IMG/VR virus record: IMGVR_UViG_3300022752_000030 | Location: 47,238 to 111,237 of that record | Source of the DNA: a virus | Length of the DNA stretch: 64,000 nt | Direction: 5' to 3' (one strand) | Shown here: piece after piece, positions 1 through 64,000 of the stretch | How positions within the stretch are numbered: position 1 is the stretch's first letter | Layout of the letters: every line of letters starts with the position of its first letter | Translations under genes and position numbers: made by a program | The notes under the pieces: model-generated | What the model was told of the DNA's origin: nothing | The model's input: only the letters and a program-made list of their open reading frames with translations | The model's database searches: none

Positions 1-1
1 T

Positions 2-29
2 ATTGTACACGAATTAAAATGATTGTCAA
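2..29 (-). promoter_or_regulatory. sigma70-like promoter reading out of the window
   Basis: On the minus strand a perfect -35 TTGACA (24-29) is followed after 16 bases by TACAAT (2-7). It fires leftwards, away from the tRNA. The -35 partly overlaps a short inverted repeat, CAACAC-CT-GTGTTG (27-40). The hexamers match the other early-type promoters of this window (2082, 6107, 15360). Confidence 0.65.
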
Positions 30-60
30 CACCTGTGTTGTTTTTTTACAACTTGTTTTT

Positions 61-150
61 TGGCGGTGCGACTGAGATTCGAACTCAGAAGCCGGTGTTA
101 ACCGACCGAAGGATTAGCAATCCTCTCCAATACCGTTATGGGACCGCACC
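61..150 (-). tRNA. tRNA-Ser (anticodon GCU)
   Basis: The minus strand folds into a class II tRNA. The acceptor stem GGTGCGG pairs with TCGCACC, with one G-U at the base, followed by discriminator G and an encoded CCA. The anticodon loop TTGCTAA gives GCU, which reads AGC/AGU Ser codons. A long variable arm typical of Ser tRNAs and a T arm with stem CTGAG and loop TTCGAAT complete it. The tRNA sits inside the reading frame of a truncated acyltransferase, at the distal end of the dCMP deaminase operon. Confidence 0.93.
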
Positions 151-277
151 ATTGAAATGCTTTAACATTATCGGCTATTGAACAATATTTTCCTATTTGA
201 ATTTTTGTTCCTTCACCCCATTGAAAAATAGCTATGTGATTTGATCCATAAGTGTGATCACCACATATTAATGACAT
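110..277 (-). pseudogene. N-terminal remnant of a hexapeptide acyltransferase
   Basis: A 55-codon minus-strand frame begins directly after the stop of the SprT-like gene. Its first ~42 residues read like the start of a left-handed beta-helix (xenobiotic-acetyltransferase type) acyltransferase: GDHTYGS, then WGEGTKIQIGKYCSIADNV, the typical first hexapeptide coil with the IGKYCSI signature. The frame then runs into tRNA-Ser and stops inside it, so the rest of the enzyme is missing. I infer a gene truncated by insertion of, or recombination at, the tRNA. The peptide may still be translated but cannot be an enzyme. The family match is by eye. Confidence 0.5.
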
Positions 278-787
278 TTAAATATTTTTCCATTTGATTG
301 GTGTTGATACTATCGGCAAAGCAGGATTTCTAAATTCTTCAAGTATTTCCCACAGATGTTCGGAAATTGCAAACTTAGTTAATAATCCAGATTCACGTCC
401 ATAAGCATCAATTTCCCACGGATGGGACCAATATTCAACTTTATCGGAATCTATTTTTTCTCCGCGCCACATAGAGAGTTGATCATTCGTTTCATTGAAC
501 GCAAATTGCTTTAAATGCACCATTTCGTGAGCCAAAGTTTCGAGTATTCTCCTCGCACCTATTCCTGGATGCAACTCTATTAAAAAATCTCTAGCTTGTT
601 TTGCGGTATTATAATCTTCAACCAGACAATAACCATATTCTTGTAATTTTCCATCAAAACGAATTTTGACAGAACAGTTATTTCGTATTCTGGTATTTTT
701 GATTAATTCTTTTGAATAAAAAGAAGCGGCTCTTTCAACAAATGGTTTAAAGTCTTTGTCTGGACAATTAAATACTTTAATTTGCAT
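278..787 (-). CDS. SprT-like zinc metallopeptidase domain protein
   Basis: A 169-residue protein with a zinc-binding HEMVH motif (H87, E88, H91) in the context LAHEMVHLKQ, as in SprT/Spartan-like metallopeptidases. Spartan cleaves DNA-protein crosslinks; phage homologues are mostly uncharacterised, so a role in clearing proteins from DNA is only inference. The N-terminal ~70 residues hold a short alpha/beta segment of no family I recognise. The third zinc ligand is not obvious; H117 (WSHPWE) is a candidate. It is part of the small operon after the promoter at 2082-2110. The start codon is ATG with a weak AAGG ribosome site. Confidence 0.65.
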   Translation of the reverse strand: MQIKVFNCPDKDFKPFVERAASFYSKELIKNTRIRNNCSVKIRFDGKLQEYGYCLVEDYNTAKQARDFLIELHPGIGARRILETLAHEMVHLKQFAFNETNDQLSMWRGEKIDSDKVEYWSHPWEIDAYGRESGLLTKFAISEHLWEILEEFRNPALPIVSTPIKWKNI

Positions 788-842
788 CTGACAACCTTTA
801 AAATAACTGTTAAAATACTTAACACTCCTAATCTATTTAGAA

Positions 843-1220
843 TTATTGAATTTTTGTTCCTAATTTCGCATCCCGATAAATGGTGGTGGTATGAATTAGT
901 TCGGGTCTAAAGTATTCTTTTAATATATCAGTAACAACACTTTCGTCATATTCTTTACACGAAAAAACATCCAGATATAAGTCACCAGTATTATCCAAAA
1001 AATGACCCATAATATTTGAAGTTTCAATTAGTTGAATGACGGTCCATCCTGCTTTGTCTGTACCATCAGCAAAATGAACAAGCTGAGGTTCACCGTAGGG
1101 TACCATATCAATTCTTTTAACTAAATCTTTTGTAAAATTTTTAATGTACAAAGAATCTTGTGCCTTATATCGATCACAATTTTTAGCATCTAACATCAGA
1201 TGTTTTCCCCAATGCATCAT
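843..1220 (-). CDS. speD: S-adenosylmethionine decarboxylase-like pyruvoyl enzyme
   Basis: A 125-residue protein resembling bacterial class 1b AdoMet decarboxylase (SpeD), which self-cleaves at a serine to make a pyruvoyl cofactor and feeds spermidine synthesis. Family landmarks are present with exact spacing: N-terminal GKHLMLD; Ser68 as candidate pyruvoyl residue in ETSNIMGHF; His73 five residues on; Cys88 in DVFSC twenty residues after the serine. B. subtilis SpeD has S63, H68 and C83, the same 5 and 20 spacing. The residue before the serine is Thr rather than Glu. Some SpeD homologues, including phage ones, have shifted to ornithine or arginine decarboxylation, so the substrate is uncertain. 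The start overlaps the dCMP deaminase stop (ATGA), implying translational coupling. Confidence 0.75.
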   Translation of the reverse strand: MMHWGKHLMLDAKNCDRYKAQDSLYIKNFTKDLVKRIDMVPYGEPQLVHFADGTDKAGWTVIQLIETSNIMGHFLDNTGDLYLDVFSCKEYDESVVTDILKEYFRPELIHTTTIYRDAKLGTKIQ

Positions 1221-1708
1221 ATCTTTTTAACCTCAATTCCTGCTTTTTCTAGAAAATTTAGACCACTTTCGTCCCTATAAGAATTTCTATAATAGAGAGA
1301 GTTAATACCTGATTGATAAACTAATTTTGCACATTCAATGCAAGGTGCATGTGTAACAAACATTATCGAGTCTTGACCAGATTCATTACTTTTTGCTAAC
1401 TTTGCAATTGCATTACTTTCAGCATGAATCACTTCTGGTTTTGTTTTGGTACCGTACCAAGCATTTTTATTTGGACACCACTTCCAACCTCTCATGACAA
1501 AATTATTAGAACCTAATTCTGGATTATCTTTCGTCCATTCAATAGTTTCACAATCATTGTCCCAACCAGCTGGCGTTCCATTATAACCAATAGAAATGAT
1601 ACGATTATCTTTTACGATAACAGCACCAACTTTTAATCTTTTAGCTGAAGATAACTTACCGAACCTTTCGGCAGTATCCATGAACGCTTCAATCCATTTT
1701 TGTTTCAT
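1217..1708 (-). CDS. cd: dCMP deaminase
   Basis: A zinc-dependent deoxycytidylate deaminase that makes dUMP from dCMP, supplying thymidylate synthesis. The HAE zinc/proton-shuttle motif (IHAESNAIAK) and the PCxxC pair (HAPCIECAK) are intact, and the substrate-side GYNGTPAG is conserved. Length is normal for phage dCMP deaminases. I chose the second ATG: the first ATG touches its GGAAG directly, while the second has a 6-base gap and forms a TAATG overlap with the stop of the preceding 59-codon gene. The gene belongs to the small operon behind the promoter at 2082. Confidence 0.9.
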   Translation of the reverse strand: MKQKWIEAFMDTAERFGKLSSAKRLKVGAVIVKDNRIISIGYNGTPAGWDNDCETIEWTKDNPELGSNNFVMRGWKWCPNKNAWYGTKTKPEVIHAESNAIAKLAKSNESGQDSIMFVTHAPCIECAKLVYQSGINSLYYRNSYRDESGLNFLEKAGIEVKKI

Positions 1709-1887
1709 TACCATCTTCCATCATCAATGATGAGTCGAATCCAAAAAGGACCAAAATAAATTGCATTTTCAAAAACATAGCAATCAGAAGGAAATTCTTT
1801 CGTCCTATCTCTAATCCATTCGAATCTCCAGTGAAAAGGATTTAACACAAATCCAATCCAAAGTCCGGAATATTTTAACCATTTCAT
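1708..1887 (-). CDS. small hypothetical protein, 59 aa
   Basis: A minus-strand ORF of 59 residues starting MKWLKYSGLW, with a Trp/aromatic-rich NPFHWRFEWIRDR segment. GGAG lies 8 bases before its ATG. It overlaps both neighbours by an ATGA-type (upstream gene) and a TAATG-type (dCMP deaminase) junction, which is strong evidence that it is translated. The hydrophobic N-terminus is too short and interrupted to call a membrane segment. I do not recognise a function; short Trp-rich ORFs of this sort are common in T4-like early regions. Confidence 0.7.
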   Translation of the reverse strand: MKWLKYSGLWIGFVLNPFHWRFEWIRDRTKEFPSDCYVFENAIYFGPFWIRLIIDDGRW

Positions 1888-2072
1888 TTGATGAACTCCA
1901 AACTATCTTTTCGGATATAACGAACTGGAGTTTTATTTTGTGGTGTTTTTATGACAGGAAGAAAAGCAACACCATCAATCTCTTTGATTTCCCAATTCGA
2001 ATAGGTAAAATATTCTTCCTGATTCGTGCGGACACGAACTTTTTTTAATACAGGTACTTTAATGTTTTTCAT
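1884..2072 (-). CDS. small basic hypothetical protein
   Basis: About 62 residues, starting MKNIKVPVLKKVRVR, followed by an aromatic beta-type stretch (YFTYSNWEI) and a basic C-terminus. It is the first gene after the consensus promoter at 2082-2110. An in-frame ATG lies at 2090, but it would be upstream of the expected transcription start (~2075), so 2072 is the better start. That leaves only a few bases of leader and no ribosome site, so this looks near-leaderless. The stop overlaps the next ATG (ATGA). I cannot assign a function. Confidence 0.6.
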   Translation of the reverse strand: MKNIKVPVLKKVRVRTNQEEYFTYSNWEIKEIDGVAFLPVIKTPQNKTPVRYIRKDSLEFIK

Positions 2073-2081
2073 AATGAATAA

Positions 2082-2110
2082 ATTATACAAAAAAGAAAGG
2101 GCTCTGTCAA
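2082..2110 (-). promoter_or_regulatory. consensus sigma70 promoter for the small-gene/dCMP deaminase operon
   Basis: A perfect TTGACA (2105-2110), 17-base spacer and perfect TATAAT (2082-2087) on the minus strand. It should drive the 62-aa gene, the 59-aa gene, dCMP deaminase, the SpeD-like gene and the SprT-like gene. The -35 sits in the loop and inner arm of the terminator hairpin that ends the upstream hsp20 transcript, so termination and re-initiation share the same bases. Confidence 0.85.
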
Positions 2111-2117
2111 GAGCCCT
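2088..2117 (-). terminator. intrinsic terminator after hsp20 and the 25-aa ORF
   Basis: The hairpin AGGGCTCT / loop of 4 / AGAGCCCT (8 bp, 2098-2117) is followed on the minus strand by a T-rich tract (2088-2097). It lies five bases after the stop of the 25-codon ORF. On the plus strand it is also followed by a T-rich run, but no plus-strand gene is nearby. Confidence 0.85.
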
Positions 2118-2121
2118 ATTT

Positions 2122-2199
2122 TTATTTACCTTTGTTTTGGAATTTTTCAGGATTATTTAACTGATCCCATTCCTCATCGGATACAGGCCACCAGTTCAT
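2122..2199 (-). CDS. micropeptide, 25 aa
   Basis: A 25-codon ORF starting MNWWPVSDEEWDQL, ending NPEKFQNKGK. Its ATG overlaps the hsp20 stop (AAATGA), a GGAAG ribosome site lies just upstream, and it stops directly before the terminator, so it fits neatly as the last cistron of the hsp20 transcript. The Trp-rich acidic N-terminus and polar tail look like a real peptide rather than noise. I know of no function. Confidence 0.5.
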   Translation of the reverse strand: MNWWPVSDEEWDQLNNPEKFQNKGK

Positions 2200-2642
2200 T
2201 TTTCTTCCTTAATGGTAATTTTTTTGATAGCGTCTTGAGCTTTGATCATGTTCTCCAGCCAAACCTTGAGCATACCATTTGCCAATTCTGCATCTTTAAT
2301 TTCAACTTTATCAGCCAAAGTAAAAGTGCGTTCAAAAGAACGATTTGCAATGCCTTTGTATAGGTAATCACTTTCAGTATCATCTTTTGTTGCACCTTTG
2401 ATGATAAGTTTATTACCCTCTAAAGTCATTTCAATATCAGATTTTGCAAATCCAGCAACAGCCATTTCGATAACATATTTGTTATCTTTGACTTGTTTGA
2501 TATTGTATGGAGGATACCCAGCGACTTTTGCAGATTGTTCTGCAATTTTTTTAAGTGTGTCTAGGGTTTGATCGAAGCCAACCGTGAATGGTTGAAATTG
2601 ACCGAAAAGGTCTTTACCGAATACATCTTTCATGTATGTCAT
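2196..2642 (-). CDS. hsp20: small heat shock protein (Hsp20/IbpA-like)
   Basis: A 148-residue alpha-crystallin-domain chaperone. The core matches bacterial IbpA-type proteins: YPPYNI, VIEMAVAGFAKSDIEM, then YKGIANRSFERTFTLAD and the conserved A-x-x-x-N-G-x-L (AELANGMLKV). Small Hsp20 genes are common in T4-like phages of aquatic bacteria, where they are thought to help capsid or fibre folding during infection; that role is inferred from the family. The start has a strong AAGGAG six bases upstream. The gene is preceded by a late promoter and a pseudoknot-plus-terminator leader, suggesting attenuation-type control. Confidence 0.88.
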   Translation of the reverse strand: MTYMKDVFGKDLFGQFQPFTVGFDQTLDTLKKIAEQSAKVAGYPPYNIKQVKDNKYVIEMAVAGFAKSDIEMTLEGNKLIIKGATKDDTESDYLYKGIANRSFERTFTLADKVEIKDAELANGMLKVWLENMIKAQDAIKKITIKEEK

Positions 2643-2670
2643 TTGTTTCTCCTTAAAAAAGCGAAAAAGT

Positions 2671-2701
2671 TTTTAAAAAATCCAACCTAAAAAGCGTTGG
2701 A
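2671..2701 (-). terminator. intrinsic terminator in the hsp20 leader
   Basis: On the minus strand the stem TCCAAC (2696-2701) pairs with GTTGGA (2681-2686) around a 9-base loop, followed by TTTTTT. It directly abuts the last base pair of the upstream pseudoknot and lies about 30 bases before the hsp20 ATG. It may end the replisome transcript after regA, act as a regulated attenuator of hsp20, or both. Confidence 0.7.
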
Positions 2702-2755
2702 CCGAGTAATTTATTACTAGCCTTAACCTCGGCACTGCTAGTTCCCATCCCTGAG
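2702..2755 (-). promoter_or_regulatory. putative H-type pseudoknot RNA element in the hsp20 leader
   Basis: Minus-strand RNA contains two interleaved helices. P1 is ACUAGC (2737-2742) with GCUAGU (2716-2721); P2 is CCGAG (2728-2732) with CUCGG (2702-2706). The loops are 4, 6 and 9 bases, the last A/U-rich (AAUAAAUUA) as in triplex-forming pseudoknots. An alternative pairing of CCGAG with CUCaGG (2750-2755) would exclude P2. An intrinsic terminator follows with no spacer. The layout resembles a riboswitch or attenuator, but I do not recognise the class. The T4 gene 32 leader pseudoknot is a precedent for phage regulation of this type. Confidence 0.5.
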
Positions 2756-2763
2756 AATATAAT

Positions 2764-2771
2764 TATTTATA
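2764..2771 (-). promoter_or_regulatory. T4-type late promoter (TATAAATA) before hsp20
   Basis: The octamer TATAAATA on the minus strand lies just after the regA stop, in the position expected to start RNA about ten bases before the pseudoknot leader. T4 late promoters consist of this -10 element alone, recognised by gp55. Confidence 0.55.
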
Positions 2772-2772
2772 A

Positions 2773-3186
2773 TTATTCAGTATCTTTTTGTGGTTTTTTA
2801 CCGATATTATATTTCGGAATTAATTGCCACTCAGACTTTTCTTTATGTGAAATAATTTTAATTTGAGACAAGAAAATAGGAACTGGATTTTCCGTTTGTT
2901 CTTTTCTCACAATTTCAATTAAACCCCAATCTTGTAATAAGTTTACAATAGCATTTCTTCTTGATAAATCATTTTCAGAAATATCTGTTGGTTTTCCGTC
3001 TAATGCAAACAATTCTTTAAAGTGTACAATATAATATTGTCCTCTTTTGTGTAAAATATGGCATGACTGATACAACATCTTTTCTTTTTTAGAAGCGACA
3101 CCAATTCGTGTTAACGTTTCACGAACTTTTAAAAAATCATCTTTTTCTTTAAGTTTTACCTCAACTAAGTCTTTAATTTCTAGCAT
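2773..3186 (-). CDS. regA: RegA translational repressor
   Basis: RegA binds early phage mRNAs near their start codons and blocks ribosomes. The 137-residue protein follows T4 RegA closely: KVRETLTRIGVA, LYQSCHILHKRGQYYIVHFK and LLQDWGLIEIV, then a KSEWQLIPKYNIG C-terminus. Length is slightly over the T4 protein (122). It overlaps the end of the clamp-loader gene 62 by 14 bases, as expected for the conserved 45-44-62-regA operon. AU-rich start regions such as AGAATAATGCTAG of its own mRNA are plausible autoregulatory targets. Confidence 0.95.
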   Translation of the reverse strand: MLEIKDLVEVKLKEKDDFLKVRETLTRIGVASKKEKMLYQSCHILHKRGQYYIVHFKELFALDGKPTDISENDLSRRNAIVNLLQDWGLIEIVRKEQTENPVPIFLSQIKIISHKEKSEWQLIPKYNIGKKPQKDTE

Positions 3187-3574
3187 TATTCTTGACTCCG
3201 CCTTTGTCTGTTTTTATTTTTATTTCAGCGATCTGTTCATCTGTGAGAATACTTAAAGCTTCCTTGGCTTTAGTATTAGAATAACCAAAATAGGTTTTCA
3301 CAACGTCAATATTCTCGTCAACTTTAGATTTTTGCCACGGTTGAAATTTCCGTTTCATAGGTCTAATACTATTTAGAAGATATTGGTATTGCATGTCTTT
3401 ATCTAGACTCGGCCATCTGTTCATTTCGTTGGCATACAAAACACAATCCAAATGATAAGACAAGGCACGGTTAACCAAGAAAGGATGATAGTCCTTTAAA
3501 TCTAACTCATCATAGATTACAGATTTTTTAGTTGTGAGTATGGATGGAATAATTTCTTTGAACAGGTCAGGCAT
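3173..3574 (-). CDS. 62: clamp loader small subunit gp62
   Basis: Partner of gp44 in loading the sliding clamp onto primer-template DNA. At 133 residues it is shorter than T4 gp62 (187), as in other distant T4-like phages. The conserved block HPFLVNRALSYHLDCVLYANEMN and the later LLNSIRPMKRKFQPW identify it. It lies between the GIY-YIG-like gene (1 base apart) and regA (overlap). In T4 gene 62 directly follows gene 44 and is translationally coupled to it; here a 200-codon gene intervenes. Confidence 0.9.
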   Translation of the reverse strand: MPDLFKEIIPSILTTKKSVIYDELDLKDYHPFLVNRALSYHLDCVLYANEMNRWPSLDKDMQYQYLLNSIRPMKRKFQPWQKSKVDENIDVVKTYFGYSNTKAKEALSILTDEQIAEIKIKTDKGGVKNNARN

Positions 3575-3575
3575 A

Positions 3576-4178
3576 TTAATTCATCCATTGCGTTATATCT
3601 TGTTTGTTAATTCTCTTTATATACTTCTGAGAAATAGAATCTTCTTTTTTTCTAGAATCACTAAAGTCATCGGCTTCTGCAAGATTTAAATAAGGTAAAC
3701 GACCAAACATTTTTTGATATTGATAAATTTGTTCACTCTCAACCAATGATAGTAAATTTCTCATACCAACTGCTGGAACATGACTTTTTGGTATTAGAAG
3801 TGCAATATAAAAAGTCTTTTCTGAGGTAGTGTCCTCACTATACAAACTGTGATATAGTTCATACTTTCTCTTTTCAGAACCAAAATTACCATTGGGATTA
3901 CTGAACCTAGGTAGATGTTGTTTCATTCTTGCATGTGGTGCAGTAGTCAAAGAAGGCTCTCTGTGTGCTTCTTTCCTATCTGCTGTATAGTTATCTTTTA
4001 GACCCCCAGCCATACCAAAATAAAAAGTTTCCTCTAACATGAAAGGCCATTGGTTCTGTGGTGGCATAGAATCCAACCAAGAAAAAGCATATACAACACT
4101 TGTCAAGTTTTTTGTGTAATCATAAACTTTTTCTTTTGTTGTCCAAAAGAGATTCATATTTTCGTTTGTATAAATCAT
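3576..4178 (-). CDS. GIY-YIG-like nuclease inserted between genes 44 and 62
   Basis: A 200-residue protein with no counterpart in the T4 replisome operon. I see the element order of a GIY-YIG domain: VVYAF (28-32) for GIY, FYFGMAG (52-58) for YIG, R84-x3-H88 for the catalytic Arg and His/Tyr helix, and a late E...PYLN segment (about 165-181) where the metal-binding Glu and terminal PxLN usually lie. No NUMOD or zinc-finger DNA-binding tail is visible, so it is not a typical homing enzyme. The start overlaps the gp44 stop (ATGA) and one base separates its end from gp62, so it is well embedded in the operon rather than freshly inserted. The family assignment is by motif only. Confidence 0.45.
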   Translation of the reverse strand: MIYTNENMNLFWTTKEKVYDYTKNLTSVVYAFSWLDSMPPQNQWPFMLEETFYFGMAGGLKDNYTADRKEAHREPSLTTAPHARMKQHLPRFSNPNGNFGSEKRKYELYHSLYSEDTTSEKTFYIALLIPKSHVPAVGMRNLLSLVESEQIYQYQKMFGRLPYLNLAEADDFSDSRKKEDSISQKYIKRINKQDITQWMN

Positions 4179-5107
4179 TTAAATTCACTTTCAACCATAA
4201 TTTCGGTCAAACAAGCCATTAAATTGATCTCATGATCCGCAACAAACGCTGCTTGGTATTGATACTTAGCAAGAATTAAAACCAATTGTGGTACAGAATT
4301 AGGTTTCAAGTTATCATATAATGCATCATAGATATTGCGGAAAATACGTGTTTGATCATTATCTAAATTATTGGTAACCCATTTACGACAAGACCCAAAA
4401 TCTTTATCTTTCAAAGCACCAATTAATGATTCCATCTTAACGTCAGAAATGGCAGCTAAGATTCCTTTATCAATTTTTCCACTCACACCATATCTTTGCA
4501 ATTCATTCAACACTCGCCTATTATCAGGAAAGTGTTTGGTGATTACAGAAGCGACTACTTCTTTTTCATATTCAATTTTTTCACTTTGTAATATGAACTC
4601 AACTCGACGGAAGAATTGAGAAGCCATTTTAGCTTTACTGCCATTGGCTTTAAAGTCAACTACGGTGCAACGGGAATGAATTGGATCGATGATCCTATTC
4701 TTAAAATTACAGGTGAATATAAACGAACAATTGGATGCAAATTCTTCGATGCCTGCTCGTAGGATCGCTTGAGCATTTGGTGTCAAATAGTCAGCTTCAT
4801 CTAGAATAATGACTTTACGACCGCCCACCAAGGACATAGATGATGCATAGTTCTTGATTTTTACACGAATCGTATCAACGCCGTTTTCATCAGAACCGTT
4901 GATGATGATATAATCACAACCTACTTCTTCACACATGGCACGTGCAACTGTTGTTTTACCGACACCAGCTGAACCTGCCAGAAGTAGATTGGGAATTTCT
5001 TTGCGATTTACATATTCCTGAAACGTAGACTTTAGTGTATCAGGAAGAATACAATCTTCGATTTTATTTGGGCGATATTTTTCCACCCACAACATGTGAT
5101 CTATCAT
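4175..5107 (-). CDS. 44: clamp loader large subunit gp44
   Basis: AAA+ ATPase that, with gp62, opens and loads the gp45 clamp. Walker A GSAGVGKT (45-52), Walker B with DEAD box (104-107) and the SRC motif with Arg finger (R147) are intact; the N-terminal WVEKYRP is the usual clamp-loader start. The 310-residue length is close to T4 (319). GGAG precedes the first ATG by seven bases, supporting this start over Met5. Confidence 0.97.
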   Translation of the reverse strand: MIDHMLWVEKYRPNKIEDCILPDTLKSTFQEYVNRKEIPNLLLAGSAGVGKTTVARAMCEEVGCDYIIINGSDENGVDTIRVKIKNYASSMSLVGGRKVIILDEADYLTPNAQAILRAGIEEFASNCSFIFTCNFKNRIIDPIHSRCTVVDFKANGSKAKMASQFFRRVEFILQSEKIEYEKEVVASVITKHFPDNRRVLNELQRYGVSGKIDKGILAAISDVKMESLIGALKDKDFGSCRKWVTNNLDNDQTRIFRNIYDALYDNLKPNSVPQLVLILAKYQYQAAFVADHEINLMACLTEIMVESEFK

Positions 5108-5137
5108 TCAAAAACTCCATAATATAAAAAAATAAAT

Positions 5138-5413
5138 TCACTTCACTTCATTCATCGATTCAAACAAAGCTTCAAATTCTTTTGATTCAGCAATTTCAGT
5201 TTGAAATGAATTTTTATGTTGTGTTTTTGCCATACGTTTAAGAATCTTTTTAGGAATCTTCAATTCGTCATATGCAATATCAACAATATCTTTGATTGCC
5301 ATGTTGTTGCCATCATTTTTGTGCATATGTACAACAACTTCGTCAATATATCCTTTTAACTTTTTTAAAGCTTCTTCATCAAAAGAACCAAATAATGTAT
5401 TCACTTTAGTCAA
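5138..5413 (-). CDS. DsbA-like small DNA-binding protein
   Basis: A 91-residue, charged, helical protein between the clamp and the clamp loader. The segment AIKDIVDIAYDELKIPKK followed by ILKRMAKTQHKN and a Glu-rich end resembles T4 DsbA (IKDIRIRAKDELG ... LLALYHKDN ... EEVVELYD), the late-promoter double-strand DNA-binding protein. T4 dsbA sits elsewhere, next to gene 33. The best start is TTG with GGAG seven bases upstream, overlapping the region of the gp45 stop; a GTG lies nine bases later. The assignment rests on a short similarity. Confidence 0.45.
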   Translation of the reverse strand: MTKVNTLFGSFDEEALKKLKGYIDEVVVHMHKNDGNNMAIKDIVDIAYDELKIPKKILKRMAKTQHKNSFQTEIAESKEFEALFESMNEVK

Positions 5414-5415
5414 AA

Positions 5416-6087
5416 TTATTCTCCAAATTTTGAATGTTTAGCTTCAATTGCGATCCAATATTGCATAGAACCGTCTTCACTCTTGAATGATGCCAAACCT
5501 TTAGATGAAATCTCAACTTCATAGGTATTTGACATCAACTTTAAATTATCTGTCATAAAAACAGCTTTGAATGATTTACCATTGCCCTCTGCAATTTCTG
5601 TAGCATTGATGTGTGCAGAATCATCATCAGCGTTAAAAGTTGTAACGTTAATTGCATCACCGTCTGATTCAAATGCAATGTGGGGTGATTGCAACAAACT
5701 AGCGTTCTTTAATACAGACGCCAAATCATCAGATTTGAATGTAAAAGAAACATCAACAGAAGGAATGTTCAATTCTTTTTCTGGTGCGGTAACGATAGCA
5801 GTTTTCGCTGCGGTACGATACCATGTTTTACTTTTATTTGATTTGAAAATAACATGTTTCTCATCAAAATCAATTTCACAATCTTTATTCACAGAATAAA
5901 TTGATAAAAACTGATTCAAGTCGTAGATGCAAAAATCTTTAGGAAATTCATCTTTAATAGTGGCTTTAGCCAAAATTGTTTTAGTTGGTGCCATCGTAGC
6001 CAACTTATTTCCTTTTTTGAATTCAATGTTGTTATTAATTCCAACAAAGTTTTTCAACACAGTTAATGTTTCACTCGAAATTTTCAT
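5416..6087 (-). CDS. 45: sliding clamp gp45
   Basis: DNA polymerase processivity clamp, which in T4 also activates late transcription through gp55 and gp33. From MKISSETLTVLKNFVGIN onward the protein follows T4 gp45, including FCIYDLNQFLSIYS and the C-terminal WIAIEA. The frame is open 16 codons further upstream, but GGAG six bases before this ATG, the promoter at 6107-6135 and homology all choose the shorter 223-residue form. It is the first gene of the 45-44-62-regA operon. Confidence 0.93.
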   Translation of the reverse strand: MKISSETLTVLKNFVGINNNIEFKKGNKLATMAPTKTILAKATIKDEFPKDFCIYDLNQFLSIYSVNKDCEIDFDEKHVIFKSNKSKTWYRTAAKTAIVTAPEKELNIPSVDVSFTFKSDDLASVLKNASLLQSPHIAFESDGDAINVTTFNADDDSAHINATEIAEGNGKSFKAVFMTDNLKLMSNTYEVEISSKGLASFKSEDGSMQYWIAIEAKHSKFGE

Positions 6088-6106
6088 AATATACTCCAAA
6101 AAATTT

Positions 6107-6135
6107 ATTGTACAATTTTTAATCAGTTTTGTCAA
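6107..6135 (-). promoter_or_regulatory. sigma70-like promoter of the replisome operon
   Basis: TTGACA (6130-6135), 17-base spacer, TACAAT (6107-6112) on the minus strand; transcription should begin near 6100, giving a short leader with GGAG before gp45. The -35 lies in the loop of a small inverted repeat, TCAGTT / AACTGA (6123-6139), and overlaps the end of the upstream DUF5664 gene. Confidence 0.8.
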
Positions 6136-6463
6136 CTGAATATTTCACGTCATGTTCATACAAAAACATGAGACAACATAAAGCGTGTGCTAAGTGGTGA
6201 ATACCGGATTCAGAATCAACTTGTTCACCTTTTTTCCAAGCCCACACGTGTCTTTGTAAAGCGTCAAAGTACCTACGTTTTGAATCTGGTACTTTTTGCC
6301 AATTATCACGTTCATACTTTTGAGCACCAAAAGTTAAAACTTTAACTGTTTCCTCTAAAGCAAGAGGAGGAAGTAAACCATATTCTAGTTTACCTCCATC
6401 AAATTTACGTCCTAAAGTAGTTGAAAGTGATTTTTCATAATCAACCATCTCCTCAAGAAACAT
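6119..6463 (-). CDS. DUF5664 / dATP-dGTP diphosphohydrolase-like protein
   Basis: A 114-residue all-helical protein: GRKFDGGKLEYGLLPP, VLTFGAQKYERDNW, then HHLAHALCCLMFLYE. This is the phage DUF5664 family, related to MazG-like nucleotide pyrophosphohydrolases and to the dATP/dGTP diphosphohydrolase of Z-genome phages. No purA-like (Z synthase) gene is seen here, so base-Z synthesis is not implied; dNTP pool control is the modest inference. The frame extends further upstream, but the TAATG overlap with the glycosyltransferase stop and its GGAGA favour this start. Confidence 0.7.
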   Translation of the reverse strand: MFLEEMVDYEKSLSTTLGRKFDGGKLEYGLLPPLALEETVKVLTFGAQKYERDNWQKVPDSKRRYFDALQRHVWAWKKGEQVDSESGIHHLAHALCCLMFLYEHDVKYSVDKTD

Positions 6464-7281
6464 TACATTTCTCCGACAAAATTTGCAACAGCTGGCATGT
6501 CTCCCGTAAAGTGATATGTTCCGATGTGTTGTGTTTTCATCCAAGGGCATAACCAAATCGTACCGCCTAATTTTCTCCACAATTGACAGAACATATAGTC
6601 TTCTGAAAGATAACGATCTGATCCTCCGCCCGTTGCACTATCGATTGTATCAATCATTGTATCAAAGTATGCGTGAATATAACGTGAACCGTCAAAACTT
6701 GATTGTCCTACGTGATCTGGCCTATATCTAAGATGTGGATATGCAGCTTCAAATTTAGGAAATACCTCACGTTTAATCATCATAAATCCTGTTCCGATCT
6801 CCAGTACTTCTAGAGGCTCAGTAACACTAAATTTATCTGTACCTTTAACAGCATTGAATACGTAATCACCAGTTACTTTAGATAAATTGCTAGCGTCAAT
6901 TTGTGGATTTCTTTCCATTGCTTTTTTGACTGCTTTCCATTTGATGGCTTTCTTTGGATAGGGACCGCCAATAATATCTCTATCTAAAGCCAAAAGTGCA
7001 ATTACATCATTTGGATTAAAGTGAATATCAGCGTCCAAGAAAAGCATGTGTGTGCAATCTGATCGGTGAATAAATTCATCAACAAGATAATTTCTTGCTC
7101 GAGTAATTAAAGATTCATTGAAAAGAAATGAAAATTTAATTGTAATTCCATACTGAATAGCAAGAGCTTGCAAATCAAGGCAAGCTTTTGCATATAAACC
7201 ATGATTCATTCCACCATACATTGGTGTTGCAACGAATATGCTTTTTTTGCGTAGTTCTTCTTTTTTAATTGAAATTTCCAT
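6463..7281 (-). CDS. GT-A type glycosyltransferase
   Basis: A 272-residue nucleotide-sugar transferase of the type often found in T4-like phages. IFVATPMYGGMN begins the Rossmann-like half, and HMLFLDADIHF supplies a DxD metal/nucleotide-sugar motif near residue 85. EIGTGFMMIKREVF and SEDYMFCQLW (candidate catalytic acids) follow, then WLCPWMKTQHIGTYHF. The acceptor is unknown; it could be phage DNA, a virion protein or host surface glycan. It is translationally coupled to the DUF5664 gene and lies just beyond the terminator of the HTH gene, so it needs its own or read-through transcription. Confidence 0.75.
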   Translation of the reverse strand: MEISIKKEELRKKSIFVATPMYGGMNHGLYAKACLDLQALAIQYGITIKFSFLFNESLITRARNYLVDEFIHRSDCTHMLFLDADIHFNPNDVIALLALDRDIIGGPYPKKAIKWKAVKKAMERNPQIDASNLSKVTGDYVFNAVKGTDKFSVTEPLEVLEIGTGFMMIKREVFPKFEAAYPHLRYRPDHVGQSSFDGSRYIHAYFDTMIDTIDSATGGGSDRYLSEDYMFCQLWRKLGGTIWLCPWMKTQHIGTYHFTGDMPAVANFVGEM

Positions 7282-7297
7282 TTTCTCTCCAAGAGTT

Positions 7298-7333
7298 AAA
7301 AAAAAGGAGATCCACTTTTGGTGGGTCTCCTTT
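7298..7333 (-). terminator. strong intrinsic terminator after the HTH gene
   Basis: On the minus strand AAAGGAGA-c-CCAC pairs with GTGG-a-TCTCCTTT (about 12-13 bp, 5-base loop) and runs into a T8 tract (7298-7305). It lies 13 bases after the stop of the 89-codon HTH gene, which is thus a one-gene unit between its own promoter and terminator. Confidence 0.9.
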
Positions 7334-7345
7334 GCGTTTGCTTAA

Positions 7346-7615
7346 TTAAGCGTTAAAAGTGTAACCAGCAGAAATAGCGGTGCGTACCATTGATTTGGTC
7401 GGTTTACCCAAACGATAAACAGCTACTTTGCTGCCGTCACGGCGTGTTTTAGTGTTTGTATAAATTACGTGACCTTCTTTACGTAATTCTTCGATTCGAG
7501 CAGAAACATTTTGAATACCAAAACGTGCTCTTGCTTGTGCAACTGAAAGTGTGTTGTAACCTTCTGTTTTGCTCAAGAAGTTGAGGATTTTAGATTTAGC
7601 GGATAATTTAGTCAT
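7346..7615 (-). CDS. winged-helix/HTH DNA-binding protein
   Basis: A basic 89-residue protein. KSKILNFLSKTEGYNTLSVAQARARFGI and VSARIEELRKEGHVIYTNT read as a helix-turn-helix followed by a winged-helix hairpin; a short Arg/Lys wing (TKTRRDGSKVAVYRLGK) and a disordered tail follow. Similar small HTH proteins occur in many T4-like aquatic phages without a known target. It forms a monocistron with promoter 7670-7698, good ribosome site (AGGAG) and a strong terminator, so it could be expressed early and strongly. Autoregulation through the inverted repeat at its promoter is possible. Confidence 0.7.
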   Translation of the reverse strand: MTKLSAKSKILNFLSKTEGYNTLSVAQARARFGIQNVSARIEELRKEGHVIYTNTKTRRDGSKVAVYRLGKPTKSMVRTAISAGYTFNA

Positions 7616-7669
7616 AATAATCTCCTAATGACAAAGTTTAACAAAATCTTGCGTATTGCAAGTTCACAA

Positions 7670-7698
7670 ATCATAACATTATATAGTGATCAAGTCAA
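7670..7698 (-). promoter_or_regulatory. sigma70-like promoter of the HTH gene
   Basis: TTGACT (7693-7698), 17 bases, TATGAT (7670-7675) on the minus strand, followed by a ~50-base leader. The -35 overlaps the left arm and bulge of the inverted repeat 7687-7722. Confidence 0.65.
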
Positions 7699-7722
7699 GT
7701 ACTTTTGTGGTACACTTGATCA
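7687..7722. repeat. inverted repeat over the HTH-gene promoter
   Basis: TGATCAAGT (7687-7695) is exactly complementary to ACTTGATCA (7714-7722); an inner GTAC/GTAC pair continues the stem past a 3-base bulge. It spans the stop codon of the DruA-like gene and the -35 of the next promoter. There is no following T-tract on the minus strand, so an operator or RNA 3'-end stabiliser is as likely as a terminator. Confidence 0.6.
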
Positions 7723-8979
7723 TCTGCCAACTTGTGGCAGATATTTTTCCTTAGTTTGATCCCAATTCAAATAGATAAGGTCATCATAGAAAAGTGTTTC
7801 ATATGAAACATTATTCTTTTTTTGTAATTGTCTGATTCGACCCTTAGCATACTTGGTTTTCCAAATATTGGCAAGAGTTTCTTCACTCGTATCGAAAGAT
7901 TTTACCAATTTACCTTCACCAATTTCTTTTCGTAAGAAATCATTTGTATTATTATACAATGGTGAAAAATAAATTCCTCGCTGATGTTCGGTACGAATTA
8001 AATTTTTAGGAATACCAAGCTTTGAATAAGCAAAGTTTAAAGACCTATTTTTGTGATCACGTTTGAGTGGAAGACCTTGTTGATTTTTGGCTTCCCACCA
8101 TTCAAAATATTTACGGGTATGATTTTCTTTGATCCAATCAAAAACCATTCTCATAGTTTTTTTACTCGGTTCAAAAGCAACCGAACCACTAGAAAAACCC
8201 ATTTTATTCCAGTGTTCTAGACCATCATATTGAGATAAACCTCCAGACTTGGTGTTACCATATAATGAAGTAGTTGTAACTCCAACAAGGACATCACCAT
8301 ATTGTTTTTTCCAATCTTTTTGTACTGTATCAGATAAACACATCAATGCCAACAACTTACCACCCATGTAATTAAAACCTAATGGTTGCAACGGCACAAT
8401 TGTGGAACCAATTGCAGTATGGTTGATCATGTGTTGTTGAGTTTTTACATCACGAGCCCATCCTATTGCATTATCTCTTGGTGTCAAATCTAGAAAATCT
8501 GAAGAAATACAAATAACACCAAGATATTTTCCTGTCACTTCATCAGTAAGAGTGTAAAATAAATTACGACCAATATTCGAATTATTCTTCATTGTTGAAG
8601 AAAATGTACGTATAGCATTCCATGTTTCCGCAAGTGGTCCGTTTGATAAGACCATAACCGGTTTTAATTTTTCAAAATCATCAGGTTCTTGTGGCATCCA
8701 AAAGTTTGATTTAACTTTCTGTATTAGTTTTTCTTGTTCTGTACTTTCCATCTGAAGTTCACTACCAAAAAGAGTAGATACTTCTTTGACTGGGTACCGT
8801 TCTTTAACCTCACACCATTTTTGATATAACGTGTATTCACGAACATCCATTTTTGATGCGTATGTTAAATCTTCAATGAGGATTTTTTTCATTGATTCCT
8901 CATCGATATGTTCAAACGAGCTGTTCTTTTCAGACCACTCTTTCCATTGTTTATCAACAAACTCTATCGGTGTTGCCAT
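7720..8979 (-). CDS. DruA-like (DUF4338) protein
   Basis: A 419-residue protein whose middle matches the DUF4338/DruA pattern: YLGVICISSDFL, LTPRDNAIGW, a conserved NHTAIGSTIVPL, then LLALMCLSDTVQKDWKKQYG and TTTSLYG. DruA is the hallmark protein of Druantia anti-phage systems, but free-standing DUF4338 genes also occur in phages with no known role. Here it lies between gp46 (14 bases away) and the HTH gene, inside the recombination gene cluster, so a DNA-related function is a reasonable guess. No Druantia helicase partner is present. The start is ATG; nothing looks truncated. Confidence 0.6.
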   Translation of the reverse strand: MATPIEFVDKQWKEWSEKNSSFEHIDEESMKKILIEDLTYASKMDVREYTLYQKWCEVKERYPVKEVSTLFGSELQMESTEQEKLIQKVKSNFWMPQEPDDFEKLKPVMVLSNGPLAETWNAIRTFSSTMKNNSNIGRNLFYTLTDEVTGKYLGVICISSDFLDLTPRDNAIGWARDVKTQQHMINHTAIGSTIVPLQPLGFNYMGGKLLALMCLSDTVQKDWKKQYGDVLVGVTTTSLYGNTKSGGLSQYDGLEHWNKMGFSSGSVAFEPSKKTMRMVFDWIKENHTRKYFEWWEAKNQQGLPLKRDHKNRSLNFAYSKLGIPKNLIRTEHQRGIYFSPLYNNTNDFLRKEIGEGKLVKSFDTSEETLANIWKTKYAKGRIRQLQKKNNVSYETLFYDDLIYLNWDQTKEKYLPQVGR

Positions 8980-8993
8980 TATATAAATTCCAT

Positions 8994-10712
8994 TTATTTT
9001 GCAATTTGCGAGAAATTATTCTTTTTCTCAAATTTAATTATGCTTCTAAATTTATCAAACAATTGATCACCTTTGTGTGATATAACAAATACATTTGTAT
9101 CTTGTCCCATTTCATGAATTAATTTTAAAAATTCTTCTGTACCAACTGTGTCTAAGCTTGAATCAAAAACCTCATCCAAAATTAACAAGTTTGTATTTGT
9201 AGAGTTTTTGAGTTTTGCAATTTGACGCCATGTAAACAATAACGCCAAATCAATACGCATCTTTTCACCTTCTGAAAAATTAGCATAGGAAAATTCATCA
9301 CGGTGACGACTCTTGATAGTTTCTTCAAAGTTTTCATTGATATTGAAATTAACAAAAAAGTCCATTGCAGACAAATATTTGTTAATTAACTTGTTCATTA
9401 TAGGCAAGTACTGTTTGATAATTTTAGTTTTGATGCCGGTATCTTTTAATAAAGATGAAGCAAATTCATAATAGTGTTTTTGTATAGAAAGTTCTTCTTG
9501 AGATTTTTGTAATGATACTAAATCAATTTTTAATTGTTTAAGTTTTTCATTTTCTTCTTCAAGGTTATCTTTGCGATTTGACAATTCTCTAATTTCTTCA
9601 TTCAACTTTGAAACATATTTCGTTATAGCTGTCATTGTTGACTGATGTTTAATGATTTCATTATTGTGTTCATTTATATGTGTAATGATATCATTAATTG
9701 TTTTTATTTGTTTTGAAATTTTATCAAGCTCTTGCGTAATTTCCTCAAGACCCTTTTTCTGATTATCGACTTTTTCTTTTCGTTCTCTAATTTGTTCTTC
9801 TCTGAAGTGTTCTTCGATGTGTTGTTTACAGGTTGGGCAATTATCATTTTGTTCATAAAATTCAATATCTTTTTCGTTCTTTTTAATGTTACTTTCAACT
9901 TTGGCTTCAATCTGAAAAAGTTTTTTGGATTTTTTATTTAAAGAATCTTTATTATTTCCAATTTTATTCTGCAATACAGATATATGTTTAGAAATCAATT
10001 CAACATCATAAATTAAATTGTTTAACTGTTCATTCGATTTTTCAATCTCATCTTTCTTTCTCTGAATTTCAGCATCATTATGTTTCTTATGTTCTTCAAT
10101 ATTTTGTTTCTGTAAATTAATTTTTTCTTCAGTTAAATTAACTTCATATTTAATTTTTGTTGTAGTATCTTTAAGTGTAGATACTCGATCCTTCAACAAA
10201 GAATTCATTGAAGAAAAAATTTGAATGTCTAGTAAATCTTCAATAATAGTTCTTCTATCTGAAGCCGATAATTGCATGAAAGGAACAAAAGATGCTGATC
10301 CTAATATAACAACTTGTGTGAAAGATTTATAGTTTAATTTAAGAATATTTTTTTCTAATACTTCTTGATAATCTTTAGATGCAGCGTCTTGATTAATTAA
10401 GATATCGTTTTGATATATTTCAAAGATATTTGGTTTGATGCCACGTATGACTTTATATCTTTTTTGACCGATATTGAATTCAATTTCAACCACACAATCA
10501 CGCTGATTGATAGAATTTAATAAATTGGGTTTATTGATTTTTCGAAAAGGTTTACCAAACAAACCGAAACATAGTGCATCCAAAATAGTACTTTTTCCTG
10601 CACCATTTTGTCCGATAATTAGTGTGTTAGTTGATTTGGTTAAGTTTATTTCCGTAAAAGAATTACCAGTCGATAATAAATTACGCCATCTTACTTTTTG
10701 AAAAAGAATCAT
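8994..10712 (-). CDS. 46: recombination endonuclease subunit gp46 (Rad50-like)
   Basis: SMC-like ATPase that with gp47 resects DNA ends for recombination-dependent replication and host DNA breakdown. Walker A GQNGAGKST (34-42), long coiled coils, a central zinc hook CPTCKQH, the ABC signature NFSEGEKMRIDLA and Walker B LLILDEVFD with a late H-loop (VISHK) are all present. The 572-residue length is normal. Its start overlaps the gp47 stop (ATGA). Confidence 0.96.
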   Translation of the reverse strand: MILFQKVRWRNLLSTGNSFTEINLTKSTNTLIIGQNGAGKSTILDALCFGLFGKPFRKINKPNLLNSINQRDCVVEIEFNIGQKRYKVIRGIKPNIFEIYQNDILINQDAASKDYQEVLEKNILKLNYKSFTQVVILGSASFVPFMQLSASDRRTIIEDLLDIQIFSSMNSLLKDRVSTLKDTTTKIKYEVNLTEEKINLQKQNIEEHKKHNDAEIQRKKDEIEKSNEQLNNLIYDVELISKHISVLQNKIGNNKDSLNKKSKKLFQIEAKVESNIKKNEKDIEFYEQNDNCPTCKQHIEEHFREEQIRERKEKVDNQKKGLEEITQELDKISKQIKTINDIITHINEHNNEIIKHQSTMTAITKYVSKLNEEIRELSNRKDNLEEENEKLKQLKIDLVSLQKSQEELSIQKHYYEFASSLLKDTGIKTKIIKQYLPIMNKLINKYLSAMDFFVNFNINENFEETIKSRHRDEFSYANFSEGEKMRIDLALLFTWRQIAKLKNSTNTNLLILDEVFDSSLDTVGTEEFLKLIHEMGQDTNVFVISHKGDQLFDKFRSIIKFEKKNNFSQIAK

Positions 10713-11792
10713 GTTTGTTCAGAATTTAAGGACTCAATATAGAGTTCTTTTAATAAAGTTTTCAACTTGTTGTTATCAATGTTATCTTCTTTAATGGAAT
10801 CAACATAACCATTTAAAATCGTCAATGTGTCTTCTGCTTGATCTACCATATCATCATCAACACCTTCTGTCAATTCGGTAAAATCTTCAGCAATAGTAAT
10901 ATCGATAGGATTGACATTATACAAGTTATTCATGAACTTGTCAAACAGATACGGATTTGTTTTGTTTACAACTACCACTTTAACATATGTGTTGGTATAT
11001 GTTGTTAGGTCTTTTTTTGTTATTTCCGAAATTGATTCGATTTTGTCATCGTAAACAATTCGATGAAACATCCTGTTAGGATTTTCTATAAATTCTAATT
11101 CTTTTGTTTCGATATCAAAAAGATGAAATCCTCTTTTATCATTATAATCTTGCCAAGTAAGTTCATAAGGATTACCCAAATAATAAATGCCATCAGCACT
11201 AGATTTGTGATGGTAATGACCACTAAAGGTATGTTCGAATTTACGAAATATTGATCTATCAAGGCCTTCTTCACATGGCATACCACGATACATTGCGAAT
11301 CCAGCAATTTCGAAATGTCCCATGCAAATATTTGCTGATGTGTTTTTAATTTCTTGCATAGAATTTTCATAGTTCTCTGCACAAATCCAAGGAATCATAC
11401 AAACATCGTGATTTGTATCCGAATATTTCAGATGAATAGTTTGTGGTGAATCAATCACGACTATGTTTTGGTATTCACGCAATAACAAATCAACAGAATT
11501 TACATCATTAGTATTTTTGAAATACGTATCATGGTTTCCTGCCAACATGTAAACATCTATCAATTCTTTTTCAAGAATATCAAAGAACATTTCTTTTGTT
11601 CTTTTAAGAGAGTAAAAATTTACATATTTTCGGCGATCAAAAGTATCACCAAGAATTAAAACAGTTTTAATGTTTTGTTCTTTTAATTTTGGAAAGAAGG
11701 TGTCTCGATAAAATTTTTCGTAAAAATCTAAAAAATGAACTGAATCATTCCTCGCACCGAAAATGCTGGTCGGTTATTACTGCTACTTTCAT
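10709..11792 (-). CDS. 47: recombination endonuclease subunit gp47 (Mre11-like), frameshifted at the 5' end
   Basis: Metallophosphoesterase nuclease partner of gp46. The large intact frame (from 11590, MFFDIL...) holds AGNHD, GHFE and GHYHHK motifs but lacks the N-terminus. Upstream, a strong AAGGAGG site precedes ATG at 11792 and encodes MKVAVITDQHF, then enters a stop (TGA) four codons later. The adjacent frame continues GARNDSVHFLDFYEKFY ... LILGDTFDRRKYVNFYS into the main ORF, exactly what Mre11/gp47 needs (DxH, GD). One extra C at 11759, in TTT-C-GGT, separates the halves. A sequencing or assembly error, a real mutation, or +1 frameshifting of tRNA-Phe from UUU to UUC before the CGG codon would each explain it. 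Confidence 0.85.
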
Positions 11793-11848
11793 TCCGACAC
11801 CTCCTTTTTCAAAAAATAAATGTTAAAATTAAAATCAAAGAAACAATA

Positions 11849-12277
11849 TTATTGTTTTTTATTCATGATGTCACCAATTCTATTTCTAAGTTCAGTTGTG
11901 CTGAAACTGTGTTTTCTAGAATTGAAATAGACTTCCATCATTAAATTTGAACCAGTATATTGTTTACCTCTGTATTCTTCTCCTATGATTCTAACATCAA
12001 TAGGATAGGATGTCAAGATATCCATCAATTCTTTTTCTGTGGCATATGGTATAATTTCATCAACATATTTACAAGCATCAACTTGCACGTATCTTTCGAA
12101 AACGGATTGTATAGGTTTATTTTTCCATTCTCTGTCGATTGTAGGATCAGTTTGCAAACCTACAATCAAATATTCACATTGCGTCTTTGCTTCTTTAAGC
12201 ATCATTACGTGGCCCGCATGAAACAAATCAAACGCACTTGCAACAAAACCTATTTTTTTACCTTTTATGTTTGTCAT
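11849..12277 (-). CDS. TagD-like cytidylyltransferase
   Basis: A 142-residue nucleotidyltransferase of the glycerol-3-phosphate cytidylyltransferase type. GFVASAFDLFHAGHVMMLKEA has the HxGH nucleotide-binding motif (H20, H23), a mid-protein ERYVQVDACKYVDEIIPY follows, and FSTTELRNRI is the C-terminal ISTTxIR-like signature. The product would be a CDP-activated small polyol or sugar; the phage substrate is unknown. It lies between gp55 (3 bases) and gp47 (57 bases). Such genes are frequent in T4-like aquatic phages. Confidence 0.75.
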   Translation of the reverse strand: MTNIKGKKIGFVASAFDLFHAGHVMMLKEAKTQCEYLIVGLQTDPTIDREWKNKPIQSVFERYVQVDACKYVDEIIPYATEKELMDILTSYPIDVRIIGEEYRGKQYTGSNLMMEVYFNSRKHSFSTTELRNRIGDIMNKKQ

Positions 12278-12280
12278 CTT

Positions 12281-12820
12281 TTACTCCATGAATTTTTCAA
12301 CACCCTTTGGTATCTTTAATAATTTCTTTTCTTCTTTTTTTGCATTTCTGCTCACTTCATAAGTCTCAATAAATTCTGCAATATTATCATACATTTCAAA
12401 TTGTTTTGACGTACCATCTTCAAAGTCCATCATTTCAAATTCGTCTAAAACACCAACCTGTTCAGTAGCTTTGTATTTAATGTACAGTTGTTTCTTCTCT
12501 TTTTGAATTCTTCTAAGAAAAGCAAAGTAAATAATTTGAGTAAAATAAGCAAAAGGATTCTTTGATATTGTAGGATTAAAGTTATCAAAATACATCAAAC
12601 AATTTTCAATACCATCAGAAATCATTTCATCTCTGTACGTATAATTAATAAAGTTTGGTTTATGTGATAAACCTTCAGCTATTTTCATCCAACACTCACC
12701 AATATAATCCGGAATCTTCGGTGGAGGTAAATTTGATTTTTCAGCTTCAGAACAAGCGGCCTTGTACTCAACCAAAGCTTTTAAAAAATCTTCATTATTA
12801 ATGTAATTTCGTTTATTCAT
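12281..12820 (-). CDS. 55: late-transcription sigma factor gp55
   Basis: gp55 directs host RNA polymerase to late promoters (TATAAATA). The 179-residue protein shows the gp55 pattern: MKIAEGLSHKPNFINYTYRDEMISDGIENC, then NPFAYFTQIIYFAFLRRIQKEKKQ (region 2-like DNA-binding and -10 recognition helices) and an acidic C-terminal part. Its presence agrees with the late promoters found throughout the structural half. It starts after an 85-base gap that holds a plus-strand promoter-like sequence. Confidence 0.92.
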   Translation of the reverse strand: MNKRNYINNEDFLKALVEYKAACSEAEKSNLPPPKIPDYIGECWMKIAEGLSHKPNFINYTYRDEMISDGIENCLMYFDNFNPTISKNPFAYFTQIIYFAFLRRIQKEKKQLYIKYKATEQVGVLDEFEMMDFEDGTSKQFEMYDNIAEFIETYEVSRNAKKEEKKLLKIPKGVEKFME

Positions 12821-12842
12821 TCAAATATACCATAAAAAGTTG

Positions 12843-12871
12843 TTGACAAACGGCTTGACATATCGTATAGT
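12843..12871 (+). promoter_or_regulatory. promoter-like sequence on the plus strand (antisense)
   Basis: TTGACA (12843-12848), a 17-base spacer and TATAGT (12866-12871) on the plus strand, in the gap between gp55 and the Sm-like gene. A second TTGACA lies in the spacer (12856-12861). No plus-strand gene follows, so transcription would be antisense to the Sm-like gene and uvsW. It could also be chance. Confidence 0.35.
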
Positions 12872-12905
12872 TCGGTATGTAGCCCTGATGATATAAATCC
12901 ATATA

Positions 12906-13268
12906 TTAATGAACTGTTATTCCTTTATAAGTTTCCAGTTCTTCTACTGCTTTTAATATTTCCATCATTTCTTCATTTTCTTTAGAAGCTTTTTGTTCTA
13001 AGAACTCATTCATTTTTTCTACTGTATTCAAATAATATTCTTCAAACGATTCATTAGGATCGTACATACAAAGTACATCTTCCATTTTAACAACAACATG
13101 ATTTGTTTTCATTAACGATAATGGAAGCCATTGATTCATAATCAGATTGCCGTTTCTCACTTCAAATACCATTGGATTTTTTATTTCCAACATGTTTTCG
13201 TATAAAAAATAAAAACAAATAACATCAAGCCCATCTTTAAATCTTACTATCTTAATGTTGTTTTCCAT
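12906..13268 (-). CDS. conserved hypothetical protein, possible Sm-like fold
   Basis: A 120-residue acidic protein. The first 75 residues alternate short beta strands (IKIVRFKDGLDVICFYF, LEIKNPMVFEV, MNQWLPLSLM, NHVVVKMEDVLCMYDP), like an Sm/LSm-type barrel as seen in small proteins next to uvsW in other T4-like phages. The last ~45 residues form a charged helix (NTVEKMNEFLEQKASKENEEM). It overlaps the uvsW stop by 17 bases, so the two are likely co-expressed. RNA or DNA binding is a guess from fold only. Confidence 0.55.
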   Translation of the reverse strand: MENNIKIVRFKDGLDVICFYFLYENMLEIKNPMVFEVRNGNLIMNQWLPLSLMKTNHVVVKMEDVLCMYDPNESFEEYYLNTVEKMNEFLEQKASKENEEMMEILKAVEELETYKGITVH

Positions 13269-14745
13269 CTTTTAGTCCTATGTTATAAACTTTAAACGGG
13301 AACCTCTCCTCATTATATATCTTTACTCTTTCCACGAAATGTTGAAGTGTAAAATTCATATGTTTTTTATATCTCATATCATCAGCTATATCGTAAAGAG
13401 TTGCTTTATCTTTATTATTAGATTGTCGCAAACCTCTACCAATCGATTGCAAATTTCGCACCCTTGATTTTGACGGTGACGCAAATATAATGTTATGCAA
13501 ATTCCTAATGTTGATTCCAGTAGAAAAAGTACCAAAACTAGCCACAACAATAGCTCCATTTTCATTTTCCATTATTTTTCGTATTGATTCTCTATCTTCT
13601 GTATCTACACCGCCATGCACAAAAAAAACTTTACGACCATTTGCTTTTTCTGTAATCATATTATATAATATTTTGCCATGTTTTTCAACCATTTGATATA
13701 ATACAAGTGTATTTTTTTCTAAACTTATTGTTAAATTTCTTATAAATCTATTTCTATTTTCATTAGATATTAAGTATTCGATTTCTTCTTGATAAGTCTT
13801 ATCTTTCATATTTTCACAAGAATCGTCTGGATGTTTTAAAACTAGACATTTGATATCAAAAGAAACAAGTTGTTTTTTATCAATTAATTCTTTGGTCGTA
13901 ATTACTTTTTCAACCGAACCGAACAATCCTTCTAAAACCAATTTGTGAGTTTTTGTTCCGTCAAGTGTTCCGGTTAATCCAATTCTATATTTTGTTTTAT
14001 TCGCCGATGTCATTATTGTGGTCAATGACTGAGCCTTGAATAAGTGAGCTTCATCACCAATGACGTATTCGAACTGTTCGAAATATTCTTTTGGTAGTTG
14101 GTACAGAGATTGCCAAGTTGAAATGATTAATTTTTTATCTGAATTTTTATCTCGCCCTTGATAAACTCTATGTACATTAGATTCAACGTCAAAATTATTT
14201 TCAGAAGAATAATCAACAAAGTCCGAATAAAGTTGTTCAACTAAAGACGTTGTTGGTACAATAATTAAACCTTTTAGATTTTGAAATTCTAATAATTGTC
14301 TAAAAAGTAAGTATATTATGAGAGATTTACCTGACGCAGTTGGAGAAAGCATTAATGCTCGGCGTCTTTGTATTGCGTGTATGAACGCATTTTTTTGATG
14401 TTCTCTGACTTGTATCGGTTTACCTTGAGAATGTAGTTTTAAAGTATCTACAAATTTATTAAAATGGTATACCGAATATTCATCTTGCAATTCTTCGTAT
14501 TCGTATGTATAATTGCGTTCTGTGCAAAATTCACGGATATAATCGATGAGTCCTACGTAAATTTGATTGTTTTGTAAATTAAAAAGTCTTATGCGACCGT
14601 CCCATATTTTATTTCTATAGGCTGGGACAAATTGATATCCAGGGACAAAAAAAGTAAAATATTCTGATAATTCTTTTGCTATATGTTTTTCACAATTTAT
14701 TTTAGCATAAACCTCATCAATTTTACTTATAATTAAATTATTCAT
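13252..14745 (-). CDS. uvsW: UvsW RNA-DNA/DNA helicase
   Basis: Superfamily 2 helicase that branch-migrates and unwinds R-loops, switching replication from origin to recombination mode. Walker A LSPTASGKS, DEAH-type box GDEAHLF, motif III (GLTGTLDG), motif V (VVASFGTFSTGINIRNL) and motif VI QSIGRGLRQ are in order, with an N-terminal DNA-binding domain (IRLFNLQNNQIYVGLIDYI). The 497-residue length agrees with T4 (503). Confidence 0.95.
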   Translation of the reverse strand: MNNLIISKIDEVYAKINCEKHIAKELSEYFTFFVPGYQFVPAYRNKIWDGRIRLFNLQNNQIYVGLIDYIREFCTERNYTYEYEELQDEYSVYHFNKFVDTLKLHSQGKPIQVREHQKNAFIHAIQRRRALMLSPTASGKSLIIYLLFRQLLEFQNLKGLIIVPTTSLVEQLYSDFVDYSSENNFDVESNVHRVYQGRDKNSDKKLIISTWQSLYQLPKEYFEQFEYVIGDEAHLFKAQSLTTIMTSANKTKYRIGLTGTLDGTKTHKLVLEGLFGSVEKVITTKELIDKKQLVSFDIKCLVLKHPDDSCENMKDKTYQEEIEYLISNENRNRFIRNLTISLEKNTLVLYQMVEKHGKILYNMITEKANGRKVFFVHGGVDTEDRESIRKIMENENGAIVVASFGTFSTGINIRNLHNIIFASPSKSRVRNLQSIGRGLRQSNNKDKATLYDIADDMRYKKHMNFTLQHFVERVKIYNEERFPFKVYNIGLKDGKQH

Positions 14746-14890
14746 TTAAACTTTTCTTTATCAATTCACTTATTTTCTTTTTATAATCAGGATTTTGCCA
14801 GTTTTTTTTTATTTTTTCTGATCTTTTTTTTGATCCTTGTTTTTGTTTTTCGGTCCTTTCAACACCTTTAAGTAAAGATTTAGGACTAAT
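14738..14890 (-). pseudogene. C-terminal remnant of a homing-endonuclease-like gene
   Basis: Between uvsY and uvsW one minus-strand frame is open for about 50 codons without an ATG, GTG or TTG. It reads ISPKSLLKGVERTEKQKQ, then GSKKRSEKIKKNWQNPDYK and KKISELIKKSLNE. Lys/Ser-rich helices with KIKKNWQNPDY look like the NUMOD3-type DNA-binding tail of phage homing endonucleases. It ends at TAA overlapping the uvsW start (ATGAATAA). I infer a decayed mobile gene; the short length leaves room for doubt. Confidence 0.4.
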
Positions 14891-14897
14891 TGCTAAG

Positions 14898-15332
14898 TTA
14901 CATACCTCCTATAAATTTTTCATAATCAATAAATGACCTGAGTTGCCATGTTCTTTGTTTCAATTCAGACATAATAGATTCAATTACAGAAATTACTTCT
15001 TCGTGATATATTTTTTTCTCAAGTAATTTGATTAAATCTTTATCTGCTTCTAAGTATGTATTGATATCGGATTTCAAAGCAAATTGAAATTGTTCCCATC
15101 CGTATTCATCAAGTTCTTCTTGGGACATTTTACCTGTGTAATATTCCCATTTAATTTTTCTGATGCGTAGATAATCAAAATGTGCTTTCTTTGAAGCAAT
15201 TTTGTGTTTCGTGAGTATACCCAAATATTTACTGTGATAAGTGGGTATTTTTAAAAGTTCTTTGCTTGGTTCGGTTTGATCGATAACCGAATCAGATTCC
15301 CACATTTTTAAAATTTGTTCAAGTGTTTCCAT
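14898..15332 (-). CDS. uvsY: UvsY recombination mediator
   Basis: UvsY helps load the UvsX recombinase onto gp32-covered single-stranded DNA. The 144-residue protein has the UvsY helical core: EQILKMWESDSVIDQTEPSKE, HSKYLGILTKHKIASKKAHF, a short YYTGKMSQEELDEYGWEQ segment, DINTYLEADKDLIKL and a C-terminal LKQRTWQLRSFIDYEKF. Length equals the T4 protein to within a few residues, and the uvsY-uvsW neighbourhood is as in T4. It is headed by the promoter at 15360-15388. The ribosome site is weak. Confidence 0.9.
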   Translation of the reverse strand: METLEQILKMWESDSVIDQTEPSKELLKIPTYHSKYLGILTKHKIASKKAHFDYLRIRKIKWEYYTGKMSQEELDEYGWEQFQFALKSDINTYLEADKDLIKLLEKKIYHEEVISVIESIMSELKQRTWQLRSFIDYEKFIGGM

Positions 15333-15359
15333 AATAATTAAAAATTAAATCAAAATAAC

Positions 15360-15388
15360 ATAATAACACAAATCAGTTATAATGTCAA
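15360..15388 (-). promoter_or_regulatory. sigma70-like promoter of uvsY
   Basis: TTGACA (15383-15388), 17-base spacer, TATTAT (15360-15365) on the minus strand, about 28 bases before the uvsY ATG. The -35 is flanked by imperfectly symmetrical AT-rich arms (TTATAAT / AATATAA around GTC). Confidence 0.75.
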
Positions 15389-15403
15389 TATAAAATATTA
15401 AAT

Positions 15404-15916
15404 TTATACCGTAATTACTTTATAATAGTCATATCGAAATGTTGCTCTTGCGGTGATAATAGTGTCTGCTGATAAAGTGGTATCAAAATTAATATCTGTA
15501 ATGGTTGTGGGAAATGCATTTATAAATTGTATTCTAGCTACAGGGTTGTTTAATGCAGATAGAATTGTCAGGTTTGCGTCCGACAGATTTTTATTAGTTT
15601 TATCTAATGACGTGTCGTAACGTTTCTCAAAACCCTCTGGTGATGCTATGGACGTGAACCAATCGTGTAGATTTTTCCATCCAACTAATGCTTCATCGAT
15701 AATGAAAGAAACTTCTAATGCATTGTATGTTAATTTTGTGCCGGGTGAATATGTGTCAATAAAAGGAGTTGATCTTGTAATTTCTTGCAATGAAAAGCCT
15801 GGTAAATTCACAGATTGACAAAAATATTGTACTGCACCTATTCTATTAAATGTTAATAGAAATTTTGTTGGTTGTAAAATATTTGTATTTTGAGGATTTC
15901 TATTTAGAACAGACAT
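15404..15916 (-). CDS. gp19-fold tail structural protein next to the major capsid gene
   Basis: A 170-residue protein of tail-tube type: PTKFLLTFNRIGAVQYFCQS, VNLPGFSL, a strand-rich core LTYNALEVSFIIDEALVGW, helix NLHDWFTSI and a closing ITARATFRYDYYKV. It resembles the tube protein at 22301 in layout (N-terminal strand, NLPG turn, mid-protein W...W helix) but is a separate gene. In distant T4-like phages a protein of this type sits between gp23 and uvsY and is often labelled gp3 (tail completion) or tail tube-like. I favour a tail-terminating or baseplate ring of the tube fold. AAAGGAG precedes the ATG; a terminator separates it from gp23. Confidence 0.6.
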   Translation of the reverse strand: MSVLNRNPQNTNILQPTKFLLTFNRIGAVQYFCQSVNLPGFSLQEITRSTPFIDTYSPGTKLTYNALEVSFIIDEALVGWKNLHDWFTSIASPEGFEKRYDTSLDKTNKNLSDANLTILSALNNPVARIQFINAFPTTITDINFDTTLSADTIITARATFRYDYYKVITV

Positions 15917-15946
15917 TTAATTCTCCTTTGTTTACTATTTAGGAGA

Positions 15947-15975
15947 CAAAAAAAGAGGACACCTAAGTGTCCTCT
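15947..15975 (-). terminator. intrinsic terminator after the major capsid gene
   Basis: A perfect 9-bp stem AGAGGACAC / GTGTCCTCT with a 4-base loop (15954-15975) followed on the minus strand by TTTTTTT. It should end most gp23 transcripts 43 bases after the stop. Confidence 0.93.
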
Positions 15976-16017
15976 CTTAAATGTCACTCTTAACGGTGAC
16001 TTAATCAATCAAATTGA

Positions 16018-17364
16018 TTACATCAAGTTACGTACACCGAAAATACGGTAGTAAACGTTGCTACGTGCGTTCAATGCACCGTTGCCAGTTGTAAGACCTG
16101 TAGCGAATGGGTTTGCAACCATGCCGTAACGAGTCTTGAATCCAATTTTTGGTTGGAATGTGAACTGGTCAACTGCACGAACCATTTGCAATGGAACGTA
16201 TGGGCAGTAGAACAAACCAGCATCATATGGTGATGTACCCTTGTAGCCTACAGTTACCAATTCTTGGTTGGATGTGTAACCACCAAAATATGGATCGATG
16301 TAAACTTTGATACGACCGTGCAACATACCAGCAAATGTATTGCCTGTATCGTCAATTTGCAAATCAGATTGCAAAGCAGGTGTATAAGAAAGAACACCAG
16401 CCATAGCCATAGCGGAAGCAACGTCTGAAGAAACGATCAAAACGTTACCTTTACCTCTACGTGTTTGTTTTGCAATAACGTTAGCATCACGTTCGATTTG
16501 GAAAATCAAACCTTTGAAACGTTCTACAGACCAACGACCGTTAGAGTCGGTGTCTAAATCGAAAGTACCTTGTGTAGTTGTACCATACATAGCACCTTTA
16601 ACAGCACATGTGTAAATTGTACGAATAACTTCACGGTTAATTTCAGCCAAAATTTCTGTAGAAAGAATGTTTGACAACTCTGTTTCAGCGTCAAGACCGT
16701 GAACTGCTTTCAAGTCTTGTGCAAGTTCAAGAGAGTACTCTGCTTTCAAAGCACGTGATTGTGCAGTAACAGTAACTTTCTCGATGGAGAAAGCCATTTG
16801 ATTGAACAAACCAGTTGATGTGTCAGCACCAAGACCTTCAGCAACGCTTGTTTGCATGCCGATACCAGTTGTAAATGAGTTAGCAGTAAAATCAGCAACA
16901 GGATTTGTAGAAATGTCTGTTGTGTTGTTACCAGCAAAACCGTACAAGTTTGTAGAAGAACCAGCACCAGAGAAGATTGTGTTAGCTTCGTTGAAGAAAG
17001 CTTCGTTTGTGTTACTAGGTGCACCAGATTGTGCGCTGTAACGAGCACGCATTGCAAAAATCAAACCTGTTGGGCCTGTCATTGGCTGAACGCCAGCAAC
17101 ATCATAAGCAATCAAGTTTGGCAATGAACGGCGAACCAAGCTAATTAAGATTGGGTCATAGTTCTGAACGCCACCAGCTACGTTAGTTGGTGTAGCAGAG
17201 TATGTAGTTTCGTTCAACTGTTGAGCAGCTTCACGCATTTCTCTTTGTTGGTTTTCCAAAACAAGAGCTGTAACAGCCTTTTTGTATGGATCCTTAATAG
17301 CTTCAAGTTCTGGATGCTCCAAAACTGGTTGCCATTTTTTTTGTAGTTCTTCGGTTAGATACAT
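16018..17364 (-). CDS. 23: major capsid protein gp23
   Basis: HK97-fold hexon protein. The hallmark PMTGPTGLIFAMRARY, the preceding LVRRSLPNLIAYDVAG, the KVTVTAQSRALKAEYSLELAQDLKAVHGLDAE segment and C-terminal YGMVANPFATG are all typical of gp23. Length (448) is like cyanophage gp23 and shorter than T4 (521). The N-terminal ~60 residues should be removed by the gp21 protease. The strong ribosome site (AAGGAG) and the downstream terminator suit very high expression. Confidence 0.98.
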   Translation of the reverse strand: MYLTEELQKKWQPVLEHPELEAIKDPYKKAVTALVLENQQREMREAAQQLNETTYSATPTNVAGGVQNYDPILISLVRRSLPNLIAYDVAGVQPMTGPTGLIFAMRARYSAQSGAPSNTNEAFFNEANTIFSGAGSSTNLYGFAGNNTTDISTNPVADFTANSFTTGIGMQTSVAEGLGADTSTGLFNQMAFSIEKVTVTAQSRALKAEYSLELAQDLKAVHGLDAETELSNILSTEILAEINREVIRTIYTCAVKGAMYGTTTQGTFDLDTDSNGRWSVERFKGLIFQIERDANVIAKQTRRGKGNVLIVSSDVASAMAMAGVLSYTPALQSDLQIDDTGNTFAGMLHGRIKVYIDPYFGGYTSNQELVTVGYKGTSPYDAGLFYCPYVPLQMVRAVDQFTFQPKIGFKTRYGMVANPFATGLTTGNGALNARSNVYYRIFGVRNLM

Positions 17365-17401
17365 TTAAAATTCTCCTTGTGAGTATCTATTAATGGTAAT
17401 T

Positions 17402-17409
17402 TATTTATT
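17402..17409 (-). promoter_or_regulatory. late promoter (AATAAATA) for gp23
   Basis: On the minus strand AATAAATA overlaps the gp22 stop, 38 bases before the gp23 ATG. It differs from the T4 octamer in one base, as do several others placed before structural genes here. Confidence 0.5.
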
Positions 17410-18646
17410 TTACCAAAGTTTTAGAAATAGTTTTTGCGTATTGTTCAATCATTGGATCAGAAGAACCATTTACTGATTTCTTTTCTTCCTCAATTTGAAC
17501 TTCCTCGTTCAAAGCAGAACTATCGCCGGCTTTAACTGGAATCGTGAAATATGATTCTTTCAATGTTTCCAATTTAGCAGCAAATTCTTCCTCAGTTGAA
17601 AACTCAATACTCTCTGCGAGTGATTTCATTTTTTCTACTTGAGTCTGCGTTAGGCCTTCACAAGCTGTGTGTATAGCCTCTAATTTTTTTTGTTCGTTTA
17701 ATTCTTTTTTCAATTGAACTGAAGATTTGATTTGTTCATTTAGTGAAGATTCGAGTTCTTCTACTTTTGATGTCAATTCTTCAACAATATCAACTTTTTC
17801 TTCTGGAATGTCAATATAATGTTCAATGAATAGATCACGCATACCACGAATAAAGTCTTCTACGATTTCAGCGCGTAAACCTTTTGTGATTGCAATTTCA
17901 TTTTCTCTATACCATTCTTCAGCCATATAATTGATATAGTCGTCTAATTTTTCTGCCAAATCATTTTTGACTTCTTCAACGGCCAATTCAAATTGTTCTG
18001 TCAATTCTTGTTCTGCTTCGGCGATAACTTCTTCGGCACGTGCAATAACAGCAGATTCAAAAATTGTAGTAGCCTTAGTTACGAATTCTTCTGAAAGATT
18101 TTCACCAGAAAGAAGAGCATCGATATCTTCTTTCATTTTTTCTTTCATTTTCTTATGCATTTTTTCTTTGCGTTCGTGTGCAGCAGACTCTTTATCTTCC
18201 ATGCTTTCCATTTCTTCAATTACTTCACCGTCTTCTTCGGTTTCTTCGTAATGTTGGAAAGTAGCGCCTTTGTTCATGGACATAGTTTGAGTAGCAAGTT
18301 TTCCTGGTTTGCGATCACGCATGGAGTCCATGTCTGTTGCATCAGCTTGTATTGTAGATGCCAAATCTTTACGACCCATTGTTTCTTGTGGACCGGATAA
18401 TTTGCCACCTGGTTGTGAACCTACTGGAGGTGTAGCACCTGGAGCTTTTGCTCTCGGAACACCTTTTGTGTAATCTGGATTTTCATCGTCCATTTTAACT
18501 GGATCATGACCAATAACTCCTGCATCTTTTGTACCGTAAGCTACAGATGTTGGCAATTTAGAAGGTTTGTCTTGGCCACCTTGTTTTGCAGATACGTTAC
18601 CTTGCAAAATTTCTTTAGCGGCTTCTGTCAGATTAAATTTTCCCAT
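17405..18646 (-). CDS. 22: prohead scaffold core protein gp22
   Basis: The major internal scaffold. The 413-residue protein is longer than T4 gp22 (269). A low-complexity, Pro/Gly/Lys-rich N-terminal ~150 residues precede the gp22-like part: acidic coiled coil, EKLDDYINYMAEEWYRENEIAITKGLRAE, FIRGMRDLFIEHYIDIPEE and an end VEQYAK-like motif (IEQYAKTISKTLVK). Charged, Glu-rich composition fits a scaffold degraded by gp21. It lies between gp21 and gp23 as in T4. Confidence 0.85.
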   Translation of the reverse strand: MGKFNLTEAAKEILQGNVSAKQGGQDKPSKLPTSVAYGTKDAGVIGHDPVKMDDENPDYTKGVPRAKAPGATPPVGSQPGGKLSGPQETMGRKDLASTIQADATDMDSMRDRKPGKLATQTMSMNKGATFQHYEETEEDGEVIEEMESMEDKESAAHERKEKMHKKMKEKMKEDIDALLSGENLSEEFVTKATTIFESAVIARAEEVIAEAEQELTEQFELAVEEVKNDLAEKLDDYINYMAEEWYRENEIAITKGLRAEIVEDFIRGMRDLFIEHYIDIPEEKVDIVEELTSKVEELESSLNEQIKSSVQLKKELNEQKKLEAIHTACEGLTQTQVEKMKSLAESIEFSTEEEFAAKLETLKESYFTIPVKAGDSSALNEEVQIEEEKKSVNGSSDPMIEQYAKTISKTLVK

Positions 18647-18674
18647 TTTGAGAATCTCCTTGATTTATATTGGA

Positions 18675-18682
18675 TATTTATA
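18675..18682 (-). promoter_or_regulatory. late promoter (TATAAATA) for gp22
   Basis: A perfect T4-type late octamer on the minus strand, 29 bases before the gp22 ATG and just past the gp21 stop; AAGGAG follows in the leader. Confidence 0.7.
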
Positions 18683-18683
18683 A

Positions 18684-19328
18684 TTAAAGTTTTTTGACGA
18701 AGTTTTCGAAAATGCGTAGACTTACTTCTTCAATTTCTCTACGAGAAGCTTGACGAATTTCTTGCTTTGCCTGCTCGTAATGAACTTCAGTCCATACACC
18801 ATTAACTATCATCCACTCTTTGCCCTCCATAATACCTTGCACAAATGCGTTAGGTGCAGAAGGGTCTGCTACAATATCTGCCGCTGTGGCCAGATGAAAA
18901 TCATCTTGAACTATGTTTATGCCATTGACATTCTTGAGAGAACCTAAACCTCTAGAAGAAACACCAACTTGTGCGCCTCCTTCGATAAGATTTCTAACAA
19001 TGTTTCCCATTGGCGTTTCAAGAATTTTTGCTTTGCCTATCCAATCATTTCCATTTTGATGGAGACTCATTGTCAAATGTGAAACTCTATCTAAATTGAT
19101 TGTTGGTGTGTCGGGATGTCCTAATTCACCAAAGGCACGATTTTTATTAATGTAATTTTCTGTATATCTTTCAACTTCTTTGGTCATTGTTTCTCTTAGA
19201 TACTTACGACCATTTCTATTAACCACTTCGCATTGCAAAAATGGTCCTTCTATAAAAAGAGTTTTTTTGCCGTCTTTTTCCTCGGCAATATAACTTAAAG
19301 TTTCTGTTACTTCTTTTATTAATTTCAT
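18684..19328 (-). CDS. 21: prohead protease gp21
   Basis: Serine protease of the herpesvirus-assemblin type that processes gp23 and degrades the scaffold. His71 in GELGHPDTPTINL and Ser124 in VGVSSRGLGSL are the expected catalytic residues; LATAADIVADPSAPNAFV follows as in the family. Length (214) matches T4 (212). It is preceded at 11 bases by the 173-codon structural gene and followed by gp22. Confidence 0.95.
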   Translation of the reverse strand: MKLIKEVTETLSYIAEEKDGKKTLFIEGPFLQCEVVNRNGRKYLRETMTKEVERYTENYINKNRAFGELGHPDTPTINLDRVSHLTMSLHQNGNDWIGKAKILETPMGNIVRNLIEGGAQVGVSSRGLGSLKNVNGINIVQDDFHLATAADIVADPSAPNAFVQGIMEGKEWMIVNGVWTEVHYEQAKQEIRQASRREIEEVSLRIFENFVKKL

Positions 19329-19339
19329 TTTTTGCCTTA

Positions 19340-19861
19340 TTACGGTGTAATGCCGTATGGTGGGTAGTTGAATGCTGCAGGATCAGCAAATTGACCAGCG
19401 CTGTAATAAGTATTATTTTTATGCAATTCAATGATCAATGTGTATGCAGAATTTGCTGTTGTACCGACTGTTTTAATTGTAACATTTCCTGTTGGATTTA
19501 CTGCGTTGTTTGTAATGACAGGTAGTTGATATTGAGGATTTGTGTCTGATGAACCAACACCAAATGCAAAAGCGGTTTTACTATTTTGTGCAGTATTACC
19601 TTCCCATTTGATTTGTAAGTGGCCAACTTCAGCATCAACACTATAAACAATTCTAGAAATTGTGATTGCATTTGCACCAAAACCTGACGGTAAAGTATTT
19701 CCTGTTTGCCAAATATTTCCGTTGGCGTCTAAACAACCAGCCAAATATCTTGGATCAATAATAACAGTTTCAGATTCATCAGAATCATTTAAACCAATTC
19801 TTTTGATTACTGTTCTTTTAGTCGTATCAATCAAAGTTTGTGTACTATTTGCAATTGCCAT
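19340..19861 (-). CDS. hypothetical virion protein between gp21 and the core genes
   Basis: A 173-residue, beta-rich, Asn/Thr-rich protein. Two blocks look like beta-sandwich strands: ETVIIDPRYLAGCLDANGNIW, then ITISRIVYSVDAEVGHLQIKWEG, and YTLIIELHKNNTYY near the end. The composition (few Lys/Arg, no Cys clusters, no signal peptide) suits a capsid decoration or head-associated protein, and the position among head genes supports this. I do not recognise a family. Confidence 0.55.
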   Translation of the reverse strand: MAIANSTQTLIDTTKRTVIKRIGLNDSDESETVIIDPRYLAGCLDANGNIWQTGNTLPSGFGANAITISRIVYSVDAEVGHLQIKWEGNTAQNSKTAFAFGVGSSDTNPQYQLPVITNNAVNPTGNVTIKTVGTTANSAYTLIIELHKNNTYYSAGQFADPAAFNYPPYGITP

Positions 19862-19873
19862 TTTTAAATCCTA

Positions 19874-20407
19874 TCATTTAAGATGTTTGTGAGCAAAGTC
19901 TACTACTTTACTGAAATGTTCTTTACTTTTGTGTGCCATATCTGAAATTTTTTTCTTGTTTTCATCATTTAGTTGATTGTGCATTTTTAAAACAATATTT
20001 GCAGTCTGCACATCAACCTTCATAGTTTTTCCGTCTTTAAATTTAATAGACTTTGCACTATGATTATCTACAATATTTTTCAAATGAGGAATAACACTTT
20101 CATCCATTGTTGACATTGGATACCAAGTATTTACACCATAAGGTACTGTTACATATTTATCTAATTTATCCACATAATATAAAGCAACTTTTTGACCATT
20201 TGGATATTGGCGAATAGCTTTTCTACGCATAATTAAAATTGCTGGTAAATCGTGTGGTGTTGAAAACACACTTTCCTCCAGGTCACTAATATCCAAAGAG
20301 TCTTTTAACTCTAAAGGTACTTCAACCTCATTTTTTTGTACTTCTGATTGAGGTTGAAGATTTTCTTTTTTTATTACATCACTAATGTAATCTTTAAGTG
20401 TTTTCAA
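19874..20407 (-). CDS. hypothetical head-region protein, TTG start
   Basis: A 177-residue protein. It opens LKDYISDVIKKENLQ, has an acidic linker (SLDISDLEESVFS), then a compact alpha/beta part IMRRKAIRQYPNGQKVALYYVDKLDKYVTVPYG, and ends in a basic helix (KSKEHFSKVVDFAHKHLK). It lies where T4 keeps gene 68 (prohead core), but I see no clear gp68 similarity. The only plausible start is TTG at 20407, with GGAA seven bases upstream, overlapping the end of the gp67-like gene by 14 bases. Confidence 0.5.
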   Translation of the reverse strand: MKTLKDYISDVIKKENLQPQSEVQKNEVEVPLELKDSLDISDLEESVFSTPHDLPAILIMRRKAIRQYPNGQKVALYYVDKLDKYVTVPYGVNTWYPMSTMDESVIPHLKNIVDNHSAKSIKFKDGKTMKVDVQTANIVLKMHNQLNDENKKKISDMAHKSKEHFSKVVDFAHKHLK

Positions 20408-20570
20408 CTTCTGTTTCCTGCGGTTGAGTAATTAAACTTCTTGCAACTTCAACTTTATGATTTTCAATATGAGCCATCACTCTATCGTGAATAGCTGAAT
20501 AAAGAGCGTCACGAACTCCTTTAGCGTCATCGTTATGTGCATAATCTATAATTGCTCTTGCTTGTTCCAT
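20394..20570 (-). CDS. 67: prohead core protein gp67-like, 58 aa
   Basis: A 58-residue ORF directly after the portal gene, the T4 position of gene 67. ARAIIDYAHNDDAKGVRDAL and the following MAHIENHKVEVARSLI match the helical half of T4 gp67 (IEAIKSNDLVAARKLF ... LIKEEKIAIARNFL). The long acidic tail of T4 gp67 (80 aa) is replaced by a short end, QPQETEVENT. GGAG precedes the ATG. It overlaps the next gene. Confidence 0.65.
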   Translation of the reverse strand: MEQARAIIDYAHNDDAKGVRDALYSAIHDRVMAHIENHKVEVARSLITQPQETEVENT

Positions 20571-20591
20571 AATTTTTTCTCCAAATTAAAC

Positions 20592-20599
20592 TATTTATA
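20592..20599 (-). promoter_or_regulatory. late promoter (TATAAATA) for the gp67-like gene
   Basis: A perfect octamer on the minus strand overlapping the last codons of the portal gene, 21 bases before the gp67-like ATG. Confidence 0.65.
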
Positions 20600-22232
20600 G
20601 AATTCTTTTAATCTTACTAAAAGTTCCAATTTCTTCATCTTGTTGTTCTTGGTCTTGTGTATTTTGACCAAGTTCTTGTTGCACTTGTCCCATCATTTGT
20701 TGTTGTGCAACAGAAGTGGTTACACTTGTGGGTAAACCTAAACCAATTTCTTTTTCTTCATCAATTTCTATTTGCATTTCTTTAATTTGATCATCAGTCA
20801 AACGCAATACATTTCTTTGAATCCATGCTTGTGAAAAGTATCGACCAGTGTATGGATCAACAGAACTCAACAATGACAAACGTTCTTTCATTAACTCAGC
20901 TTCTTTAAGTTCTGAGAAATTATTATCTTTAATAAAGTCGAAATAAACGTTTTCTTTAAATACTTCCCATTCATCTTCGGTACAAATACCTTTGAGTACA
21001 CATTGCACACGCAAAGCTTGGTCAAAAACATCCGAAAATTTGTTTCTTAATCTATCAACAAATTTTGAAAATTTTAATTCGTCACGGGTAACTTCAGCTA
21101 CACGACCAATCGAAAAACCTTGATTTGGTTCTAAACGAGAAATAGGAACGTTTAATGATTTATACAGTTTTCTTTCAAAATATTTAACGTCTTCCAATTC
21201 ACCTAGATTTTGTCCGCCAGGAAGTGTAGTGATTTCAGTTCCTTTACCGCCTTCTCTACGTGGTAACCAAAAATCTTCCATCATTGATAAGAATTTACGA
21301 TCATCACGAACTTCACCTGTATTTGCATCATACACAAGTTTATTTTTATACTTGACCATAATATCACGCAGATATTGTTCGGCTTTTAATTTAGGTAAGT
21401 TACCTACATCAATGTAAAAAATACGTCTTTCTGGAGCACGTGAGATTCTGTAAATTACAGTAGCATCTTCAATCATACGCAATTGATTGAGTGGTTTAAT
21501 TGCTTTATGTAAATATGATAAAACAACTGCTCTACGTGAATCCATCAATCCTGAGACAACAGATATAATCGAGTCTGTGGTGATACGAACACCTACAGGG
21601 CCGTAATTGGATGAACTTCCTGTGACAACCTTATCATTGTAAATGTAGTATTCATTAACCACATTCATAATATCAACGCCAGTACGTTCATCTTTTTTCT
21701 TTTTAATCTCACGAACTTTTCTTATTTTACGTGGATCAATATATCTTAATTCTTTAATGCCTTGTTGTGGATTATCTCTGTCAATAATAATGTGGTAATA
21801 TAATCGACCATCAACGTAGTATCTACGAAAAATGTCTTGTGCCATGTTATTATAATTCATCAAACGAAGCACGGTTTGAAATTCTTCTTTGATGGCTTTT
21901 TTGATTTTATCTGATTGTTTTAATTGATCTAAAACAATTTGAATGATTTTACCGTCATCGTCTTGGCAGATTGCTTCATTAACTATATCGTCTATCGCAG
22001 ATTCAATTTCTGGCTGCATAGCCATTTCTCGATACCTTGATATTAGTTCAACTTCGTTTTTTGCTGTACCGTCAAGATCAACATATGTGCCATAATAAGC
22101 GGCAGACGTAATAGTTAATGCGCCATCGTCTTGTGTTGGTGGCGTAAAAGATTGTTGAACAGATTGATCCTGTTCGTTCTTTTCACGGGATATTTGAAAT
22201 CCAAAAAGTGAAAATTTATTTAAAGATGCCAT
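20595..22232 (-). CDS. 20: portal vertex protein gp20
   Basis: Dodecameric portal for DNA packaging and tail joining. The 545-residue protein (T4: 524) shows the gp20 pattern: QEQSYGTYVDLDG-like entry (ITSAAYYGTYVDLDGTAKNE), RYREMAMQPEIESAIDDIVNEAI, YYVDGRLYYHIIID, LSYLHKAIKPLNQLRMIEDA, RAPERRIFYIDVGNLPK and LPRREGGKGTEITTLPGG. A Gln-rich C-terminal tail is disordered. Confidence 0.97.
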   Translation of the reverse strand: MASLNKFSLFGFQISREKNEQDQSVQQSFTPPTQDDGALTITSAAYYGTYVDLDGTAKNEVELISRYREMAMQPEIESAIDDIVNEAICQDDDGKIIQIVLDQLKQSDKIKKAIKEEFQTVLRLMNYNNMAQDIFRRYYVDGRLYYHIIIDRDNPQQGIKELRYIDPRKIRKVREIKKKKDERTGVDIMNVVNEYYIYNDKVVTGSSSNYGPVGVRITTDSIISVVSGLMDSRRAVVLSYLHKAIKPLNQLRMIEDATVIYRISRAPERRIFYIDVGNLPKLKAEQYLRDIMVKYKNKLVYDANTGEVRDDRKFLSMMEDFWLPRREGGKGTEITTLPGGQNLGELEDVKYFERKLYKSLNVPISRLEPNQGFSIGRVAEVTRDELKFSKFVDRLRNKFSDVFDQALRVQCVLKGICTEDEWEVFKENVYFDFIKDNNFSELKEAELMKERLSLLSSVDPYTGRYFSQAWIQRNVLRLTDDQIKEMQIEIDEEKEIGLGLPTSVTTSVAQQQMMGQVQQELGQNTQDQEQQDEEIGTFSKIKRIL

Positions 22233-22270
22233 ATTTTTTATACAATTCCAAAATCAAAAAGAAACATAAA

Positions 22271-22292
22271 GGAGGGTTAAAAATAACCCTCC
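22271..22292 (-). terminator. intrinsic terminator after the tail tube gene
   Basis: GGAGGGTTA / AAAA / TAACCCTCC is a perfect 9-bp hairpin 9 bases after the gp19 stop. The minus-strand continuation TTTATGTTTC is a modest T-tract, so efficiency may be partial. Confidence 0.75.
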
Positions 22293-22300
22293 ATAAAAAA

Positions 22301-22843
22301 TCAAGAAGTGGTGTCGGTTTCCCACCATTGATACGCAAATGTGACTGAATATTCTTCAATCTCATCATTTGATGCCCAATTTAAATCAATTGGAGCTAAA
22401 TCTAATGGAAATAAACCAACAAATTTATATTTTTTCAACTCTTGTCCAGCTTTACCGTACTGTGTAACAGAAGCATCAACAGAATAACCTGTGTTATTTA
22501 CTGCTGCACCATTACGTACATTTCCTGCATGGCTGTTGATTGCGTTCATCCAAGATTCTACTGAATTTCGGATTGCAAAATCTTCATCATTGATAATGTT
22601 TAATGTCCAGTCTGAAAACGATCTGTTTCCAGCAAACTTTAATTCACGACCAAAATAATAAACAGGAACTGTTCCGATTGATGAACCTGGAAGTTGTGCC
22701 GCTTTTGCCATAAATGTTACTTTTTGACCAGCTACATTTCCGTTTGCCGCAACCGTTGGAAAAACTAGAGAAACCGAAAATAGATTGGGACGAGCGCCGT
22801 CACCAATCATATTTGCTCTAAATTCTGTTACATTGAATGCCAT
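22301..22843 (-). CDS. 19: tail tube protein gp19
   Basis: Forms the inner tail tube. The 180-residue protein follows gp19: FRANMIGDGARPNLFSVSLVFP, FMAKAAQLPGSSIGTVPVYYFGRELKFAGNRSF-type core (read in segments), WTLNIINDEDFAIRNSVESWMN and the C-terminal EEYSVTFAYQWWE. Gene order 18-19-20 is as in T4. A late promoter and AGGAG lie upstream. Confidence 0.95.
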   Translation of the reverse strand: MAFNVTEFRANMIGDGARPNLFSVSLVFPTVAANGNVAGQKVTFMAKAAQLPGSSIGTVPVYYFGRELKFAGNRSFSDWTLNIINDEDFAIRNSVESWMNAINSHAGNVRNGAAVNNTGYSVDASVTQYGKAGQELKKYKFVGLFPLDLAPIDLNWASNDEIEEYSVTFAYQWWETDTTS

Positions 22844-22865
22844 TTTGTTTTCTCCTATTCGTTAG

Positions 22866-22873
22866 TATTTATT
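22866..22873 (-). promoter_or_regulatory. late promoter (AATAAATA) for gp19
   Basis: On the minus strand AATAAATA lies at the gp18 stop codon, 22 bases before the gp19 ATG. Confidence 0.5.
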
Positions 22874-24566
22874 AGAACTGACCAACGACTGTTGTGAAGT
22901 CAACACCAGTTCCAACAGCAACGAAATTCAACTGAATGAAGTTAATTGAACGAGCAGGCTTGATGTAAATATCACCAATAAATCTATTGGTATCAATAAC
23001 TTGTGGTGTGTTATTTGTTGTGTCACAAACAACTTTAAAGTCAGTAATACCACGGCGACCTTGGATATCACGTAAGAATGGAGTTACAAGAGCAACAAAT
23101 TGAGCGCGGGTAAATTCATCATTCAATTCAAACAATGAATATTGTGCAGCTCTTGAAATTGCTTTTTCTAAAATGATAAACAATCTACGTACATTAATTC
23201 TATCAAATGCGGAAGGCTTAGCTTGTAATGTTTTATCTCCAAACAATACAGTTCCTTGTCCTGGGAAAGAAACCACAGGATTTACACCAGCAGAATACAA
23301 TGCATCACGATAAGTCTTTGATGGATTCCAAGCTAACTTGATGCTATTTTTAATAGCGCCTCTGTTATAACCTGCGGGTGAGAACCATGGATCTCTTATG
23401 GTATCTGTGTATACACATAAACCAGCAATATCAGCATTTAGAGGAATCCAACGGTATACATTATTGTATTTGTCGAATTGATATTTCCAACCAGAATCAA
23501 CAACAACATATGAAGAAGAACGTGATAGTGATGTTAACCAACTATTAATATTAGTAGTTTCGTTACCAGCTTGGTTCACAACGCTTGAATATGGTGGAGA
23601 AATAAATGCAACGCAATCCATACGAGTTGTTGCAATATTATCGATTACATATTGTTGTATTGTGACACTAGCATTACCAGTCATCAACAAAGAAATATCA
23701 ACGGATTCTTTGTTTGCGAAATTTGAATATGCATTTTGTAAATTAGCGTCAGAAGGAACTTCATCGGTACCGCCAGCCAAACTAACCAATTCATTTGAGG
23801 TTAATCTTGCAAAAGTTGTATTTGCAGCAGGTTGACCCCAAGTTGAACTTGTAATCGAGTAACTTACTGGATCTACAGCATAAACGTACTTAGAGTTATT
23901 AAAAATTACTTGTTTGTAGTAATTTGTAGAACCGTTTAAAGAAGCATCACTTGCAGCTGAAACAAAAGCATATGTTTCCAAAACTGTATTTGCTGTTCCT
24001 GTGAATAAACCACCACGATCAACAATAACAATGTGCATTTCATCATTTGAACCGTTGGCAGCAGAAACGTAATCTGAAGTGCCTGGTGCGCTAGTAAAGT
24101 ATGATTTATATGTCCATGTACTAAATGTTGAGTTGTTTGCACAAACCGCAACATCAATAGAATTTCCTAAAACTCCAGGATATCTAGAAATAAAAGCGCC
24201 ATATAAATTGTTTTGACTGACATTTAAATATGAAGCTTCAAAAACATCCTCATTTGTTATCTGAACGTTTGTAGCTGATGTGTTTGCGTCAGCATTGAAT
24301 GAATTTGCACCAACAGCACGAACAATTTGAATATTGTTTCCGTAAGCTAAGAAGTTTGCAGATGTAAAGAAAGATACTGCTGAATTTGAATCGGGTTCAC
24401 CAAAAGTTTTTGTTAAGGTGATCTCACTATCAATTAATTTAAGTTTATTTGCAGGACCCCATTGAAATGTACCAGCAAAAGCACCAGCTGTAGATTGAAC
24501 TGAAGGAACTACTGTCGTTAAGTCAATTTCAGATACGTTTACGCCTGGAGAGATTTGAAATGCCAT
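22872..24566 (-). CDS. 18: tail sheath protein gp18
   Basis: The contractile sheath subunit. At 564 residues it is shorter than T4 gp18 (659). The N-terminus ISPGVNVSEIDLTTVVP and SVQSTAGAFAGTFQWGP are classic; AYSNFANKESVDISLLM, CVYTDTIRDPWFSPAGYNRG and the C-terminal INVRRLFIILEKAISRAAQY, FELNDEFTRAQFV and FRDIQGRRGI-like segments follow the sheath family. A central Ser/Thr/Asn-rich insertion (about 90-250) is the variable outer domain. Confidence 0.96.
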   Translation of the reverse strand: MAFQISPGVNVSEIDLTTVVPSVQSTAGAFAGTFQWGPANKLKLIDSEITLTKTFGEPDSNSAVSFFTSANFLAYGNNIQIVRAVGANSFNADANTSATNVQITNEDVFEASYLNVSQNNLYGAFISRYPGVLGNSIDVAVCANNSTFSTWTYKSYFTSAPGTSDYVSAANGSNDEMHIVIVDRGGLFTGTANTVLETYAFVSAASDASLNGSTNYYKQVIFNNSKYVYAVDPVSYSITSSTWGQPAANTTFARLTSNELVSLAGGTDEVPSDANLQNAYSNFANKESVDISLLMTGNASVTIQQYVIDNIATTRMDCVAFISPPYSSVVNQAGNETTNINSWLTSLSRSSSYVVVDSGWKYQFDKYNNVYRWIPLNADIAGLCVYTDTIRDPWFSPAGYNRGAIKNSIKLAWNPSKTYRDALYSAGVNPVVSFPGQGTVLFGDKTLQAKPSAFDRINVRRLFIILEKAISRAAQYSLFELNDEFTRAQFVALVTPFLRDIQGRRGITDFKVVCDTTNNTPQVIDTNRFIGDIYIKPARSINFIQLNFVAVGTGVDFTTVVGQF

Positions 24567-24618
24567 TTGATTCTCCTTGAATTATTATGTTATTTTGGCA
24601 ACTAAAATACCATAAAGA

Positions 24619-24626
24619 TATTTATC
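24619..24626 (-). promoter_or_regulatory. late promoter (GATAAATA) for gp18
   Basis: On the minus strand GATAAATA lies 52 bases before the sheath ATG, between gp17 and gp18. Confidence 0.45.
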
Positions 24627-24637
24627 AAACACTAAAT

Positions 24638-26317
24638 TTACATTCTTTGTAATGTTTTCTTAATAAAGTTTGAGTAAATTTGACCGGAGTCGGCTTTTTC
24701 CCAAACATCTCCATCATATATTTCAAAATCGTGTTCTAAACCATCCTCAATGATTGGTGCTGGTAAAGATTCTTCATCTACCTGATTCATATTTTCCAAT
24801 TGAATTTGTTTTCTCAGATCGTGATTTACAATTTCTTTGAAATATTTTTGTGTAGCAACCCAAGAAAAAATTACTAAAGTCATTACCAAATCATCATTTG
24901 CATCTTCTTCAGCAGAAAAAGAATTCTTTTGTGCAACAAAAGTTGTCAATTCCGAGTAGGTGTCAAAGTCGTTAATTAATAATTTATCACCTTCAATTAA
25001 CGTTTTTAAGTTTGAACAACCTATTTTTTTAACCTGCGGTGACATTTTGAGACCCATTTGAATGCCACGTGCAAAACCAGCGGAAAGTTGTTGAGGTTTT
25101 TTATTACCCGTAAATACTTTCCATAAGTTTTCATATTCAAAGTCTGCATGTAAAGAATCTGCAACTTGAGGATTGTTGTTAATTTCCACCAAAACATATG
25201 CATCATTATACAATTTTGCTGCATTGTAGATAATTGTCGGAAATAAAATTGGAGAAATCGATGAACTTTTATAGGTTGCCACTTGTTTATATGGCGTCTG
25301 TGAAATATCAATTACCGAAAATGCTGAACTGTCTAAATTCCTACCTTCAGAAACGTCAACGCAAATACAATATAAGTGGTCTTTTTTATTACTTTCACCA
25401 TCATCTTTAATAGGCCTCTCGTAAATCTTCATCATATCGTGTTGTGCAATAGGATCGATATAGACAATTTGTTGAAGTTTATTGCCTGAAATGAGTGTAT
25501 TTGATGAACCTAAGAATTCTGTTTCAAATTCTTGTGCAAACTGTCTTTCTGATGTGTTTCTTATTGTTTCTTCTTTCCATTCATCTGTTCTTCCTGGAAC
25601 ATTTGACCAGTGAATTTCAAAAGGAACGTAATTATTTTTTCTGTTGATTGAATCCATCCAAAGTTTATAAAACAAGTTCATACCATTTGGTGTTGAAACA
25701 ATAATGATTTTAGTTGTTTTACCAGAAGAAATAACAGGATAAACAGAGTTAAAAAACTCATTTGCGATATTTGCAGGAACGAAAGCAAATTCATCCAAGA
25801 AAACAATATTGAAAGATCCACCACGAACAGCAGAAGATGATGTTGACGCTGCAATTATTTTTGAACCATTCTCTAATTCAACATTACCTTTATTCCATGT
25901 GATCACGCCTTGTTGCAACCACATAGGTAAATTTTCATATGCAAGTTGGTATTTTGCTAGAATATCTCTAGCTAAAGAACCTTTGTTTGCTAAAACAGCA
26001 CAGTTTTGAGAATCTGTAAAAAGAGTTGCCCATAAAAGATAAGCAACAGTAGTTGTTGTTTTTCCGACCTGTCGTGGACATTTTGTAATTACAAAACGAT
26101 TATCTTTAAAAAGTTTAATCATTTTTTCTTGAAAGTCCCACATCTTAAAATTTATGAGGCCTTCATCAACGTTAACAATTTTTACATAATTTTTTGCAAA
26201 GTAAATTGGATCTTTAGAACATTTTACATATTCATCAACTTGTTCTTGTGTGTATTCAACTTGAACACCAGATCGTTTAAGTAAAGGATTATCACGGTAA
26301 GAATCTTTATTGTCCAT
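24638..26317 (-). CDS. 17: terminase large subunit gp17
   Basis: The packaging motor ATPase plus nuclease. Walker A in CPRQVGKTTT, Walker B FLDEFAF, the coupling SSGKTTKIIIVSTPNG segment and nuclease metal ligands beginning CICVDVSEGRNLDSSAFSVID, with a late D in EEDANDDLVMTLVIFSW, are in order. The 559-residue length is near T4 (610). The gp16 gene overlaps its start by 11 bases. Confidence 0.97.
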   Translation of the reverse strand: MDNKDSYRDNPLLKRSGVQVEYTQEQVDEYVKCSKDPIYFAKNYVKIVNVDEGLINFKMWDFQEKMIKLFKDNRFVITKCPRQVGKTTTTVAYLLWATLFTDSQNCAVLANKGSLARDILAKYQLAYENLPMWLQQGVITWNKGNVELENGSKIIAASTSSSAVRGGSFNIVFLDEFAFVPANIANEFFNSVYPVISSGKTTKIIIVSTPNGMNLFYKLWMDSINRKNNYVPFEIHWSNVPGRTDEWKEETIRNTSERQFAQEFETEFLGSSNTLISGNKLQQIVYIDPIAQHDMMKIYERPIKDDGESNKKDHLYCICVDVSEGRNLDSSAFSVIDISQTPYKQVATYKSSSISPILFPTIIYNAAKLYNDAYVLVEINNNPQVADSLHADFEYENLWKVFTGNKKPQQLSAGFARGIQMGLKMSPQVKKIGCSNLKTLIEGDKLLINDFDTYSELTTFVAQKNSFSAEEDANDDLVMTLVIFSWVATQKYFKEIVNHDLRKQIQLENMNQVDEESLPAPIIEDGLEHDFEIYDGDVWEKADSGQIYSNFIKKTLQRM

Positions 26318-26726
26318 CTTTACCTTTTAATATTTTAGATAGTTCGGCAGTTGAACCTACAAAAATAGCTTTATCGATATTTGTATTGCCTTCTTTTTTA
26401 TTATTTTTGTCCATATCACGCATTTGTTTTTGTATATTCAATAACTCTTTATTAGCGTCTACCATGTTTTTAAGTAGAGTTCCATAAACTTCAAATGCTC
26501 TTGGATGTTGACCTGCCTTGGCAATTTGTAATATTTCTTCCATTGCCTCTTTACCTTGATCAATTAAATCTTGAAGATTATCTTTAGATTGTTGATATGC
26601 ATCAACCAAATCCTCTTTAAGATCAGGTTCACCAATTTCTTTTTTAACTGGAACTAATGTAGTTTCTGTTTTTGTTACAGGAGTTACATCAAATATTTTT
26701 TCCATATTCTTATCAAAAGTACTCAT
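26307..26726 (-). CDS. 16: terminase small subunit gp16
   Basis: Regulates and loads the packaging motor. The 139-residue protein has the central coiled coil of gp16 (QQSKDNLQDLIDQGKEAMEEIL), followed by AGQHPRAFEVYGTLLKNMVDANKELL and a basic tail. Position before gp17 and gp15/16 overlap support the call. T4 gp16 is 164 residues. Confidence 0.9.
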   Translation of the reverse strand: MSTFDKNMEKIFDVTPVTKTETTLVPVKKEIGEPDLKEDLVDAYQQSKDNLQDLIDQGKEAMEEILQIAKAGQHPRAFEVYGTLLKNMVDANKELLNIQKQMRDMDKNNKKEGNTNIDKAIFVGSTAELSKILKGKDGQ

Positions 26727-27706
26727 ACGTCAAATTCAGTAATAATTGTGTTAGCTACATATGGAGTTGTTGCGTTTGCGTTAGCTGGATTTGGAGTAAT
26801 ATCAATTTGAACAAACTTTTTAGGTGCCAAATTATAAGAAGTAAATTTATAATTTGCTCTTGTGTTTATTCCATAAATTGGTTGTGAAGAAACGAAATTA
26901 CCGTTAACTTGTTTGAGTTTTAAAATATTGTTCTTGAAGGATACAACTATTGCAGTTGCAGTTGATACTTTCTGTGAATAACCTTGATAAACAGATTCTC
27001 CTATTTGATATGTTCCTGTACCACTTGAAGAATTTATTATAAAATCAACCACATCATCTTCTGTAATTTCATTATAAATTGAAGTGATTGAATGTGTAAT
27101 AACATTTGCTGTAGATGATTTACCAAAAATAAAACCTTTAGCTGTAAAATTTAAAGTCCAGATAATCATTCTGGTTTCATTTTCTCTCACACCTTCATAA
27201 ATTATTTCGTGACTTGTCGAATTCAAAATAATAGGTATTTCTTTAATTATACCCATTTCTGGAATTAAATTTAATTTGATTGTATAATCTGGTGTAAAAA
27301 ATGGTACAATATGTTCGATAATTTCTGTTGCATCTTCAATATTACGAACATACAAGTACAGATTAAAATCATAATCGTAGGGTACTGGATTATACTGAGA
27401 TAAAATTCCAGTATTTGTTGATGCAAAGTTTTTTATATTTGTGTTTTGTTTTCGACTCGAATCATATTTCAAACCTGTCATTTCAAAAGAAAATCTAGGT
27501 AAAGTAGTTTGAACTTTTTTGTTTAAGTTTAAATCTTCTTCCAACCTCATCACATATCTTTCTTTTGTAGCATATGCAATAGGTACGAGAAAGCGATTAG
27601 ATTGTGTTCCGTCAGGATTATATCTAATTAAAGTGATGTTGTCGAATAAATTACCAAATCCGATAATTGTTTTTCGGATTATTCTATTATGTTCAGTTGT
27701 TGACAT
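26723..27706 (-). CDS. 15: tail sheath stabiliser / tail terminator gp15
   Basis: Caps the sheath and joins tail to neck. The protein starts FGNLFDNITLIRYNPDG, FLVPIAYATKERYVMR (compare T4 gp15 GDLFSNIQIKR, VPITYASKEHFMMK), then NTGILSQYNPVPYDYDFNLYLYVR and IIEHIVPFFTPDYTIKLN. At 327 residues it is longer than T4 gp15 (272); the extra C-terminal part, from about 230, is Thr/Asn-rich beta structure. Overlaps gp14 by one base and gp16 by four. Confidence 0.92.
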   Translation of the reverse strand: MSTTEHNRIIRKTIIGFGNLFDNITLIRYNPDGTQSNRFLVPIAYATKERYVMRLEEDLNLNKKVQTTLPRFSFEMTGLKYDSSRKQNTNIKNFASTNTGILSQYNPVPYDYDFNLYLYVRNIEDATEIIEHIVPFFTPDYTIKLNLIPEMGIIKEIPIILNSTSHEIIYEGVRENETRMIIWTLNFTAKGFIFGKSSTANVITHSITSIYNEITEDDVVDFIINSSSGTGTYQIGESVYQGYSQKVSTATAIVVSFKNNILKLKQVNGNFVSSQPIYGINTRANYKFTSYNLAPKKFVQIDITPNPANANATTPYVANTIITEFDV

Positions 27707-28590
27707 TAGAGTTTTCCGAAAGGATTAATTTCTGAGAGGTCGATGATATTATTAGCTTGATTGTCAATATACTTATTATCATAAGTTTCATTCTCAGTAT
27801 CATCTTCAAGTGTATCAAAATTTACTGGCTTATAAACTGCTCCACTGCTTGCTCCATACACATCAACGTTTGCTTTAAATTCTCCTACTATCGAATGTAC
27901 ACTCAATACATTTGATGTTGGATTCCAAAGCTTTGACATTGCAACAACAGAAGCATTTGCATATGTTGTGTCTGGTGATTGATATACAATTTCGCCGTGT
28001 GTATACCAATAACCATTGCCTGCGTTCATATTTAATAATAAAGTATAAGCTGACTGGTGCATAACTTGATCAATTTGTGCAACACCTGTAGCAATACTTT
28101 CTTGAGAAAATTTGTATTTTTCCAATTCTAATTCGTAAAAGTAAGGTACGCTTCTTCCTAACATAAAGAAATCTTTTGTCTGATTTACAAATTTAATTTC
28201 ATATAATTCACCAGTTCCATTTAAAAATGGAACATAAATCAAATCACCCTCTAATGGTCTAGGTAGAGTATTTGGTGGTATTCTTTGATTAAAAGAACGT
28301 TTCGATAAAACCACGTTTACATTATTTTTAATTTCAAGACCAAATTTTGAGAAGAATTCTTTTTCACCCATATATTCTAAAGAATTGGATAGATAAAATT
28401 CTATTGCATATGCAGATTTAAAGTTTTTAACAGGATCTTCACCAAACAATGTATCTCTCGAAATATCATTTGTGTTAGGTACGTAATAAGCATCGAAACC
28501 CATAATTTTAATGGATTCGACAATTAAATCCTCAATTACTCTTTGTTCAGCATTTGAGTTATAATTATTAAAATAGTGTGAGGTTGCCAT
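27706..28590 (-). CDS. 14: neck protein gp14
   Basis: Head-completion neck protein. The opening YFNNYNSNAEQRVIEDLIVESIKIMG and FDAYYVPN, then RDTLFGEDPVKNFKSAYAIEFYL, EFFSKFGLEIKNNVNVVLSKRSF, PLEGDLIYVPF and FYELELEKYKFS follow the gp14 family. The 294-residue length exceeds T4 (256). Very tight spacing with gp13 and gp15 implies one transcript. Confidence 0.93.
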   Translation of the reverse strand: MATSHYFNNYNSNAEQRVIEDLIVESIKIMGFDAYYVPNTNDISRDTLFGEDPVKNFKSAYAIEFYLSNSLEYMGEKEFFSKFGLEIKNNVNVVLSKRSFNQRIPPNTLPRPLEGDLIYVPFLNGTGELYEIKFVNQTKDFFMLGRSVPYFYELELEKYKFSQESIATGVAQIDQVMHQSAYTLLLNMNAGNGYWYTHGEIVYQSPDTTYANASVVAMSKLWNPTSNVLSVHSIVGEFKANVDVYGASSGAVYKPVNFDTLEDDTENETYDNKYIDNQANNIIDLSEINPFGKL

Positions 28591-28591
28591 T

Positions 28592-29368
28592 TTAGTTCAA
28601 GAAGAATTCTAGTGGAGCACCATAATTCTTTTCCATTTCAGCTTCTAATCTTTCAATTTCATTGACCGCTTCTTGATAGATTTTATCACCATTTAAAGTA
28701 ACACCACCTGGAAGTTGCATACCAGCAAACTTCTTTAGGTTATTACCCCAAGTTCTTTTGATTAATTCTGTGGCATATTCTTTTAACCAACGATCATTCC
28801 AAACTTTTGAATAAACATCGGGATTAATAACCGCATAACATTCTGCAATTACTACTGTTCCTGCTGGTGCTTCTGATTGACCCCAAGCCCAATCAATATA
28901 CAGTCTTTGCATATGTCGTTGAAATCGTATAGGAACTTCACCCGTAAACATTAATTCTAAAGAACGTAAATGTTGTTGTGTTAACGTGTAGTTGATATAT
29001 GATGCAGACGTAAAATCATACAATTCGTTTAATCTAAGTTGATATCTTAAATCAAACATATTAACTGTTGACTGTGAATCTGAGATTGGAAATATACGAG
29101 TAACACCAACAATTTCCATTGCATTGTTGGCTTCATCTTTAGATTCACTCAAGTCAAGATACTTATTTGTTATATCTTGTTGTTGAACTGCTTTGATGTA
29201 ATATACTTTTTGTAGACCATCAAAATGGTAATCTTGCCAGTATTGCAAAGCATCGTCAATACGATCTTCTATTTGATCATCATCAACGTTAATTTCAATA
29301 ACTGGAAAACCTAGTCTTCTTAAACAATAGTCTTTAAAAGTATATCTGTCGGTAATTGGATTTGCCAT
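28592..29368 (-). CDS. 13: neck protein gp13
   Basis: Portal-side neck ring protein. TFKDYCLRRLGFPVIEINVDDD, DRIDDALQYWQDYHFDG, QQHLRSLELMFTGEVPIRFQRH and YIDWAWGQ are conserved gp13 segments, with a C-terminal WLKEYATELIKRTWGNNLKKF and QLPGGVTLNG as in the connector fold. The 258-residue length is close to the family. A perfect late octamer lies upstream. Confidence 0.94.
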   Translation of the reverse strand: MANPITDRYTFKDYCLRRLGFPVIEINVDDDQIEDRIDDALQYWQDYHFDGLQKVYYIKAVQQQDITNKYLDLSESKDEANNAMEIVGVTRIFPISDSQSTVNMFDLRYQLRLNELYDFTSASYINYTLTQQHLRSLELMFTGEVPIRFQRHMQRLYIDWAWGQSEAPAGTVVIAECYAVINPDVYSKVWNDRWLKEYATELIKRTWGNNLKKFAGMQLPGGVTLNGDKIYQEAVNEIERLEAEMEKNYGAPLEFFLN

Positions 29369-29396
29369 GACGTTATTTACCCATAGTTTTATTGGC

Positions 29397-29404
29397 TATT
29401 TATA
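29397..29404 (-). promoter_or_regulatory. late promoter (TATAAATA) for the neck/terminase genes
   Basis: A perfect octamer on the minus strand across the end of the glycosyltransferase-methyltransferase gene, 28 bases before the gp13 ATG; it should drive gp13-gp14-gp15-gp16-gp17. Confidence 0.7.
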
Positions 29405-30659
29405 TTCTCAATTGTCCGGGTAGTCTAGGCATGCCGTCTTTAATTGCAACTAACCATGCGGATGTAACACAAACATTTAAATTTTTCATCCATTCGTTTG
29501 GAAAATACGTTTCTTTTCTGTATTCTTGAAATCTAATTGTTTTGTTATCTATAAAATTTGCTAGATATGCATCTGTGTAATACAGAAAACTATTTTCGTT
29601 CCAGTAACTTACATGTGTTGGATCTTGAAAAGCGCCACGACCATCTGTACTAGGAACCTCAATAAATGTCCAACCACCTGGTGCCAAAACACGATGTATC
29701 TCAGACATTATTTTTGTTTTATCTGTTAAATGTTCCAAAATATGACTTGCATTTAATACACCAACAGAATTGTCAGGTAAAGGAATTCCTTTATTTAAAT
29801 CGTATACAATATCAGCATCAGGTCGTAAATCAACAGAAATGTAATTTGGATATGGATTCAAACCACCGCCAATATCTACCTTTAAAAGATTTCTATCGAG
29901 TGCATCTTTTTCTGCCAATTCTCTTGCATATTGATTAAACAATTCTTTTGTTTTTATTTGAATTGCTTCATTTCTGGCTATGAATGTGTTGTCTCCAGTA
30001 ATTCTGTAAAGATAAAGAACTTTTGGTATTCTGACCATTTTTGTTTTTAAATAAGTTCGAATACACAATTCGTGATCATCACAAATAGAAAGTTCTACAT
30101 TATGGCCACCCAACTCTTTATATACAGATGTTCTCCATGATCTCACGTGATCTGGTGCCCACCAAATATATCCTAAACTATGACTGGTGGGCTCAAAACT
30201 ATTCATTGCAATAAGTTTTTTTCCTTTCCATTCAAAATCTCTGTAAGTCCATCCATATTCTGATCCGTAAGGAATAAAATTATCTTCCATGTGCAACATT
30301 GCATCATCACTATAAACAAAACCAACATCTGGATTTTGATAGGCTTTATACAATTCTTCTAAACAATCCGGTGTGATAATGTCGTCATGATCCAATTCGA
30401 CAAGAACATCTCCTGTTCCACTATTAAAGGCCGCATTTTTAACTGCACCGACATTTGTATTTTTTTCTTTTGCACAAATGATTACAACACGGTTATCATT
30501 TTTAATTTTTTCTGGTATGTGTTGCGGTGTGCATTTGTTGTTTAGATAAAGAATCCATTCCCAATTCTCATAGGTTTGATTACAAATACTTTCGTATAAT
30601 TCTACTAAAAAAGGAATGTTTTCTGGACTGTGTTCTGGAGTTATTAAACTAAATTTCAT
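29400..30659 (-). CDS. glycosyltransferase family 2 - methyltransferase fusion
   Basis: Two enzymes in one 419-residue chain. Residues 1-~220 are a GT2 domain: FSLITPEHSPENIPFL, SICNQTYENWEWILYLNN, a DHDD metal motif in LVELDHDDIITPDCL, and a late acid ICDDHELCIR. Residues ~255-400 are a class I SAM methyltransferase: LLKVDIGGGLNPYP (motif I), ISVDLRP (motif II acid), GVLNASHILEHL and VLAPGGWTFIEVP. The fused design suggests adding and then methylating a sugar on one target. It is the last gene of the fibre-modification series that begins with three collagen-like fibres, so those fibres are the favoured but unproved acceptor. Confidence 0.8.
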   Translation of the reverse strand: MKFSLITPEHSPENIPFLVELYESICNQTYENWEWILYLNNKCTPQHIPEKIKNDNRVVIICAKEKNTNVGAVKNAAFNSGTGDVLVELDHDDIITPDCLEELYKAYQNPDVGFVYSDDAMLHMEDNFIPYGSEYGWTYRDFEWKGKKLIAMNSFEPTSHSLGYIWWAPDHVRSWRTSVYKELGGHNVELSICDDHELCIRTYLKTKMVRIPKVLYLYRITGDNTFIARNEAIQIKTKELFNQYARELAEKDALDRNLLKVDIGGGLNPYPNYISVDLRPDADIVYDLNKGIPLPDNSVGVLNASHILEHLTDKTKIMSEIHRVLAPGGWTFIEVPSTDGRGAFQDPTHVSYWNENSFLYYTDAYLANFIDNKTIRFQEYRKETYFPNEWMKNLNVCVTSAWLVAIKDGMPRLPGQLRI

Positions 30660-30661
30660 AA

Positions 30662-32383
30662 TTAATCAAAGAAAAATAAATGTGTTAATCTTCCGTCTTC
30701 TATTCCTTGACCAAAATAAGGTCCGGCCGAATGTATGCATCGTGCATCCATAATGACGAGTCTATTGTATATATTTGCTGCTGAATCCGTCACATCAAAT
30801 TTTGTGCTGTCATAGAAACCTCCAGCAAAAGCACCGGACGAATCATTATCCGTTGAATGTCTTGTGCCGTTAAGTTTTGATTGATGTAATCTGGTACCAC
30901 TTTCTAAAGGCGCATTTGGAGTTAAATAAATCATTGCGGCCCATTTTTGTAAATCGTAGTGATAAACTTGTGGATCTTCTGCTGTTGTTATTTGAAAACA
31001 ACCATTATAATCATGATTTTCAAAATTGAAAATTTCTTCACCAATAATTTTTTCAAAAGCTTCTTTGAGTCCTTTGGGTCTATATGGTACAACCGAACGT
31101 AATCCTTTGTACCAACGAATGTCTGATTTATATTCAACATTCAGTGCAAATTCTCTTACTTCGTCCGGATTTTGATAAAAATTATCTACGATAAAAAATC
31201 TTTTATTTGTGTTGGTGTTGATAAAGAAAGGTAAAGAATTTTTGTTTTCTTCTTCTACTTTTTGTTTTGCTAACTCATGCAATTTCTGAACTCTGCCTGT
31301 AGGACTATCATGATATAATGACGTATCAATCATCACGACAAACCTAGGAAATACATTTGTTCTTTCTGGTTGCATCATTCTTGTGGTGCAACTCAACATA
31401 CTTTTGTAATCACCTAAATTGTTATATATTTGAGCCAAAGCAAAAAGGTGATCGTTTCTTTCTGGAGCAAATTTTTCAGAAAGATTATAAGTGTTTATCG
31501 CATTGTTTACATCACCAATAAAGTTATAACATTCTCCTGCAAAAAATAATGCCATGTAACACATTTCATCAACTTCATTTTCGCCAATTTGTACTGGAAA
31601 TTTAGTAGATTGTTTGTGTCTTACAAATTCTTCAAAGTAATATATCGATCTTTTTGCGTATTCTTTTTTTTGCGTTTCACCTAATGGAAATGAACTTGAT
31701 TGGTATGCGTCCGTATAACTTTTACCAATGTACCAAAAATGATACAAGTCAGTAGTAAATGATTTTTCTTTGATCATTTTTTCTTCAAGAATCAAAGCGT
31801 CACTAATAAATTTTACAGGATTTGACCAACTCTGACCCTCATTGTATCCAACTTGTCTAAATTTTGGTGACAAATCGATTCTTTCAAAGTTTTCACCAAT
31901 ACCTTCAATATCACAATAAACTGTTTCGTGACAAGTATCGTGATTGAATCTCCAGGGAAGATTTGCGTTCCACATCCAAGCTCTATGATAAATGCATGTA
32001 CCACTTACTGCTGGTATGTGAAAAGCTTGTGTGTTTTTATTTTCTAGTGGTGACCAGTCGAAATCGTCATCAATTTCTAAAACTTCATCACAATCCATTT
32101 TTAAAATCCAATCGCAACCGTGATCTGTTTTTTGGCAGTATTGAATCAAGTGGTCACGATTCCATCCGAAACCAACCCAACCTTCTTCTACATCATACAA
32201 TTCACCTGAAAGTTTATTGTTGATTAAAAAATCTTTGACTATTTGGTCTGTACCATCAGTTGATCCATTATTCTGTAATACATAATAATCAACATATGGT
32301 AAACAAGAATCTAACATTCTTTTGATAACCGATGCTTCATTTTTAAACATTGTTATCATTACAATTTTACAATTTTTCTTCAT
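30662..32383 (-). CDS. glycosyltransferase family 2 - 2OG-Fe(II) oxygenase fusion
   Basis: A 573-residue chain in three parts. An N-terminal GT2-like domain (IVMITMFKNEASVIKRML, ADxD-like LKMDCDEVLEI) occupies ~1-230; a helical TPR-like middle (YMALFFAGECYNFIGDVNNA, LFALAQIYNNLGDY) spans ~275-345. The C-terminal ~170 residues (FFIVDNFYQNPDEVREFAL onward) match DUF6445-type 2OG oxygenases, with a complete facial triad: HYD in QVYHYDLQKW, a distal His in ARCIHSAGPY and the 2OG-binding Arg in GRLTHLFFF. Hydroxylation followed by glycosylation by one polypeptide resembles the collagen lysyl-hydroxylase/glycosyltransferase logic. It overlaps the following 2OG gene start by four bases. Confidence 0.8.
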   Translation of the reverse strand: MKKNCKIVMITMFKNEASVIKRMLDSCLPYVDYYVLQNNGSTDGTDQIVKDFLINNKLSGELYDVEEGWVGFGWNRDHLIQYCQKTDHGCDWILKMDCDEVLEIDDDFDWSPLENKNTQAFHIPAVSGTCIYHRAWMWNANLPWRFNHDTCHETVYCDIEGIGENFERIDLSPKFRQVGYNEGQSWSNPVKFISDALILEEKMIKEKSFTTDLYHFWYIGKSYTDAYQSSSFPLGETQKKEYAKRSIYYFEEFVRHKQSTKFPVQIGENEVDEMCYMALFFAGECYNFIGDVNNAINTYNLSEKFAPERNDHLFALAQIYNNLGDYKSMLSCTTRMMQPERTNVFPRFVVMIDTSLYHDSPTGRVQKLHELAKQKVEEENKNSLPFFINTNTNKRFFIVDNFYQNPDEVREFALNVEYKSDIRWYKGLRSVVPYRPKGLKEAFEKIIGEEIFNFENHDYNGCFQITTAEDPQVYHYDLQKWAAMIYLTPNAPLESGTRLHQSKLNGTRHSTDNDSSGAFAGGFYDSTKFDVTDSAANIYNRLVIMDARCIHSAGPYFGQGIEDGRLTHLFFFD

Positions 32384-33090
32384 AATGTTCTCTGTTGTAT
32401 AAATTTTAAAATTTCAGGATCATTTTTTTGATCTTCAGTTGGAGCATATAATGCTCTATTTCTAGTATCTATAACACCTCCAGGTTCAACCATATAGTAC
32501 ATTGCAATACTTTTTCTATAAACTCCTTCAGGACATTTAATAGGATCATTAAATCCGTGCCATGAATTTTGTGAAGTGTCAAATAACAAAGCACGATTAA
32601 ATTTATTTTCAATCGTTATTATTTTTTCTTTTGGTAAATTTGTGGTACTATCGTGTGACCAAAATTCAAGATTGCCTCCCCAATTGGTATTCCAATCTGG
32701 TGTCAGGTAAAAAATTAAATTGAATTTTCTTAGTAGATTTAATTTTGGATGCATCGAATAATCAAGATGCACATTTAGTTTACTGTCTTTACCCTGAATG
32801 TGCCAACCAGAACCGTGAAGTCCTAAATCTGGATATACTTTATTTGTACCTGTTATATCTTGAATTTTTTTTATAAATTCCGATGAATTTAAATATTGAA
32901 AAAATTGATATGTTTTTGGTGGAAAAAAATACCAATTATTACTTGCTTTTTTGATTTCAAGTGGATTGTTGTAAACAAACCAATTAGGTGAATTATAATC
33001 TATAAATTCTTCTGATAATTGTTTTGCGTGATCGTGTTCTAAAAAATTATCAATCACATAATATTTGAAAGGTGAATCACCAACAATCAT
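32380..33090 (-). CDS. 2OG-Fe(II) dioxygenase (prolyl-hydroxylase superfamily)
   Basis: A 236-residue non-haem iron oxygenase. The double-stranded beta-helix residues are visible: HLDYS (H and D ligands), distal His in NSWHGF and the 2OG-anchoring Arg in YRKSIAMYY. KLNLLRKFNLIFYLTPDWNTNWGG and LEFWSH are typical for phage and SAM-linked prolyl-hydroxylase-like enzymes. An in-frame GTG lies two codons upstream, but ATG at 33090 overlaps the stop of the preceding gene as ATGA, which favours this start. The substrate is unknown; neighbouring collagen-like fibres are the obvious candidates. Confidence 0.85.
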   Translation of the reverse strand: MIVGDSPFKYYVIDNFLEHDHAKQLSEEFIDYNSPNWFVYNNPLEIKKASNNWYFFPPKTYQFFQYLNSSEFIKKIQDITGTNKVYPDLGLHGSGWHIQGKDSKLNVHLDYSMHPKLNLLRKFNLIFYLTPDWNTNWGGNLEFWSHDSTTNLPKEKIITIENKFNRALLFDTSQNSWHGFNDPIKCPEGVYRKSIAMYYMVEPGGVIDTRNRALYAPTEDQKNDPEILKFIQQRTL

Positions 33091-33662
33091 TTCCACTTAG
33101 GACCTTCAAACCATGCAGCAATACTATATCTGGTTCCTTTTGTTACCGGATATGCTCTGTGTCTTAACATTGAGGGAAAGAAAATGATTGAGCCTTGCTC
33201 CTTTGTTTCTTTTGAATCCAAAGGAGTGCCAGCATCTGTAATTTCGAAATTGCCACCTTCGTAATCTTTTGGATCAGAAAGTTGAATTATACAAGATAGT
33301 TTTCTATGATATAATGGATCATTATTCATCCAAAAAACGTCATGATGTTCTTTATATTCACCGAAATAACTACTATCATATTCAGCCAATTGAACAAAAT
33401 TTAAATGTGTGATGTGTATATTAAAGAAATCTTTATTCGCTTGTATACCTGTTTTCCACAACAAATCAAAAAGGTAGGTGAATCTCCAGTCTGAAGAATT
33501 GATAAATTTTACTTTACTCTTTCTTATACTGGAGTCCACTCTACCATTATCATTTAATCCAACAACAGCATCTTGTGTAGGTATTGCATTTGCATCACGG
33601 ATAATTTTTTCACAAGTCGCTTTATCAATATACGATTTAAAATAACACCACTCACCATTCAT
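33087..33662 (-). CDS. 2OG-Fe(II) dioxygenase (PKHD-type hydroxylase)
   Basis: A 191-residue hydroxylase of the PKHD/prolyl 4-hydroxylase type. EYKEHHDVFW gives the HxD pair, FPSMLRHRAYPV the distal His and TRYSIAAWFEG the 2OG-binding Arg; LSCIIQLSDPKDYEGGNFEI is the conserved beta-helix centre. The frame can be read from a TTG two codons earlier, but the ATG has AGGAG seven bases upstream. It sits 19 bases after the first collagen-like gene (33681-34766) in the transcription direction. Confidence 0.88.
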   Translation of the reverse strand: MNGEWCYFKSYIDKATCEKIIRDANAIPTQDAVVGLNDNGRVDSSIRKSKVKFINSSDWRFTYLFDLLWKTGIQANKDFFNIHITHLNFVQLAEYDSSYFGEYKEHHDVFWMNNDPLYHRKLSCIIQLSDPKDYEGGNFEITDAGTPLDSKETKEQGSIIFFPSMLRHRAYPVTKGTRYSIAAWFEGPKWK

Positions 33663-33680
33663 AAACAAACTCCTAAAAGA

Positions 33681-34766
33681 TTATAATTTAGATTTTATAT
33701 ATTCAATCTGTGATTTTTGTTCTTTTAATGCTTGTACTAATAATGGAACAATTTTTTCATACATAACAGTCAAATATTTTTCACCTGATTTACTATTTCC
33801 ATATTTATCAGTGTCAAAAGGAGCAATTGCGGTTGCTTCAGGTAAAACAGATTCAACTTCTTGTGCAATTAAACCAATTTGTGGGCCGTCAATAGTAACA
33901 CCAAGCTCTTTAGCTTGTTCTGTAAATTCATAATAAACGCCATTTAATTGTTGAATTTTTTCTAGAGAATTTTCAATAACACCAGAAATATCTTTCAATC
34001 TTTTATCTGAATAATTCGCTACAATATTTCCTGTAGCTCGGACACTACCAGTTGGACCTGCTACGGTATTTACACCCAATGCAGCAACTTGAGTTACTGC
34101 ACCGGAAGAACCACCTGTCGGACCTGTTGGACCTGTTGGACCTGTTGGTCCAGTTGGACCTGTTGGACCACTTGTTCCTGTTGGACCTGTTGGTCCTTGA
34201 ACGCCTTGAAAACCTTGTAAACCTGTCGCAGCTGCAGGACCTGTAGGACCTTGAGCACCTGGTACACCAGTTGGTCCAGTAGAACCTGTTGCACCAGTAG
34301 AACCTTGAGCACCTTGTCTACCTTGGAAACCTGTAGCACCTTGAGTACCTGCTGCACCTTGAGCACCTGGTACACCAGTTGGTCCAGTAGAACCTGTTGC
34401 GCCAGTAGAACCTTGAGCACCTTGAAAACCTTGAGCACCCTGAACACCAGGAACTCCAATAGAACCTTGAACACCTGTTGGTCCTGTTGGTCCTTGAACC
34501 CCTTGTAAACCCTGAGCGCCTTGAGCACCTTGAAAACCTTGAGCTCCTTGAACACCAGAAACGCCTGTTGCACCTTGAGCGCCTGGTACACCAGTTGGTC
34601 CTTGAGTACCTGTAGCACCTTGAACGCCCTGAGCACCTTGTGAGCCCGCTAAACCTTGTGGTCCTTTAATGCCGGATTGTGGTCCAATCCAATTACCATT
34701 AGAGTCTAAAACATCTGTTGAACCAACAGTTAGTCCGTTTTTAACGATGAAATTGCTTGTTGCCAT
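33681..34766 (-). CDS. collagen-like fibre protein with S74 chaperone (copy 1)
   Basis: A 361-residue fibre. Residues 1-~33 are a conserved tip or baseplate anchor ([19 protein letters not shown]...NWIGPQSG). About 34-220 are Gly-X-Y triplets, mostly GPT, GAQ, GVQ and GFQ, ending in an uninterrupted GPT run. A short spacer ([20 protein letters not shown]) leads to the intramolecular chaperone domain: Ser253 and Lys258 in SDKRLK, the self-cleaving dyad of the endosialidase-type S74 family, then [14 protein letters not shown] and [15 protein letters not shown]. Pro lies at the X position and Thr/Gln at Y. The gene starts at the stop of copy 2. Confidence 0.88.
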
Positions 34767-35860
34767 TACTTACCTCTATTTTCTAATTTTGTTAGTAACG
34801 CAGAAATTTGTTTCTGTTGTTCTTTAATTGCTTCGATCACAATAGGAACAACCTTTTCATACTGAACTGTAAGATAATTTTCTCCAGTTTTACTATTTCC
34901 ATTTGCGTCAATATCAAAAGGAGCAGGCGAAACAATTTCAGGTGCTGAAGTTTTAACTTGTTGTGCAATTAAACCCACTTGTTTACTATAATCATTGTAA
35001 CCAAAACTTTCAGCCAATTTGCTCTGAGTGTAATAAATTCCACTCCACGCTTGAATTTTTTCCAAACAATTTTCTATTGTACCTGAAATATCTTTCAATC
35101 TTTTATCGGATGCACCAGCCGTAATATTTCCTGATGCTTGAATTGTGCCTGTTGGGCCTACAGCAGCATTGATGCCTAAAGCTGAAACGTTTGGTGTTGA
35201 TGTTGTGCCTCCACTTGCTGAAGGACCTTGAGGTCCTTGTGGACCTGTTGGTCCTGTACCTCCTTGTGGACCTGTTGGTCCTGGAGAACCTTGTGGACCT
35301 GTTGATCCTGCACCACCTTGTGGTCCTCTAGGACCTTGTGCTCCAGTTCCACCAGTTGGCCCAGTTGGTCCCTGAGCACCTTGGAAACCCGAAGCACCTT
35401 GAGCACCTACTGGTGATGAACCTTGTGGACCCTGTGGACCTTGAGGTCCTGTAGCACCTTGAGCACCTGTTGCACCTTGAGCACCTTGGAAACCCGAAGC
35501 ACCTTGAGCACCTACTGGTGATGAACCTTGTGGCCCTTGAATGCCAGCAGCACCTTGAGCACCAGTTCGACCTTGTGGACCCTGAGCACCAGTAGCACCC
35601 TGCACGCCTTGAGCACCTATTGGTGATGAACCTTGTGGCCCTTGAGTACCAGCAGCACCTTGAGCACCTTGAAAACCAGTGGCACCTTGAGCGCCTTGGA
35701 AACCAGAAGCGCCTTGATCACCAGCAGAACCTTGAAAACCTGTTGGTCCTTGAACACCTTGATAAGAAGATGCTGGACCAGTCCAAGTTCCACTTGAGTT
35801 AATGACATCTGTTGATCCAACAGTTAGTCCGTTTTTAACGATGAAATTGCTTGTTGCCAT
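34766..35860 (-). CDS. collagen-like fibre protein with S74 chaperone (copy 2)
   Basis: A 364-residue paralogue of the neighbouring fibres. The N-terminal anchor is nearly identical to copy 1 ([20 protein letters not shown]). The triplet region (~34-215) is richer in GPQ, GAQ, GFQ and GSSPVGAQ units than copies 1 and 3. The spacer is [20 protein letters not shown]; the chaperone domain starts at Ser251 (SDKRLK, Lys256) with [15 protein letters not shown] and [16 protein letters not shown]. The chaperone should trimerise the fibre and then cut itself off. One base separates copies 2 and 3. Confidence 0.88.
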
Positions 35861-35861
35861 A

Positions 35862-37058
35862 TTAGTTCAAAGCTCCTTCTAATTGTTCTATTTCTTTTTG
35901 TTGTTCTTTAATCGTTTCAACAATTAGAGGTATTAATCTTTCATACTGAACTGTCAAATAAAACTCACCTGTTTTACTGCCATTTCCCTCTGTTACATCA
36001 AATGGAGCAGGCTTAACAATTTCAGGCATAACTTTTTGAACTTCTTGTGCAATCAAACCAACTTGATTTTTATAATTATTGTAACCAAAAATTTCAGCTA
36101 ACTTATTTTGTCTATAAAATACACCGTTTAATTGATATAATTTTTCACCTGCATTTTTAATTGTTTCGATATTATCTTTAAGTCTAATATCGGAATAACC
36201 TGCTATAATTGATCCTGTGGCTTGTAATGTACCTGTTGGACCTGCTGCAATATTTACACCAAGAGCGGTTGCTTGAGTACCCAATGAACCGCCAGTGCCA
36301 GATGGACCTTGTGGTCCAGTACCTCCAGGTGAACCTGTTGGGCCAGTACCTCCAGGTGATCCTGTAGGACCTTGGGCTCCTGGTACACCATTTGGTCCTG
36401 GTGAACCTGTTGGTCCTGTTGGACTCGTTGGACCTGTAGGGCCTGTACTTCCTGCTGGTCCTTGAGAACCTTGTGGTCCTGTTGGTCCTGTTGCTCCAGT
36501 CACACCGGTTGTACCAGTACCTCCTGTTGATCCTTGAACACCAGCTGGTCCTTGAACACCAGCTGGTCCTTGAGAACCTTGTGGTCCTGTTGGTCCTGTT
36601 GCTCCAGTCACACCAGTTGTACCAGTACCTCCTGTTGATCCTTGAACACCAGCTGGTCCTTGAACACCAGCTGGTCCTTGAGAACCTTGTGGTCCTGTTG
36701 GTCCTGTTGCTCCAGTTGTACCTTGAAAACCTGCTGGTCCTTGAACACCAACAGTTCCTTGAGTTCCCTGTGGACCTGTTGATCCTTGAACGCCGGCTGG
36801 TCCTGTTGGTCCTGTTGCACCAGTTGTACCTTGAAAACCTGCTGGTCCTTGAACACCAACAGTTCCTTGTGATCCTTGAGCGCCCACAGTTCCTTGTGAA
36901 CCCTGAGTGCCGGATATACCCGAAAAGCCTTGCGGACCTTGAGCGCCCGCAAGACCTTTCACGTTGGATTGTGATCCTATCCAGTTACCTGAAGAATCTA
37001 TGACGTTTGTTGTTCCAACAGTTACGCCATTTTTAACGATGAAATTTGAATTAGCCAA
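35862..37058 (-). CDS. collagen-like fibre protein with S74 chaperone (copy 3)
   Basis: A 398-residue paralogue, first in the transcription order. The start is TTG with GGGGAG eight bases upstream; an upstream in-frame stop leaves no ATG. The anchor is [18 protein letters not shown]. The triplet region (~34-250) carries a near-exact 108-base tandem duplication (36 residues). The chaperone domain starts at Ser289 (SDIRLK, Lys294), with [15 protein letters not shown] and [16 protein letters not shown]. Different triplet usage among the three copies suggests diversification after duplication. Confidence 0.87.
36454..36714 (-). repeat. 108-bp tandem repeat inside collagen copy 3
   Basis: Two full 108-base units (36454-36561 and 36562-36669) plus a partial third copy, nearly identical; the one difference I see in the central segment is a single base (caccGgtt versus caccAgtt). 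The unit encodes 12 Gly-X-Y triplets, so gain or loss of a unit keeps the frame and the triple-helix register. Confidence 0.85.
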
Positions 37059-37094
37059 GGTTCATTCTCCCCTTTTTAAGTGTTATTTTGCTAA

Positions 37095-39611
37095 TCAAAC
37101 AGCGATTAATGTAGCAACAATTTTCGCAGTTGTTGTACTGTTTGTTGGAGTAAACAATACATTCAAATTACCAGATGTGATTGATGCATCAAAAGTTCCT
37201 AATGATGAACCAGACTTAACTTCACCGTATTGTGCAACGTATGCTGTTGTACCATCGTGAATAATATTTAATTCAATCATATGATAAGAAGAACCACTTG
37301 TCATTTGTGCCAATATTTTTGCTGAGCGATATGTTGCTATTGCAAAAGAAAATGCTGTAACTTGTGATGTTGTAGAAGTCGTATATGATGTTGAAGTCAT
37401 ATATGAACTTGTATTGATAGTTACAGATGTATTGGATGACAATGCAGAAGCATAAATTGGGCTGTTAGATGAAATTGCACCAGTTACTACACCACCAGAT
37501 TTTGCTAAAGAATTTGTTGTTGCAGTATTAGCAGCAGCAAATGCAGAGTTAGCATAAGAACCAGCTGTTACTGCTTTGGAGTCTGCTGTAGCTGCATTAG
37601 TTGTAGCAGTATTTGCTTGAGCATATGCAGAGTTAGCATAAGAACCAGCTGTTACTGCTTTAGAATCAGCTGTATTAGCAGCAGCAAATGCTGAGTTAGC
37701 ATAAGAACCAGCTGTTACTGCTTTAGAGTCTGCTGTAGCTGCATTAGTTGTAGCAGTATTTGCTTGAGCGTATGCTGAATTTGCATAAGAACCAGCTGTT
37801 ACTGCTTTAGAATCAGCTGTATTAGCAGCAGTAAATGCAGAGTTAGCTTGAGTGAATACTACGTTAAGTTGTGGTGTTGAAGCTATGTTAACTTCCGAAC
37901 CAGTTGGTCCCATAACAAAAGTACCGTTAGTTTCATTCCAAACGACACGAACATTTGGTTGATCGCCACGAATAACTTGGAAACCAGAATATGTTCTAGA
38001 TACGCCTGAACCAGACTCACCTTTATTTAAATCGATGATGTTATCATCAACGTTTAAGTTTGTTGTGTGTACAGTAGTCGTTGTACCATTGATTGTTAAA
38101 TTACCAGTAATCGTTGCATCACCAGTAACAGTTTGATTGCCAGAAATTTGTACTGTTGGTGCAGTCAATGTAACTTGTGTATTGGAAGTAATTCTTGCTA
38201 AAGAACCTAATCCTGATGCTTCAACAATAACATCACCGTTTTGACCTGTTGTTTGAATTCTTGTTGTTGAATTTGATGTTAATGTAATATTACCTGTACC
38301 ATAAGTTTGTAATTGTATACCTTGATTTGTATTAGCGGTAAAAGTAATATTTTCAGCACTAGATCCTAAAACTGGACTACCATCAACATAAAGAGTATTT
38401 GCACCAAGGTGTAAGTCGTTTGCATAGATACTTGCAAATTTTAAAGTTGGTGATCCAATATTTGTTGTATTGCTTGTTTTTGGTAAAATATTACCATTAA
38501 CTGTAACTGTACCACCAATTGTACCACCTGATGTTACAAATGTATTTCCTACGTTAGCAGCAGCATATGCAGAGTTAGCATAAGAACCAGCTGTTACTGC
38601 TTTGGAATCAGCTGTAGCTGCATTGGTTGTTGCTGTATTAGCTTGACCATATGCAGAGTTAGCATAAGAACCAGCTGTTACTGCTTTGGAGTCTGCTGTA
38701 TTGGCTGCTGTATATGCAGAGTTAGCATAAGAACCAGCTGTTACTGCTTTGGAGTCTGCTGTATTGGCTGCTGTATATGCTGAATTTGCATAATAACCAG
38801 CTGTTACTGCTTTGGAGTCTGCTGTAGCAGCATTAGTTGTAGCGGTATTTGCTTGATCATACGCAGAATTGGCTTTTGTAAATGCTGGAGCAATCTGTGG
38901 TGCCACGTTATTAGCTGCAGCAAATGCTGAGTTTGCAACATTAAATGCTGAGTTAGCATAAGAAATTGCACCCAAATCAACATAAGTATTTCCGTTACCG
39001 TCAACGCCTGTAATATTATTTAATACTTCCAACATTGCTGGACTAATTTGTGCAACGTTTGAAGATAATGTAGAAACAGTATTTGTTAGTGAAAGAAGGT
39101 CAGTTTGATAAGCTAATGTTCCACCATTTACAGATAAACGATTGTCTGTGTTTGCAACTGTCAAACCACCAATAACAACTGTATTTGAAGCATTAACTGT
39201 ATTAACGCTTAATTTTCTTGTGCTAAAAAATACAGCTGTACCAGTAATTGCTTCTGTTAATAAGACTCTTGCTGTATTGTTATTTACAATTTCAATATTA
39301 GCAACTTGTAAATTATGATTGGCATCATATACAAAAAAACCTAGGTCAGAAGAACCTAGGTCGTGTGTTACTGTCCAGGTATTGGATGCAACACCTTGTG
39401 TGTGCAAATATGCTGATTGTGCGGTACCAATTGGTTGCCAAGTCCAATAATTGCTACCGTAATTTAATTCGGTGTAAATGTATGGCGTTCCTTGTTGTAC
39501 AATAATTGTTCTTGGTGCTGGATTTGCTGGAAAACCATTATAATCCGTTTCGAAAATTAGGCCGGCTGTTAGATTCAAGCCTCCTAAAACTCTAATTTGA
39601 TTTGATGCCAT
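37095..39611 (-). CDS. large tail fibre protein with Ala-rich heptad repeats
   Basis: An 838-residue fibre. The N-terminal ~150 residues hold a small beta module (NTWTVTHDLGSSDLGFFV ... LLTEAITGTAVFF) that recurs in two other proteins here. Two repeat arrays follow (about 215-360 and 590-710), made of heptads such as ANSAYTA-ANTADSK-AVTAGSY; between them lies a beta-rich central part with LTSNSTTRIQTTGQNG and a typical fibre domain TTVHTTNLNVDDNIIDLNKG. The C-terminal ~90 residues (STSYTTSTTSQVTAFSFAIATY ... LIAV) form a beta-sandwich tip. No S74 domain. Likely a proximal fibre or shaft. The ATG overlaps the end of the 82-codon gene by 20 bases. Confidence 0.8.
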   Translation of the reverse strand: MASNQIRVLGGLNLTAGLIFETDYNGFPANPAPRTIIVQQGTPYIYTELNYGSNYWTWQPIGTAQSAYLHTQGVASNTWTVTHDLGSSDLGFFVYDANHNLQVANIEIVNNNTARVLLTEAITGTAVFFSTRKLSVNTVNASNTVVIGGLTVANTDNRLSVNGGTLAYQTDLLSLTNTVSTLSSNVAQISPAMLEVLNNITGVDGNGNTYVDLGAISYANSAFNVANSAFAAANNVAPQIAPAFTKANSAYDQANTATTNAATADSKAVTAGYYANSAYTAANTADSKAVTAGSYANSAYTAANTADSKAVTAGSYANSAYGQANTATTNAATADSKAVTAGSYANSAYAAANVGNTFVTSGGTIGGTVTVNGNILPKTSNTTNIGSPTLKFASIYANDLHLGANTLYVDGSPVLGSSAENITFTANTNQGIQLQTYGTGNITLTSNSTTRIQTTGQNGDVIVEASGLGSLARITSNTQVTLTAPTVQISGNQTVTGDATITGNLTINGTTTTVHTTNLNVDDNIIDLNKGESGSGVSRTYSGFQVIRGDQPNVRVVWNETNGTFVMGPTGSEVNIASTPQLNVVFTQANSAFTAANTADSKAVTAGSYANSAYAQANTATTNAATADSKAVTAGSYANSAFAAANTADSKAVTAGSYANSAYAQANTATTNAATADSKAVTAGSYANSAFAAANTATTNSLAKSGGVVTGAISSNSPIYASALSSNTSVTINTSSYMTSTSYTTSTTSQVTAFSFAIATYRSAKILAQMTSGSSYHMIELNIIHDGTTAYVAQYGEVKSGSSLGTFDASITSGNLNVLFTPTNSTTTAKIVATLIAV
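37537..37860 (-). repeat. heptad-repeat coding array, distal half of the fibre gene
   Basis: Tandem near-identical DNA units encoding ANSAYAQ/ANTATTN/AATADSK/AVTAGSY. The same DNA (ATAAGAACCAGCTGTTACTG on the plus strand) recurs at 38580-38800 and in the separate gene 42567-44882. Confidence 0.85.
38566..38962 (-). repeat. heptad-repeat coding array, proximal half of the fibre gene
   Basis: Second array of 21-residue (three-heptad) and 28-residue (four-heptad) units, ending in VAPQIAPAFTKANSAYDQ. It is close in sequence to the array at 43084-43640 in the fourth S74 fibre, including VAPQIAPAFT(K/Q)ANSAY. Confidence 0.8.
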
Positions 39612-39840
39612 GTTTTTTTCCTTTTTTGTTCTTTTTAATTATTTTGTTGGGAGGTTTAGCACCAACAAAAATTACTTGTCCGTTCAATGCTCTATGTATA
39701 AGCATAACCAAGTGATACTGGTGACTAATAAATTCTAGTTTTTCATCATCATTCGTATCTTCTTGACTTTTAAAATTCTTTATGTTTTCTTCAATTTTTT
39801 CTATCCAATCGTGTAAATATTGATTAAGTCTACTTGTCAT
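39592..39840 (-). CDS. hypothetical protein, 82 aa
   Basis: A helical 82-residue protein: RLNQYLHDWIEKIEENIKNFK and LEFISHQYHLVMLIHRALNG, then a short basic tail (KIIKKNKKGKKHG). It is coupled to the previous small gene (ATGA overlap) and overlaps the large fibre gene. The two-helix, basic-tail layout is compatible with a small assembly factor for the fibre, but nothing in the sequence proves it. Confidence 0.6.
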   Translation of the reverse strand: MTSRLNQYLHDWIEKIEENIKNFKSQEDTNDDEKLEFISHQYHLVMLIHRALNGQVIFVGAKPPNKIIKKNKKGKKHGIKSN

Positions 39841-40046
39841 ATTCTTTTTCTCAATATTAATTCAGCACGTTCAAAAAATTGTTTCATGTACATAACATCT
39901 TTACAATACTGATTTTTAATCTCACCATCACTAAAATCAGCTTCTAATGCATTTTTTTTTAAAACCTTCAAACACTTTGATAATTTAACCATAGAGGTTT
40001 CAAAATCATTAATACTATACAAATCAATATTTGGCATATTATCCAT
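39837..40046 (-). CDS. hypothetical protein, 69 aa
   Basis: A 69-residue helical protein (MDNMPNIDLYSINDFETSMV, LSKCLKVLKKNALEADF, YMKQFFERAELILRKRI). The frame continues to a TTG at 40061, but ATG at 40046 is the only ATG near the 5' end besides Met4. It starts just after the terminator at 40057-40092. Short helical genes in pairs before fibre genes may be chaperones; function not recognised. Confidence 0.55.
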   Translation of the reverse strand: MDNMPNIDLYSINDFETSMVKLSKCLKVLKKNALEADFSDGEIKNQYCKDVMYMKQFFERAELILRKRI

Positions 40047-40056
40047 AATTATTAAT

Positions 40057-40092
40057 CTCAAAAATTATGGAGGGAGATTTTACTCTCCCTCC
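40057..40092 (-). terminator. intrinsic terminator after the 556-aa fibre gene
   Basis: A perfect 9-bp stem GGAGGGAGA / TCTCCCTCC with 6-base loop (40069-40092), followed on the minus strand by ATAATTTTTG. It lies 24 bases after the fibre stop. Confidence 0.85.
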
Positions 40093-40115
40093 TGGCTCAG
40101 TTACAAAAAAACAAA

Positions 40116-41786
40116 TTACAACGTAACAAACGACTCGATAGCCGCTTTGATGTTGTTTGCTTCAGTCAAGTAAACAGTCAATGTGTTTGCGGTTGTTTGT
40201 TCTACTGATACGATATCGTTGTAGAAATAACCATTAGCACGTTCGACCAAAACTGTGAATGAAACGTATGTAGAATTCAAGTTGTGGTTAATTGTGTGTG
40301 TTGTTGCGCCAACGTTTGAACCGTAAGTGAAACGGCGAGCATTGTAGTCAGAACGAATTCCACTTTCAGCTGTGTTAGCAGCTGCGAAAGCAGCATTTGC
40401 CTGTGTAAATGAAGCAGCAATACTTGTGTTCTGAGTTGTGTTAATACCGTCAAGTCTTAAAACTTCAGTATTAGCATAACCATAAGCAGCATTTGCTTGT
40501 GTAAATGAAGCAGCAATACTTGTGTTCTGAGTTGTGTTAATACCGTCAAGTCTTAAAACTTCAGTATTAGCATAACCATAAGCAGCATTTGCGTGGCCAA
40601 ATGAAGCATTTGCTTGTAAGAAAGAAGCAGCAATACTTGTATTTTGAGTTGTGTTAATACCGTCAAGTCTTAAAACTTCAGTATTAGCATAACCATAAGC
40701 AGCATTTGCTTGTGTAAATGCAGCAGCAATACTTGTGTTCTGAGTTGTGTTAATGCCGTCAATTCTAGAAACTTCATTATTAGCATATGTGTAAGCTGAA
40801 TTTGCTTGTGTAAATGCAGCAGCAATACTTGTATTTTGTTCTACATTGATGCCATCAAGTCTTAAAACTTCAGTATTAGCATAACCATAAGCAGCATTTG
40901 CTTGTGTAAATGAAGCAGCAATACTTGTGTTTTGTTCTGTATTGATGCCATCAAGTCTTAAAACTTCAGTATTGGCGTAACCGTAAGCAGCATTTGCGTG
41001 GCCAAATGAAGCATTTGCTTGTAAGAAAGAAGCAGCAATACTTGTGTTTTGTTCTACATTGATGCCATTAAGTCTTAAAACTTCAGTATTAGCATATGTG
41101 TAAGCTGAATTTGCTTGTAAGAAAGAAGCAGCAATACTTGTGTTTTGTTCTGTATTGATGCCATCAAGTCTTAAAACTTCAGTATTAGCATAACCATAAG
41201 CAGCATTTGCTTGTACGAAAGCGGCATTTGCGTACTGACCTGCACTGTTAGCAGCAGTAAATGCTGGCTGAATTTGGTCGCTTACGTTATTAGCACGCTC
41301 ATAAGCAGCATTTGCGTGACCAAATGAAGCATCAATTCTTGTATTTTGCCATACGTCAACACCACGAACTAAAGTAATTTCTGTGTTAACAGCGCTATAA
41401 ACGTTAGCGAGGTTAGAATTTACACCAGAAACTAAGTTGATAACTGTGTTTGCAAAATTAGGATCATCACCAATCGCATCAGCTAATTCTCTTAATGTAT
41501 CAAGTAATACAGGAGCAGAATTAATTAAAGCTGCAATAGAATTATCTGTATAAGAAGTTGCGCTGTTTAATGTGTCTGTAAGATCCTGATCTACAGGTAC
41601 ATATTTTACTGCAACAGCACCAGTTGCATCTAATGTACTGAACTTTAGACGTTTTTGTGTTGTGTTGTACCAAATACGACCAGCACTGACCGGTATTGGA
41701 TCAGAAGCTAAGCGCTCTACGTGTAAGTTTTCTACGAAAGCGCCATTCGCTAACGTAATTCCGTGAAATACTGGATAATTTGCCAT
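40116..41786 (-). CDS. tail fibre protein with 32-residue repeats
   Basis: A 556-residue fibre. Residues 1-~130 form a cap: FHGITLANGAFVENLHVERL and IPVSAGRIWYNTTQKRLKF, then LLDTLRELADAIGDDPNFANTV, a common phage-fibre start. From ~165 to ~470 the chain repeats a 32-residue unit (QANAAYG-YANTEVL-RLDGINT-EQNTSIA plus four) or 39 with an extra heptad (ASFGHAN). Four heptads plus four residues per unit suggests an alternating heptad/hendecad coiled coil. The C-terminal ~70 residues (TTHTINHNLNSTYVSFTVLV ... VYLTEANNIKAAIESF) are the small beta module shared with two other genes. Confidence 0.8.
   Translation of the reverse strand: MANYPVFHGITLANGAFVENLHVERLASDPIPVSAGRIWYNTTQKRLKFSTLDATGAVAVKYVPVDQDLTDTLNSATSYTDNSIAALINSAPVLLDTLRELADAIGDDPNFANTVINLVSGVNSNLANVYSAVNTEITLVRGVDVWQNTRIDASFGHANAAYERANNVSDQIQPAFTAANSAGQYANAAFVQANAAYGYANTEVLRLDGINTEQNTSIAASFLQANSAYTYANTEVLRLNGINVEQNTSIAASFLQANASFGHANAAYGYANTEVLRLDGINTEQNTSIAASFTQANAAYGYANTEVLRLDGINVEQNTSIAAAFTQANSAYTYANNEVSRIDGINTTQNTSIAAAFTQANAAYGYANTEVLRLDGINTTQNTSIAASFLQANASFGHANAAYGYANTEVLRLDGINTTQNTSIAASFTQANAAYGYANTEVLRLDGINTTQNTSIAASFTQANAAFAAANTAESGIRSDYNARRFTYGSNVGATTHTINHNLNSTYVSFTVLVERANGYFYNDIVSVEQTTANTLTVYLTEANNIKAAIESFVTL
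40384..41250 (-). repeat. tandem 96-bp repeats in the fibre gene
   Basis: At least seven units of about 96 bases, some with 21 extra, encode the 32-residue coiled-coil repeat. Adjacent units are nearly identical at the DNA level (for example around 40430 and 40530), implying recent expansion or gene conversion. Confidence 0.85.
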
Positions 41787-41861
41787 TTGATTCCTCTTTT
41801 TTTTGTTTTTAAAGTTTAGCTAAACATAACAAAATTTCAATCAATCTTTTTCTATTAAGAA

Positions 41862-42170
41862 TTATATATCAAATACTTCGATTGGACCGATATAGAAAAT
41901 AACATCAACAAAACCTGTAATAGCTTCCGTCAAATCAATTTGAAAAGCATTTTTATCAATAATCGTAATCAAAGCATAAAATTCTTGATTATCACTATCT
42001 CTCAATGTAACCTGAATCCTGTCCGAGTTTACATTATGTCGAATATACCATTGCAAGGAAGGAGTCTTTACATTATATCTCCTATAAACAAAATTCGCAG
42101 CCGCAACATTCTTGTTAATAGGTGCAAAGTTAACAACTTTACTTGATGCTGGGGATACAGAGACCTTCAT
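41862..42170 (-). CDS. small beta-module virion protein, 102 aa
   Basis: A 102-residue protein made almost wholly of the module seen in both large fibres: LQWYIRHNVNSDRIQVTL, EFYALITIIDKNAF and DLTEAITGFVDVIFYI. A short N-terminal arm (SVSPASSKVVNFAP) precedes it. It may be a fibre connector or a free-standing fibre adaptor. A perfect late promoter lies 18 bases before the ATG. Confidence 0.6.
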   Translation of the reverse strand: MKVSVSPASSKVVNFAPINKNVAAANFVYRRYNVKTPSLQWYIRHNVNSDRIQVTLRDSDNQEFYALITIIDKNAFQIDLTEAITGFVDVIFYIGPIEVFDI

Positions 42171-42187
42171 TTTTTAGTCAACAAATA

Positions 42188-42195
42188 TATTTATA
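42188..42195 (-). promoter_or_regulatory. late promoter (TATAAATA) for the small beta-module gene
   Basis: A perfect octamer on the minus strand between genes 42209-42565 and 41862-42170. Confidence 0.65.
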
Positions 42196-42208
42196 CGAAG
42201 CGTATCTG

Positions 42209-42565
42209 TTACGGTACTGTTACACTTGGAGATACATTGACAATTCCTTCCATAACTCTTGTTATGATGGTATTAGCGGCATCTAAAGGATCGTCCAACA
42301 CTATTACATCATAAACATACCTACCTGGAGATATGTTTGCTGTATTAGCATTATTTATTCTAAGTGTAATTCCTCCATTTAATGGATCGGTTATAGTTGC
42401 TTGAAATTCAGCAACCAAAGAATTGGTATAATAAGACCTTCTGATTTGGCTTTTACAACCGTAACCAGTTAAATTTAAAGGAACGTCATAATTATCCGTA
42501 ACATATATTGATGTTGAATAATCTGCGCCTTGTTCTACAAATAATTCTTGATATGCTGCTGACAT
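42209..42565 (-). CDS. beta-rich virion protein (baseplate/fibre type), 118 aa
   Basis: A 118-residue protein of a widespread phage pattern: LFVEQGADYSTSIYVTD, DVPLNLTGYGCKSQIRRSY, VAEFQATITDPLNGGITLRI, ISPGRYVYDVIVLD and RVMEGIVNVSPSVT. Similar proteins occur near fibre and upper-baseplate genes of many tailed phages. The fold is most likely an Ig-like beta-sandwich. It lies between the fourth S74 fibre (one base apart) and the small beta-module gene. Exact location in the virion is unknown. Confidence 0.65.
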   Translation of the reverse strand: MSAAYQELFVEQGADYSTSIYVTDNYDVPLNLTGYGCKSQIRRSYYTNSLVAEFQATITDPLNGGITLRINNANTANISPGRYVYDVIVLDDPLDAANTIITRVMEGIVNVSPSVTVP

Positions 42566-42566
42566 G

Positions 42567-44882
42567 TTATTTATTTTTCTTTAATTCGTCTATTTGTTTT
42601 TTAAGCTCTTTAATCGATTCGATTACCAAAGGCAAAAGTCTTTCATATTGAACTGTCATATATTTTTCATCTACCGGTGCCGGAACAACAATTTCCGGCA
42701 TAACTTTTTTAACTTCCTGTGCGGAAACACCAACAGATCGTTTAATTGGATAACCTAAATCTTGTGCAACTTTGTTTGGTTCATAGTAAAAACCAGTGAG
42801 TGACAATAATTTATCCAAAGCATTATCAATAGCACCTAATCTGTTTTTTAATCTATCGTCCGAGTATCCTGATGAAATGCTATCTGTGGCGCGAATTTCT
42901 CCGGGATTACCTGAAGCAGGAGTATTCACACCTATCGAATTAAAACGAACATCACTTGAAGTTGCAACAGCTTGACCAATAGATAGTGTAAATGATGATC
43001 CTGTTCCACCACCGGAAATTCCTGTTCCGTTATTAATTGTGACGGAAGAAATTTTAGAGTTTGCAGTAGAAAACGCAGAGTTGGCATAAGAACCAGCTGT
43101 TACTGCTTTGGAGTCTGCTGTAGCAGCATTAGTTGTAGCAGTATTTGCTTGAGCGTATGCTGAGTTTGCTTGAGTAAATGCTGGAGCAATCTGTGGTGCC
43201 ACATTATTAGCAGCAGCAAATGCTGAGTTGGCTTTTGTAAATGCAGAGTTAGCGTAAGAACCAGCACTATTAGCTGATGTAAATGCAGAGTTAGCGTAAG
43301 AACTAGCTGCTGCAGCATTAGTAGTAGCGGTATTTGCTTGAGTGTAAGCAGAGTTAGCATAAGAACCAGCTGTTACTGCTTTGGAGTCTGCTGTAGCAGC
43401 ATTGGTTGTTGCTGTATTAGCTTGAGCGTATGCTGAGTTTGCTTGAGTAAATGCTGGAGCAATCTGTGGTGCCACGTTATTAGCAGCAGCAAATGCAGAG
43501 TTAGCATAAGAACTAGCTGCTGCAGCATTAGTTGTAGCAGTATTTGCTTGTGTGTATGCTGAGTTTGCATATGTTCCTGTTGTATTTTGACTAGAATATG
43601 CAGAATTAGCCCTTAAGAAGGCAGAATTAGCATAAGAACCGGCTGATGCGACAGCTGCTTGTAAAAACGTATTTGCAGCAGTAATTACATTATTTAAATT
43701 ATTTGCAACATTTGCTGTAGCTACATCTGTTGTGCTTGTCGATAATAGTGTATCATTTAAATATTCATTTGTTATTATTCTATAATAGTTGTTTGACGTT
43801 ACATTGATAATATCAAAATATTTTGATGGTTCATTCCAACGAATTATGGCATTCGCTCCAGAAGAACCTCTATTTACACCAATATAACTTAACTGTGCTG
43901 TTCCAGAACCCGCATTTATTGTAAATACATTTGAGTTGTATACAGTAGTTCCGTTAATAACAAAGTTACCACCTACACTTAATTGCCCTGTTGTTTGTAA
44001 TGTATTAAAAAAAGCAGCTGCTGAAGTTCCATTTAAAGAACTTGTGACATTAATTACCGGCGTTGTGAAAGTTACGTTTGCGGTAATGGAATTAGCTAAT
44101 ATTGAAGTTCTAGCATTGATTGAATTATTGGCTAATACATTATTTGCAATCAAATTATTTGTTACGGAAATTGTTGCTGTATTTACTGATACATTGGATT
44201 GTAATGTATTTACAAATGAATCACCCGTAACACTTAAAGTTGATGTATTTACTGATACATTGGATTGTAACACATTAACGAAACTATTACCTGTAACACT
44301 TAAAGTTGATGTATTTACTCTGGTATTTGCTTGTAATATATCAACAAAACTATTACCTGTAACACTTAAAGTTGCGGTGTTTACACTTGTATTTCCTTGT
44401 AGAATATTTGTGTATGTTGTTCCTACAATACTTGCATTTGAAGTATTTACTGTACTATTTGCTTGTAAATTTGTTGTTATTGTGTCGTTAACAATTGTGG
44501 TATTTCCACCAACAAACGCATTATTTGCAACATTTAAACCAATGTCTGATCCTAATGCATAAAGTAAACCACCAACATTGGCTTGACCTGAAGTAACTAA
44601 ACTGAGAGTTGAATTTGTTAAATAAACTTGTCCACCTACAGTAAGATTATTTTGTATTGTAGCGGAAGAACCTAAGCCTTGAACTAAAAGTTGTTTTTGT
44701 ATAACAATATTTCCATTCGCCTGTAATGAATTTTGTGTTGTTTCATTTAAATATAAAGTTCCTGAATTCTTTACGTAGTCTGCGGCCGCAAGTGAATTAT
44801 TCTCGACAATTAGAGCATCGGTCGCAACTAACCAATCACCAAAAGTGTTTGCATAACTTAATGTTGTAATTGTATTAGCCAT
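42567..44882 (-). CDS. tail fibre with S74 self-cleaving chaperone (fourth copy)
   Basis: A 771-residue fibre with no collagen repeats. The N-terminal ~390 residues are beta-structured, Asn/Thr/Val-rich, with a short internal repeat of about 20 residues (NTSTLSVTGNSFVNVLQSN). From ~395 to ~600 there are Ala heptad arrays (ANSAYTQ/ANTATTN...). The chaperone domain begins at Ser674 (SDDRLK, Lys679), with GVSAQEVKKVMPEIV and YERLLPLVIESIKELKKQI, close to the collagen-linked ones. The start overlaps the 75-aa gene by eight bases. A long or side fibre is likely. Confidence 0.82.
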   Translation of the reverse strand: MANTITTLSYANTFGDWLVATDALIVENNSLAAADYVKNSGTLYLNETTQNSLQANGNIVIQKQLLVQGLGSSATIQNNLTVGGQVYLTNSTLSLVTSGQANVGGLLYALGSDIGLNVANNAFVGGNTTIVNDTITTNLQANSTVNTSNASIVGTTYTNILQGNTSVNTATLSVTGNSFVDILQANTRVNTSTLSVTGNSFVNVLQSNVSVNTSTLSVTGDSFVNTLQSNVSVNTATISVTNNLIANNVLANNSINARTSILANSITANVTFTTPVINVTSSLNGTSAAAFFNTLQTTGQLSVGGNFVINGTTVYNSNVFTINAGSGTAQLSYIGVNRGSSGANAIIRWNEPSKYFDIINVTSNNYYRIITNEYLNDTLLSTSTTDVATANVANNLNNVITAANTFLQAAVASAGSYANSAFLRANSAYSSQNTTGTYANSAYTQANTATTNAAAASSYANSAFAAANNVAPQIAPAFTQANSAYAQANTATTNAATADSKAVTAGSYANSAYTQANTATTNAAAASSYANSAFTSANSAGSYANSAFTKANSAFAAANNVAPQIAPAFTQANSAYAQANTATTNAATADSKAVTAGSYANSAFSTANSKISSVTINNGTGISGGGTGSSFTLSIGQAVATSSDVRFNSIGVNTPASGNPGEIRATDSISSGYSDDRLKNRLGAIDNALDKLLSLTGFYYEPNKVAQDLGYPIKRSVGVSAQEVKKVMPEIVVPAPVDEKYMTVQYERLLPLVIESIKELKKQIDELKKNK
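43084..43640 (-). repeat. heptad-repeat coding array shared with another fibre gene
   Basis: DNA units nearly identical to those at 37537-37860 and 38566-38962, for example the stretch coding VAPQIAPAFTQANSAYAQ and ATADSKAVTAGSYANSA. Such shared units allow homologous exchange between fibre genes. Confidence 0.8.
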
Positions 44883-45102
44883 TATTTTTATCCAATAGTT
44901 TTAACATCAACTGTTTTATTTCCAACATATCGTTTTTGATGTTATCGATTTCTGACATTACTTTATTTATTTCTCTTTTTTGGCTCTCTATCATACGGCG
45001 TTTCATATTATATTCTTCTAAGCCAGAAGTATCTTTACTGACTAAAGCCATGGTGTTTGTATCACGATATAATTCTGTTCCTGGTATTTGTACGAGTGCC
45101 AT
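44875..45102 (-). CDS. small coiled-coil protein, 75 aa
   Basis: A 75-residue protein: short N-terminal LVQIPGTELYRDTNTMALVS, then a continuous coiled coil (MKRRMIESQKREINKVMSEI and DNIKNDMLEIKQLMLKLL). It lies two bases after the 2,089-residue protein and overlaps the S74 fibre start. Proteins of this shape are common beside large fibre genes in aquatic T4-like phages; a trimeric connector or chaperone is a guess. Confidence 0.65.
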   Translation of the reverse strand: MALVQIPGTELYRDTNTMALVSKDTSGLEEYNMKRRMIESQKREINKVMSEIDNIKNDMLEIKQLMLKLLDKNNG

Positions 45103-45104
45103 GA

Positions 45105-48100
45105 TTATACTGATGCATTTACATTAGATGGTAGTGCTAAAGCACGTAAATCTGTCAGGAAAGGAACATAAGTGTGATCTGAAGATGTCAAAACAACTTT
45201 AATTGCAAATTGACCAAAAGTTGTATAAGTCTGGCCAGTTGTGCTTGTATAAGAAACATAACCTTGCGACACACCAGATGTGCCTGGAGCAAAAGAATAT
45301 TCATACAAATCATTTCTTGTCTGTGAATAAACAGGATCAGAACTATTAATTTTAGTCATCAATTGCCAAGAACCATCTTCAAATTTTTGCGTATCATTTC
45401 TGTTCAATATCTTGTAATAAACATTAATGTCAGTATTCACAGGACGATAAGCAGTTAAGTAAACATTTAAATCACCAGAATCAAAACCTGGTTGTAAAAT
45501 AACCTTCTTCGTTACATATTTAGCGAGCACATTTCCACCATTAGGTGAAGTTTCTCCTATAACAACAACAGTTGCACCTGTTCCTGGAGTTGTATTTGAA
45601 TCTGCAATTGTAATTGTTGGTGTTGTAATATAACCAGAACCGTTACTTGTAAAATAAACAGACTGTATTATACCACCAGATATATTTGCCGCAGCGTATG
45701 CTTGTGAACCACCAACTCCTGTTGGAGATGAAACTGATACTGTGGTTGTATTAACATTATAACCACTTCCACCACTACTTAAAGTGATCATACTGTTAGA
45801 ACATTCTGCATTGTTTATATTCCAAGTAATTGCATAAACTGAAAGTCCTGCATCCGAAATTACTGGACTAACCGCATCATCGGAAGATATTAATTGAGAA
45901 TATAAAGAAAAAGATGTATTTGAGTTGGCTAAAAGTATACGTTCACCCTTACCGTCACTCAAGTAAATATCATCTTGTGTTGGAGTACCAAATTTTCCTG
46001 GATTAACATTTATTAATCCTGCAGCTGTACCATTAACTAATGTTGCATTGTATGAATAATTTGCAGAAGTCGTTGTTGGAATAAAATCTGTAGTGGTTAT
46101 ATTAAATGCATCAACAAGAACATCAGTTGTAGATATACTATCAATTGTACTTGACACATTATTTGCGTTCAGATAGTAATCAATACTTTGATCGATCAAT
46201 GTTCTTTGTGGTAATTTATTTGGTACTACATATTGAATTGTCGGAGTTAATGCGGTATTGAACACACATCGATCTACAACAAACATTAAACTTTGATTTT
46301 GATCAGCATTCCATGTTATTGCGTTTTGTGAAATGAATAAACCACCAACATATGGAGCTGAAGCAATCTTTGTTATAGTTGATGGTGTAGGATCTGTTGG
46401 TAAATTTTTTGTTGAAGAAACAAGAGCAGTATCACCATTCAAAGCCGTCCATAATGTATATTCTTTCGAATTTGATTTCAACATGAAAGCATATAATACA
46501 TTAGATTGTATATAAACAGGAACATCAAACGTAAAGGTTGTTGATGTAGTTGAATCCAAATATTGGGGTGATGATGATGTCTTTATTTGATTTGGTGTCA
46601 AAGTAACAATTGAATAATCCAATGTTTGGCCGTTTGGATAACCATTTTGTGTGCCAATAATAGACAACGTGATTGGTGAATTGTCTGATACTGGTTTTGA
46701 AGCAAAGAAAAACTTAACCGACTTTATAAACATTCCATTAGGATAATTATCTTTGTCGATAATAAATGATTGTGCAACGGGATCGCCCCCTGCTGGCGGT
46801 GGCGGTGTCGTATCTACTGTTCTTGTACTAATTAACGTATTATTTGCGTAGTTTGTTCTTACAAAAGTATTTTTTGCGCCGGCAGGAGATGCTCCAAAAT
46901 CTAATTTTTGTGATGTTGTCTGTAAACCTTCTGCATAATAAGTTCCTTGAACAAACGTTGTTGCTGTTCCTTTATTATTGTTTATTGAGTTATCTACACG
47001 GAAAGTTCTTTGACCATTATGGAAAGTATTTGCTGGAATATTAAATATTCCATAAAAAGAACCTTCTTCGTCTGTCGTAAATGTTCCTATAGAATAAATG
47101 TCACTATTTGCAGTATTTAATGAAGTTGATAGTGTTGCAACTTTAGTTACACCATTATAAGAAGAAATATTAGCGGATAAACCAATACCTGTACCCGAAT
47201 TAATAAAGATTGTATTTCCGTTATAATAGTTATTTGCAGAAGATGCTAATGGTGATAACTTTATCTGTGTACTTGACACTACATTTTTGATTTGTCCCGC
47301 AAAGTGACTTGTGTTCAAAATAGTACCTGATGCTGTTGTTGAGCTGTATAAACCATTAGTATCAAAGTAACCATTTTGTAATTGGTTTCCACCACCTGCA
47401 TAACTGGAAGGTGTGCCGTCAGCAGCAACATAAAGTCTTACTTTTGTTGTGTCTGGATACGTATAAATTCCAATAATTCGTCCAGTTGGATAAAAAGTAC
47501 CACTTGAGTAATATCCGATAATATCATCTTCTTTAAAAGTACCAGAAACACTTGAAAGTTCGATAATATTTGATTTTCTAAAATACGGATTGACATTCAA
47601 ATCATCAAAGAAAGTATTGACCGGAGTCAATAACAACATACCTTTTGCTCTAATAACAGTTTGTTGTGGTCGAATAAAAGGTAAAACACTTATATCTGTG
47701 ATATAATTATTATCAAATGCATATGTGTTATTAATTTTTTCGTAAGCACCAACTAAATTTTCCTGTGAACGATTTGCATATGTATTTGTTGTTTGTAAAA
47801 AACCTTGATTGGTTACAGTTTGATATGTTGTTCCCGGAATAGTTTTCCAATCACCAACAGTAAGTGTATTAATTGTGCTTGTTTGACGATAAACTGTTAA
47901 ATTAGGATCAACTATCAATAAGGCTGGATTGTATTTTGTGTCCACCCAGTTATCTACGTTAGGTGATAAAGATATAACACCTTCTCTCAATGAAACGGCA
48001 AAAGGATTAACATTAACCGTTCTAGATGCAAATTTTTGAGAAATTGCATTTGCTGTTGAATATGGTAAACTCAAATAGTTGATGTAACCGTCAGAATCAA

Positions 48101-51100
48101 TTGCATATCCTAATGATGATGAGGAAGTAGATGATAATTTGTTTGCACTATAGGCTACAGCCAAAGGTTTTAAAGGATAATTTTGAATTGACTGTGAAGC
48201 TGTCATTATCCTTTCTCTACGGTTAATAGTTGCAAAATAATCGGTACTGAATGTGTCAGCAGCAGCATAACTTGAAAAATCATCAACCAGAATACCATTT
48301 TTAAATCTATTCAGACCATACGCATCAGAAATTTGTAAGTTTTTAGTTTTTTGTTCTAATAGATTTAGTGATGTGTAATACTGCAAGTTGTTAATGCGTT
48401 CTTCTAATCCTGCAATGTCTTTCATTGTATATCGTTTGTGTCGAACCTTTTCAATAGAAAGATCAGGAGTCGTACCTGTGGGTGCCTCAGTTGGAATATA
48501 CGCAGTATAAGGATTGTGGTTTAATTTTGCAACAACCAATGATCCGTCTGGTTCTGATGGTAATAAAGGTGTCAAAGAGGGTGAACCTTCTATAATCTGA
48601 AAGCTTCTATCTTTGGTTAACACTAATTTGTCTTTTCTACCCAAGTAATATGAATAGTCGGTGGTAAATGTTGATAGATCAGTAGGAATAAAAATACCCT
48701 GCCTGTTATCGCCTGTTGTATTGTATTTGTAAGTAAAAGATGTTGTTGCATTAACTCTTGCGGGTCTAAAATCAACAGAATCACGTAAATTATATACTGT
48801 TCCGTGGCGACTGGTATACGTTGTTATCGACTGATAAACGTCAGGTAATGTTGAATTGAGATAAGAAGTGAGGCAGAAATAACCATCACCACCAATATGT
48901 TGATAATAATTTAACAATACAAGAATATTACCTTGTGGTTGCGGCGCACCAGGTTTTAATGTAATTGAAGCATGATCATAATAACTATCTCTTTGTCCGT
49001 TATCGAATGTATAATTGTTTGTTATATCATACGATGGATTGGTCAACATCGAAACGGTTGGTGTTGTTCCGGACGATTTTGTGTCAATAATTTTTACAAT
49101 ACTCTTTACATCCGAAAGATATAAACTTTGTCTATTTCCTGGTGTTACAAGTCCTGCTTTTTGAATATAAACTTGACCTGTTGAAGTTAATGGAGCGTCA
49201 TCGACAAAAGTGTATGTCGCTACTTGTGTTCCGTTTGTCTTAACTGTATTTGTATTTGCGGAAATTAAATTTTTATATTTCAAAATGTGACTAGTATTGT
49301 CAGCATTTGTTACAAAAACTTTTTCTAAAATTGTAGCTGTAAAACCCGAAGTGACGTTTGCAGTAGGTATACTTAAAGTTGCTGTTTTTGCATCAGAACT
49401 GAGTGTAATTGTTCCTGATTTTGTTGTCCATGGAACAATTTCACCAACATTAAGTGAAGAACTTCCTTTGTTTGTGACGACAATGATAAAGTTTTGTTTG
49501 ATAACATCTGAAGACAATGAAGATCCTGGTGTACCCAGGTGTTTTACAACATCGGAGTAATCACCTGTGTAATTCAAAGTGGCAGTTGCAGCACTACCGG
49601 CTACAGTAAACGCAACACTTCTGGTAAGTTGTTGTGAACTGTAGGAAGCATCACTCATCGATGCTACGTATGGTGTTCCAACTTTAAATAACAATTCAGG
49701 AACATCAGGATTTTCTAAAATTGTATCACCAGTAGCGACACCACCGACACGGCCAGTGGAATTTATGTTTGCATAACCTTTAATTGCGGCGGGATAAGAA
49801 GTTGTGTCTGAATACACAATTGTTTCAACGTCTTTAATGCCAAAATTTAACTGAAAGACTGAAGTTGTATCTGGTGTAACAGTCCAATTCTGATTAATTG
49901 TTGCAACTCTTGTCGTTCCGTTGTATGCTGTAATTGTTCTGAAATCACCGGCACTTGAGCCTTTGGTGATAGAAATAGTCACACCAACATAAGCGTTGTT
50001 AGCTTGAGAAAATATTCCTGGTAAAGTGATGCTGCTTGCGGTTGCTGAAATTGCATTTGCAGAAGGAACAGCATTTTGAATATCGTGTACAAAAGCTTTA
50101 TACACATATGTATTTGAGTCTGCATTATTTGTAGCAAATTCATATACAAAATTTCGAATATAACCAGTTCCAACTAATGTGGAATTATATGTTGATGTAT
50201 TTGTGGTAATAATATTTGATGTGGTAACACAATGTAAATCAATAGCTTGCGCCGTTGTTACATCAAAGAATGATCCACTTGCTCCACCTCGAACTGTATC
50301 GACATAAAAATAAGAACCATAATCTATGTAAACTGGAGTATTATTTTGTGATTCTGTTGTTCTTGCTCTATTTGACGTTAATGTGATGTTTGTTGGATTT
50401 TCCAAACGATAACCGCGAACATAAGCAAGACCTTTACCCACACTTAAATCATATTTGGTCAAATCTGCATTTGTTTTTGGCGTTAACTTAAAATCTTCGA
50501 CAACGTAATCACCGTTTGTTTCATAATCACGTTTTGCAAAGTAGTCATCAATGACATTATAAACTGAACCGTCAACAAGTTTTGCGACTGCGCCAGATTC
50601 AACACGAACCAATTCAACAAAATCTTGATCATCACCAAATTGAATAGGTCTCGTATCAAGTGCCAAACTAATTACATAACGATCAGCCCCCGGTGCTTGA
50701 TAGTTGGATGCACCAATTGCTGGATCCAATAATGATGCATCATTCACGTAATCATAAATTGTTTCTGTGATTGTCAAACCAACACGTTTTGTTGGTGTGC
50801 TGTTATATTTTTCTAAAATTATTGTGTCTGGTTGTATCTGTACAAAATTTCCAAGAATGTAAAACACACCTTCAGAAATAGATACAACAGAAGAACTACC
50901 TGTTGAAGAAGAAGTGATCGCTTGTGCTGCCAAATTTGAATTTACATCATAGATAACATCATTATCTGTGAATTGAGATCCTGTCTTATATGAGACTACA
51001 ATAGTTGGAGGGTCTCCTGCACCGCCGGTTCCTGTAGCTGCAGCTACTGCTAATACCTGAGCAATAACTGTACCTGTTGCATTTTGAACTAAAAGACCTT

Positions 51101-51374
51101 CAAATTTCGTTACATCGATGGGAGAATTATTATATGTCTCTTGTAGTTTAATATAAAAACAATTAAAGTTTGTGGTTATTTGTCCACCGGTTACGGGTGA
51201 ATTTTGTTTAAAAATGTTATCTGCAAATTTTGTAATTTGGTCCTGAAGAATTGTCTGCGACTGTGTTAATTCTCTAGCCTGAACAGCAGCGCCCGGCTTA
51301 AAAAGAATACGGTGAAAATTCTTTGTCTGGTCGAAATCGTCATAATATGGTTCTACGTTGAAATTCAGAGACAT
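45105..51374 (-). CDS. very large baseplate/fibre protein (DUF4815-like N-terminus)
   Basis: A 2,089-residue structural protein. The start LNFNVEPYYDDFDQTKNFHR and ILFKPGAAVQARELTQSQTI, followed by QITKFADNIFKQNSPV, is the DUF4815-type N-terminus of phage baseplate-associated proteins, including VRGYRLENP near 320. Around residues 940-1150 is RHGTVYNLRDSVDFRP, SIEKVRHKRYTMKDIAGLEERI and NNLQYYTSLNLLEQKT. Towards the C-terminus are SFIIDKDNYPNGMFIKSVKFFF and a late block LQPGFDSGDLNVYLTAYRPVNT. No S74 domain or enzymatic motif is visible. Position after gp8 suggests a gp9/gp10-type tail pin or fibre-attachment role. Confidence 0.7.
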   Translation of the reverse strand: MSLNFNVEPYYDDFDQTKNFHRILFKPGAAVQARELTQSQTILQDQITKFADNIFKQNSPVTGGQITTNFNCFYIKLQETYNNSPIDVTKFEGLLVQNATGTVIAQVLAVAAATGTGGAGDPPTIVVSYKTGSQFTDNDVIYDVNSNLAAQAITSSSTGSSSVVSISEGVFYILGNFVQIQPDTIILEKYNSTPTKRVGLTITETIYDYVNDASLLDPAIGASNYQAPGADRYVISLALDTRPIQFGDDQDFVELVRVESGAVAKLVDGSVYNVIDDYFAKRDYETNGDYVVEDFKLTPKTNADLTKYDLSVGKGLAYVRGYRLENPTNITLTSNRARTTESQNNTPVYIDYGSYFYVDTVRGGASGSFFDVTTAQAIDLHCVTTSNIITTNTSTYNSTLVGTGYIRNFVYEFATNNADSNTYVYKAFVHDIQNAVPSANAISATASSITLPGIFSQANNAYVGVTISITKGSSAGDFRTITAYNGTTRVATINQNWTVTPDTTSVFQLNFGIKDVETIVYSDTTSYPAAIKGYANINSTGRVGGVATGDTILENPDVPELLFKVGTPYVASMSDASYSSQQLTRSVAFTVAGSAATATLNYTGDYSDVVKHLGTPGSSLSSDVIKQNFIIVVTNKGSSSLNVGEIVPWTTKSGTITLSSDAKTATLSIPTANVTSGFTATILEKVFVTNADNTSHILKYKNLISANTNTVKTNGTQVATYTFVDDAPLTSTGQVYIQKAGLVTPGNRQSLYLSDVKSIVKIIDTKSSGTTPTVSMLTNPSYDITNNYTFDNGQRDSYYDHASITLKPGAPQPQGNILVLLNYYQHIGGDGYFCLTSYLNSTLPDVYQSITTYTSRHGTVYNLRDSVDFRPARVNATTSFTYKYNTTGDNRQGIFIPTDLSTFTTDYSYYLGRKDKLVLTKDRSFQIIEGSPSLTPLLPSEPDGSLVVAKLNHNPYTAYIPTEAPTGTTPDLSIEKVRHKRYTMKDIAGLEERINNLQYYTSLNLLEQKTKNLQISDAYGLNRFKNGILVDDFSSYAAADTFSTDYFATINRRERIMTASQSIQNYPLKPLAVAYSANKLSSTSSSSLGYAIDSDGYINYLSLPYSTANAISQKFASRTVNVNPFAVSLREGVISLSPNVDNWVDTKYNPALLIVDPNLTVYRQTSTINTLTVGDWKTIPGTTYQTVTNQGFLQTTNTYANRSQENLVGAYEKINNTYAFDNNYITDISVLPFIRPQQTVIRAKGMLLLTPVNTFFDDLNVNPYFRKSNIIELSSVSGTFKEDDIIGYYSSGTFYPTGRIIGIYTYPDTTKVRLYVAADGTPSSYAGGGNQLQNGYFDTNGLYSSTTASGTILNTSHFAGQIKNVVSSTQIKLSPLASSANNYYNGNTIFINSGTGIGLSANISSYNGVTKVATLSTSLNTANSDIYSIGTFTTDEEGSFYGIFNIPANTFHNGQRTFRVDNSINNNKGTATTFVQGTYYAEGLQTTSQKLDFGASPAGAKNTFVRTNYANNTLISTRTVDTTPPPPAGGDPVAQSFIIDKDNYPNGMFIKSVKFFFASKPVSDNSPITLSIIGTQNGYPNGQTLDYSIVTLTPNQIKTSSSPQYLDSTTSTTFTFDVPVYIQSNVLYAFMLKSNSKEYTLWTALNGDTALVSSTKNLPTDPTPSTITKIASAPYVGGLFISQNAITWNADQNQSLMFVVDRCVFNTALTPTIQYVVPNKLPQRTLIDQSIDYYLNANNVSSTIDSISTTDVLVDAFNITTTDFIPTTTSANYSYNATLVNGTAAGLINVNPGKFGTPTQDDIYLSDGKGERILLANSNTSFSLYSQLISSDDAVSPVISDAGLSVYAITWNINNAECSNSMITLSSGGSGYNVNTTTVSVSSPTGVGGSQAYAAANISGGIIQSVYFTSNGSGYITTPTITIADSNTTPGTGATVVVIGETSPNGGNVLAKYVTKKVILQPGFDSGDLNVYLTAYRPVNTDINVYYKILNRNDTQKFEDGSWQLMTKINSSDPVYSQTRNDLYEYSFAPGTSGVSQGYVSYTSTTGQTYTTFGQFAIKVVLTSSDHTYVPFLTDLRALALPSNVNASV

Positions 51375-51383
51375 TTTTTTCCT

Positions 51384-52751
51384 TTAATAACCTAATACAA
51401 AACGAAATTGCTCAATACCATCCGCACTTCTTTGTACACCAGTTCTATTTTCAATAAAAGAAATATAACCAGAGTAAATAACAAAATTTGGAGTGCTATA
51501 AGTCAGCAATGTTCTAGTAGTTTTTGATGTGTTTCCGAAAACAGGTGAATTGGTTATCGGAGTTCCTGTTATATTTATTAGATTAACCACATTGGTTGAG
51601 GTATTAAAACTCAAAACTTTTGCAGTAAATGTTGCTGTTTCGAGACTGGTTCCTTGATAAACTGTCTCGTCCGCAGTATAAACACCAAATCCGGGAGCAA
51701 CAATAAAGTCTGTTGTTGTTCTATATATTGTTCCGTTAGCTGGATTAGGGCTTAATTCTTTTGTGGTCGGATTTACCATCAATCCAACTTGATGAAAATC
51801 TATGTCGGTTGGTATAACACCACCCTCACTACCATTAAACTCAGTTGTAAACATAATATGTGAACATCCTAACTCGGAGATAGGATCAAAACCGTGACCA
51901 CCAATTGGTGATGTCGGTGCAAAAGCAGATGCATTAGATCCTACAGTTGATGTGATTGAAACGTTTGCATATGTGTAATTACTACCAGGTGAAACTACAA
52001 TCACATCTTGTATTACACCACCAACAACATTTGCTGTTGCAACTGCACCTGTTCCATCACCTGTAACCGTTATAGTTACAAATGAATTTGCAGGGTCATA
52101 TCCTGATCCGCCATTTGTAACATTAATTGCATCAATACTTCCTGCACCAGCTGAAGTTAGTAGTGGGTTTGGTGTGTTCGAACCAACTGTTACTGGAATC
52201 CATGTTTTGTCCATGAACTTAACTTTTAGTCCGGTGTCAATTGTGTAAATGTATTTCCACTTGTAATTATCTGCACCTTTGAAAATATTGTTGGTACCAT
52301 ATGAACCTGGTTCAAAATAAGGTTCTACTGTAGATGGTGTACCGTTATTGTTCCAAAGACATTTGAAAACTTGATCGTATTTGTTTTTTACATAAAACTT
52401 ATTGACAAGATTTCCGTTTTCGTCCTGTTCAATCATGTTAATATCGTCACGATAATAACTGTAAACAATACCAGAACTCCAATCAATTCTTTCAATGACC
52501 GGTGATATATCACTTGTTTTAATTAATTTTACCGCAAAAATATTTTTAAAAACTTGCTTAAGTGATTTTTGATCAGAAGCAGGAAGGGGAGGATTGTTTT
52601 CATCGTCCCAAGGATCAACCTTTGACAAGAAACAATATATTGTACCCAATGGTATATCAATATTGGGTGGAACAACCGCAACAGGTGAATAATATACCTG
52701 TTGGACTTGTACAACCTTAGCTTCAGTAGTGATTATGTTTTTATTTGACAT
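51384..52751 (-). CDS. 8: baseplate wedge protein gp8
   Basis: The 455-residue protein resembles T4 gp8 in its landmarks: IPLGTIYCFLSKVDPWDDEN (T4: FITFGRSEPW), KNIFAVKLIKTSDISPVIERIDW, YVKNKYDQVFKCLWNN, then VEPYFEPGSYGTNNI, DNYKWKYIYTIDTG and FMDKTWIPV. The C-terminal part has two small Gly-rich beta segments (GGSGYDPANSFVTITV) and a closing PNFVIYSGYISFIENRTGV typical for wedge proteins. Longer than T4 gp8 (334). Confidence 0.82.
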   Translation of the reverse strand: MSNKNIITTEAKVVQVQQVYYSPVAVVPPNIDIPLGTIYCFLSKVDPWDDENNPPLPASDQKSLKQVFKNIFAVKLIKTSDISPVIERIDWSSGIVYSYYRDDINMIEQDENGNLVNKFYVKNKYDQVFKCLWNNNGTPSTVEPYFEPGSYGTNNIFKGADNYKWKYIYTIDTGLKVKFMDKTWIPVTVGSNTPNPLLTSAGAGSIDAINVTNGGSGYDPANSFVTITVTGDGTGAVATANVVGGVIQDVIVVSPGSNYTYANVSITSTVGSNASAFAPTSPIGGHGFDPISELGCSHIMFTTEFNGSEGGVIPTDIDFHQVGLMVNPTTKELSPNPANGTIYRTTTDFIVAPGFGVYTADETVYQGTSLETATFTAKVLSFNTSTNVVNLINITGTPITNSPVFGNTSKTTRTLLTYSTPNFVIYSGYISFIENRTGVQRSADGIEQFRFVLGY

Positions 52752-52761
52752 GATTTATTTA

Positions 52762-53976
52762 TTACGAATATGAGACAGAAACGTATGTATTTGCTAGTGT
52801 TGTACTAAAAGAATAATATTTTAATATTGCGGTTGTTCCGCCTCCGAGTGAAAATGTAGTCGAACCAACACTTGAATTAATTGCAGAACATCCGTGGGTT
52901 ATAGTATGTGTTGAACCTGGACCAGTCGATACATTGGTAATAAATAAAATTATTTCACTTCCTGGAACAAAATTAGCGAGAGTTGCTGCAAAATTTGCTG
53001 CAATATTTGCTCGAGACCAATTATCATTATTAAAATTTAATGTTAGTGCTGTTTGATTTCCTGAATAACTTTTTGTTGTGTAGATAAAATCGTTTGCATA
53101 AACTGTTCCTGAAACTGTTATGTCTCTATTGAAGATTACATTATTGGATGTAATATTATCAATAGATGCTGATTGATTTAGTCCATTTGCAATCAAGTTT
53201 CCTGTGAGTGTCAAAGAATTGATATTGATGACACTTGTATTTTGTACTGCGGTATTTGTCAACGCAAAGGCTGAATTGGCTTTTATAAACGCTGAGTTTG
53301 CATAAGAACCTGCACTATTAGCTGCAACAAAAGCAGAATTTGCATATGTTCCTGAAGCTAAAGGTGATGTGTTTTGTGTTGTTCCGTCAGCGTAAATAAT
53401 TCCTTGTGATGGTGCAATTGTACCTGTCACTCTTAGATTTTTCAAAAAGTCAAAAACCGAAGGACTGATTCTACCGACAACGTTACCTGAAAGTGTTCCG
53501 CCTGCAATAATTACTACGTTAGCGTTTGCGGATGCAGTACCAACAATCAAATTGCCCGTATAACTTACGTTTGATTGACCATAAGAAAACAAATAACCAT
53601 CATATGGTTTCATTGAAGAATATTCTGGATCGGAAAATAACCGACCATTGATACCCATATCAATAAAACTATTTGCATTATTACTGTCACTTGTTGAAGC
53701 AACATAGTCGGCCGAACCATTTGCATCAAAATTTTGATTATTGATTTGTAAATACGTTACAGAATTTCCAGAAAATTGACCGACCACATTTTGATATTGA
53801 ACGGGATTACCACCAACATTCAAAACTTCATTTGAAAATAAACCTTGTGCAATTGTGTGTGCAGTAAATTTTCCTGTCACACCAGAAGGAATGTCAACAC
53901 CAACAAATAACGTATTCGACGTATTTGAATTAAGTTGTGAAATTGCCGATAATTGTGATATTTTTACTGAACTCAT
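52762..53976 (-). CDS. fibre-like virion protein with ANSAF repeats
   Basis: A 404-residue Ser/Asn/Thr-rich structural protein. It opens VKISQLSAISQLNSNTSNTL, FVGVDIPSGVTGKFTAHTIA, a usual start of phage fibre or capsid-associated chains; a short heptad stretch (TYANSAFVAANSAGSYANSAF) sits near 215. The C-terminus (ILFITNVSTGPGSTHTITHG) forms beta strands. Its place between gp7-like and gp8 suggests a small fibre on the wedge. I do not recognise a named family. Confidence 0.65.
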   Translation of the reverse strand: MSSVKISQLSAISQLNSNTSNTLFVGVDIPSGVTGKFTAHTIAQGLFSNEVLNVGGNPVQYQNVVGQFSGNSVTYLQINNQNFDANGSADYVASTSDSNNANSFIDMGINGRLFSDPEYSSMKPYDGYLFSYGQSNVSYTGNLIVGTASANANVVIIAGGTLSGNVVGRISPSVFDFLKNLRVTGTIAPSQGIIYADGTTQNTSPLASGTYANSAFVAANSAGSYANSAFIKANSAFALTNTAVQNTSVININSLTLTGNLIANGLNQSASIDNITSNNVIFNRDITVSGTVYANDFIYTTKSYSGNQTALTLNFNNDNWSRANIAANFAATLANFVPGSEIILFITNVSTGPGSTHTITHGCSAINSSVGSTTFSLGGGTTAILKYYSFSTTLANTYVSVSYS

Positions 53977-53982
53977 TTTCTA

Positions 53983-56775
53983 TTACCCCAATAGGATTGT
54001 ATATCCATTTTCCGTTGTTAGTGTCCTGCCGTCTTCTGTTATAAGTTCTGGAATATATTGTTGACCGATAGGACCAAAAATTCTTACATTAGTTGTTTCG
54101 AAAGTTCTATTTACTGCCAAATAAGAATTTGCATTTGCACTCAAATTACTTGTTAAATATATTTTACCATTGATATAATCAACACTTGAAACTGATTTAC
54201 TTGTATTGTTTGCAACTAAAACAGTATCACCTGCATATACAATATCCATCAAAGGATATGTTGTATTGCTATAATTTCCGTTGTTGATAATATCATATGC
54301 ACCAGTTAACGATGTTATATTTATGACGTTGGATCCTGAGTTTCCGGTTATAAGAGCAACATTTGCATAAGTCAACCATGTGTTGCTGCCAATCGTAATT
54401 GTATTCGATGCAACATTAACAGAAATCACATCAGAAAAAACATTTGGTCCGTGTTGTGGAGTAATTGCAATATAACTTGTATTTGGAAAAATAAATGTAG
54501 AAATATCAGAACCTGCCAAATTGTTGATTCTGATAATATTATTACTTTTGTTTGTAAAATCAGCAAGAATCTGAGCACTTGTTGCAAGATATCCAGTGTA
54601 ATAACTTATTGGGTATCCTTGGTAAAGAGCCTCAAGGCCGTGATAACTCATTGCATTATTAGATTTCAATGCATAACGACCGAGAACTTTCATGCCTGTC
54701 GGATGCAACAAACTCAATAACACATCACGATACTTTGCAATTTCTTTTTCGACTGTGATTTGATATGTGAAGTTATTGTAATTTTGACTCTGCAACACAT
54801 CAAAAGAACTTGGTTGTCCTTGTGAGGTTAAGTATTGACCCTGACTAATCACAAGACCATTCAAGAAAGATGCATTTGCTTTTGCGGAACCATCACCGTA
54901 AATTCTCACACCATTACTGTTATAATTTTCGTTATAAGCAGTATTTGCCATGATCAAATTGATATTTTTTCCGACACCAATTTTTATTGGTTTTGTTGGG
55001 TCTGGCAATGAATTATAATTAAATACTCTTAAATTATAAAGAGACAATTCTGAATTTGCATCGGGTGCAAGTAATGATGCGGAATTAACTGTTGATGTGT
55101 AAGTGGCGGTATTAATACTTGTGCCCTGATATGCAACATCACCTTTTTGTGGAGCATTTAATATGTTCACGTTTGATACAACAATATCTTGAATTTTAAG
55201 TGAAACACTAGGTGTTGAAATGTAATCTTCACCAGGATTAGTAATATCAATTGTCGTGACAGCACCAATTCTATCCGCAACAACTGAAAATGTCGCACCT
55301 TCTCCTAAAATACCAGGTACATACAGACTTGCACCTGTCGCTTGAACATTAGAGGAATTTACGGATAAACTAGGTAAATCAGTTGATCTATAACCCATAC
55401 CTCCTAAAGGATATGTTTTTGTTTGACTTGCCACATATGCAACATTAATTATTGATCCTGTTGCATTAACGGAAATAACATTTGCTCGAGCTCCGTGACC
55501 TGAACCACCAGAAAATACAATGATGTCATTTGCTTGATATCCTTTTCCGCCATTTGTAATTTGAATTGGAGCTAAAATACCAAGTGAAGATATGAAAGCT
55601 GTATTACTTACCTCATTTTGATATGTTGAAATTGCAGAAACTTGAGGAATACTTGTGACACCTCCTCCACCATTTGTTACAGTAAGTGTGGATATTGGAT
55701 ATAACGAAAAAGAAGTAAAAGAAAAAGCTTCAGCTAAAGTTGTGTTGATGTTTGATACTGCTGTATTCGAGAAAAAATAATTGGAATTACTTAATTTAAT
55801 AAATCTCTTTAAATTTATTGTATCAACAGGAACTATAGCTACGTTTGCTGTTTTTTGTGGATTAGGATCGAGTGATGTGACTATTGCTGCAGCACCCGGA
55901 GCATTTTTAATCGTCACGTATGTATTTGGTAGTAAAGAATAACCATAACCTCCATTAACGACTTGAATACTTTGAATTGATCCTGACGTTGTTGCTCCGA
56001 CTTGTGCAACAGCACCAATGTCGGTATTTGATGCTAGGCCATTATAAACAATCACTGGATCACCAGTTTGATATAAAAGTCCTCTATTTTTCGGATCTAT
56101 TTTAATTTGACTAATTTGACCAACAACTTTGGCTCTAAGTGGTTGTCCATCAAAAAGTACATCTTGATTGTTACTATCAACAACACGAACAAACTCACCA
56201 GACTGAAACAATCTTTGGATGTCTGAAATGAAAACTTCTGTTTTTGTTCCTGCAATAACAGTTGTTTCAACTGTTGCAATCGATTTTGTCAACTCACCAA
56301 ACAAACGATAATTTTTTACGTTTAGAAAATTAGGATCAAGAGTGTTTAATTTTAAACTCTTTGCAACATACCATGTACCGGAAGATGCTTTAAGTACAGC
56401 ATCTTTTGTGTAAAATATATCAAAGTCGGAGTTATAAAGTATTCTAAAAAGAAATTGATAAGATGCGGGTGTACCTTTTGACTGATACAATTGTCTTGCA
56501 ACTTTAACAGCTTCTTGTTGACTAATTAATGTTTCTTTTGGAAAATAGGGCAGAAAATCGTTGACAAAATAATCCAAAAAATCATTTGTTGTCGTATCAA
56601 TATCTTTATAACTTAAAAGATTCTTTGATCTTTCCGTTACTTGATTATTTTCTTCCAACCACTCATAGTATGCCTGTAAAAACAAAGTAAAATTGGCATA
56701 GTCAGGATTATCCCGAACGAATTCGGGAAGTTGAGAGGGTATGAGTAGAGAGGTTTTTTGTTCGCTCGTTATCAT
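53983..56775 (-). CDS. 7: baseplate wedge protein, gp7 position
   Basis: A 930-residue protein. The N-terminal ~150 residues are helical: SQLPEFVRDNPDYANFTLFL, QAYYEWLEENNQVTERSKNL, FLDYFVNDFLPYFPKETL and KVARQLYQSKGTPASYQFLF, as in the baseplate wedge family found in aquatic T4-like phages. The middle has several copies of a small Gly-rich beta unit (VVNGGYGYSLLPNTYVTI, ITNGGKGYQANDIIVFSGG), also found in gp6, gp8 and the 2,089-aa protein. It lies between gp6 and gp8, so gp7 is indicated by synteny more than by sequence. Confidence 0.6.
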   Translation of the reverse strand: MITSEQKTSLLIPSQLPEFVRDNPDYANFTLFLQAYYEWLEENNQVTERSKNLLSYKDIDTTTNDFLDYFVNDFLPYFPKETLISQQEAVKVARQLYQSKGTPASYQFLFRILYNSDFDIFYTKDAVLKASSGTWYVAKSLKLNTLDPNFLNVKNYRLFGELTKSIATVETTVIAGTKTEVFISDIQRLFQSGEFVRVVDSNNQDVLFDGQPLRAKVVGQISQIKIDPKNRGLLYQTGDPVIVYNGLASNTDIGAVAQVGATTSGSIQSIQVVNGGYGYSLLPNTYVTIKNAPGAAAIVTSLDPNPQKTANVAIVPVDTINLKRFIKLSNSNYFFSNTAVSNINTTLAEAFSFTSFSLYPISTLTVTNGGGGVTSIPQVSAISTYQNEVSNTAFISSLGILAPIQITNGGKGYQANDIIVFSGGSGHGARANVISVNATGSIINVAYVASQTKTYPLGGMGYRSTDLPSLSVNSSNVQATGASLYVPGILGEGATFSVVADRIGAVTTIDITNPGEDYISTPSVSLKIQDIVVSNVNILNAPQKGDVAYQGTSINTATYTSTVNSASLLAPDANSELSLYNLRVFNYNSLPDPTKPIKIGVGKNINLIMANTAYNENYNSNGVRIYGDGSAKANASFLNGLVISQGQYLTSQGQPSSFDVLQSQNYNNFTYQITVEKEIAKYRDVLLSLLHPTGMKVLGRYALKSNNAMSYHGLEALYQGYPISYYTGYLATSAQILADFTNKSNNIIRINNLAGSDISTFIFPNTSYIAITPQHGPNVFSDVISVNVASNTITIGSNTWLTYANVALITGNSGSNVINITSLTGAYDIINNGNYSNTTYPLMDIVYAGDTVLVANNTSKSVSSVDYINGKIYLTSNLSANANSYLAVNRTFETTNVRIFGPIGQQYIPELITEDGRTLTTENGYTILLG

Positions 56776-58850
56776 GTTGTCTTAGCTGTAACATTCACAA
56801 CAATAGCATTTGGGTCATATGGATCAACTGTAATAATTCTATTATACGTTGAAGAAATGATTGATGTTGTAGGATTTGCAGAAACTGTTAATTGACCCAA
56901 AGGATTATCCACACCATAAGGATTAAAAGAATTTAAAGTGATAACACCTTCAGTATAATCAACTATACCAACATTATTATTGAAAATAGTTTTTACATTA
57001 CTGTCATTATAGTAATATGTTCTGAGTGCTCCGTATCGACCTTCAAGTGTTACTGTTGCTGCACCTAATTGTCCGGTTGTGTCACCAGCAACAGGAGTTA
57101 TAGATACAATTGCACTTGTATATCCTGTACCCTTTGCTAATACTTTAATTTCTCTAATTGTTCCGTTTGAATTGATGATTGCTTGTGCTGTTGCACCTGT
57201 TCCATCACCTAAAATTGAAACTGTAGGTGCATATTGATAACCAAAACCAGGATTTATGACTGCAATTGATTCTACACCACCTGTCGATGTTGGAACTTCT
57301 TCAATAAAAACACCATCGATAATATTTTCTAAATTGATTGGATCTCTAAATTGTAAACTTGGATTACTATTGATACCACTCAAGAACATTCCTCGTTTGA
57401 GTGGTGCACCATAGTATAATCTATATGTGGTTGGTGTTGATAAATTTGGCAGAAACTTCTTTTGTACTTGCAAAATAATTTCATTTGTGATGATTGAAGG
57501 ATCCGCCAAATTGATTGCATTATTAAATTCAGAAGATTTAAAAGTTGAATTGAATGTGTTTAATGATGTTGATGCAAGATTATAAATTGCCGTTCTGACA
57601 GAATTTTCAATCTGTGCGGAAGAAGATGATGTTTTTTTCGGATCATAATAAATATTTGCAGTAATTTGTAAATAAGTATAGTCAGGATCAACAATGGTTG
57701 GTTCAACCGTCATAACTGAGATTGGTTTAATTACATCATTAATTAATCTTTGTTTTTGTGTTTGTGTCAAAGAATATGCACCAGCTGGTTTAACAGAAAT
57801 GAATACTTGACCGTAAACTGGAGTTGCATTTTCTTGACCACCCCAAACACTTACTGCATCAAAAGAATAACCTAAATTATTTTGTTGAATTGCTGTAATG
57901 TAATCTTCTTTTGTAACCGCACGACTTTGAGCTGCATAAGATTTTGGCGCTTGGAATTTAATTGAATCAATCGATTCTTTTGATCCGCCTTGTGATGTTG
58001 CAGTAATCGGATAAACAACTGTATTTGAATAACCAGAAATTGGATCCATCAATACAAAGTTGTTTGCACCTGCGGCTGCGGTGCCTTGTGTAATAACGTA
58101 AGTAAGTGTAACGATGTTACCATCAGTTAGTTGCTTACCTAAAACATTATCACCAAAATATATCTCATAATAACCATCAATTCCTTCTTGCAAGAAATAT
58201 ACAAGAGAATCCGATTCGAGTGTTAGATAATTTGAAGCGAGGTTGTATATGTTATAAGAATTATTTGATGATGATTCTTTGACCGAAACTGTTAATGTGG
58301 AAGTATCAACATTCACATCAGGTATTTTAAATGTGTATTTTGGATTTGTAATTGAATCAACAGTATAAGAAATTGAAGAAGGAAGACCCTGTTTTAAAAC
58401 AATATTATTAAACTGTGCAGTATTATTCGTAACATTGACTGTTGTTGAATCTGAAGTTACAAAATTATAATTGACACCATCAATAGATTCAGATATAAAA
58501 TTTGTAAATTTTGGCAATGTCAAAGAAGTATCTGTGACTTGATTGACTTTTAAATTAATGACAGCTGATGGTGCAATAGAAGATTTTGGTATGTAATTTA
58601 ATAATTTAGCCTGAGAAACAACGGACGATCTTTGAATTGCGGAATCTAAAAACAACTCATTTGCAACCATATTCAAGTAATATGCATTATACTGTGTATT
58701 GTATGCGAGAACATCCAGTAAAACAGAAAGTGCAGAACCTTCGTAGTTGTAGTCTTTTAACGTGTCCTGAGATTGTAAAAATGTTTTCAGATTGGTTTTA
58801 ATTGTGTTAAAATCCAAATCTGTTATATTAATACCAGTATTTGCAGCCAT
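56772..58850 (-). CDS. 6: baseplate wedge protein gp6
   Basis: Core wedge protein; gp6 dimers form the iris ring. The 692-residue chain (T4: 660) has the family start INITDLDFNTIKTNLKTFLQ, SQDTLKDYNYEGSALSVLLD, AYYLNMVANELFLDSA, RSSVVSQAKLLNYIPKS and the baseplate-J centre SIDSIKFQAPKSYAAQSRAVTKEDY read in parts. IYYDPKKTSSSSAQIENSVR follows. Overlaps gp7-like by four bases. Confidence 0.95.
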   Translation of the reverse strand: MAANTGINITDLDFNTIKTNLKTFLQSQDTLKDYNYEGSALSVLLDVLAYNTQYNAYYLNMVANELFLDSAIQRSSVVSQAKLLNYIPKSSIAPSAVINLKVNQVTDTSLTLPKFTNFISESIDGVNYNFVTSDSTTVNVTNNTAQFNNIVLKQGLPSSISYTVDSITNPKYTFKIPDVNVDTSTLTVSVKESSSNNSYNIYNLASNYLTLESDSLVYFLQEGIDGYYEIYFGDNVLGKQLTDGNIVTLTYVITQGTAAAGANNFVLMDPISGYSNTVVYPITATSQGGSKESIDSIKFQAPKSYAAQSRAVTKEDYITAIQQNNLGYSFDAVSVWGGQENATPVYGQVFISVKPAGAYSLTQTQKQRLINDVIKPISVMTVEPTIVDPDYTYLQITANIYYDPKKTSSSSAQIENSVRTAIYNLASTSLNTFNSTFKSSEFNNAINLADPSIITNEIILQVQKKFLPNLSTPTTYRLYYGAPLKRGMFLSGINSNPSLQFRDPINLENIIDGVFIEEVPTSTGGVESIAVINPGFGYQYAPTVSILGDGTGATAQAIINSNGTIREIKVLAKGTGYTSAIVSITPVAGDTTGQLGAATVTLEGRYGALRTYYYNDSNVKTIFNNNVGIVDYTEGVITLNSFNPYGVDNPLGQLTVSANPTTSIISSTYNRIITVDPYDPNAIVVNVTAKTT

Positions 58851-58851
58851 T

Positions 58852-59244
58852 TTATCTATTTCTCTCTAAAAGGAGTGTTACGGTTGTCGGCAATGTTGCA
58901 TTTTCTATATAAAAAGTAATAGTTACATTATAAGCATTTTGATCTGTATTAGGAGAAACAGTAATATTGTCAATCAAAGCCCTAGGTTCGTAATTTTCAA
59001 TTGTTGTTCTAATTTCATTTTCTAATGAAGAAGATGTAATACCTGAAATGTTCTCAAATAACAACGCATCTAGGTTTGAACCAATGTCCGGATCAAAAGG
59101 TCTTTCGTAATGTTTTGTCGATAATAAATTGCGAATTGAACGAATGACCGCTTGATTATCAAAACTGAGAGCAACATCACCCACCACCGGTTTTTTGGTG
59201 AACGTGAAGTCCAAATCTGAATATATTTTAGTTAAAGTTGCCAT
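58852..59244 (-). CDS. 25: baseplate wedge protein gp25
   Basis: The conserved wedge/sheath-initiation protein. The 130-residue chain has IYSDLDFTFTKKPVVGDV, the invariant helix VIRSIRNLLSTKHYERPFDP with the EPR-type segment YEPRALIDNI, and a final TFYIENATLPTTVTLLLERNR. Length equals T4 gp25 (132). One base separates it from gp6. Confidence 0.96.
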   Translation of the reverse strand: MATLTKIYSDLDFTFTKKPVVGDVALSFDNQAVIRSIRNLLSTKHYERPFDPDIGSNLDALLFENISGITSSSLENEIRTTIENYEPRALIDNITVSPNTDQNAYNVTITFYIENATLPTTVTLLLERNR

Positions 59245-59275
59245 GTTTTATTTATCACTAAATCCGAAAACGCTT

Positions 59276-60166
59276 TTAACTTGGTGGTCCAGTTTTTCCG
59301 CCCTGTGGATCAGAATGTGTGTGATTATCTAAACTAATTCCTGCACCTATCACATCACCACTTGCAACAACTTGACCTGTAACGTTTACATCACCAATAA
59401 AGTTAAATGATGAAGCTTTTCCTGTAAATGAACCATTTGTTAAAAGAGTTACATTACCATCTACAGTTATATTACATGCACCTTTGATGTGAACATTATT
59501 GTCCGATAAGTAAATTTCGTAATTTTTTCCTGCAACTTTAGTGACTTTTGATCCGTCCGGTGCAATTTCAAAGAAAGTGTTTGCTCTATGTGCAAGTTGT
59601 ATTCTTTCTGCACCTGGAGTATCATCCATTTCAAATACATGACCAGATTCTGTCTCAACTACTCTGTTATATGGATTTTTCGCATTGTACTTGGATGCAG
59701 GTTCACTCCAATAACCTCCTGTTGCTGTTGGAACATTAGTGTCTAAATTACTGTTGTGATAACCAATAGGAGATTCATTGATTTTCTCATTACGAAATAA
59801 TCTACTTGTTGTAGGTTCTCCGACTGGATAGAATGTGCCCTCTGAAAATCCTTTTGACTCGCTTGGTCCATTTTTTGGTATACCAGGAAATACACCGATG
59901 ATAACAGGCGATTGAGAAGAAGAACCGTCAGTAAAAAAACCAAACGCATAATCACCGATAACTGGTGTTCCATCTGTCATTGATCCGTTTGGTGGCAAAC
60001 AAGGTAGAGCCCAAGATAATCCTTCTGTTGGTAATTCTTCTTTATTGTCGGTATGATGACCAAACATTCTCACACGAACACGACCTAGACCCAAAGGATC
60101 ATCACGATCTTCGACAACGCCTAACCACCAAAAGAAACCATCTTTTCCGATAAAATTATTCATCAT
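59276..60166 (-). CDS. 5: baseplate hub spike gp5, OB domain and short spike, no lysozyme
   Basis: The central spike protein. The N-terminal OB-fold is clear: FFWWLGVVEDRDDPLGLGRV, RVRMFGHHTDNKEELPTEGL, WALPCLPPNGS, and GDYAFGFFTDGSSSQSPVII. T4 gp5 continues into a T4-lysozyme domain and long beta-helix; here the 296-residue chain passes through a PVGEPTTSRLFRNE linker to short spike strands (HIKGACNITVDGNVTLLTNG, SFTGKASSFNFIGDVNV) and ends NHTHSDPQGGKTGPPS, a tip-type ending. Cell-wall cutting must come from another protein. The start ATGATG overlaps the hub gene stop. Confidence 0.85.
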   Translation of the reverse strand: MMNNFIGKDGFFWWLGVVEDRDDPLGLGRVRVRMFGHHTDNKEELPTEGLSWALPCLPPNGSMTDGTPVIGDYAFGFFTDGSSSQSPVIIGVFPGIPKNGPSESKGFSEGTFYPVGEPTTSRLFRNEKINESPIGYHNSNLDTNVPTATGGYWSEPASKYNAKNPYNRVVETESGHVFEMDDTPGAERIQLAHRANTFFEIAPDGSKVTKVAGKNYEIYLSDNNVHIKGACNITVDGNVTLLTNGSFTGKASSFNFIGDVNVTGQVVASGDVIGAGISLDNHTHSDPQGGKTGPPS

Positions 60167-61542
60167 GCGGTGACAGCTCCTTTAATATTAGGATCACCAT
60201 TATTAATCTGATCAAATTCTGTAGGTGAACTGTCTTTTGCTATTTCCATTACGGTTTGATAGACACCTCTTGCTTGTATGGTGTGTCTGACTGCTACAAC
60301 AAGATATTTTCCAGACAAGAATTTATCGAGTTCTTTTTTGTTTGTAGAAGGTTTTAGTGTAGGTAAGTTAAATTGTATTGTTCTTCCTGCGGTAATACCA
60401 GGATCACCAGGCACAACAATTTTCATATTTGTAAAATTAGCTAAAGATATTTGTGCAGTTCTAAGTGGAACATAAACTTCTGCAAATATATCTTTTGCAA
60501 TTCCACCTTCTTTCTCTTTGATGTATGGTACTAAACTCTGATTGGAATTTCCCGTCATAACTTTTAGTACACTTTCGGGAGATTCATTTTGAACTTTGCC
60601 TAATCTATTTTGTAACTGCTTGAGTATCGAACTGTTATTTAATTTTTCAGCAACTTTTTCGAAACTCTTTAAATTAAAATCCGTTACATTAAATGATCTT
60701 GTGAGTGGATCAATTGAAACTAAACGATTCGCAAAAATTCCTGACGCAATATCACTAAGCGCATCATAGGCTTTTCCAATTTCATACTGTAAAACATTTA
60801 AAGTTTTATCTTGAAAACTTTGTTCATCATCACTTAGATTTTTAGGTTCATATTTGTAGGTTGCATAAATCTCATCTTTGAACATTGACTGTAAAGACCT
60901 GAAATTGTATCCGTCTTTTGTCTCAAAGAATAACATATCTGCACCAAAATTATATTTTTGTGGTCTTGCATATGTTGATATCCAGCTGATTGCTTCAAAA
61001 GCCTTCATTTTAGGTATCGTAAAATCGTACATACCGGTTGTTGGTTCAATTCTGTTTATTTTATCAGTTTTAACTTTTAATTTTTCTGTTAAAATGTCTT
61101 CAACAATGTCTGAAATTTTTTGACCGATATATGCTTTTGATATCTTTGTTTGTTCGGATAATAAAAGTTCTTCTGAACAGAAATAGAGTGTGAAACCTTC
61201 TGAATTATTATTTCCACTTGGAATTTTATTATCAATTTTATAAACTCTGAACAATTGATCTGTCGAGTTTTTTCCGTTTTTAACTTTACCAAAATTAACT
61301 TCTAGATATTCGTTACCTGTAATTCTTAACAATTCAACAAAACCCTGAGCATCAATCAATGAAATATAACCAGACGAACAAAATGTGTAAATGTCTTCAT
61401 AGTAAGACATATCAACCATGAGTTTTTTCAACTCTATTTTTTTTCCGTTTCCGGTTAAAAGATTGAGTGTCTTTAATGAAAAATCTTGAGGATAATATGC
61501 ACCAGGTGAATCTGTTGGTGCTGGTTGAGACAATGGATTCAT
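60163..61542 (-). CDS. 27: baseplate hub protein gp27-like
   Basis: A 459-residue hub protein directly upstream of gp5, where its partner gp27 is expected. IELKKLMVDMSYYEDIYTFC and SSGYISLIDAQGFVELL, then ITGNEYLEVNFG and LYFCSEELLLSEQTKISKAY with QKISDIVEDILTEKL are the typical two tube-like barrel halves of gp27/gpD hubs; MKAFEAISWISTYARPQKYN follows. The C-terminal ~120 residues include LANFTNMKIVVPGDPGITAG and GKYLVVAVRHTI, as in hub barrels. T4 gp27 is 391 residues. Confidence 0.72.
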   Translation of the reverse strand: MNPLSQPAPTDSPGAYYPQDFSLKTLNLLTGNGKKIELKKLMVDMSYYEDIYTFCSSGYISLIDAQGFVELLRITGNEYLEVNFGKVKNGKNSTDQLFRVYKIDNKIPSGNNNSEGFTLYFCSEELLLSEQTKISKAYIGQKISDIVEDILTEKLKVKTDKINRIEPTTGMYDFTIPKMKAFEAISWISTYARPQKYNFGADMLFFETKDGYNFRSLQSMFKDEIYATYKYEPKNLSDDEQSFQDKTLNVLQYEIGKAYDALSDIASGIFANRLVSIDPLTRSFNVTDFNLKSFEKVAEKLNNSSILKQLQNRLGKVQNESPESVLKVMTGNSNQSLVPYIKEKEGGIAKDIFAEVYVPLRTAQISLANFTNMKIVVPGDPGITAGRTIQFNLPTLKPSTNKKELDKFLSGKYLVVAVRHTIQARGVYQTVMEIAKDSSPTEFDQINNGDPNIKGAVTA

Positions 61543-61544
61543 AA

Positions 61545-62141
61545 TTAAGTCATTAACTTAGTAAATTCTTCTTCTAATTGATTTGCGTAAATGTAGTTTA
61601 CAATTTTGATTTTTCTTTTAGACTCATTTAAAGAAACCTCATAATCATAGACACTCACGGCATTTTTTTGTACGGAAACAGTTACACTTCCTGATGGTAA
61701 ATTGTATGTGTTGGTACTTTCAACAAGTGTGTTATATGTATCCTCATCGATAATTACGGTAGTCGTTGTAGTAGTACGACTCATGTTATCGACTTGAGTG
61801 ATTATTTTTTCATAATGTTGAATAACTGATTTTGGATCAATAGACGGATACTTATCTTGCATGTATCTATTGAAATTATTTGAATCTAATGGCCAATCCC
61901 ATTGTGGATCACTAATTTTATTTGCAAGCAGAATGATCCAATAACGATACATATCATCATAATATTTGTGTGCAACGATTTCAGGTGTATCGCCCTCTTG
62001 TATGTCATACTCATAGTAGACTAAAGGATTTGACAGTATCTTGGGAACAATGCTACATCTTGCCACCAAGTTTGTTAATATCATTGATACCTTATTGGCA
62101 TCAGTTGATATGATCTTAGGTAAAGTGTCAAAATACTGCAT
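61545..62141 (-). CDS. 53: baseplate wedge protein gp53
   Basis: A 198-residue wedge protein (T4: 196). YYEYDIQEGDTPEIVAHKYY followed by DDMYRYWIILLANK is the LysM-like segment of gp53 (T4: YYIKGSPRPEELANAIYGNPQLYWVLLMCND), then DPQWDWPLDSNNFNRYM. The C-terminal LNESKRKIKIVNYIYANQLE matches ENEKLRQIKII in T4. Position between hub and tube-cap genes fits. Confidence 0.88.
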   Translation of the reverse strand: MQYFDTLPKIISTDANKVSMILTNLVARCSIVPKILSNPLVYYEYDIQEGDTPEIVAHKYYDDMYRYWIILLANKISDPQWDWPLDSNNFNRYMQDKYPSIDPKSVIQHYEKIITQVDNMSRTTTTTTVIIDEDTYNTLVESTNTYNLPSGSVTVSVQKNAVSVYDYEVSLNESKRKIKIVNYIYANQLEEEFTKLMT

Positions 62142-62143
62142 TT

Positions 62144-63115
62144 TTAGAATCCGTCTTTTTCAATTTTAATTCTATCAATAAGTTCAATTTCTTTAAAACC
62201 GATTGTGAGTGTTGTTTGAACTGGTGCACCATCTGTATGTGCTGCCCAACCGTTAGGTGAATAATTCACATCAATACTTTCGATTACACTCTCAGCAACT
62301 TTTGAAATGTTCTGGTTTGGTTTTCCGTTAAATAAGAAATCTAAATTGAAAGTTGAAGGAGGAATAAAAAACATACCCGAACCAACTCCACCAGGAACTA
62401 ATCTTGGTGCTGCATGTGATCTGAAAAGTTGTATAATTTTCTTTACTGTGTCTGCTTCATCTTTAGAATAAGGCGTAAATGTAAATGCCATCTGATATGT
62501 TCTAAAGTCTATTCCATCAAACAATAATTGTTCTTGTGGATTGATAGCTAGACCTTGTGTTGCAAGAAAAAGTTTTGTTGTATCTGCTTGAGCAATTGAA
62601 GTTGCTGCACCGGCTACACCACCAACTACACCACCAACTATTGGAATGCTTTTTGATGCGTTAGCTAATTCCATTGCAACATCTCTCAAACTTAAATTTC
62701 CATAACTTGCGGAATTTGTAAAATTTACCGTATCTGGCATATAAAGAGCAATTGTTGCTTTTACTTTAGATGTCCTTTTTTTTAAACTTAAATTGAAATT
62801 TTGCTGAACAGCATTAAAAGTTCCGTCTAGACTTTTTGTTTGTATCGCAGCGTTTGTTATATTTGATATACTATTTTTTGCACCTTCAAATAATTCGCTA
62901 ATACCATATTTTTTGCCCTCCTCATATCCAATTGGTTTCACTTCATTAATTGAAAATTTAATGTAATGTCCTTTTTGTGTCGAGGTTAAATCTCTTGGGT
63001 ATTGATGAAATTCTGAATCATACTTTGATTTAAAAAGCTTACCCAAGGGACCCTTAAGTGCAGCACCAGGTACGGTCAGTCCACCTACAGATGTTGGAAT
63101 TGAAATGATTGCCAT
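62144..63115 (-). CDS. tail tube cap / initiator protein gp48-gp54 family
   Basis: A 323-residue protein. YPRDLTSTQKGHYIKFSINE leads an N-terminal tube-like domain; TIALYMPDTVNFTNSASYG, LLFDGIDFRTYQMAFTFTPY, SKDEADTVKKIIQLFRSHAA and the C-terminal VNYSPNGWAAHTDGAP and TLTIGFKEIELIDRIKI follow gp48/gp54 (T4 gp48 C-term: TMREIITLNRA). Gly/Ala-rich VGGVVGGVAGAATS is a flexible or buried segment. A late promoter lies upstream. I cannot separate gp48 from gp54. Confidence 0.75.
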   Translation of the reverse strand: MAIISIPTSVGGLTVPGAALKGPLGKLFKSKYDSEFHQYPRDLTSTQKGHYIKFSINEVKPIGYEEGKKYGISELFEGAKNSISNITNAAIQTKSLDGTFNAVQQNFNLSLKKRTSKVKATIALYMPDTVNFTNSASYGNLSLRDVAMELANASKSIPIVGGVVGGVAGAATSIAQADTTKLFLATQGLAINPQEQLLFDGIDFRTYQMAFTFTPYSKDEADTVKKIIQLFRSHAAPRLVPGGVGSGMFFIPPSTFNLDFLFNGKPNQNISKVAESVIESIDVNYSPNGWAAHTDGAPVQTTLTIGFKEIELIDRIKIEKDGF

Positions 63116-63142
63116 ATTACTTTCTAGAGAAGATTATATATA

Positions 63143-63150
63143 TATTTATG
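63143..63150 (-). promoter_or_regulatory. late promoter (CATAAATA) for the baseplate genes
   Basis: On the minus strand CATAAATA lies 27 bases before the tube-cap ATG, in an ATATATAT stretch. It should be the first promoter for the long baseplate series. Confidence 0.55.
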
Positions 63151-63222
63151 GCATATTCTGGAATATTTAGACCAACAAATCCCGAAAGCTTTATTTTTTC
63201 ATTAATTTCAGTTCCTTTATAA
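63148..63222 (+). pseudogene. 24-codon plus-strand ORF, possible gene 4 relic
   Basis: A plus-strand ORF MAYSGIFRPTNPESF followed by a hydrophobic IFSLISVPL end. The first part resembles the start of gene 4-type head-completion proteins (xPxNPxxY; compare the WKPKNPQKYRGD of the real gene at 63878). I see no ribosome site, and the stop overlaps the plus-strand late promoter. It could be an old gene 4 start displaced by the mobile-type gene, or noise. Confidence 0.3.
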
Positions 63223-63225
63223 ATA
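63218..63225 (+). promoter_or_regulatory. late promoter (TATAAATA), plus strand
   Basis: A perfect octamer on the plus strand, 22 bases before the zinc-finger gene ATG; AAAGGAG follows directly. It is divergent from the minus-strand late promoter at 63143-63150. Confidence 0.7.
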
Positions 63226-63246
63226 AAAATAAAGGAGTAAAAAATA

Positions 63247-63891
63247 ATGAAATGTCAAATTTGCAATCACAGTTCTGACAATCTCAGAAAATTGTCAAAG
63301 CACATAAGAGATGCACACAAGATAAAAATAAAAGATTATTACGATAATTATATTAAAAAATGCACAGATGGTTTGTGTGTTATTTGCCGACAAGAAACAA
63401 AATATGTAGGAATCGGTGTGGGATACTCGAAAACTTGTTCCCAATCTTGTAGTGCTAAACTTTTTAGAAAAAATTTAAAAAATGATGAAGAAAGAAATAA
63501 ATTATTTTTGGAAAAAGTAAAAAATAATATGAAAAGAGAATGGGAAAAAAGAGAAGCTAACGGAGAAAAAAAAGAAATTATTAATAAGATGAAAGATACA
63601 AAAAAAGAAACTGTATCAAAAATGTCAATTGAAGAAAGAAAACAAAAATTTGGTTGGATTAATAAATTATCAGACGAAGAAAAAAAAGAAAAAACTAAAG
63701 AACTTGTAAAACCTTTAATTGATTTTTGGGAAAATGCTACGGATGAACAAGTTTCTTCTATTTTCAGAAAAAGAATGAATACTATTATTGAAAAATATGG
63801 ATCACAGTTTCCAAATTATTTAATTGAATATAATGAAAAAATGGATAAACAACTTTGTGAATTATTTGAAATAGACTATGGCAAAACCTGA
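63247..63891 (+). CDS. zinc-finger, homing-endonuclease-like protein
   Basis: A 214-residue, very Lys/Glu-rich protein. A C2H2-type finger opens it: C-x2-C-x12-H-x4-H in CQICNHSSDNLRKLSKHIRD (H at 18 and 23 of the finger). A second zinc cluster follows, CVICRQETKYVGIGVGY with CSQSCSAKLF, of the type seen in free-standing phage homing endonucleases. The rest is basic helices (EKVKNNMKREWEKREANGEK; MSIEERKQKFGWINKLSDEE) with no clear HNH, GIY-YIG or Vsr active site, so it may be the DNA-binding part of a degraded enzyme or a regulator. It overlaps the start of gene 4 by 14 bases. Confidence 0.6.
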   Translation: MKCQICNHSSDNLRKLSKHIRDAHKIKIKDYYDNYIKKCTDGLCVICRQETKYVGIGVGYSKTCSQSCSAKLFRKNLKNDEERNKLFLEKVKNNMKREWEKREANGEKKEIINKMKDTKKETVSKMSIEERKQKFGWINKLSDEEKKEKTKELVKPLIDFWENATDEQVSSIFRKRMNTIIEKYGSQFPNYLIEYNEKMDKQLCELFEIDYGKT

Positions 63892-64000
63892 ACCTTATAA
63901 GTGGAAACCTAAAAATCCACAAAAATATAGAGGAGATCACACAAATATTTGGGTAAGATCATCTTGGGAAACAAGAGTTTGTGTTTGGTTAGATACCTCA
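63878..64000 (+). CDS. 4: head completion protein gp4 (5' part)
   Basis: The first 41 codons of a plus-strand gene cut by the window end. WKPKNPQKYRGDHTNIWVRS and SSWETRVCVWLDTS match the start of the gp4 (50/65) head-completion family, which is an endonuclease-like fold with RSSWE near its N-terminus. It starts inside the end of the zinc-finger gene, so translation is probably coupled. It marks the switch from the baseplate region to the next late operon on the plus strand. Confidence 0.75.
   Translation, partial: MAKPEPYKWKPKNPQKYRGDHTNIWVRSSWETRVCVWLDTS

Follow-up and report, generated by a model that had tools for sequence, protein, structure and literature searches.

Gene content and layout of the fibre locus

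The window (the whole 64,000-nucleotide stretch of viral DNA analysed here) carries a gene cassette, all on the minus strand, in which three Gly-X-Y/S74 fibre genes are followed by two 2OG-Fe(II) oxygenases (OGa and OGb), a GT2-TPR-2OG fusion and a GT2-methyltransferase fusion. This gene content, order and shared strand had been proposed in the original prediction, and every gene is indeed in place, with the Pfam families found. The fibre genes lie at 35862..37058 (fibre 1, 75 Gly-X-Y triplets), 34766..35860 (fibre 2, 58 triplets) and 33681..34766 (fibre 3, 62 triplets). All three score above cut-off against both Pfam Collagen (PF01391; 2e-30, 6e-21 and 6e-29, respectively) and Peptidase_S74 (PF13884; 7e-14, 1e-6 and 1e-12), with the S74 intramolecular chaperone domain at the C-terminus of each and uninterrupted in-register runs of 49, 21 and 59 triplets. 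Fibre 1 starts at a TTG codon with a ribosome-binding site at 8 nt, and its N-terminus matches those of fibres 2 and 3. These appear to be collagen-like S74 phage fibres, with a triple helix predicted from their repeats. Thr is frequent at the Y position (63/195 triplets), as had been noted, but Gln is more frequent still (85/195); Pro occupies Y in 9/195 and Lys in 1/195, and Pro is at X in 59/195.

Judged by the spacing of their ribosome-binding sites, OGa probably starts at ATG 33662 and OGb at ATG 33090. The junctions then comprise an 18-base gap and 4-base ATGA-type overlaps, in agreement with the predicted limit of 18 bases, and no GC-rich terminator was found between the cassette genes. 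The head-tail adaptor gene Ad2 (28592..29368, minus strand; phrog_211, 2e-42) marks one boundary. Upstream, a fibre protein without collagen repeats (37095..39611, minus strand; PHROG tail-fibre matches) probably belongs to the same fibre operon. Many metagenome contigs show this gene order too, which excludes a chance arrangement, and no PF13640 genes were found in this genome record beyond those of the cassette.

Oxygenases and glycosyltransferase fusions

OGa (33087..33668; PF13640, 3e-15) is a 2OG-Fe(II) oxygenase of the protein-prolyl-hydroxylase type, with the double-stranded beta-helix, HxD...H iron triad and basic 2OG residue of that class. Its structure model is confident (pLDDT 93), and nearly all of its best 50 fold matches in the PDB are protein prolyl hydroxylases, including the viral collagen hydroxylase vCPH of PBCV-1 (5c5t). 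In profile searches PKHD hydroxylases come first and prolyl hydroxylases next, with BaP4H only a distant relative. It differs from the animal enzyme at the 2OG-binding position: in collagen P4H a Lys binds the 2OG C5-carboxylate, and OGa has an invariant Arg180 instead, as in the PHD/PKHD type. Animal P4H also prefers Pro at Y (X-Pro-Gly), the position at which the window's shafts hold 9 prolines versus 59 at X, although Y-Pro is higher in OGa-linked shafts overall. The best reading of OGa is a prolyl-hydroxylase-type protein hydroxylase, for which activity on peptidyl proline is predicted. The nearest solved relative of OGb (32380..33096; PF13640, 2e-15) is OGFOD1, the uS12 prolyl hydroxylase (profile match, 5e-15), and other prolyl hydroxylases also match.

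The GT2-TPR-2OG fusion (30662..32383; PF00535, 3e-8; phrog_1644, 2e-28) ends in a DUF6445-type 2OG domain (PF20043, 3e-5) and has a central TPR domain at residues about 252–336, found by both profile and structure model, that the first reading had overlooked. The glycosyltransferase DxD (D97, D99) is invariant. The model (pLDDT 91) matches SunS/ThuS, AspH and LH3 in fold, and the glycosyltransferase domain matches GmaR by profile. A glycosyltransferase followed by TPR is the layout of GmaR/FlmG-like protein O-glycosyltransferases, and transfer to Ser/Thr is predicted on that likeness. SunS-type S-glycosylation of the shafts, which the fold analogy might suggest, was rejected because two of the three fibres contain no Cys and the third a single one. 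All three oxygenase domains keep HxD...H...R, as predicted, and the residues are also invariant among relatives (H108/D110/H170/R180 in OGa, H110/D112/H180/R194 in OGb and H475/D477/H551/R565 in the fusion). The last gene (29400..30659) joins a GT2 domain (PF00535, 2e-15), whose nearest PDB relative is GalT1 (8e-6), to a class I SAM methyltransferase (PF08241, Methyltransf_11; 1.5e-8).

The link to collagen is looser for the two fusions than for OGa. Contigs L133 and L138 (54 and 62 kb) carry both fusions without OGa or collagen, and in L133 the pair adjoins a ribonucleotide-reductase-like gene. One could therefore suppose that only the hydroxylases act on collagen, and that the GT2 fusions modify another target, for example the lipopolysaccharide of the host or a different virion protein, having become neighbours through operon drift. 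Lipopolysaccharide modification has been suggested for the glycosyltransferases of related pelagimyophages (PMC7029224). We consider this somewhat unlikely, as in most loci the fusions are closely packed between the fibre genes and Ad2, and the GT2-TPR layout resembles protein glycosyltransferases and not lipopolysaccharide enzymes. In addition, the window's cassette class, which has the GT2 fusions, is rich in the shaft triplet GFQ (83% versus 17% of shafts), an enrichment that is confounded with lineage.

Co-occurrence and covariation with collagen shafts

A search of genome neighbourhoods had been proposed as a check, and it links OGa to collagen. Of 31 non-redundant OGa copies with full context, 27 have a collagen ORF no more than 6 kb away. 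Among fibres chosen by their S74 domain alone, a 2OG gene lies downstream of 4/10 with collagen shafts versus 0/48 without (p = 0.0005). The idea that the enzymes are equally common away from collagen is thus not borne out for OGa. Diverged OGa lineages (below 60% identity; 30%–55%) directly adjoin collagen-S74 genes in differing contexts and with differing glycosyltransferase partners: GT2 pairs, GT4 (L074/L083) or GT25-PLOD (S-PRM1, L233 and L293). Collagen is absent from the neighbourhood of some OGa lineages (L069, L077, L123, L066 and L076, as well as S-CAM8, which has none in its whole genome). A search of bacterial genomes gave one match, a stand-alone chromosomal copy in Aquariibacter albus.

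Inherited synteny within one phage clade, uninformative about function, might produce such an association. About 89 OGa genes fall in a single 60% cluster, and tree-controlled independent-pairs tests on the S74 tree, underpowered with 2 and 7 supported independent pairs, were not significant; part of the association may thus reflect shared ancestry. As a full account it is very unlikely: diverged OGa genes keep a collagen neighbour amid other contexts and partners, two contigs (L132 and L135) have a rearranged order yet the same parts, and a roseophage with a 45-kb genome, CRP-6, also pairs a collagen fibre bearing Lys at Y with a homologue of collagen-modifying enzymes.

Shaft composition shifts with OGa as well. 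X-Pro is 0.32 in OGa-linked shafts versus 0.14 in unlinked ones (p = 6e-8 per gene), a difference also seen in lineage means (p = 7e-4), and Y-Pro is 0.072 versus 0.021. Pro is the residue that rises most in frequency with OGa. There are exceptions: L333, L336 and L346 have Pro-rich shafts without OGa, and L253 has OGa and little Pro. Thr at Y was also considered as an OGa signature; it does not differ per gene (p = 0.65), though it is higher in lineage means (p = 0.015). Because linked and unlinked shafts are alike in this respect per gene, Thr, which had been favoured as the sugar acceptor, is a possible acceptor that the data do not single out. OGa and OGb might instead hydroxylate a residue other than proline, such as a shaft Thr, Gln or Asn, or one in the S74 or N-terminal domain. 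The scarcity of animal-type Y-Pro in the window's shafts fits that alternative, and the substrate residue cannot be read from fold similarity. The rise in Pro with OGa, together with closest solved structures of known substrate that are mostly prolyl hydroxylases, makes it unlikely in our judgement, and we favour prolyl hydroxylation of the fibre.

A second covariation comes from sister cassettes. In marine phages OGa often lies beside one protein homologous to COLGALT1, PLOD-GT and lysyl hydroxylase, and the shafts linked to this protein have Lys at Y in 26/26 cases. The window, with GT2 domains only and neither GT25 nor GT_PLOD, has Lys at Y in a single triplet; the shaft sequence thus changes with the enzyme set. 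The near absence of Lys and the lack of a GT25/PLOD enzyme also rule out hydroxylysine chemistry in the window. The animal-type route of hydroxylation and then glycosylation (hydroxylysine-galactose-glucose), on which the original prediction drew, is thus not the window's, and is found in the sister cassettes instead. This covariation, the tracking of collagen by the OGa lineage and the nearest folds of OGa, which are protein prolyl hydroxylases, count against a further alternative, that the enzymes are general auxiliary genes (for 2OG consumption or nitrogen signalling, nucleic-acid repair or modification, or small-molecule chemistry) located by chance in a hypervariable fibre region. Such roles have been proposed for cyanophage 2OG oxygenases (PMC3037559), and cyanophages like S-CAM8 have several 2OG genes and no collagen; even so, this explanation seems improbable for the cassette.

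Proposed fibre maturation and comparison with known systems

We consider it likely that the cassette serves fibre maturation, with OGa, and probably OGb, hydroxylating shaft Pro and the GT2 fusions glycosylating and perhaps methylating. The proposal that the enzymes modify the fibres is strengthened by the association of OGa with collagen in diverged lineages and the covarying shafts; the animal route, the Thr acceptor and the strictness of the glycosyltransferase link are the parts that needed correction. As we infer the steps, the three fibres would be made together with the enzymes, which would act on them in the cytoplasm of the host, either ahead of trimerisation or in the course of it. 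Prolines of the Gly-X-Y repeats would be hydroxylated by OGa and probably also by OGb. GT2-TPR-2OG may hold the fibre through its TPR domain, add a sugar to an acceptor residue and hydroxylate a residue, and the GT2-methyltransferase may then extend and/or methylate the glycan. The benefit could be shaft stability, receptor binding or protection.

More tentatively, aquatic phages may run at least two complete collagen pathways: a marine one making hydroxylysine-Gal-Glc with one COLGALT-PLOD-lysyl hydroxylase protein, and that of the window, in which GT2-TPR-2OG would hydroxylate and glycosylate the shaft (possibly on hydroxyproline) and its partner methylate the sugar. The enzymes that modify lysine in animal collagen might then have come from phages or been acquired by them, which raises the question of the origin of animal PLOD and COLGALT. 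Since the sister version is present in cultured phages (S-PRM1, S-CAM9 and CRP-6), it is directly testable.

In the open-access literature on phage collagen hydroxylation, cyanophage procollagen enzymes and phage lysyl hydroxylase we found no description of such a system, and as far as we could find, a phage-borne cassette for hydroxylation, glycosylation and perhaps methylation beside collagen fibres is new for phages. A 2012 paper stated that the prolyl hydroxylases that collagen needs are missing from bacteria and viruses (PMC3368898), and a 2022 review treated phage collagens as stretches of about 18 residues. If our reading is right, both views would be overturned by a conserved phage cassette in which glycosyltransferases and prolyl-hydroxylase-like enzymes accompany long collagen shafts, and some of the 2OG oxygenases so far unexplained in aquatic phages would gain a function. 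The compact enzymes, made in a bacterial host, could also serve the production of modified recombinant collagen.

Animal collagen maturation (C-P4H, P3H1, LH3/PLOD3 and COLGALT1) shares with the cassette a Gly-X-Y substrate, 2OG hydroxylases with glycosyltransferases, and a GT-plus-2OG fusion; direct homologues of COLGALT1, PLOD-GT and the lysyl hydroxylase domain are encoded in the sister cassettes of marine phages. The window differs in having GT2 in place of GT25/PLOD, scarcely any shaft Lys, a TPR linker, a methyltransferase and shafts that belong to tail fibres. Cytoplasmic glycosyltransferases with a TPR or helical module that act on a self-assembling protein or peptide are known from GmaR/FlmG (flagellin) and SunS/ThuS (peptides); the substrate of GT2-TPR-2OG would instead be a collagen shaft with hardly any Cys, and we know of no 2OG domain in GmaR, FlmG, SunS or ThuS. 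Virus-encoded collagen-modifying 2OG and glycosyltransferase enzymes have precedents in Mimivirus L230/R699, with its viral collagens, and in PBCV-1 vCPH. Those are giant viruses of eukaryotes, whereas the window is from a phage with S74 fibres and other glycosyltransferase families. In Bacillus, a collagen-like protein with GPT-rich triplets, BclA, is glycosylated in an organism that also has a prolyl hydroxylase, BaP4H (PMC8968730). BclA, unlike the window's fibres, is a spore surface protein. To our knowledge, BclA and BaP4H do not form a single gene cassette. Within phages, there is a parallel with the E. coli prophage proteins EPclA/EPclB, which place a collagen triple helix in phage tail proteins; in contrast to what we propose for the window, recombinant EPcl protein was reported to be neither glycosylated nor hydroxylated (PMC3368898).

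Layout and enzymes of the window cassette

The virus record containing the window is 111 kb in total. Its terminase comes closest to those of T4-like Synechococcus phages, being 55% identical to S-CREM1 and DSL-LC02. The cassette starts on the minus strand with three fibre genes of the collagen-like S74 kind (35862-37058, 34766-35860 and 33681-34766; S74 is the C-terminal chaperone domain). After them come two free 2OG-Fe(II) oxygenases, OGa (33087-33668) and OGb (32380-33096), and two fusion proteins, GT2-2OG (30662-32383) and GT2-methyltransferase (29400-30659). Ad2, the head-tail adaptor (28592-29368), is the next gene. This same-strand order, put forward in the original prediction, is borne out by gene coordinates and domain matches. 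Overlaps and gaps at the junctions are small, and of ATGA type when better-spaced ATG starts are chosen; no GC-rich terminator was found between the cassette genes. When the entire record was searched for PF13640, OGa and OGb were the only free oxygenases found. The PHROG names on the 2OG domains at 30662-32383 and 32380-33096 (phrog_1644, "minor coat protein", and phrog_274, "DNA endonuclease V") look misleading. Nearby, two fibre proteins (37095-39611 and 40116-41786) carry long near-exact repeats of ANSAYxxANTA and NTEVLRLDGINT types, and a fourth S74-type fibre of 771 aa (42567-44882) is without collagen repeats.

The HxD...H...R motif claimed for all three oxygenase domains is kept; across the 39 to 55 relatives aligned per enzyme its residues are invariant (H108, D110, H170 and R180 in OGa; H110, D112, H180 and R194 in OGb; H475, D477, H551 and R565 in the fusion), as is the DxD of the fusion's GT2 part (D97, D99). 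Since the expected catalytic residues are invariant, all three domains look active. The predicted structure of OGa (pLDDT 93) has only 2OG oxygenases among its best 50 PDB fold matches. Of these, 49 bear a prolyl hydroxylase annotation, and they comprise the EF-Tu hydroxylase of Pseudomonas, PHDs of Dictyostelium and human, an algal P4H, and vCPH of PBCV-1, a viral collagen hydroxylase. Profile search agrees, adding PKHD enzymes, BaP4H and P3H1, and OGb matches the ribosomal prolyl hydroxylase OGFOD1 (5e-15). For the fusion, the predicted GT2 and 2OG domains stand, and a TPR region at ~252-336, which the original prediction did not mention, makes a third part; domain placement is uncertain, given a pTM of 0.66 (pLDDT 91). 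Its fold matches are the SunS/ThuS peptide glycosyltransferases and, at low TM-score, AspH (TPR plus 2OG) and human LH3 (GT plus 2OG), and its GT2 part has a profile match to the flagellin glycosyltransferase GmaR. Listeria and Caulobacter are known to have GT enzymes with TPR modules that act on flagellin in the cytoplasm. Two papers deal with flagellin glycosylation in these genera (PMC9638930, PMC7591256).

Association of the cassette with collagen-like fibres

With OGa as query, 80 contigs were fetched and redundancy then removed; of the 31 non-redundant genes flanked on both sides by 4 kb or more, 27 had a collagen ORF within 6 kb. When OGa was clustered into lineages at 60% identity, many separate lineages, 30%–55% identical to the window OGa, were found directly downstream of a collagen-S74 gene (L056, L063, L074, L083, L189, L233 and L293); in L072, OGa adjoins a collagen ORF that gave no S74 hit. 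OGa is the constant of these collagen cassettes and the sugar enzymes are variable, because its partners differ by lineage: GT4-type glycosyltransferases in L074 and L083, a GT25-PLOD protein in L233, L293 and S-PRM1, and, in the lineage of the window itself, GT2 pairs. To avoid selection by enzyme, a second sample was picked by the S74 domain alone. Counting only its non-redundant S74 genes for which downstream sequence was available, 4 of 10 with collagen shafts had a gene of 2OG or PLOD type among the next five, versus 0 of 48 collagen-free ones (p = 0.0005). Pfam search of 50 records of the sample added a single weak 2OG hit (22 bits), missed by the models behind this count, immediately downstream of an S74 gene without collagen (L272). 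For OGa, the original prediction survives this comparison of phages with and without collagen-like fibres.

OGa also occurs without collagen nearby (L069, L077, L123, L066 and L076), as well as in S-CAM8, a phage with no collagen anywhere in its genome. The only GTDB contig found to carry OGa is from Aquariibacter albus, where a lone homologue (L387:8001-8573, 51% identity) adjoins dxs on the bacterial chromosome; a GPT-rich repeat protein lies on a different contig. The glycosyltransferase pair is less tightly tied to the fibre than OGa is, because GT2-2OG and GT2-methyltransferase occur together without collagen in two contigs (L133 and L138, 54 and 62 kb). In L214, L219 and L220 (near 10001-15000), two separate genes (371 and 212 aa) take the place of the GT2-2OG fusion next to the GT2-methyltransferase; these contigs have many collagen-like matches and no OGa nearby. 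Synechococcus phage DSL-LC02 (L009:337-10567) has collagen-like fibres, Thr-rich at X and almost without proline, adjoining a divergent cassette. This consists of a gene annotated as a beta-mannosyltransferase, for which Pfam gave no hit, a fusion of FkbM methyltransferase and radical SAM-SPASM parts, and an oxygenase of GT2-2OG type.

Shaft composition and the lysine-type sister cassette

In the Gly-X-Y shafts, proline occupies X in 32% of triplets in OGa-linked versus 14% in unlinked phage shafts (p = 6e-8), and Y in 7.2% versus 2.1% (p = 4e-6); the same test found no difference in Thr at Y. On lineage means the X-proline difference holds (p = 7e-4), that at Y is not kept (p = 0.12), and Thr at Y is higher in OGa-linked shafts (p = 0.015); a tree-based test had too few independent pairs, and shared ancestry is not fully removed from these associations. 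In a wider set, 5.6% of OGa-linked versus 44% of other shafts had under 10% proline.

Marine phages (S-PRM1, S-CAM9, S-8S53/55/56) and many contigs carry a sister cassette of a collagen-S74 fibre and a 610–620-aa protein; OGa is often present too, as is a sugar methyltransferase of FkbM type (observed in L338 and L327). Profile search against PDB matched residues 4-181 of this protein to human procollagen galactosyltransferase 1 (1e-29), 215-417 to the LH3 glucosyltransferase domain (2e-47) and mimivirus R699 (8e-40), and 429-603 to the lysyl hydroxylase domain of mimivirus L230 (7e-15) and of LH3. Such chains, joining homologues of collagen galactosyltransferase, PLOD glucosyltransferase and lysyl hydroxylase (L005:10549-12396, L293:1267-3126, L233:9995-11857 and L388:6926-8695), adjoin collagen-like fibres with Lys at Y and are a finding in their own right, outside the window. 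Lys is at Y in all 26 non-redundant shafts linked to the protein (14%–77% of triplets), as against at least 3% in 7 of 135 other shafts (Fisher p = 6e-24, uncorrected for ancestry); for three of those seven (L310, L369 and L386) the enzyme is present further away in the contig. Lys at X is essentially absent from all shaft classes. The cultured Roseobacter phage CRP-6 (45 kb) has the same pairing, its fibre, with GAKGQKGE repeats and Lys at 26 of 99 Y positions, lying two genes before the enzyme. Within the sister group, OGa is absent downstream of the shafts that have hardly any X-proline (L319, L362 twice, L367, L380, and L327, with OGa upstream), and most proline-rich shafts have it there (exceptions L333, L336 and L346). 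That two enzymes covary with two residues in this way is the strongest reason for thinking that these cassettes act on the shaft.

A candidate route for the window fibres

Since the window has no lysine enzyme of GT25-PLOD type and Lys at 1 of 195 shaft Y positions, its cassette is, to judge from these sequences, a different route from that of the sister cassette. OGa would hydroxylate proline, as OGb probably would; the GT2 enzyme that carries a 2OG domain, guided by its TPR region, would perform glycosylation, and the GT2-methyltransferase would extend or methylate the sugar. By analogy to BclA, Thr, at 63 of the 195 Y positions, is a plausible sugar acceptor; hydroxyproline or other residues are possible ones. 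The GFQ triplet is specifically enriched in shafts of the window cassette type (83% versus 17% of shafts) and may mark a recognition motif, or only ancestry.

No description of a phage cassette of this kind was found in the open-access literature searched. According to a 2012 paper, the necessary prolyl hydroxylases are absent from bacteria and viruses (PMC3368898); a 2022 review reports both a P4H of Bacillus anthracis and the collagen enzymes of mimivirus (PMC8968730).
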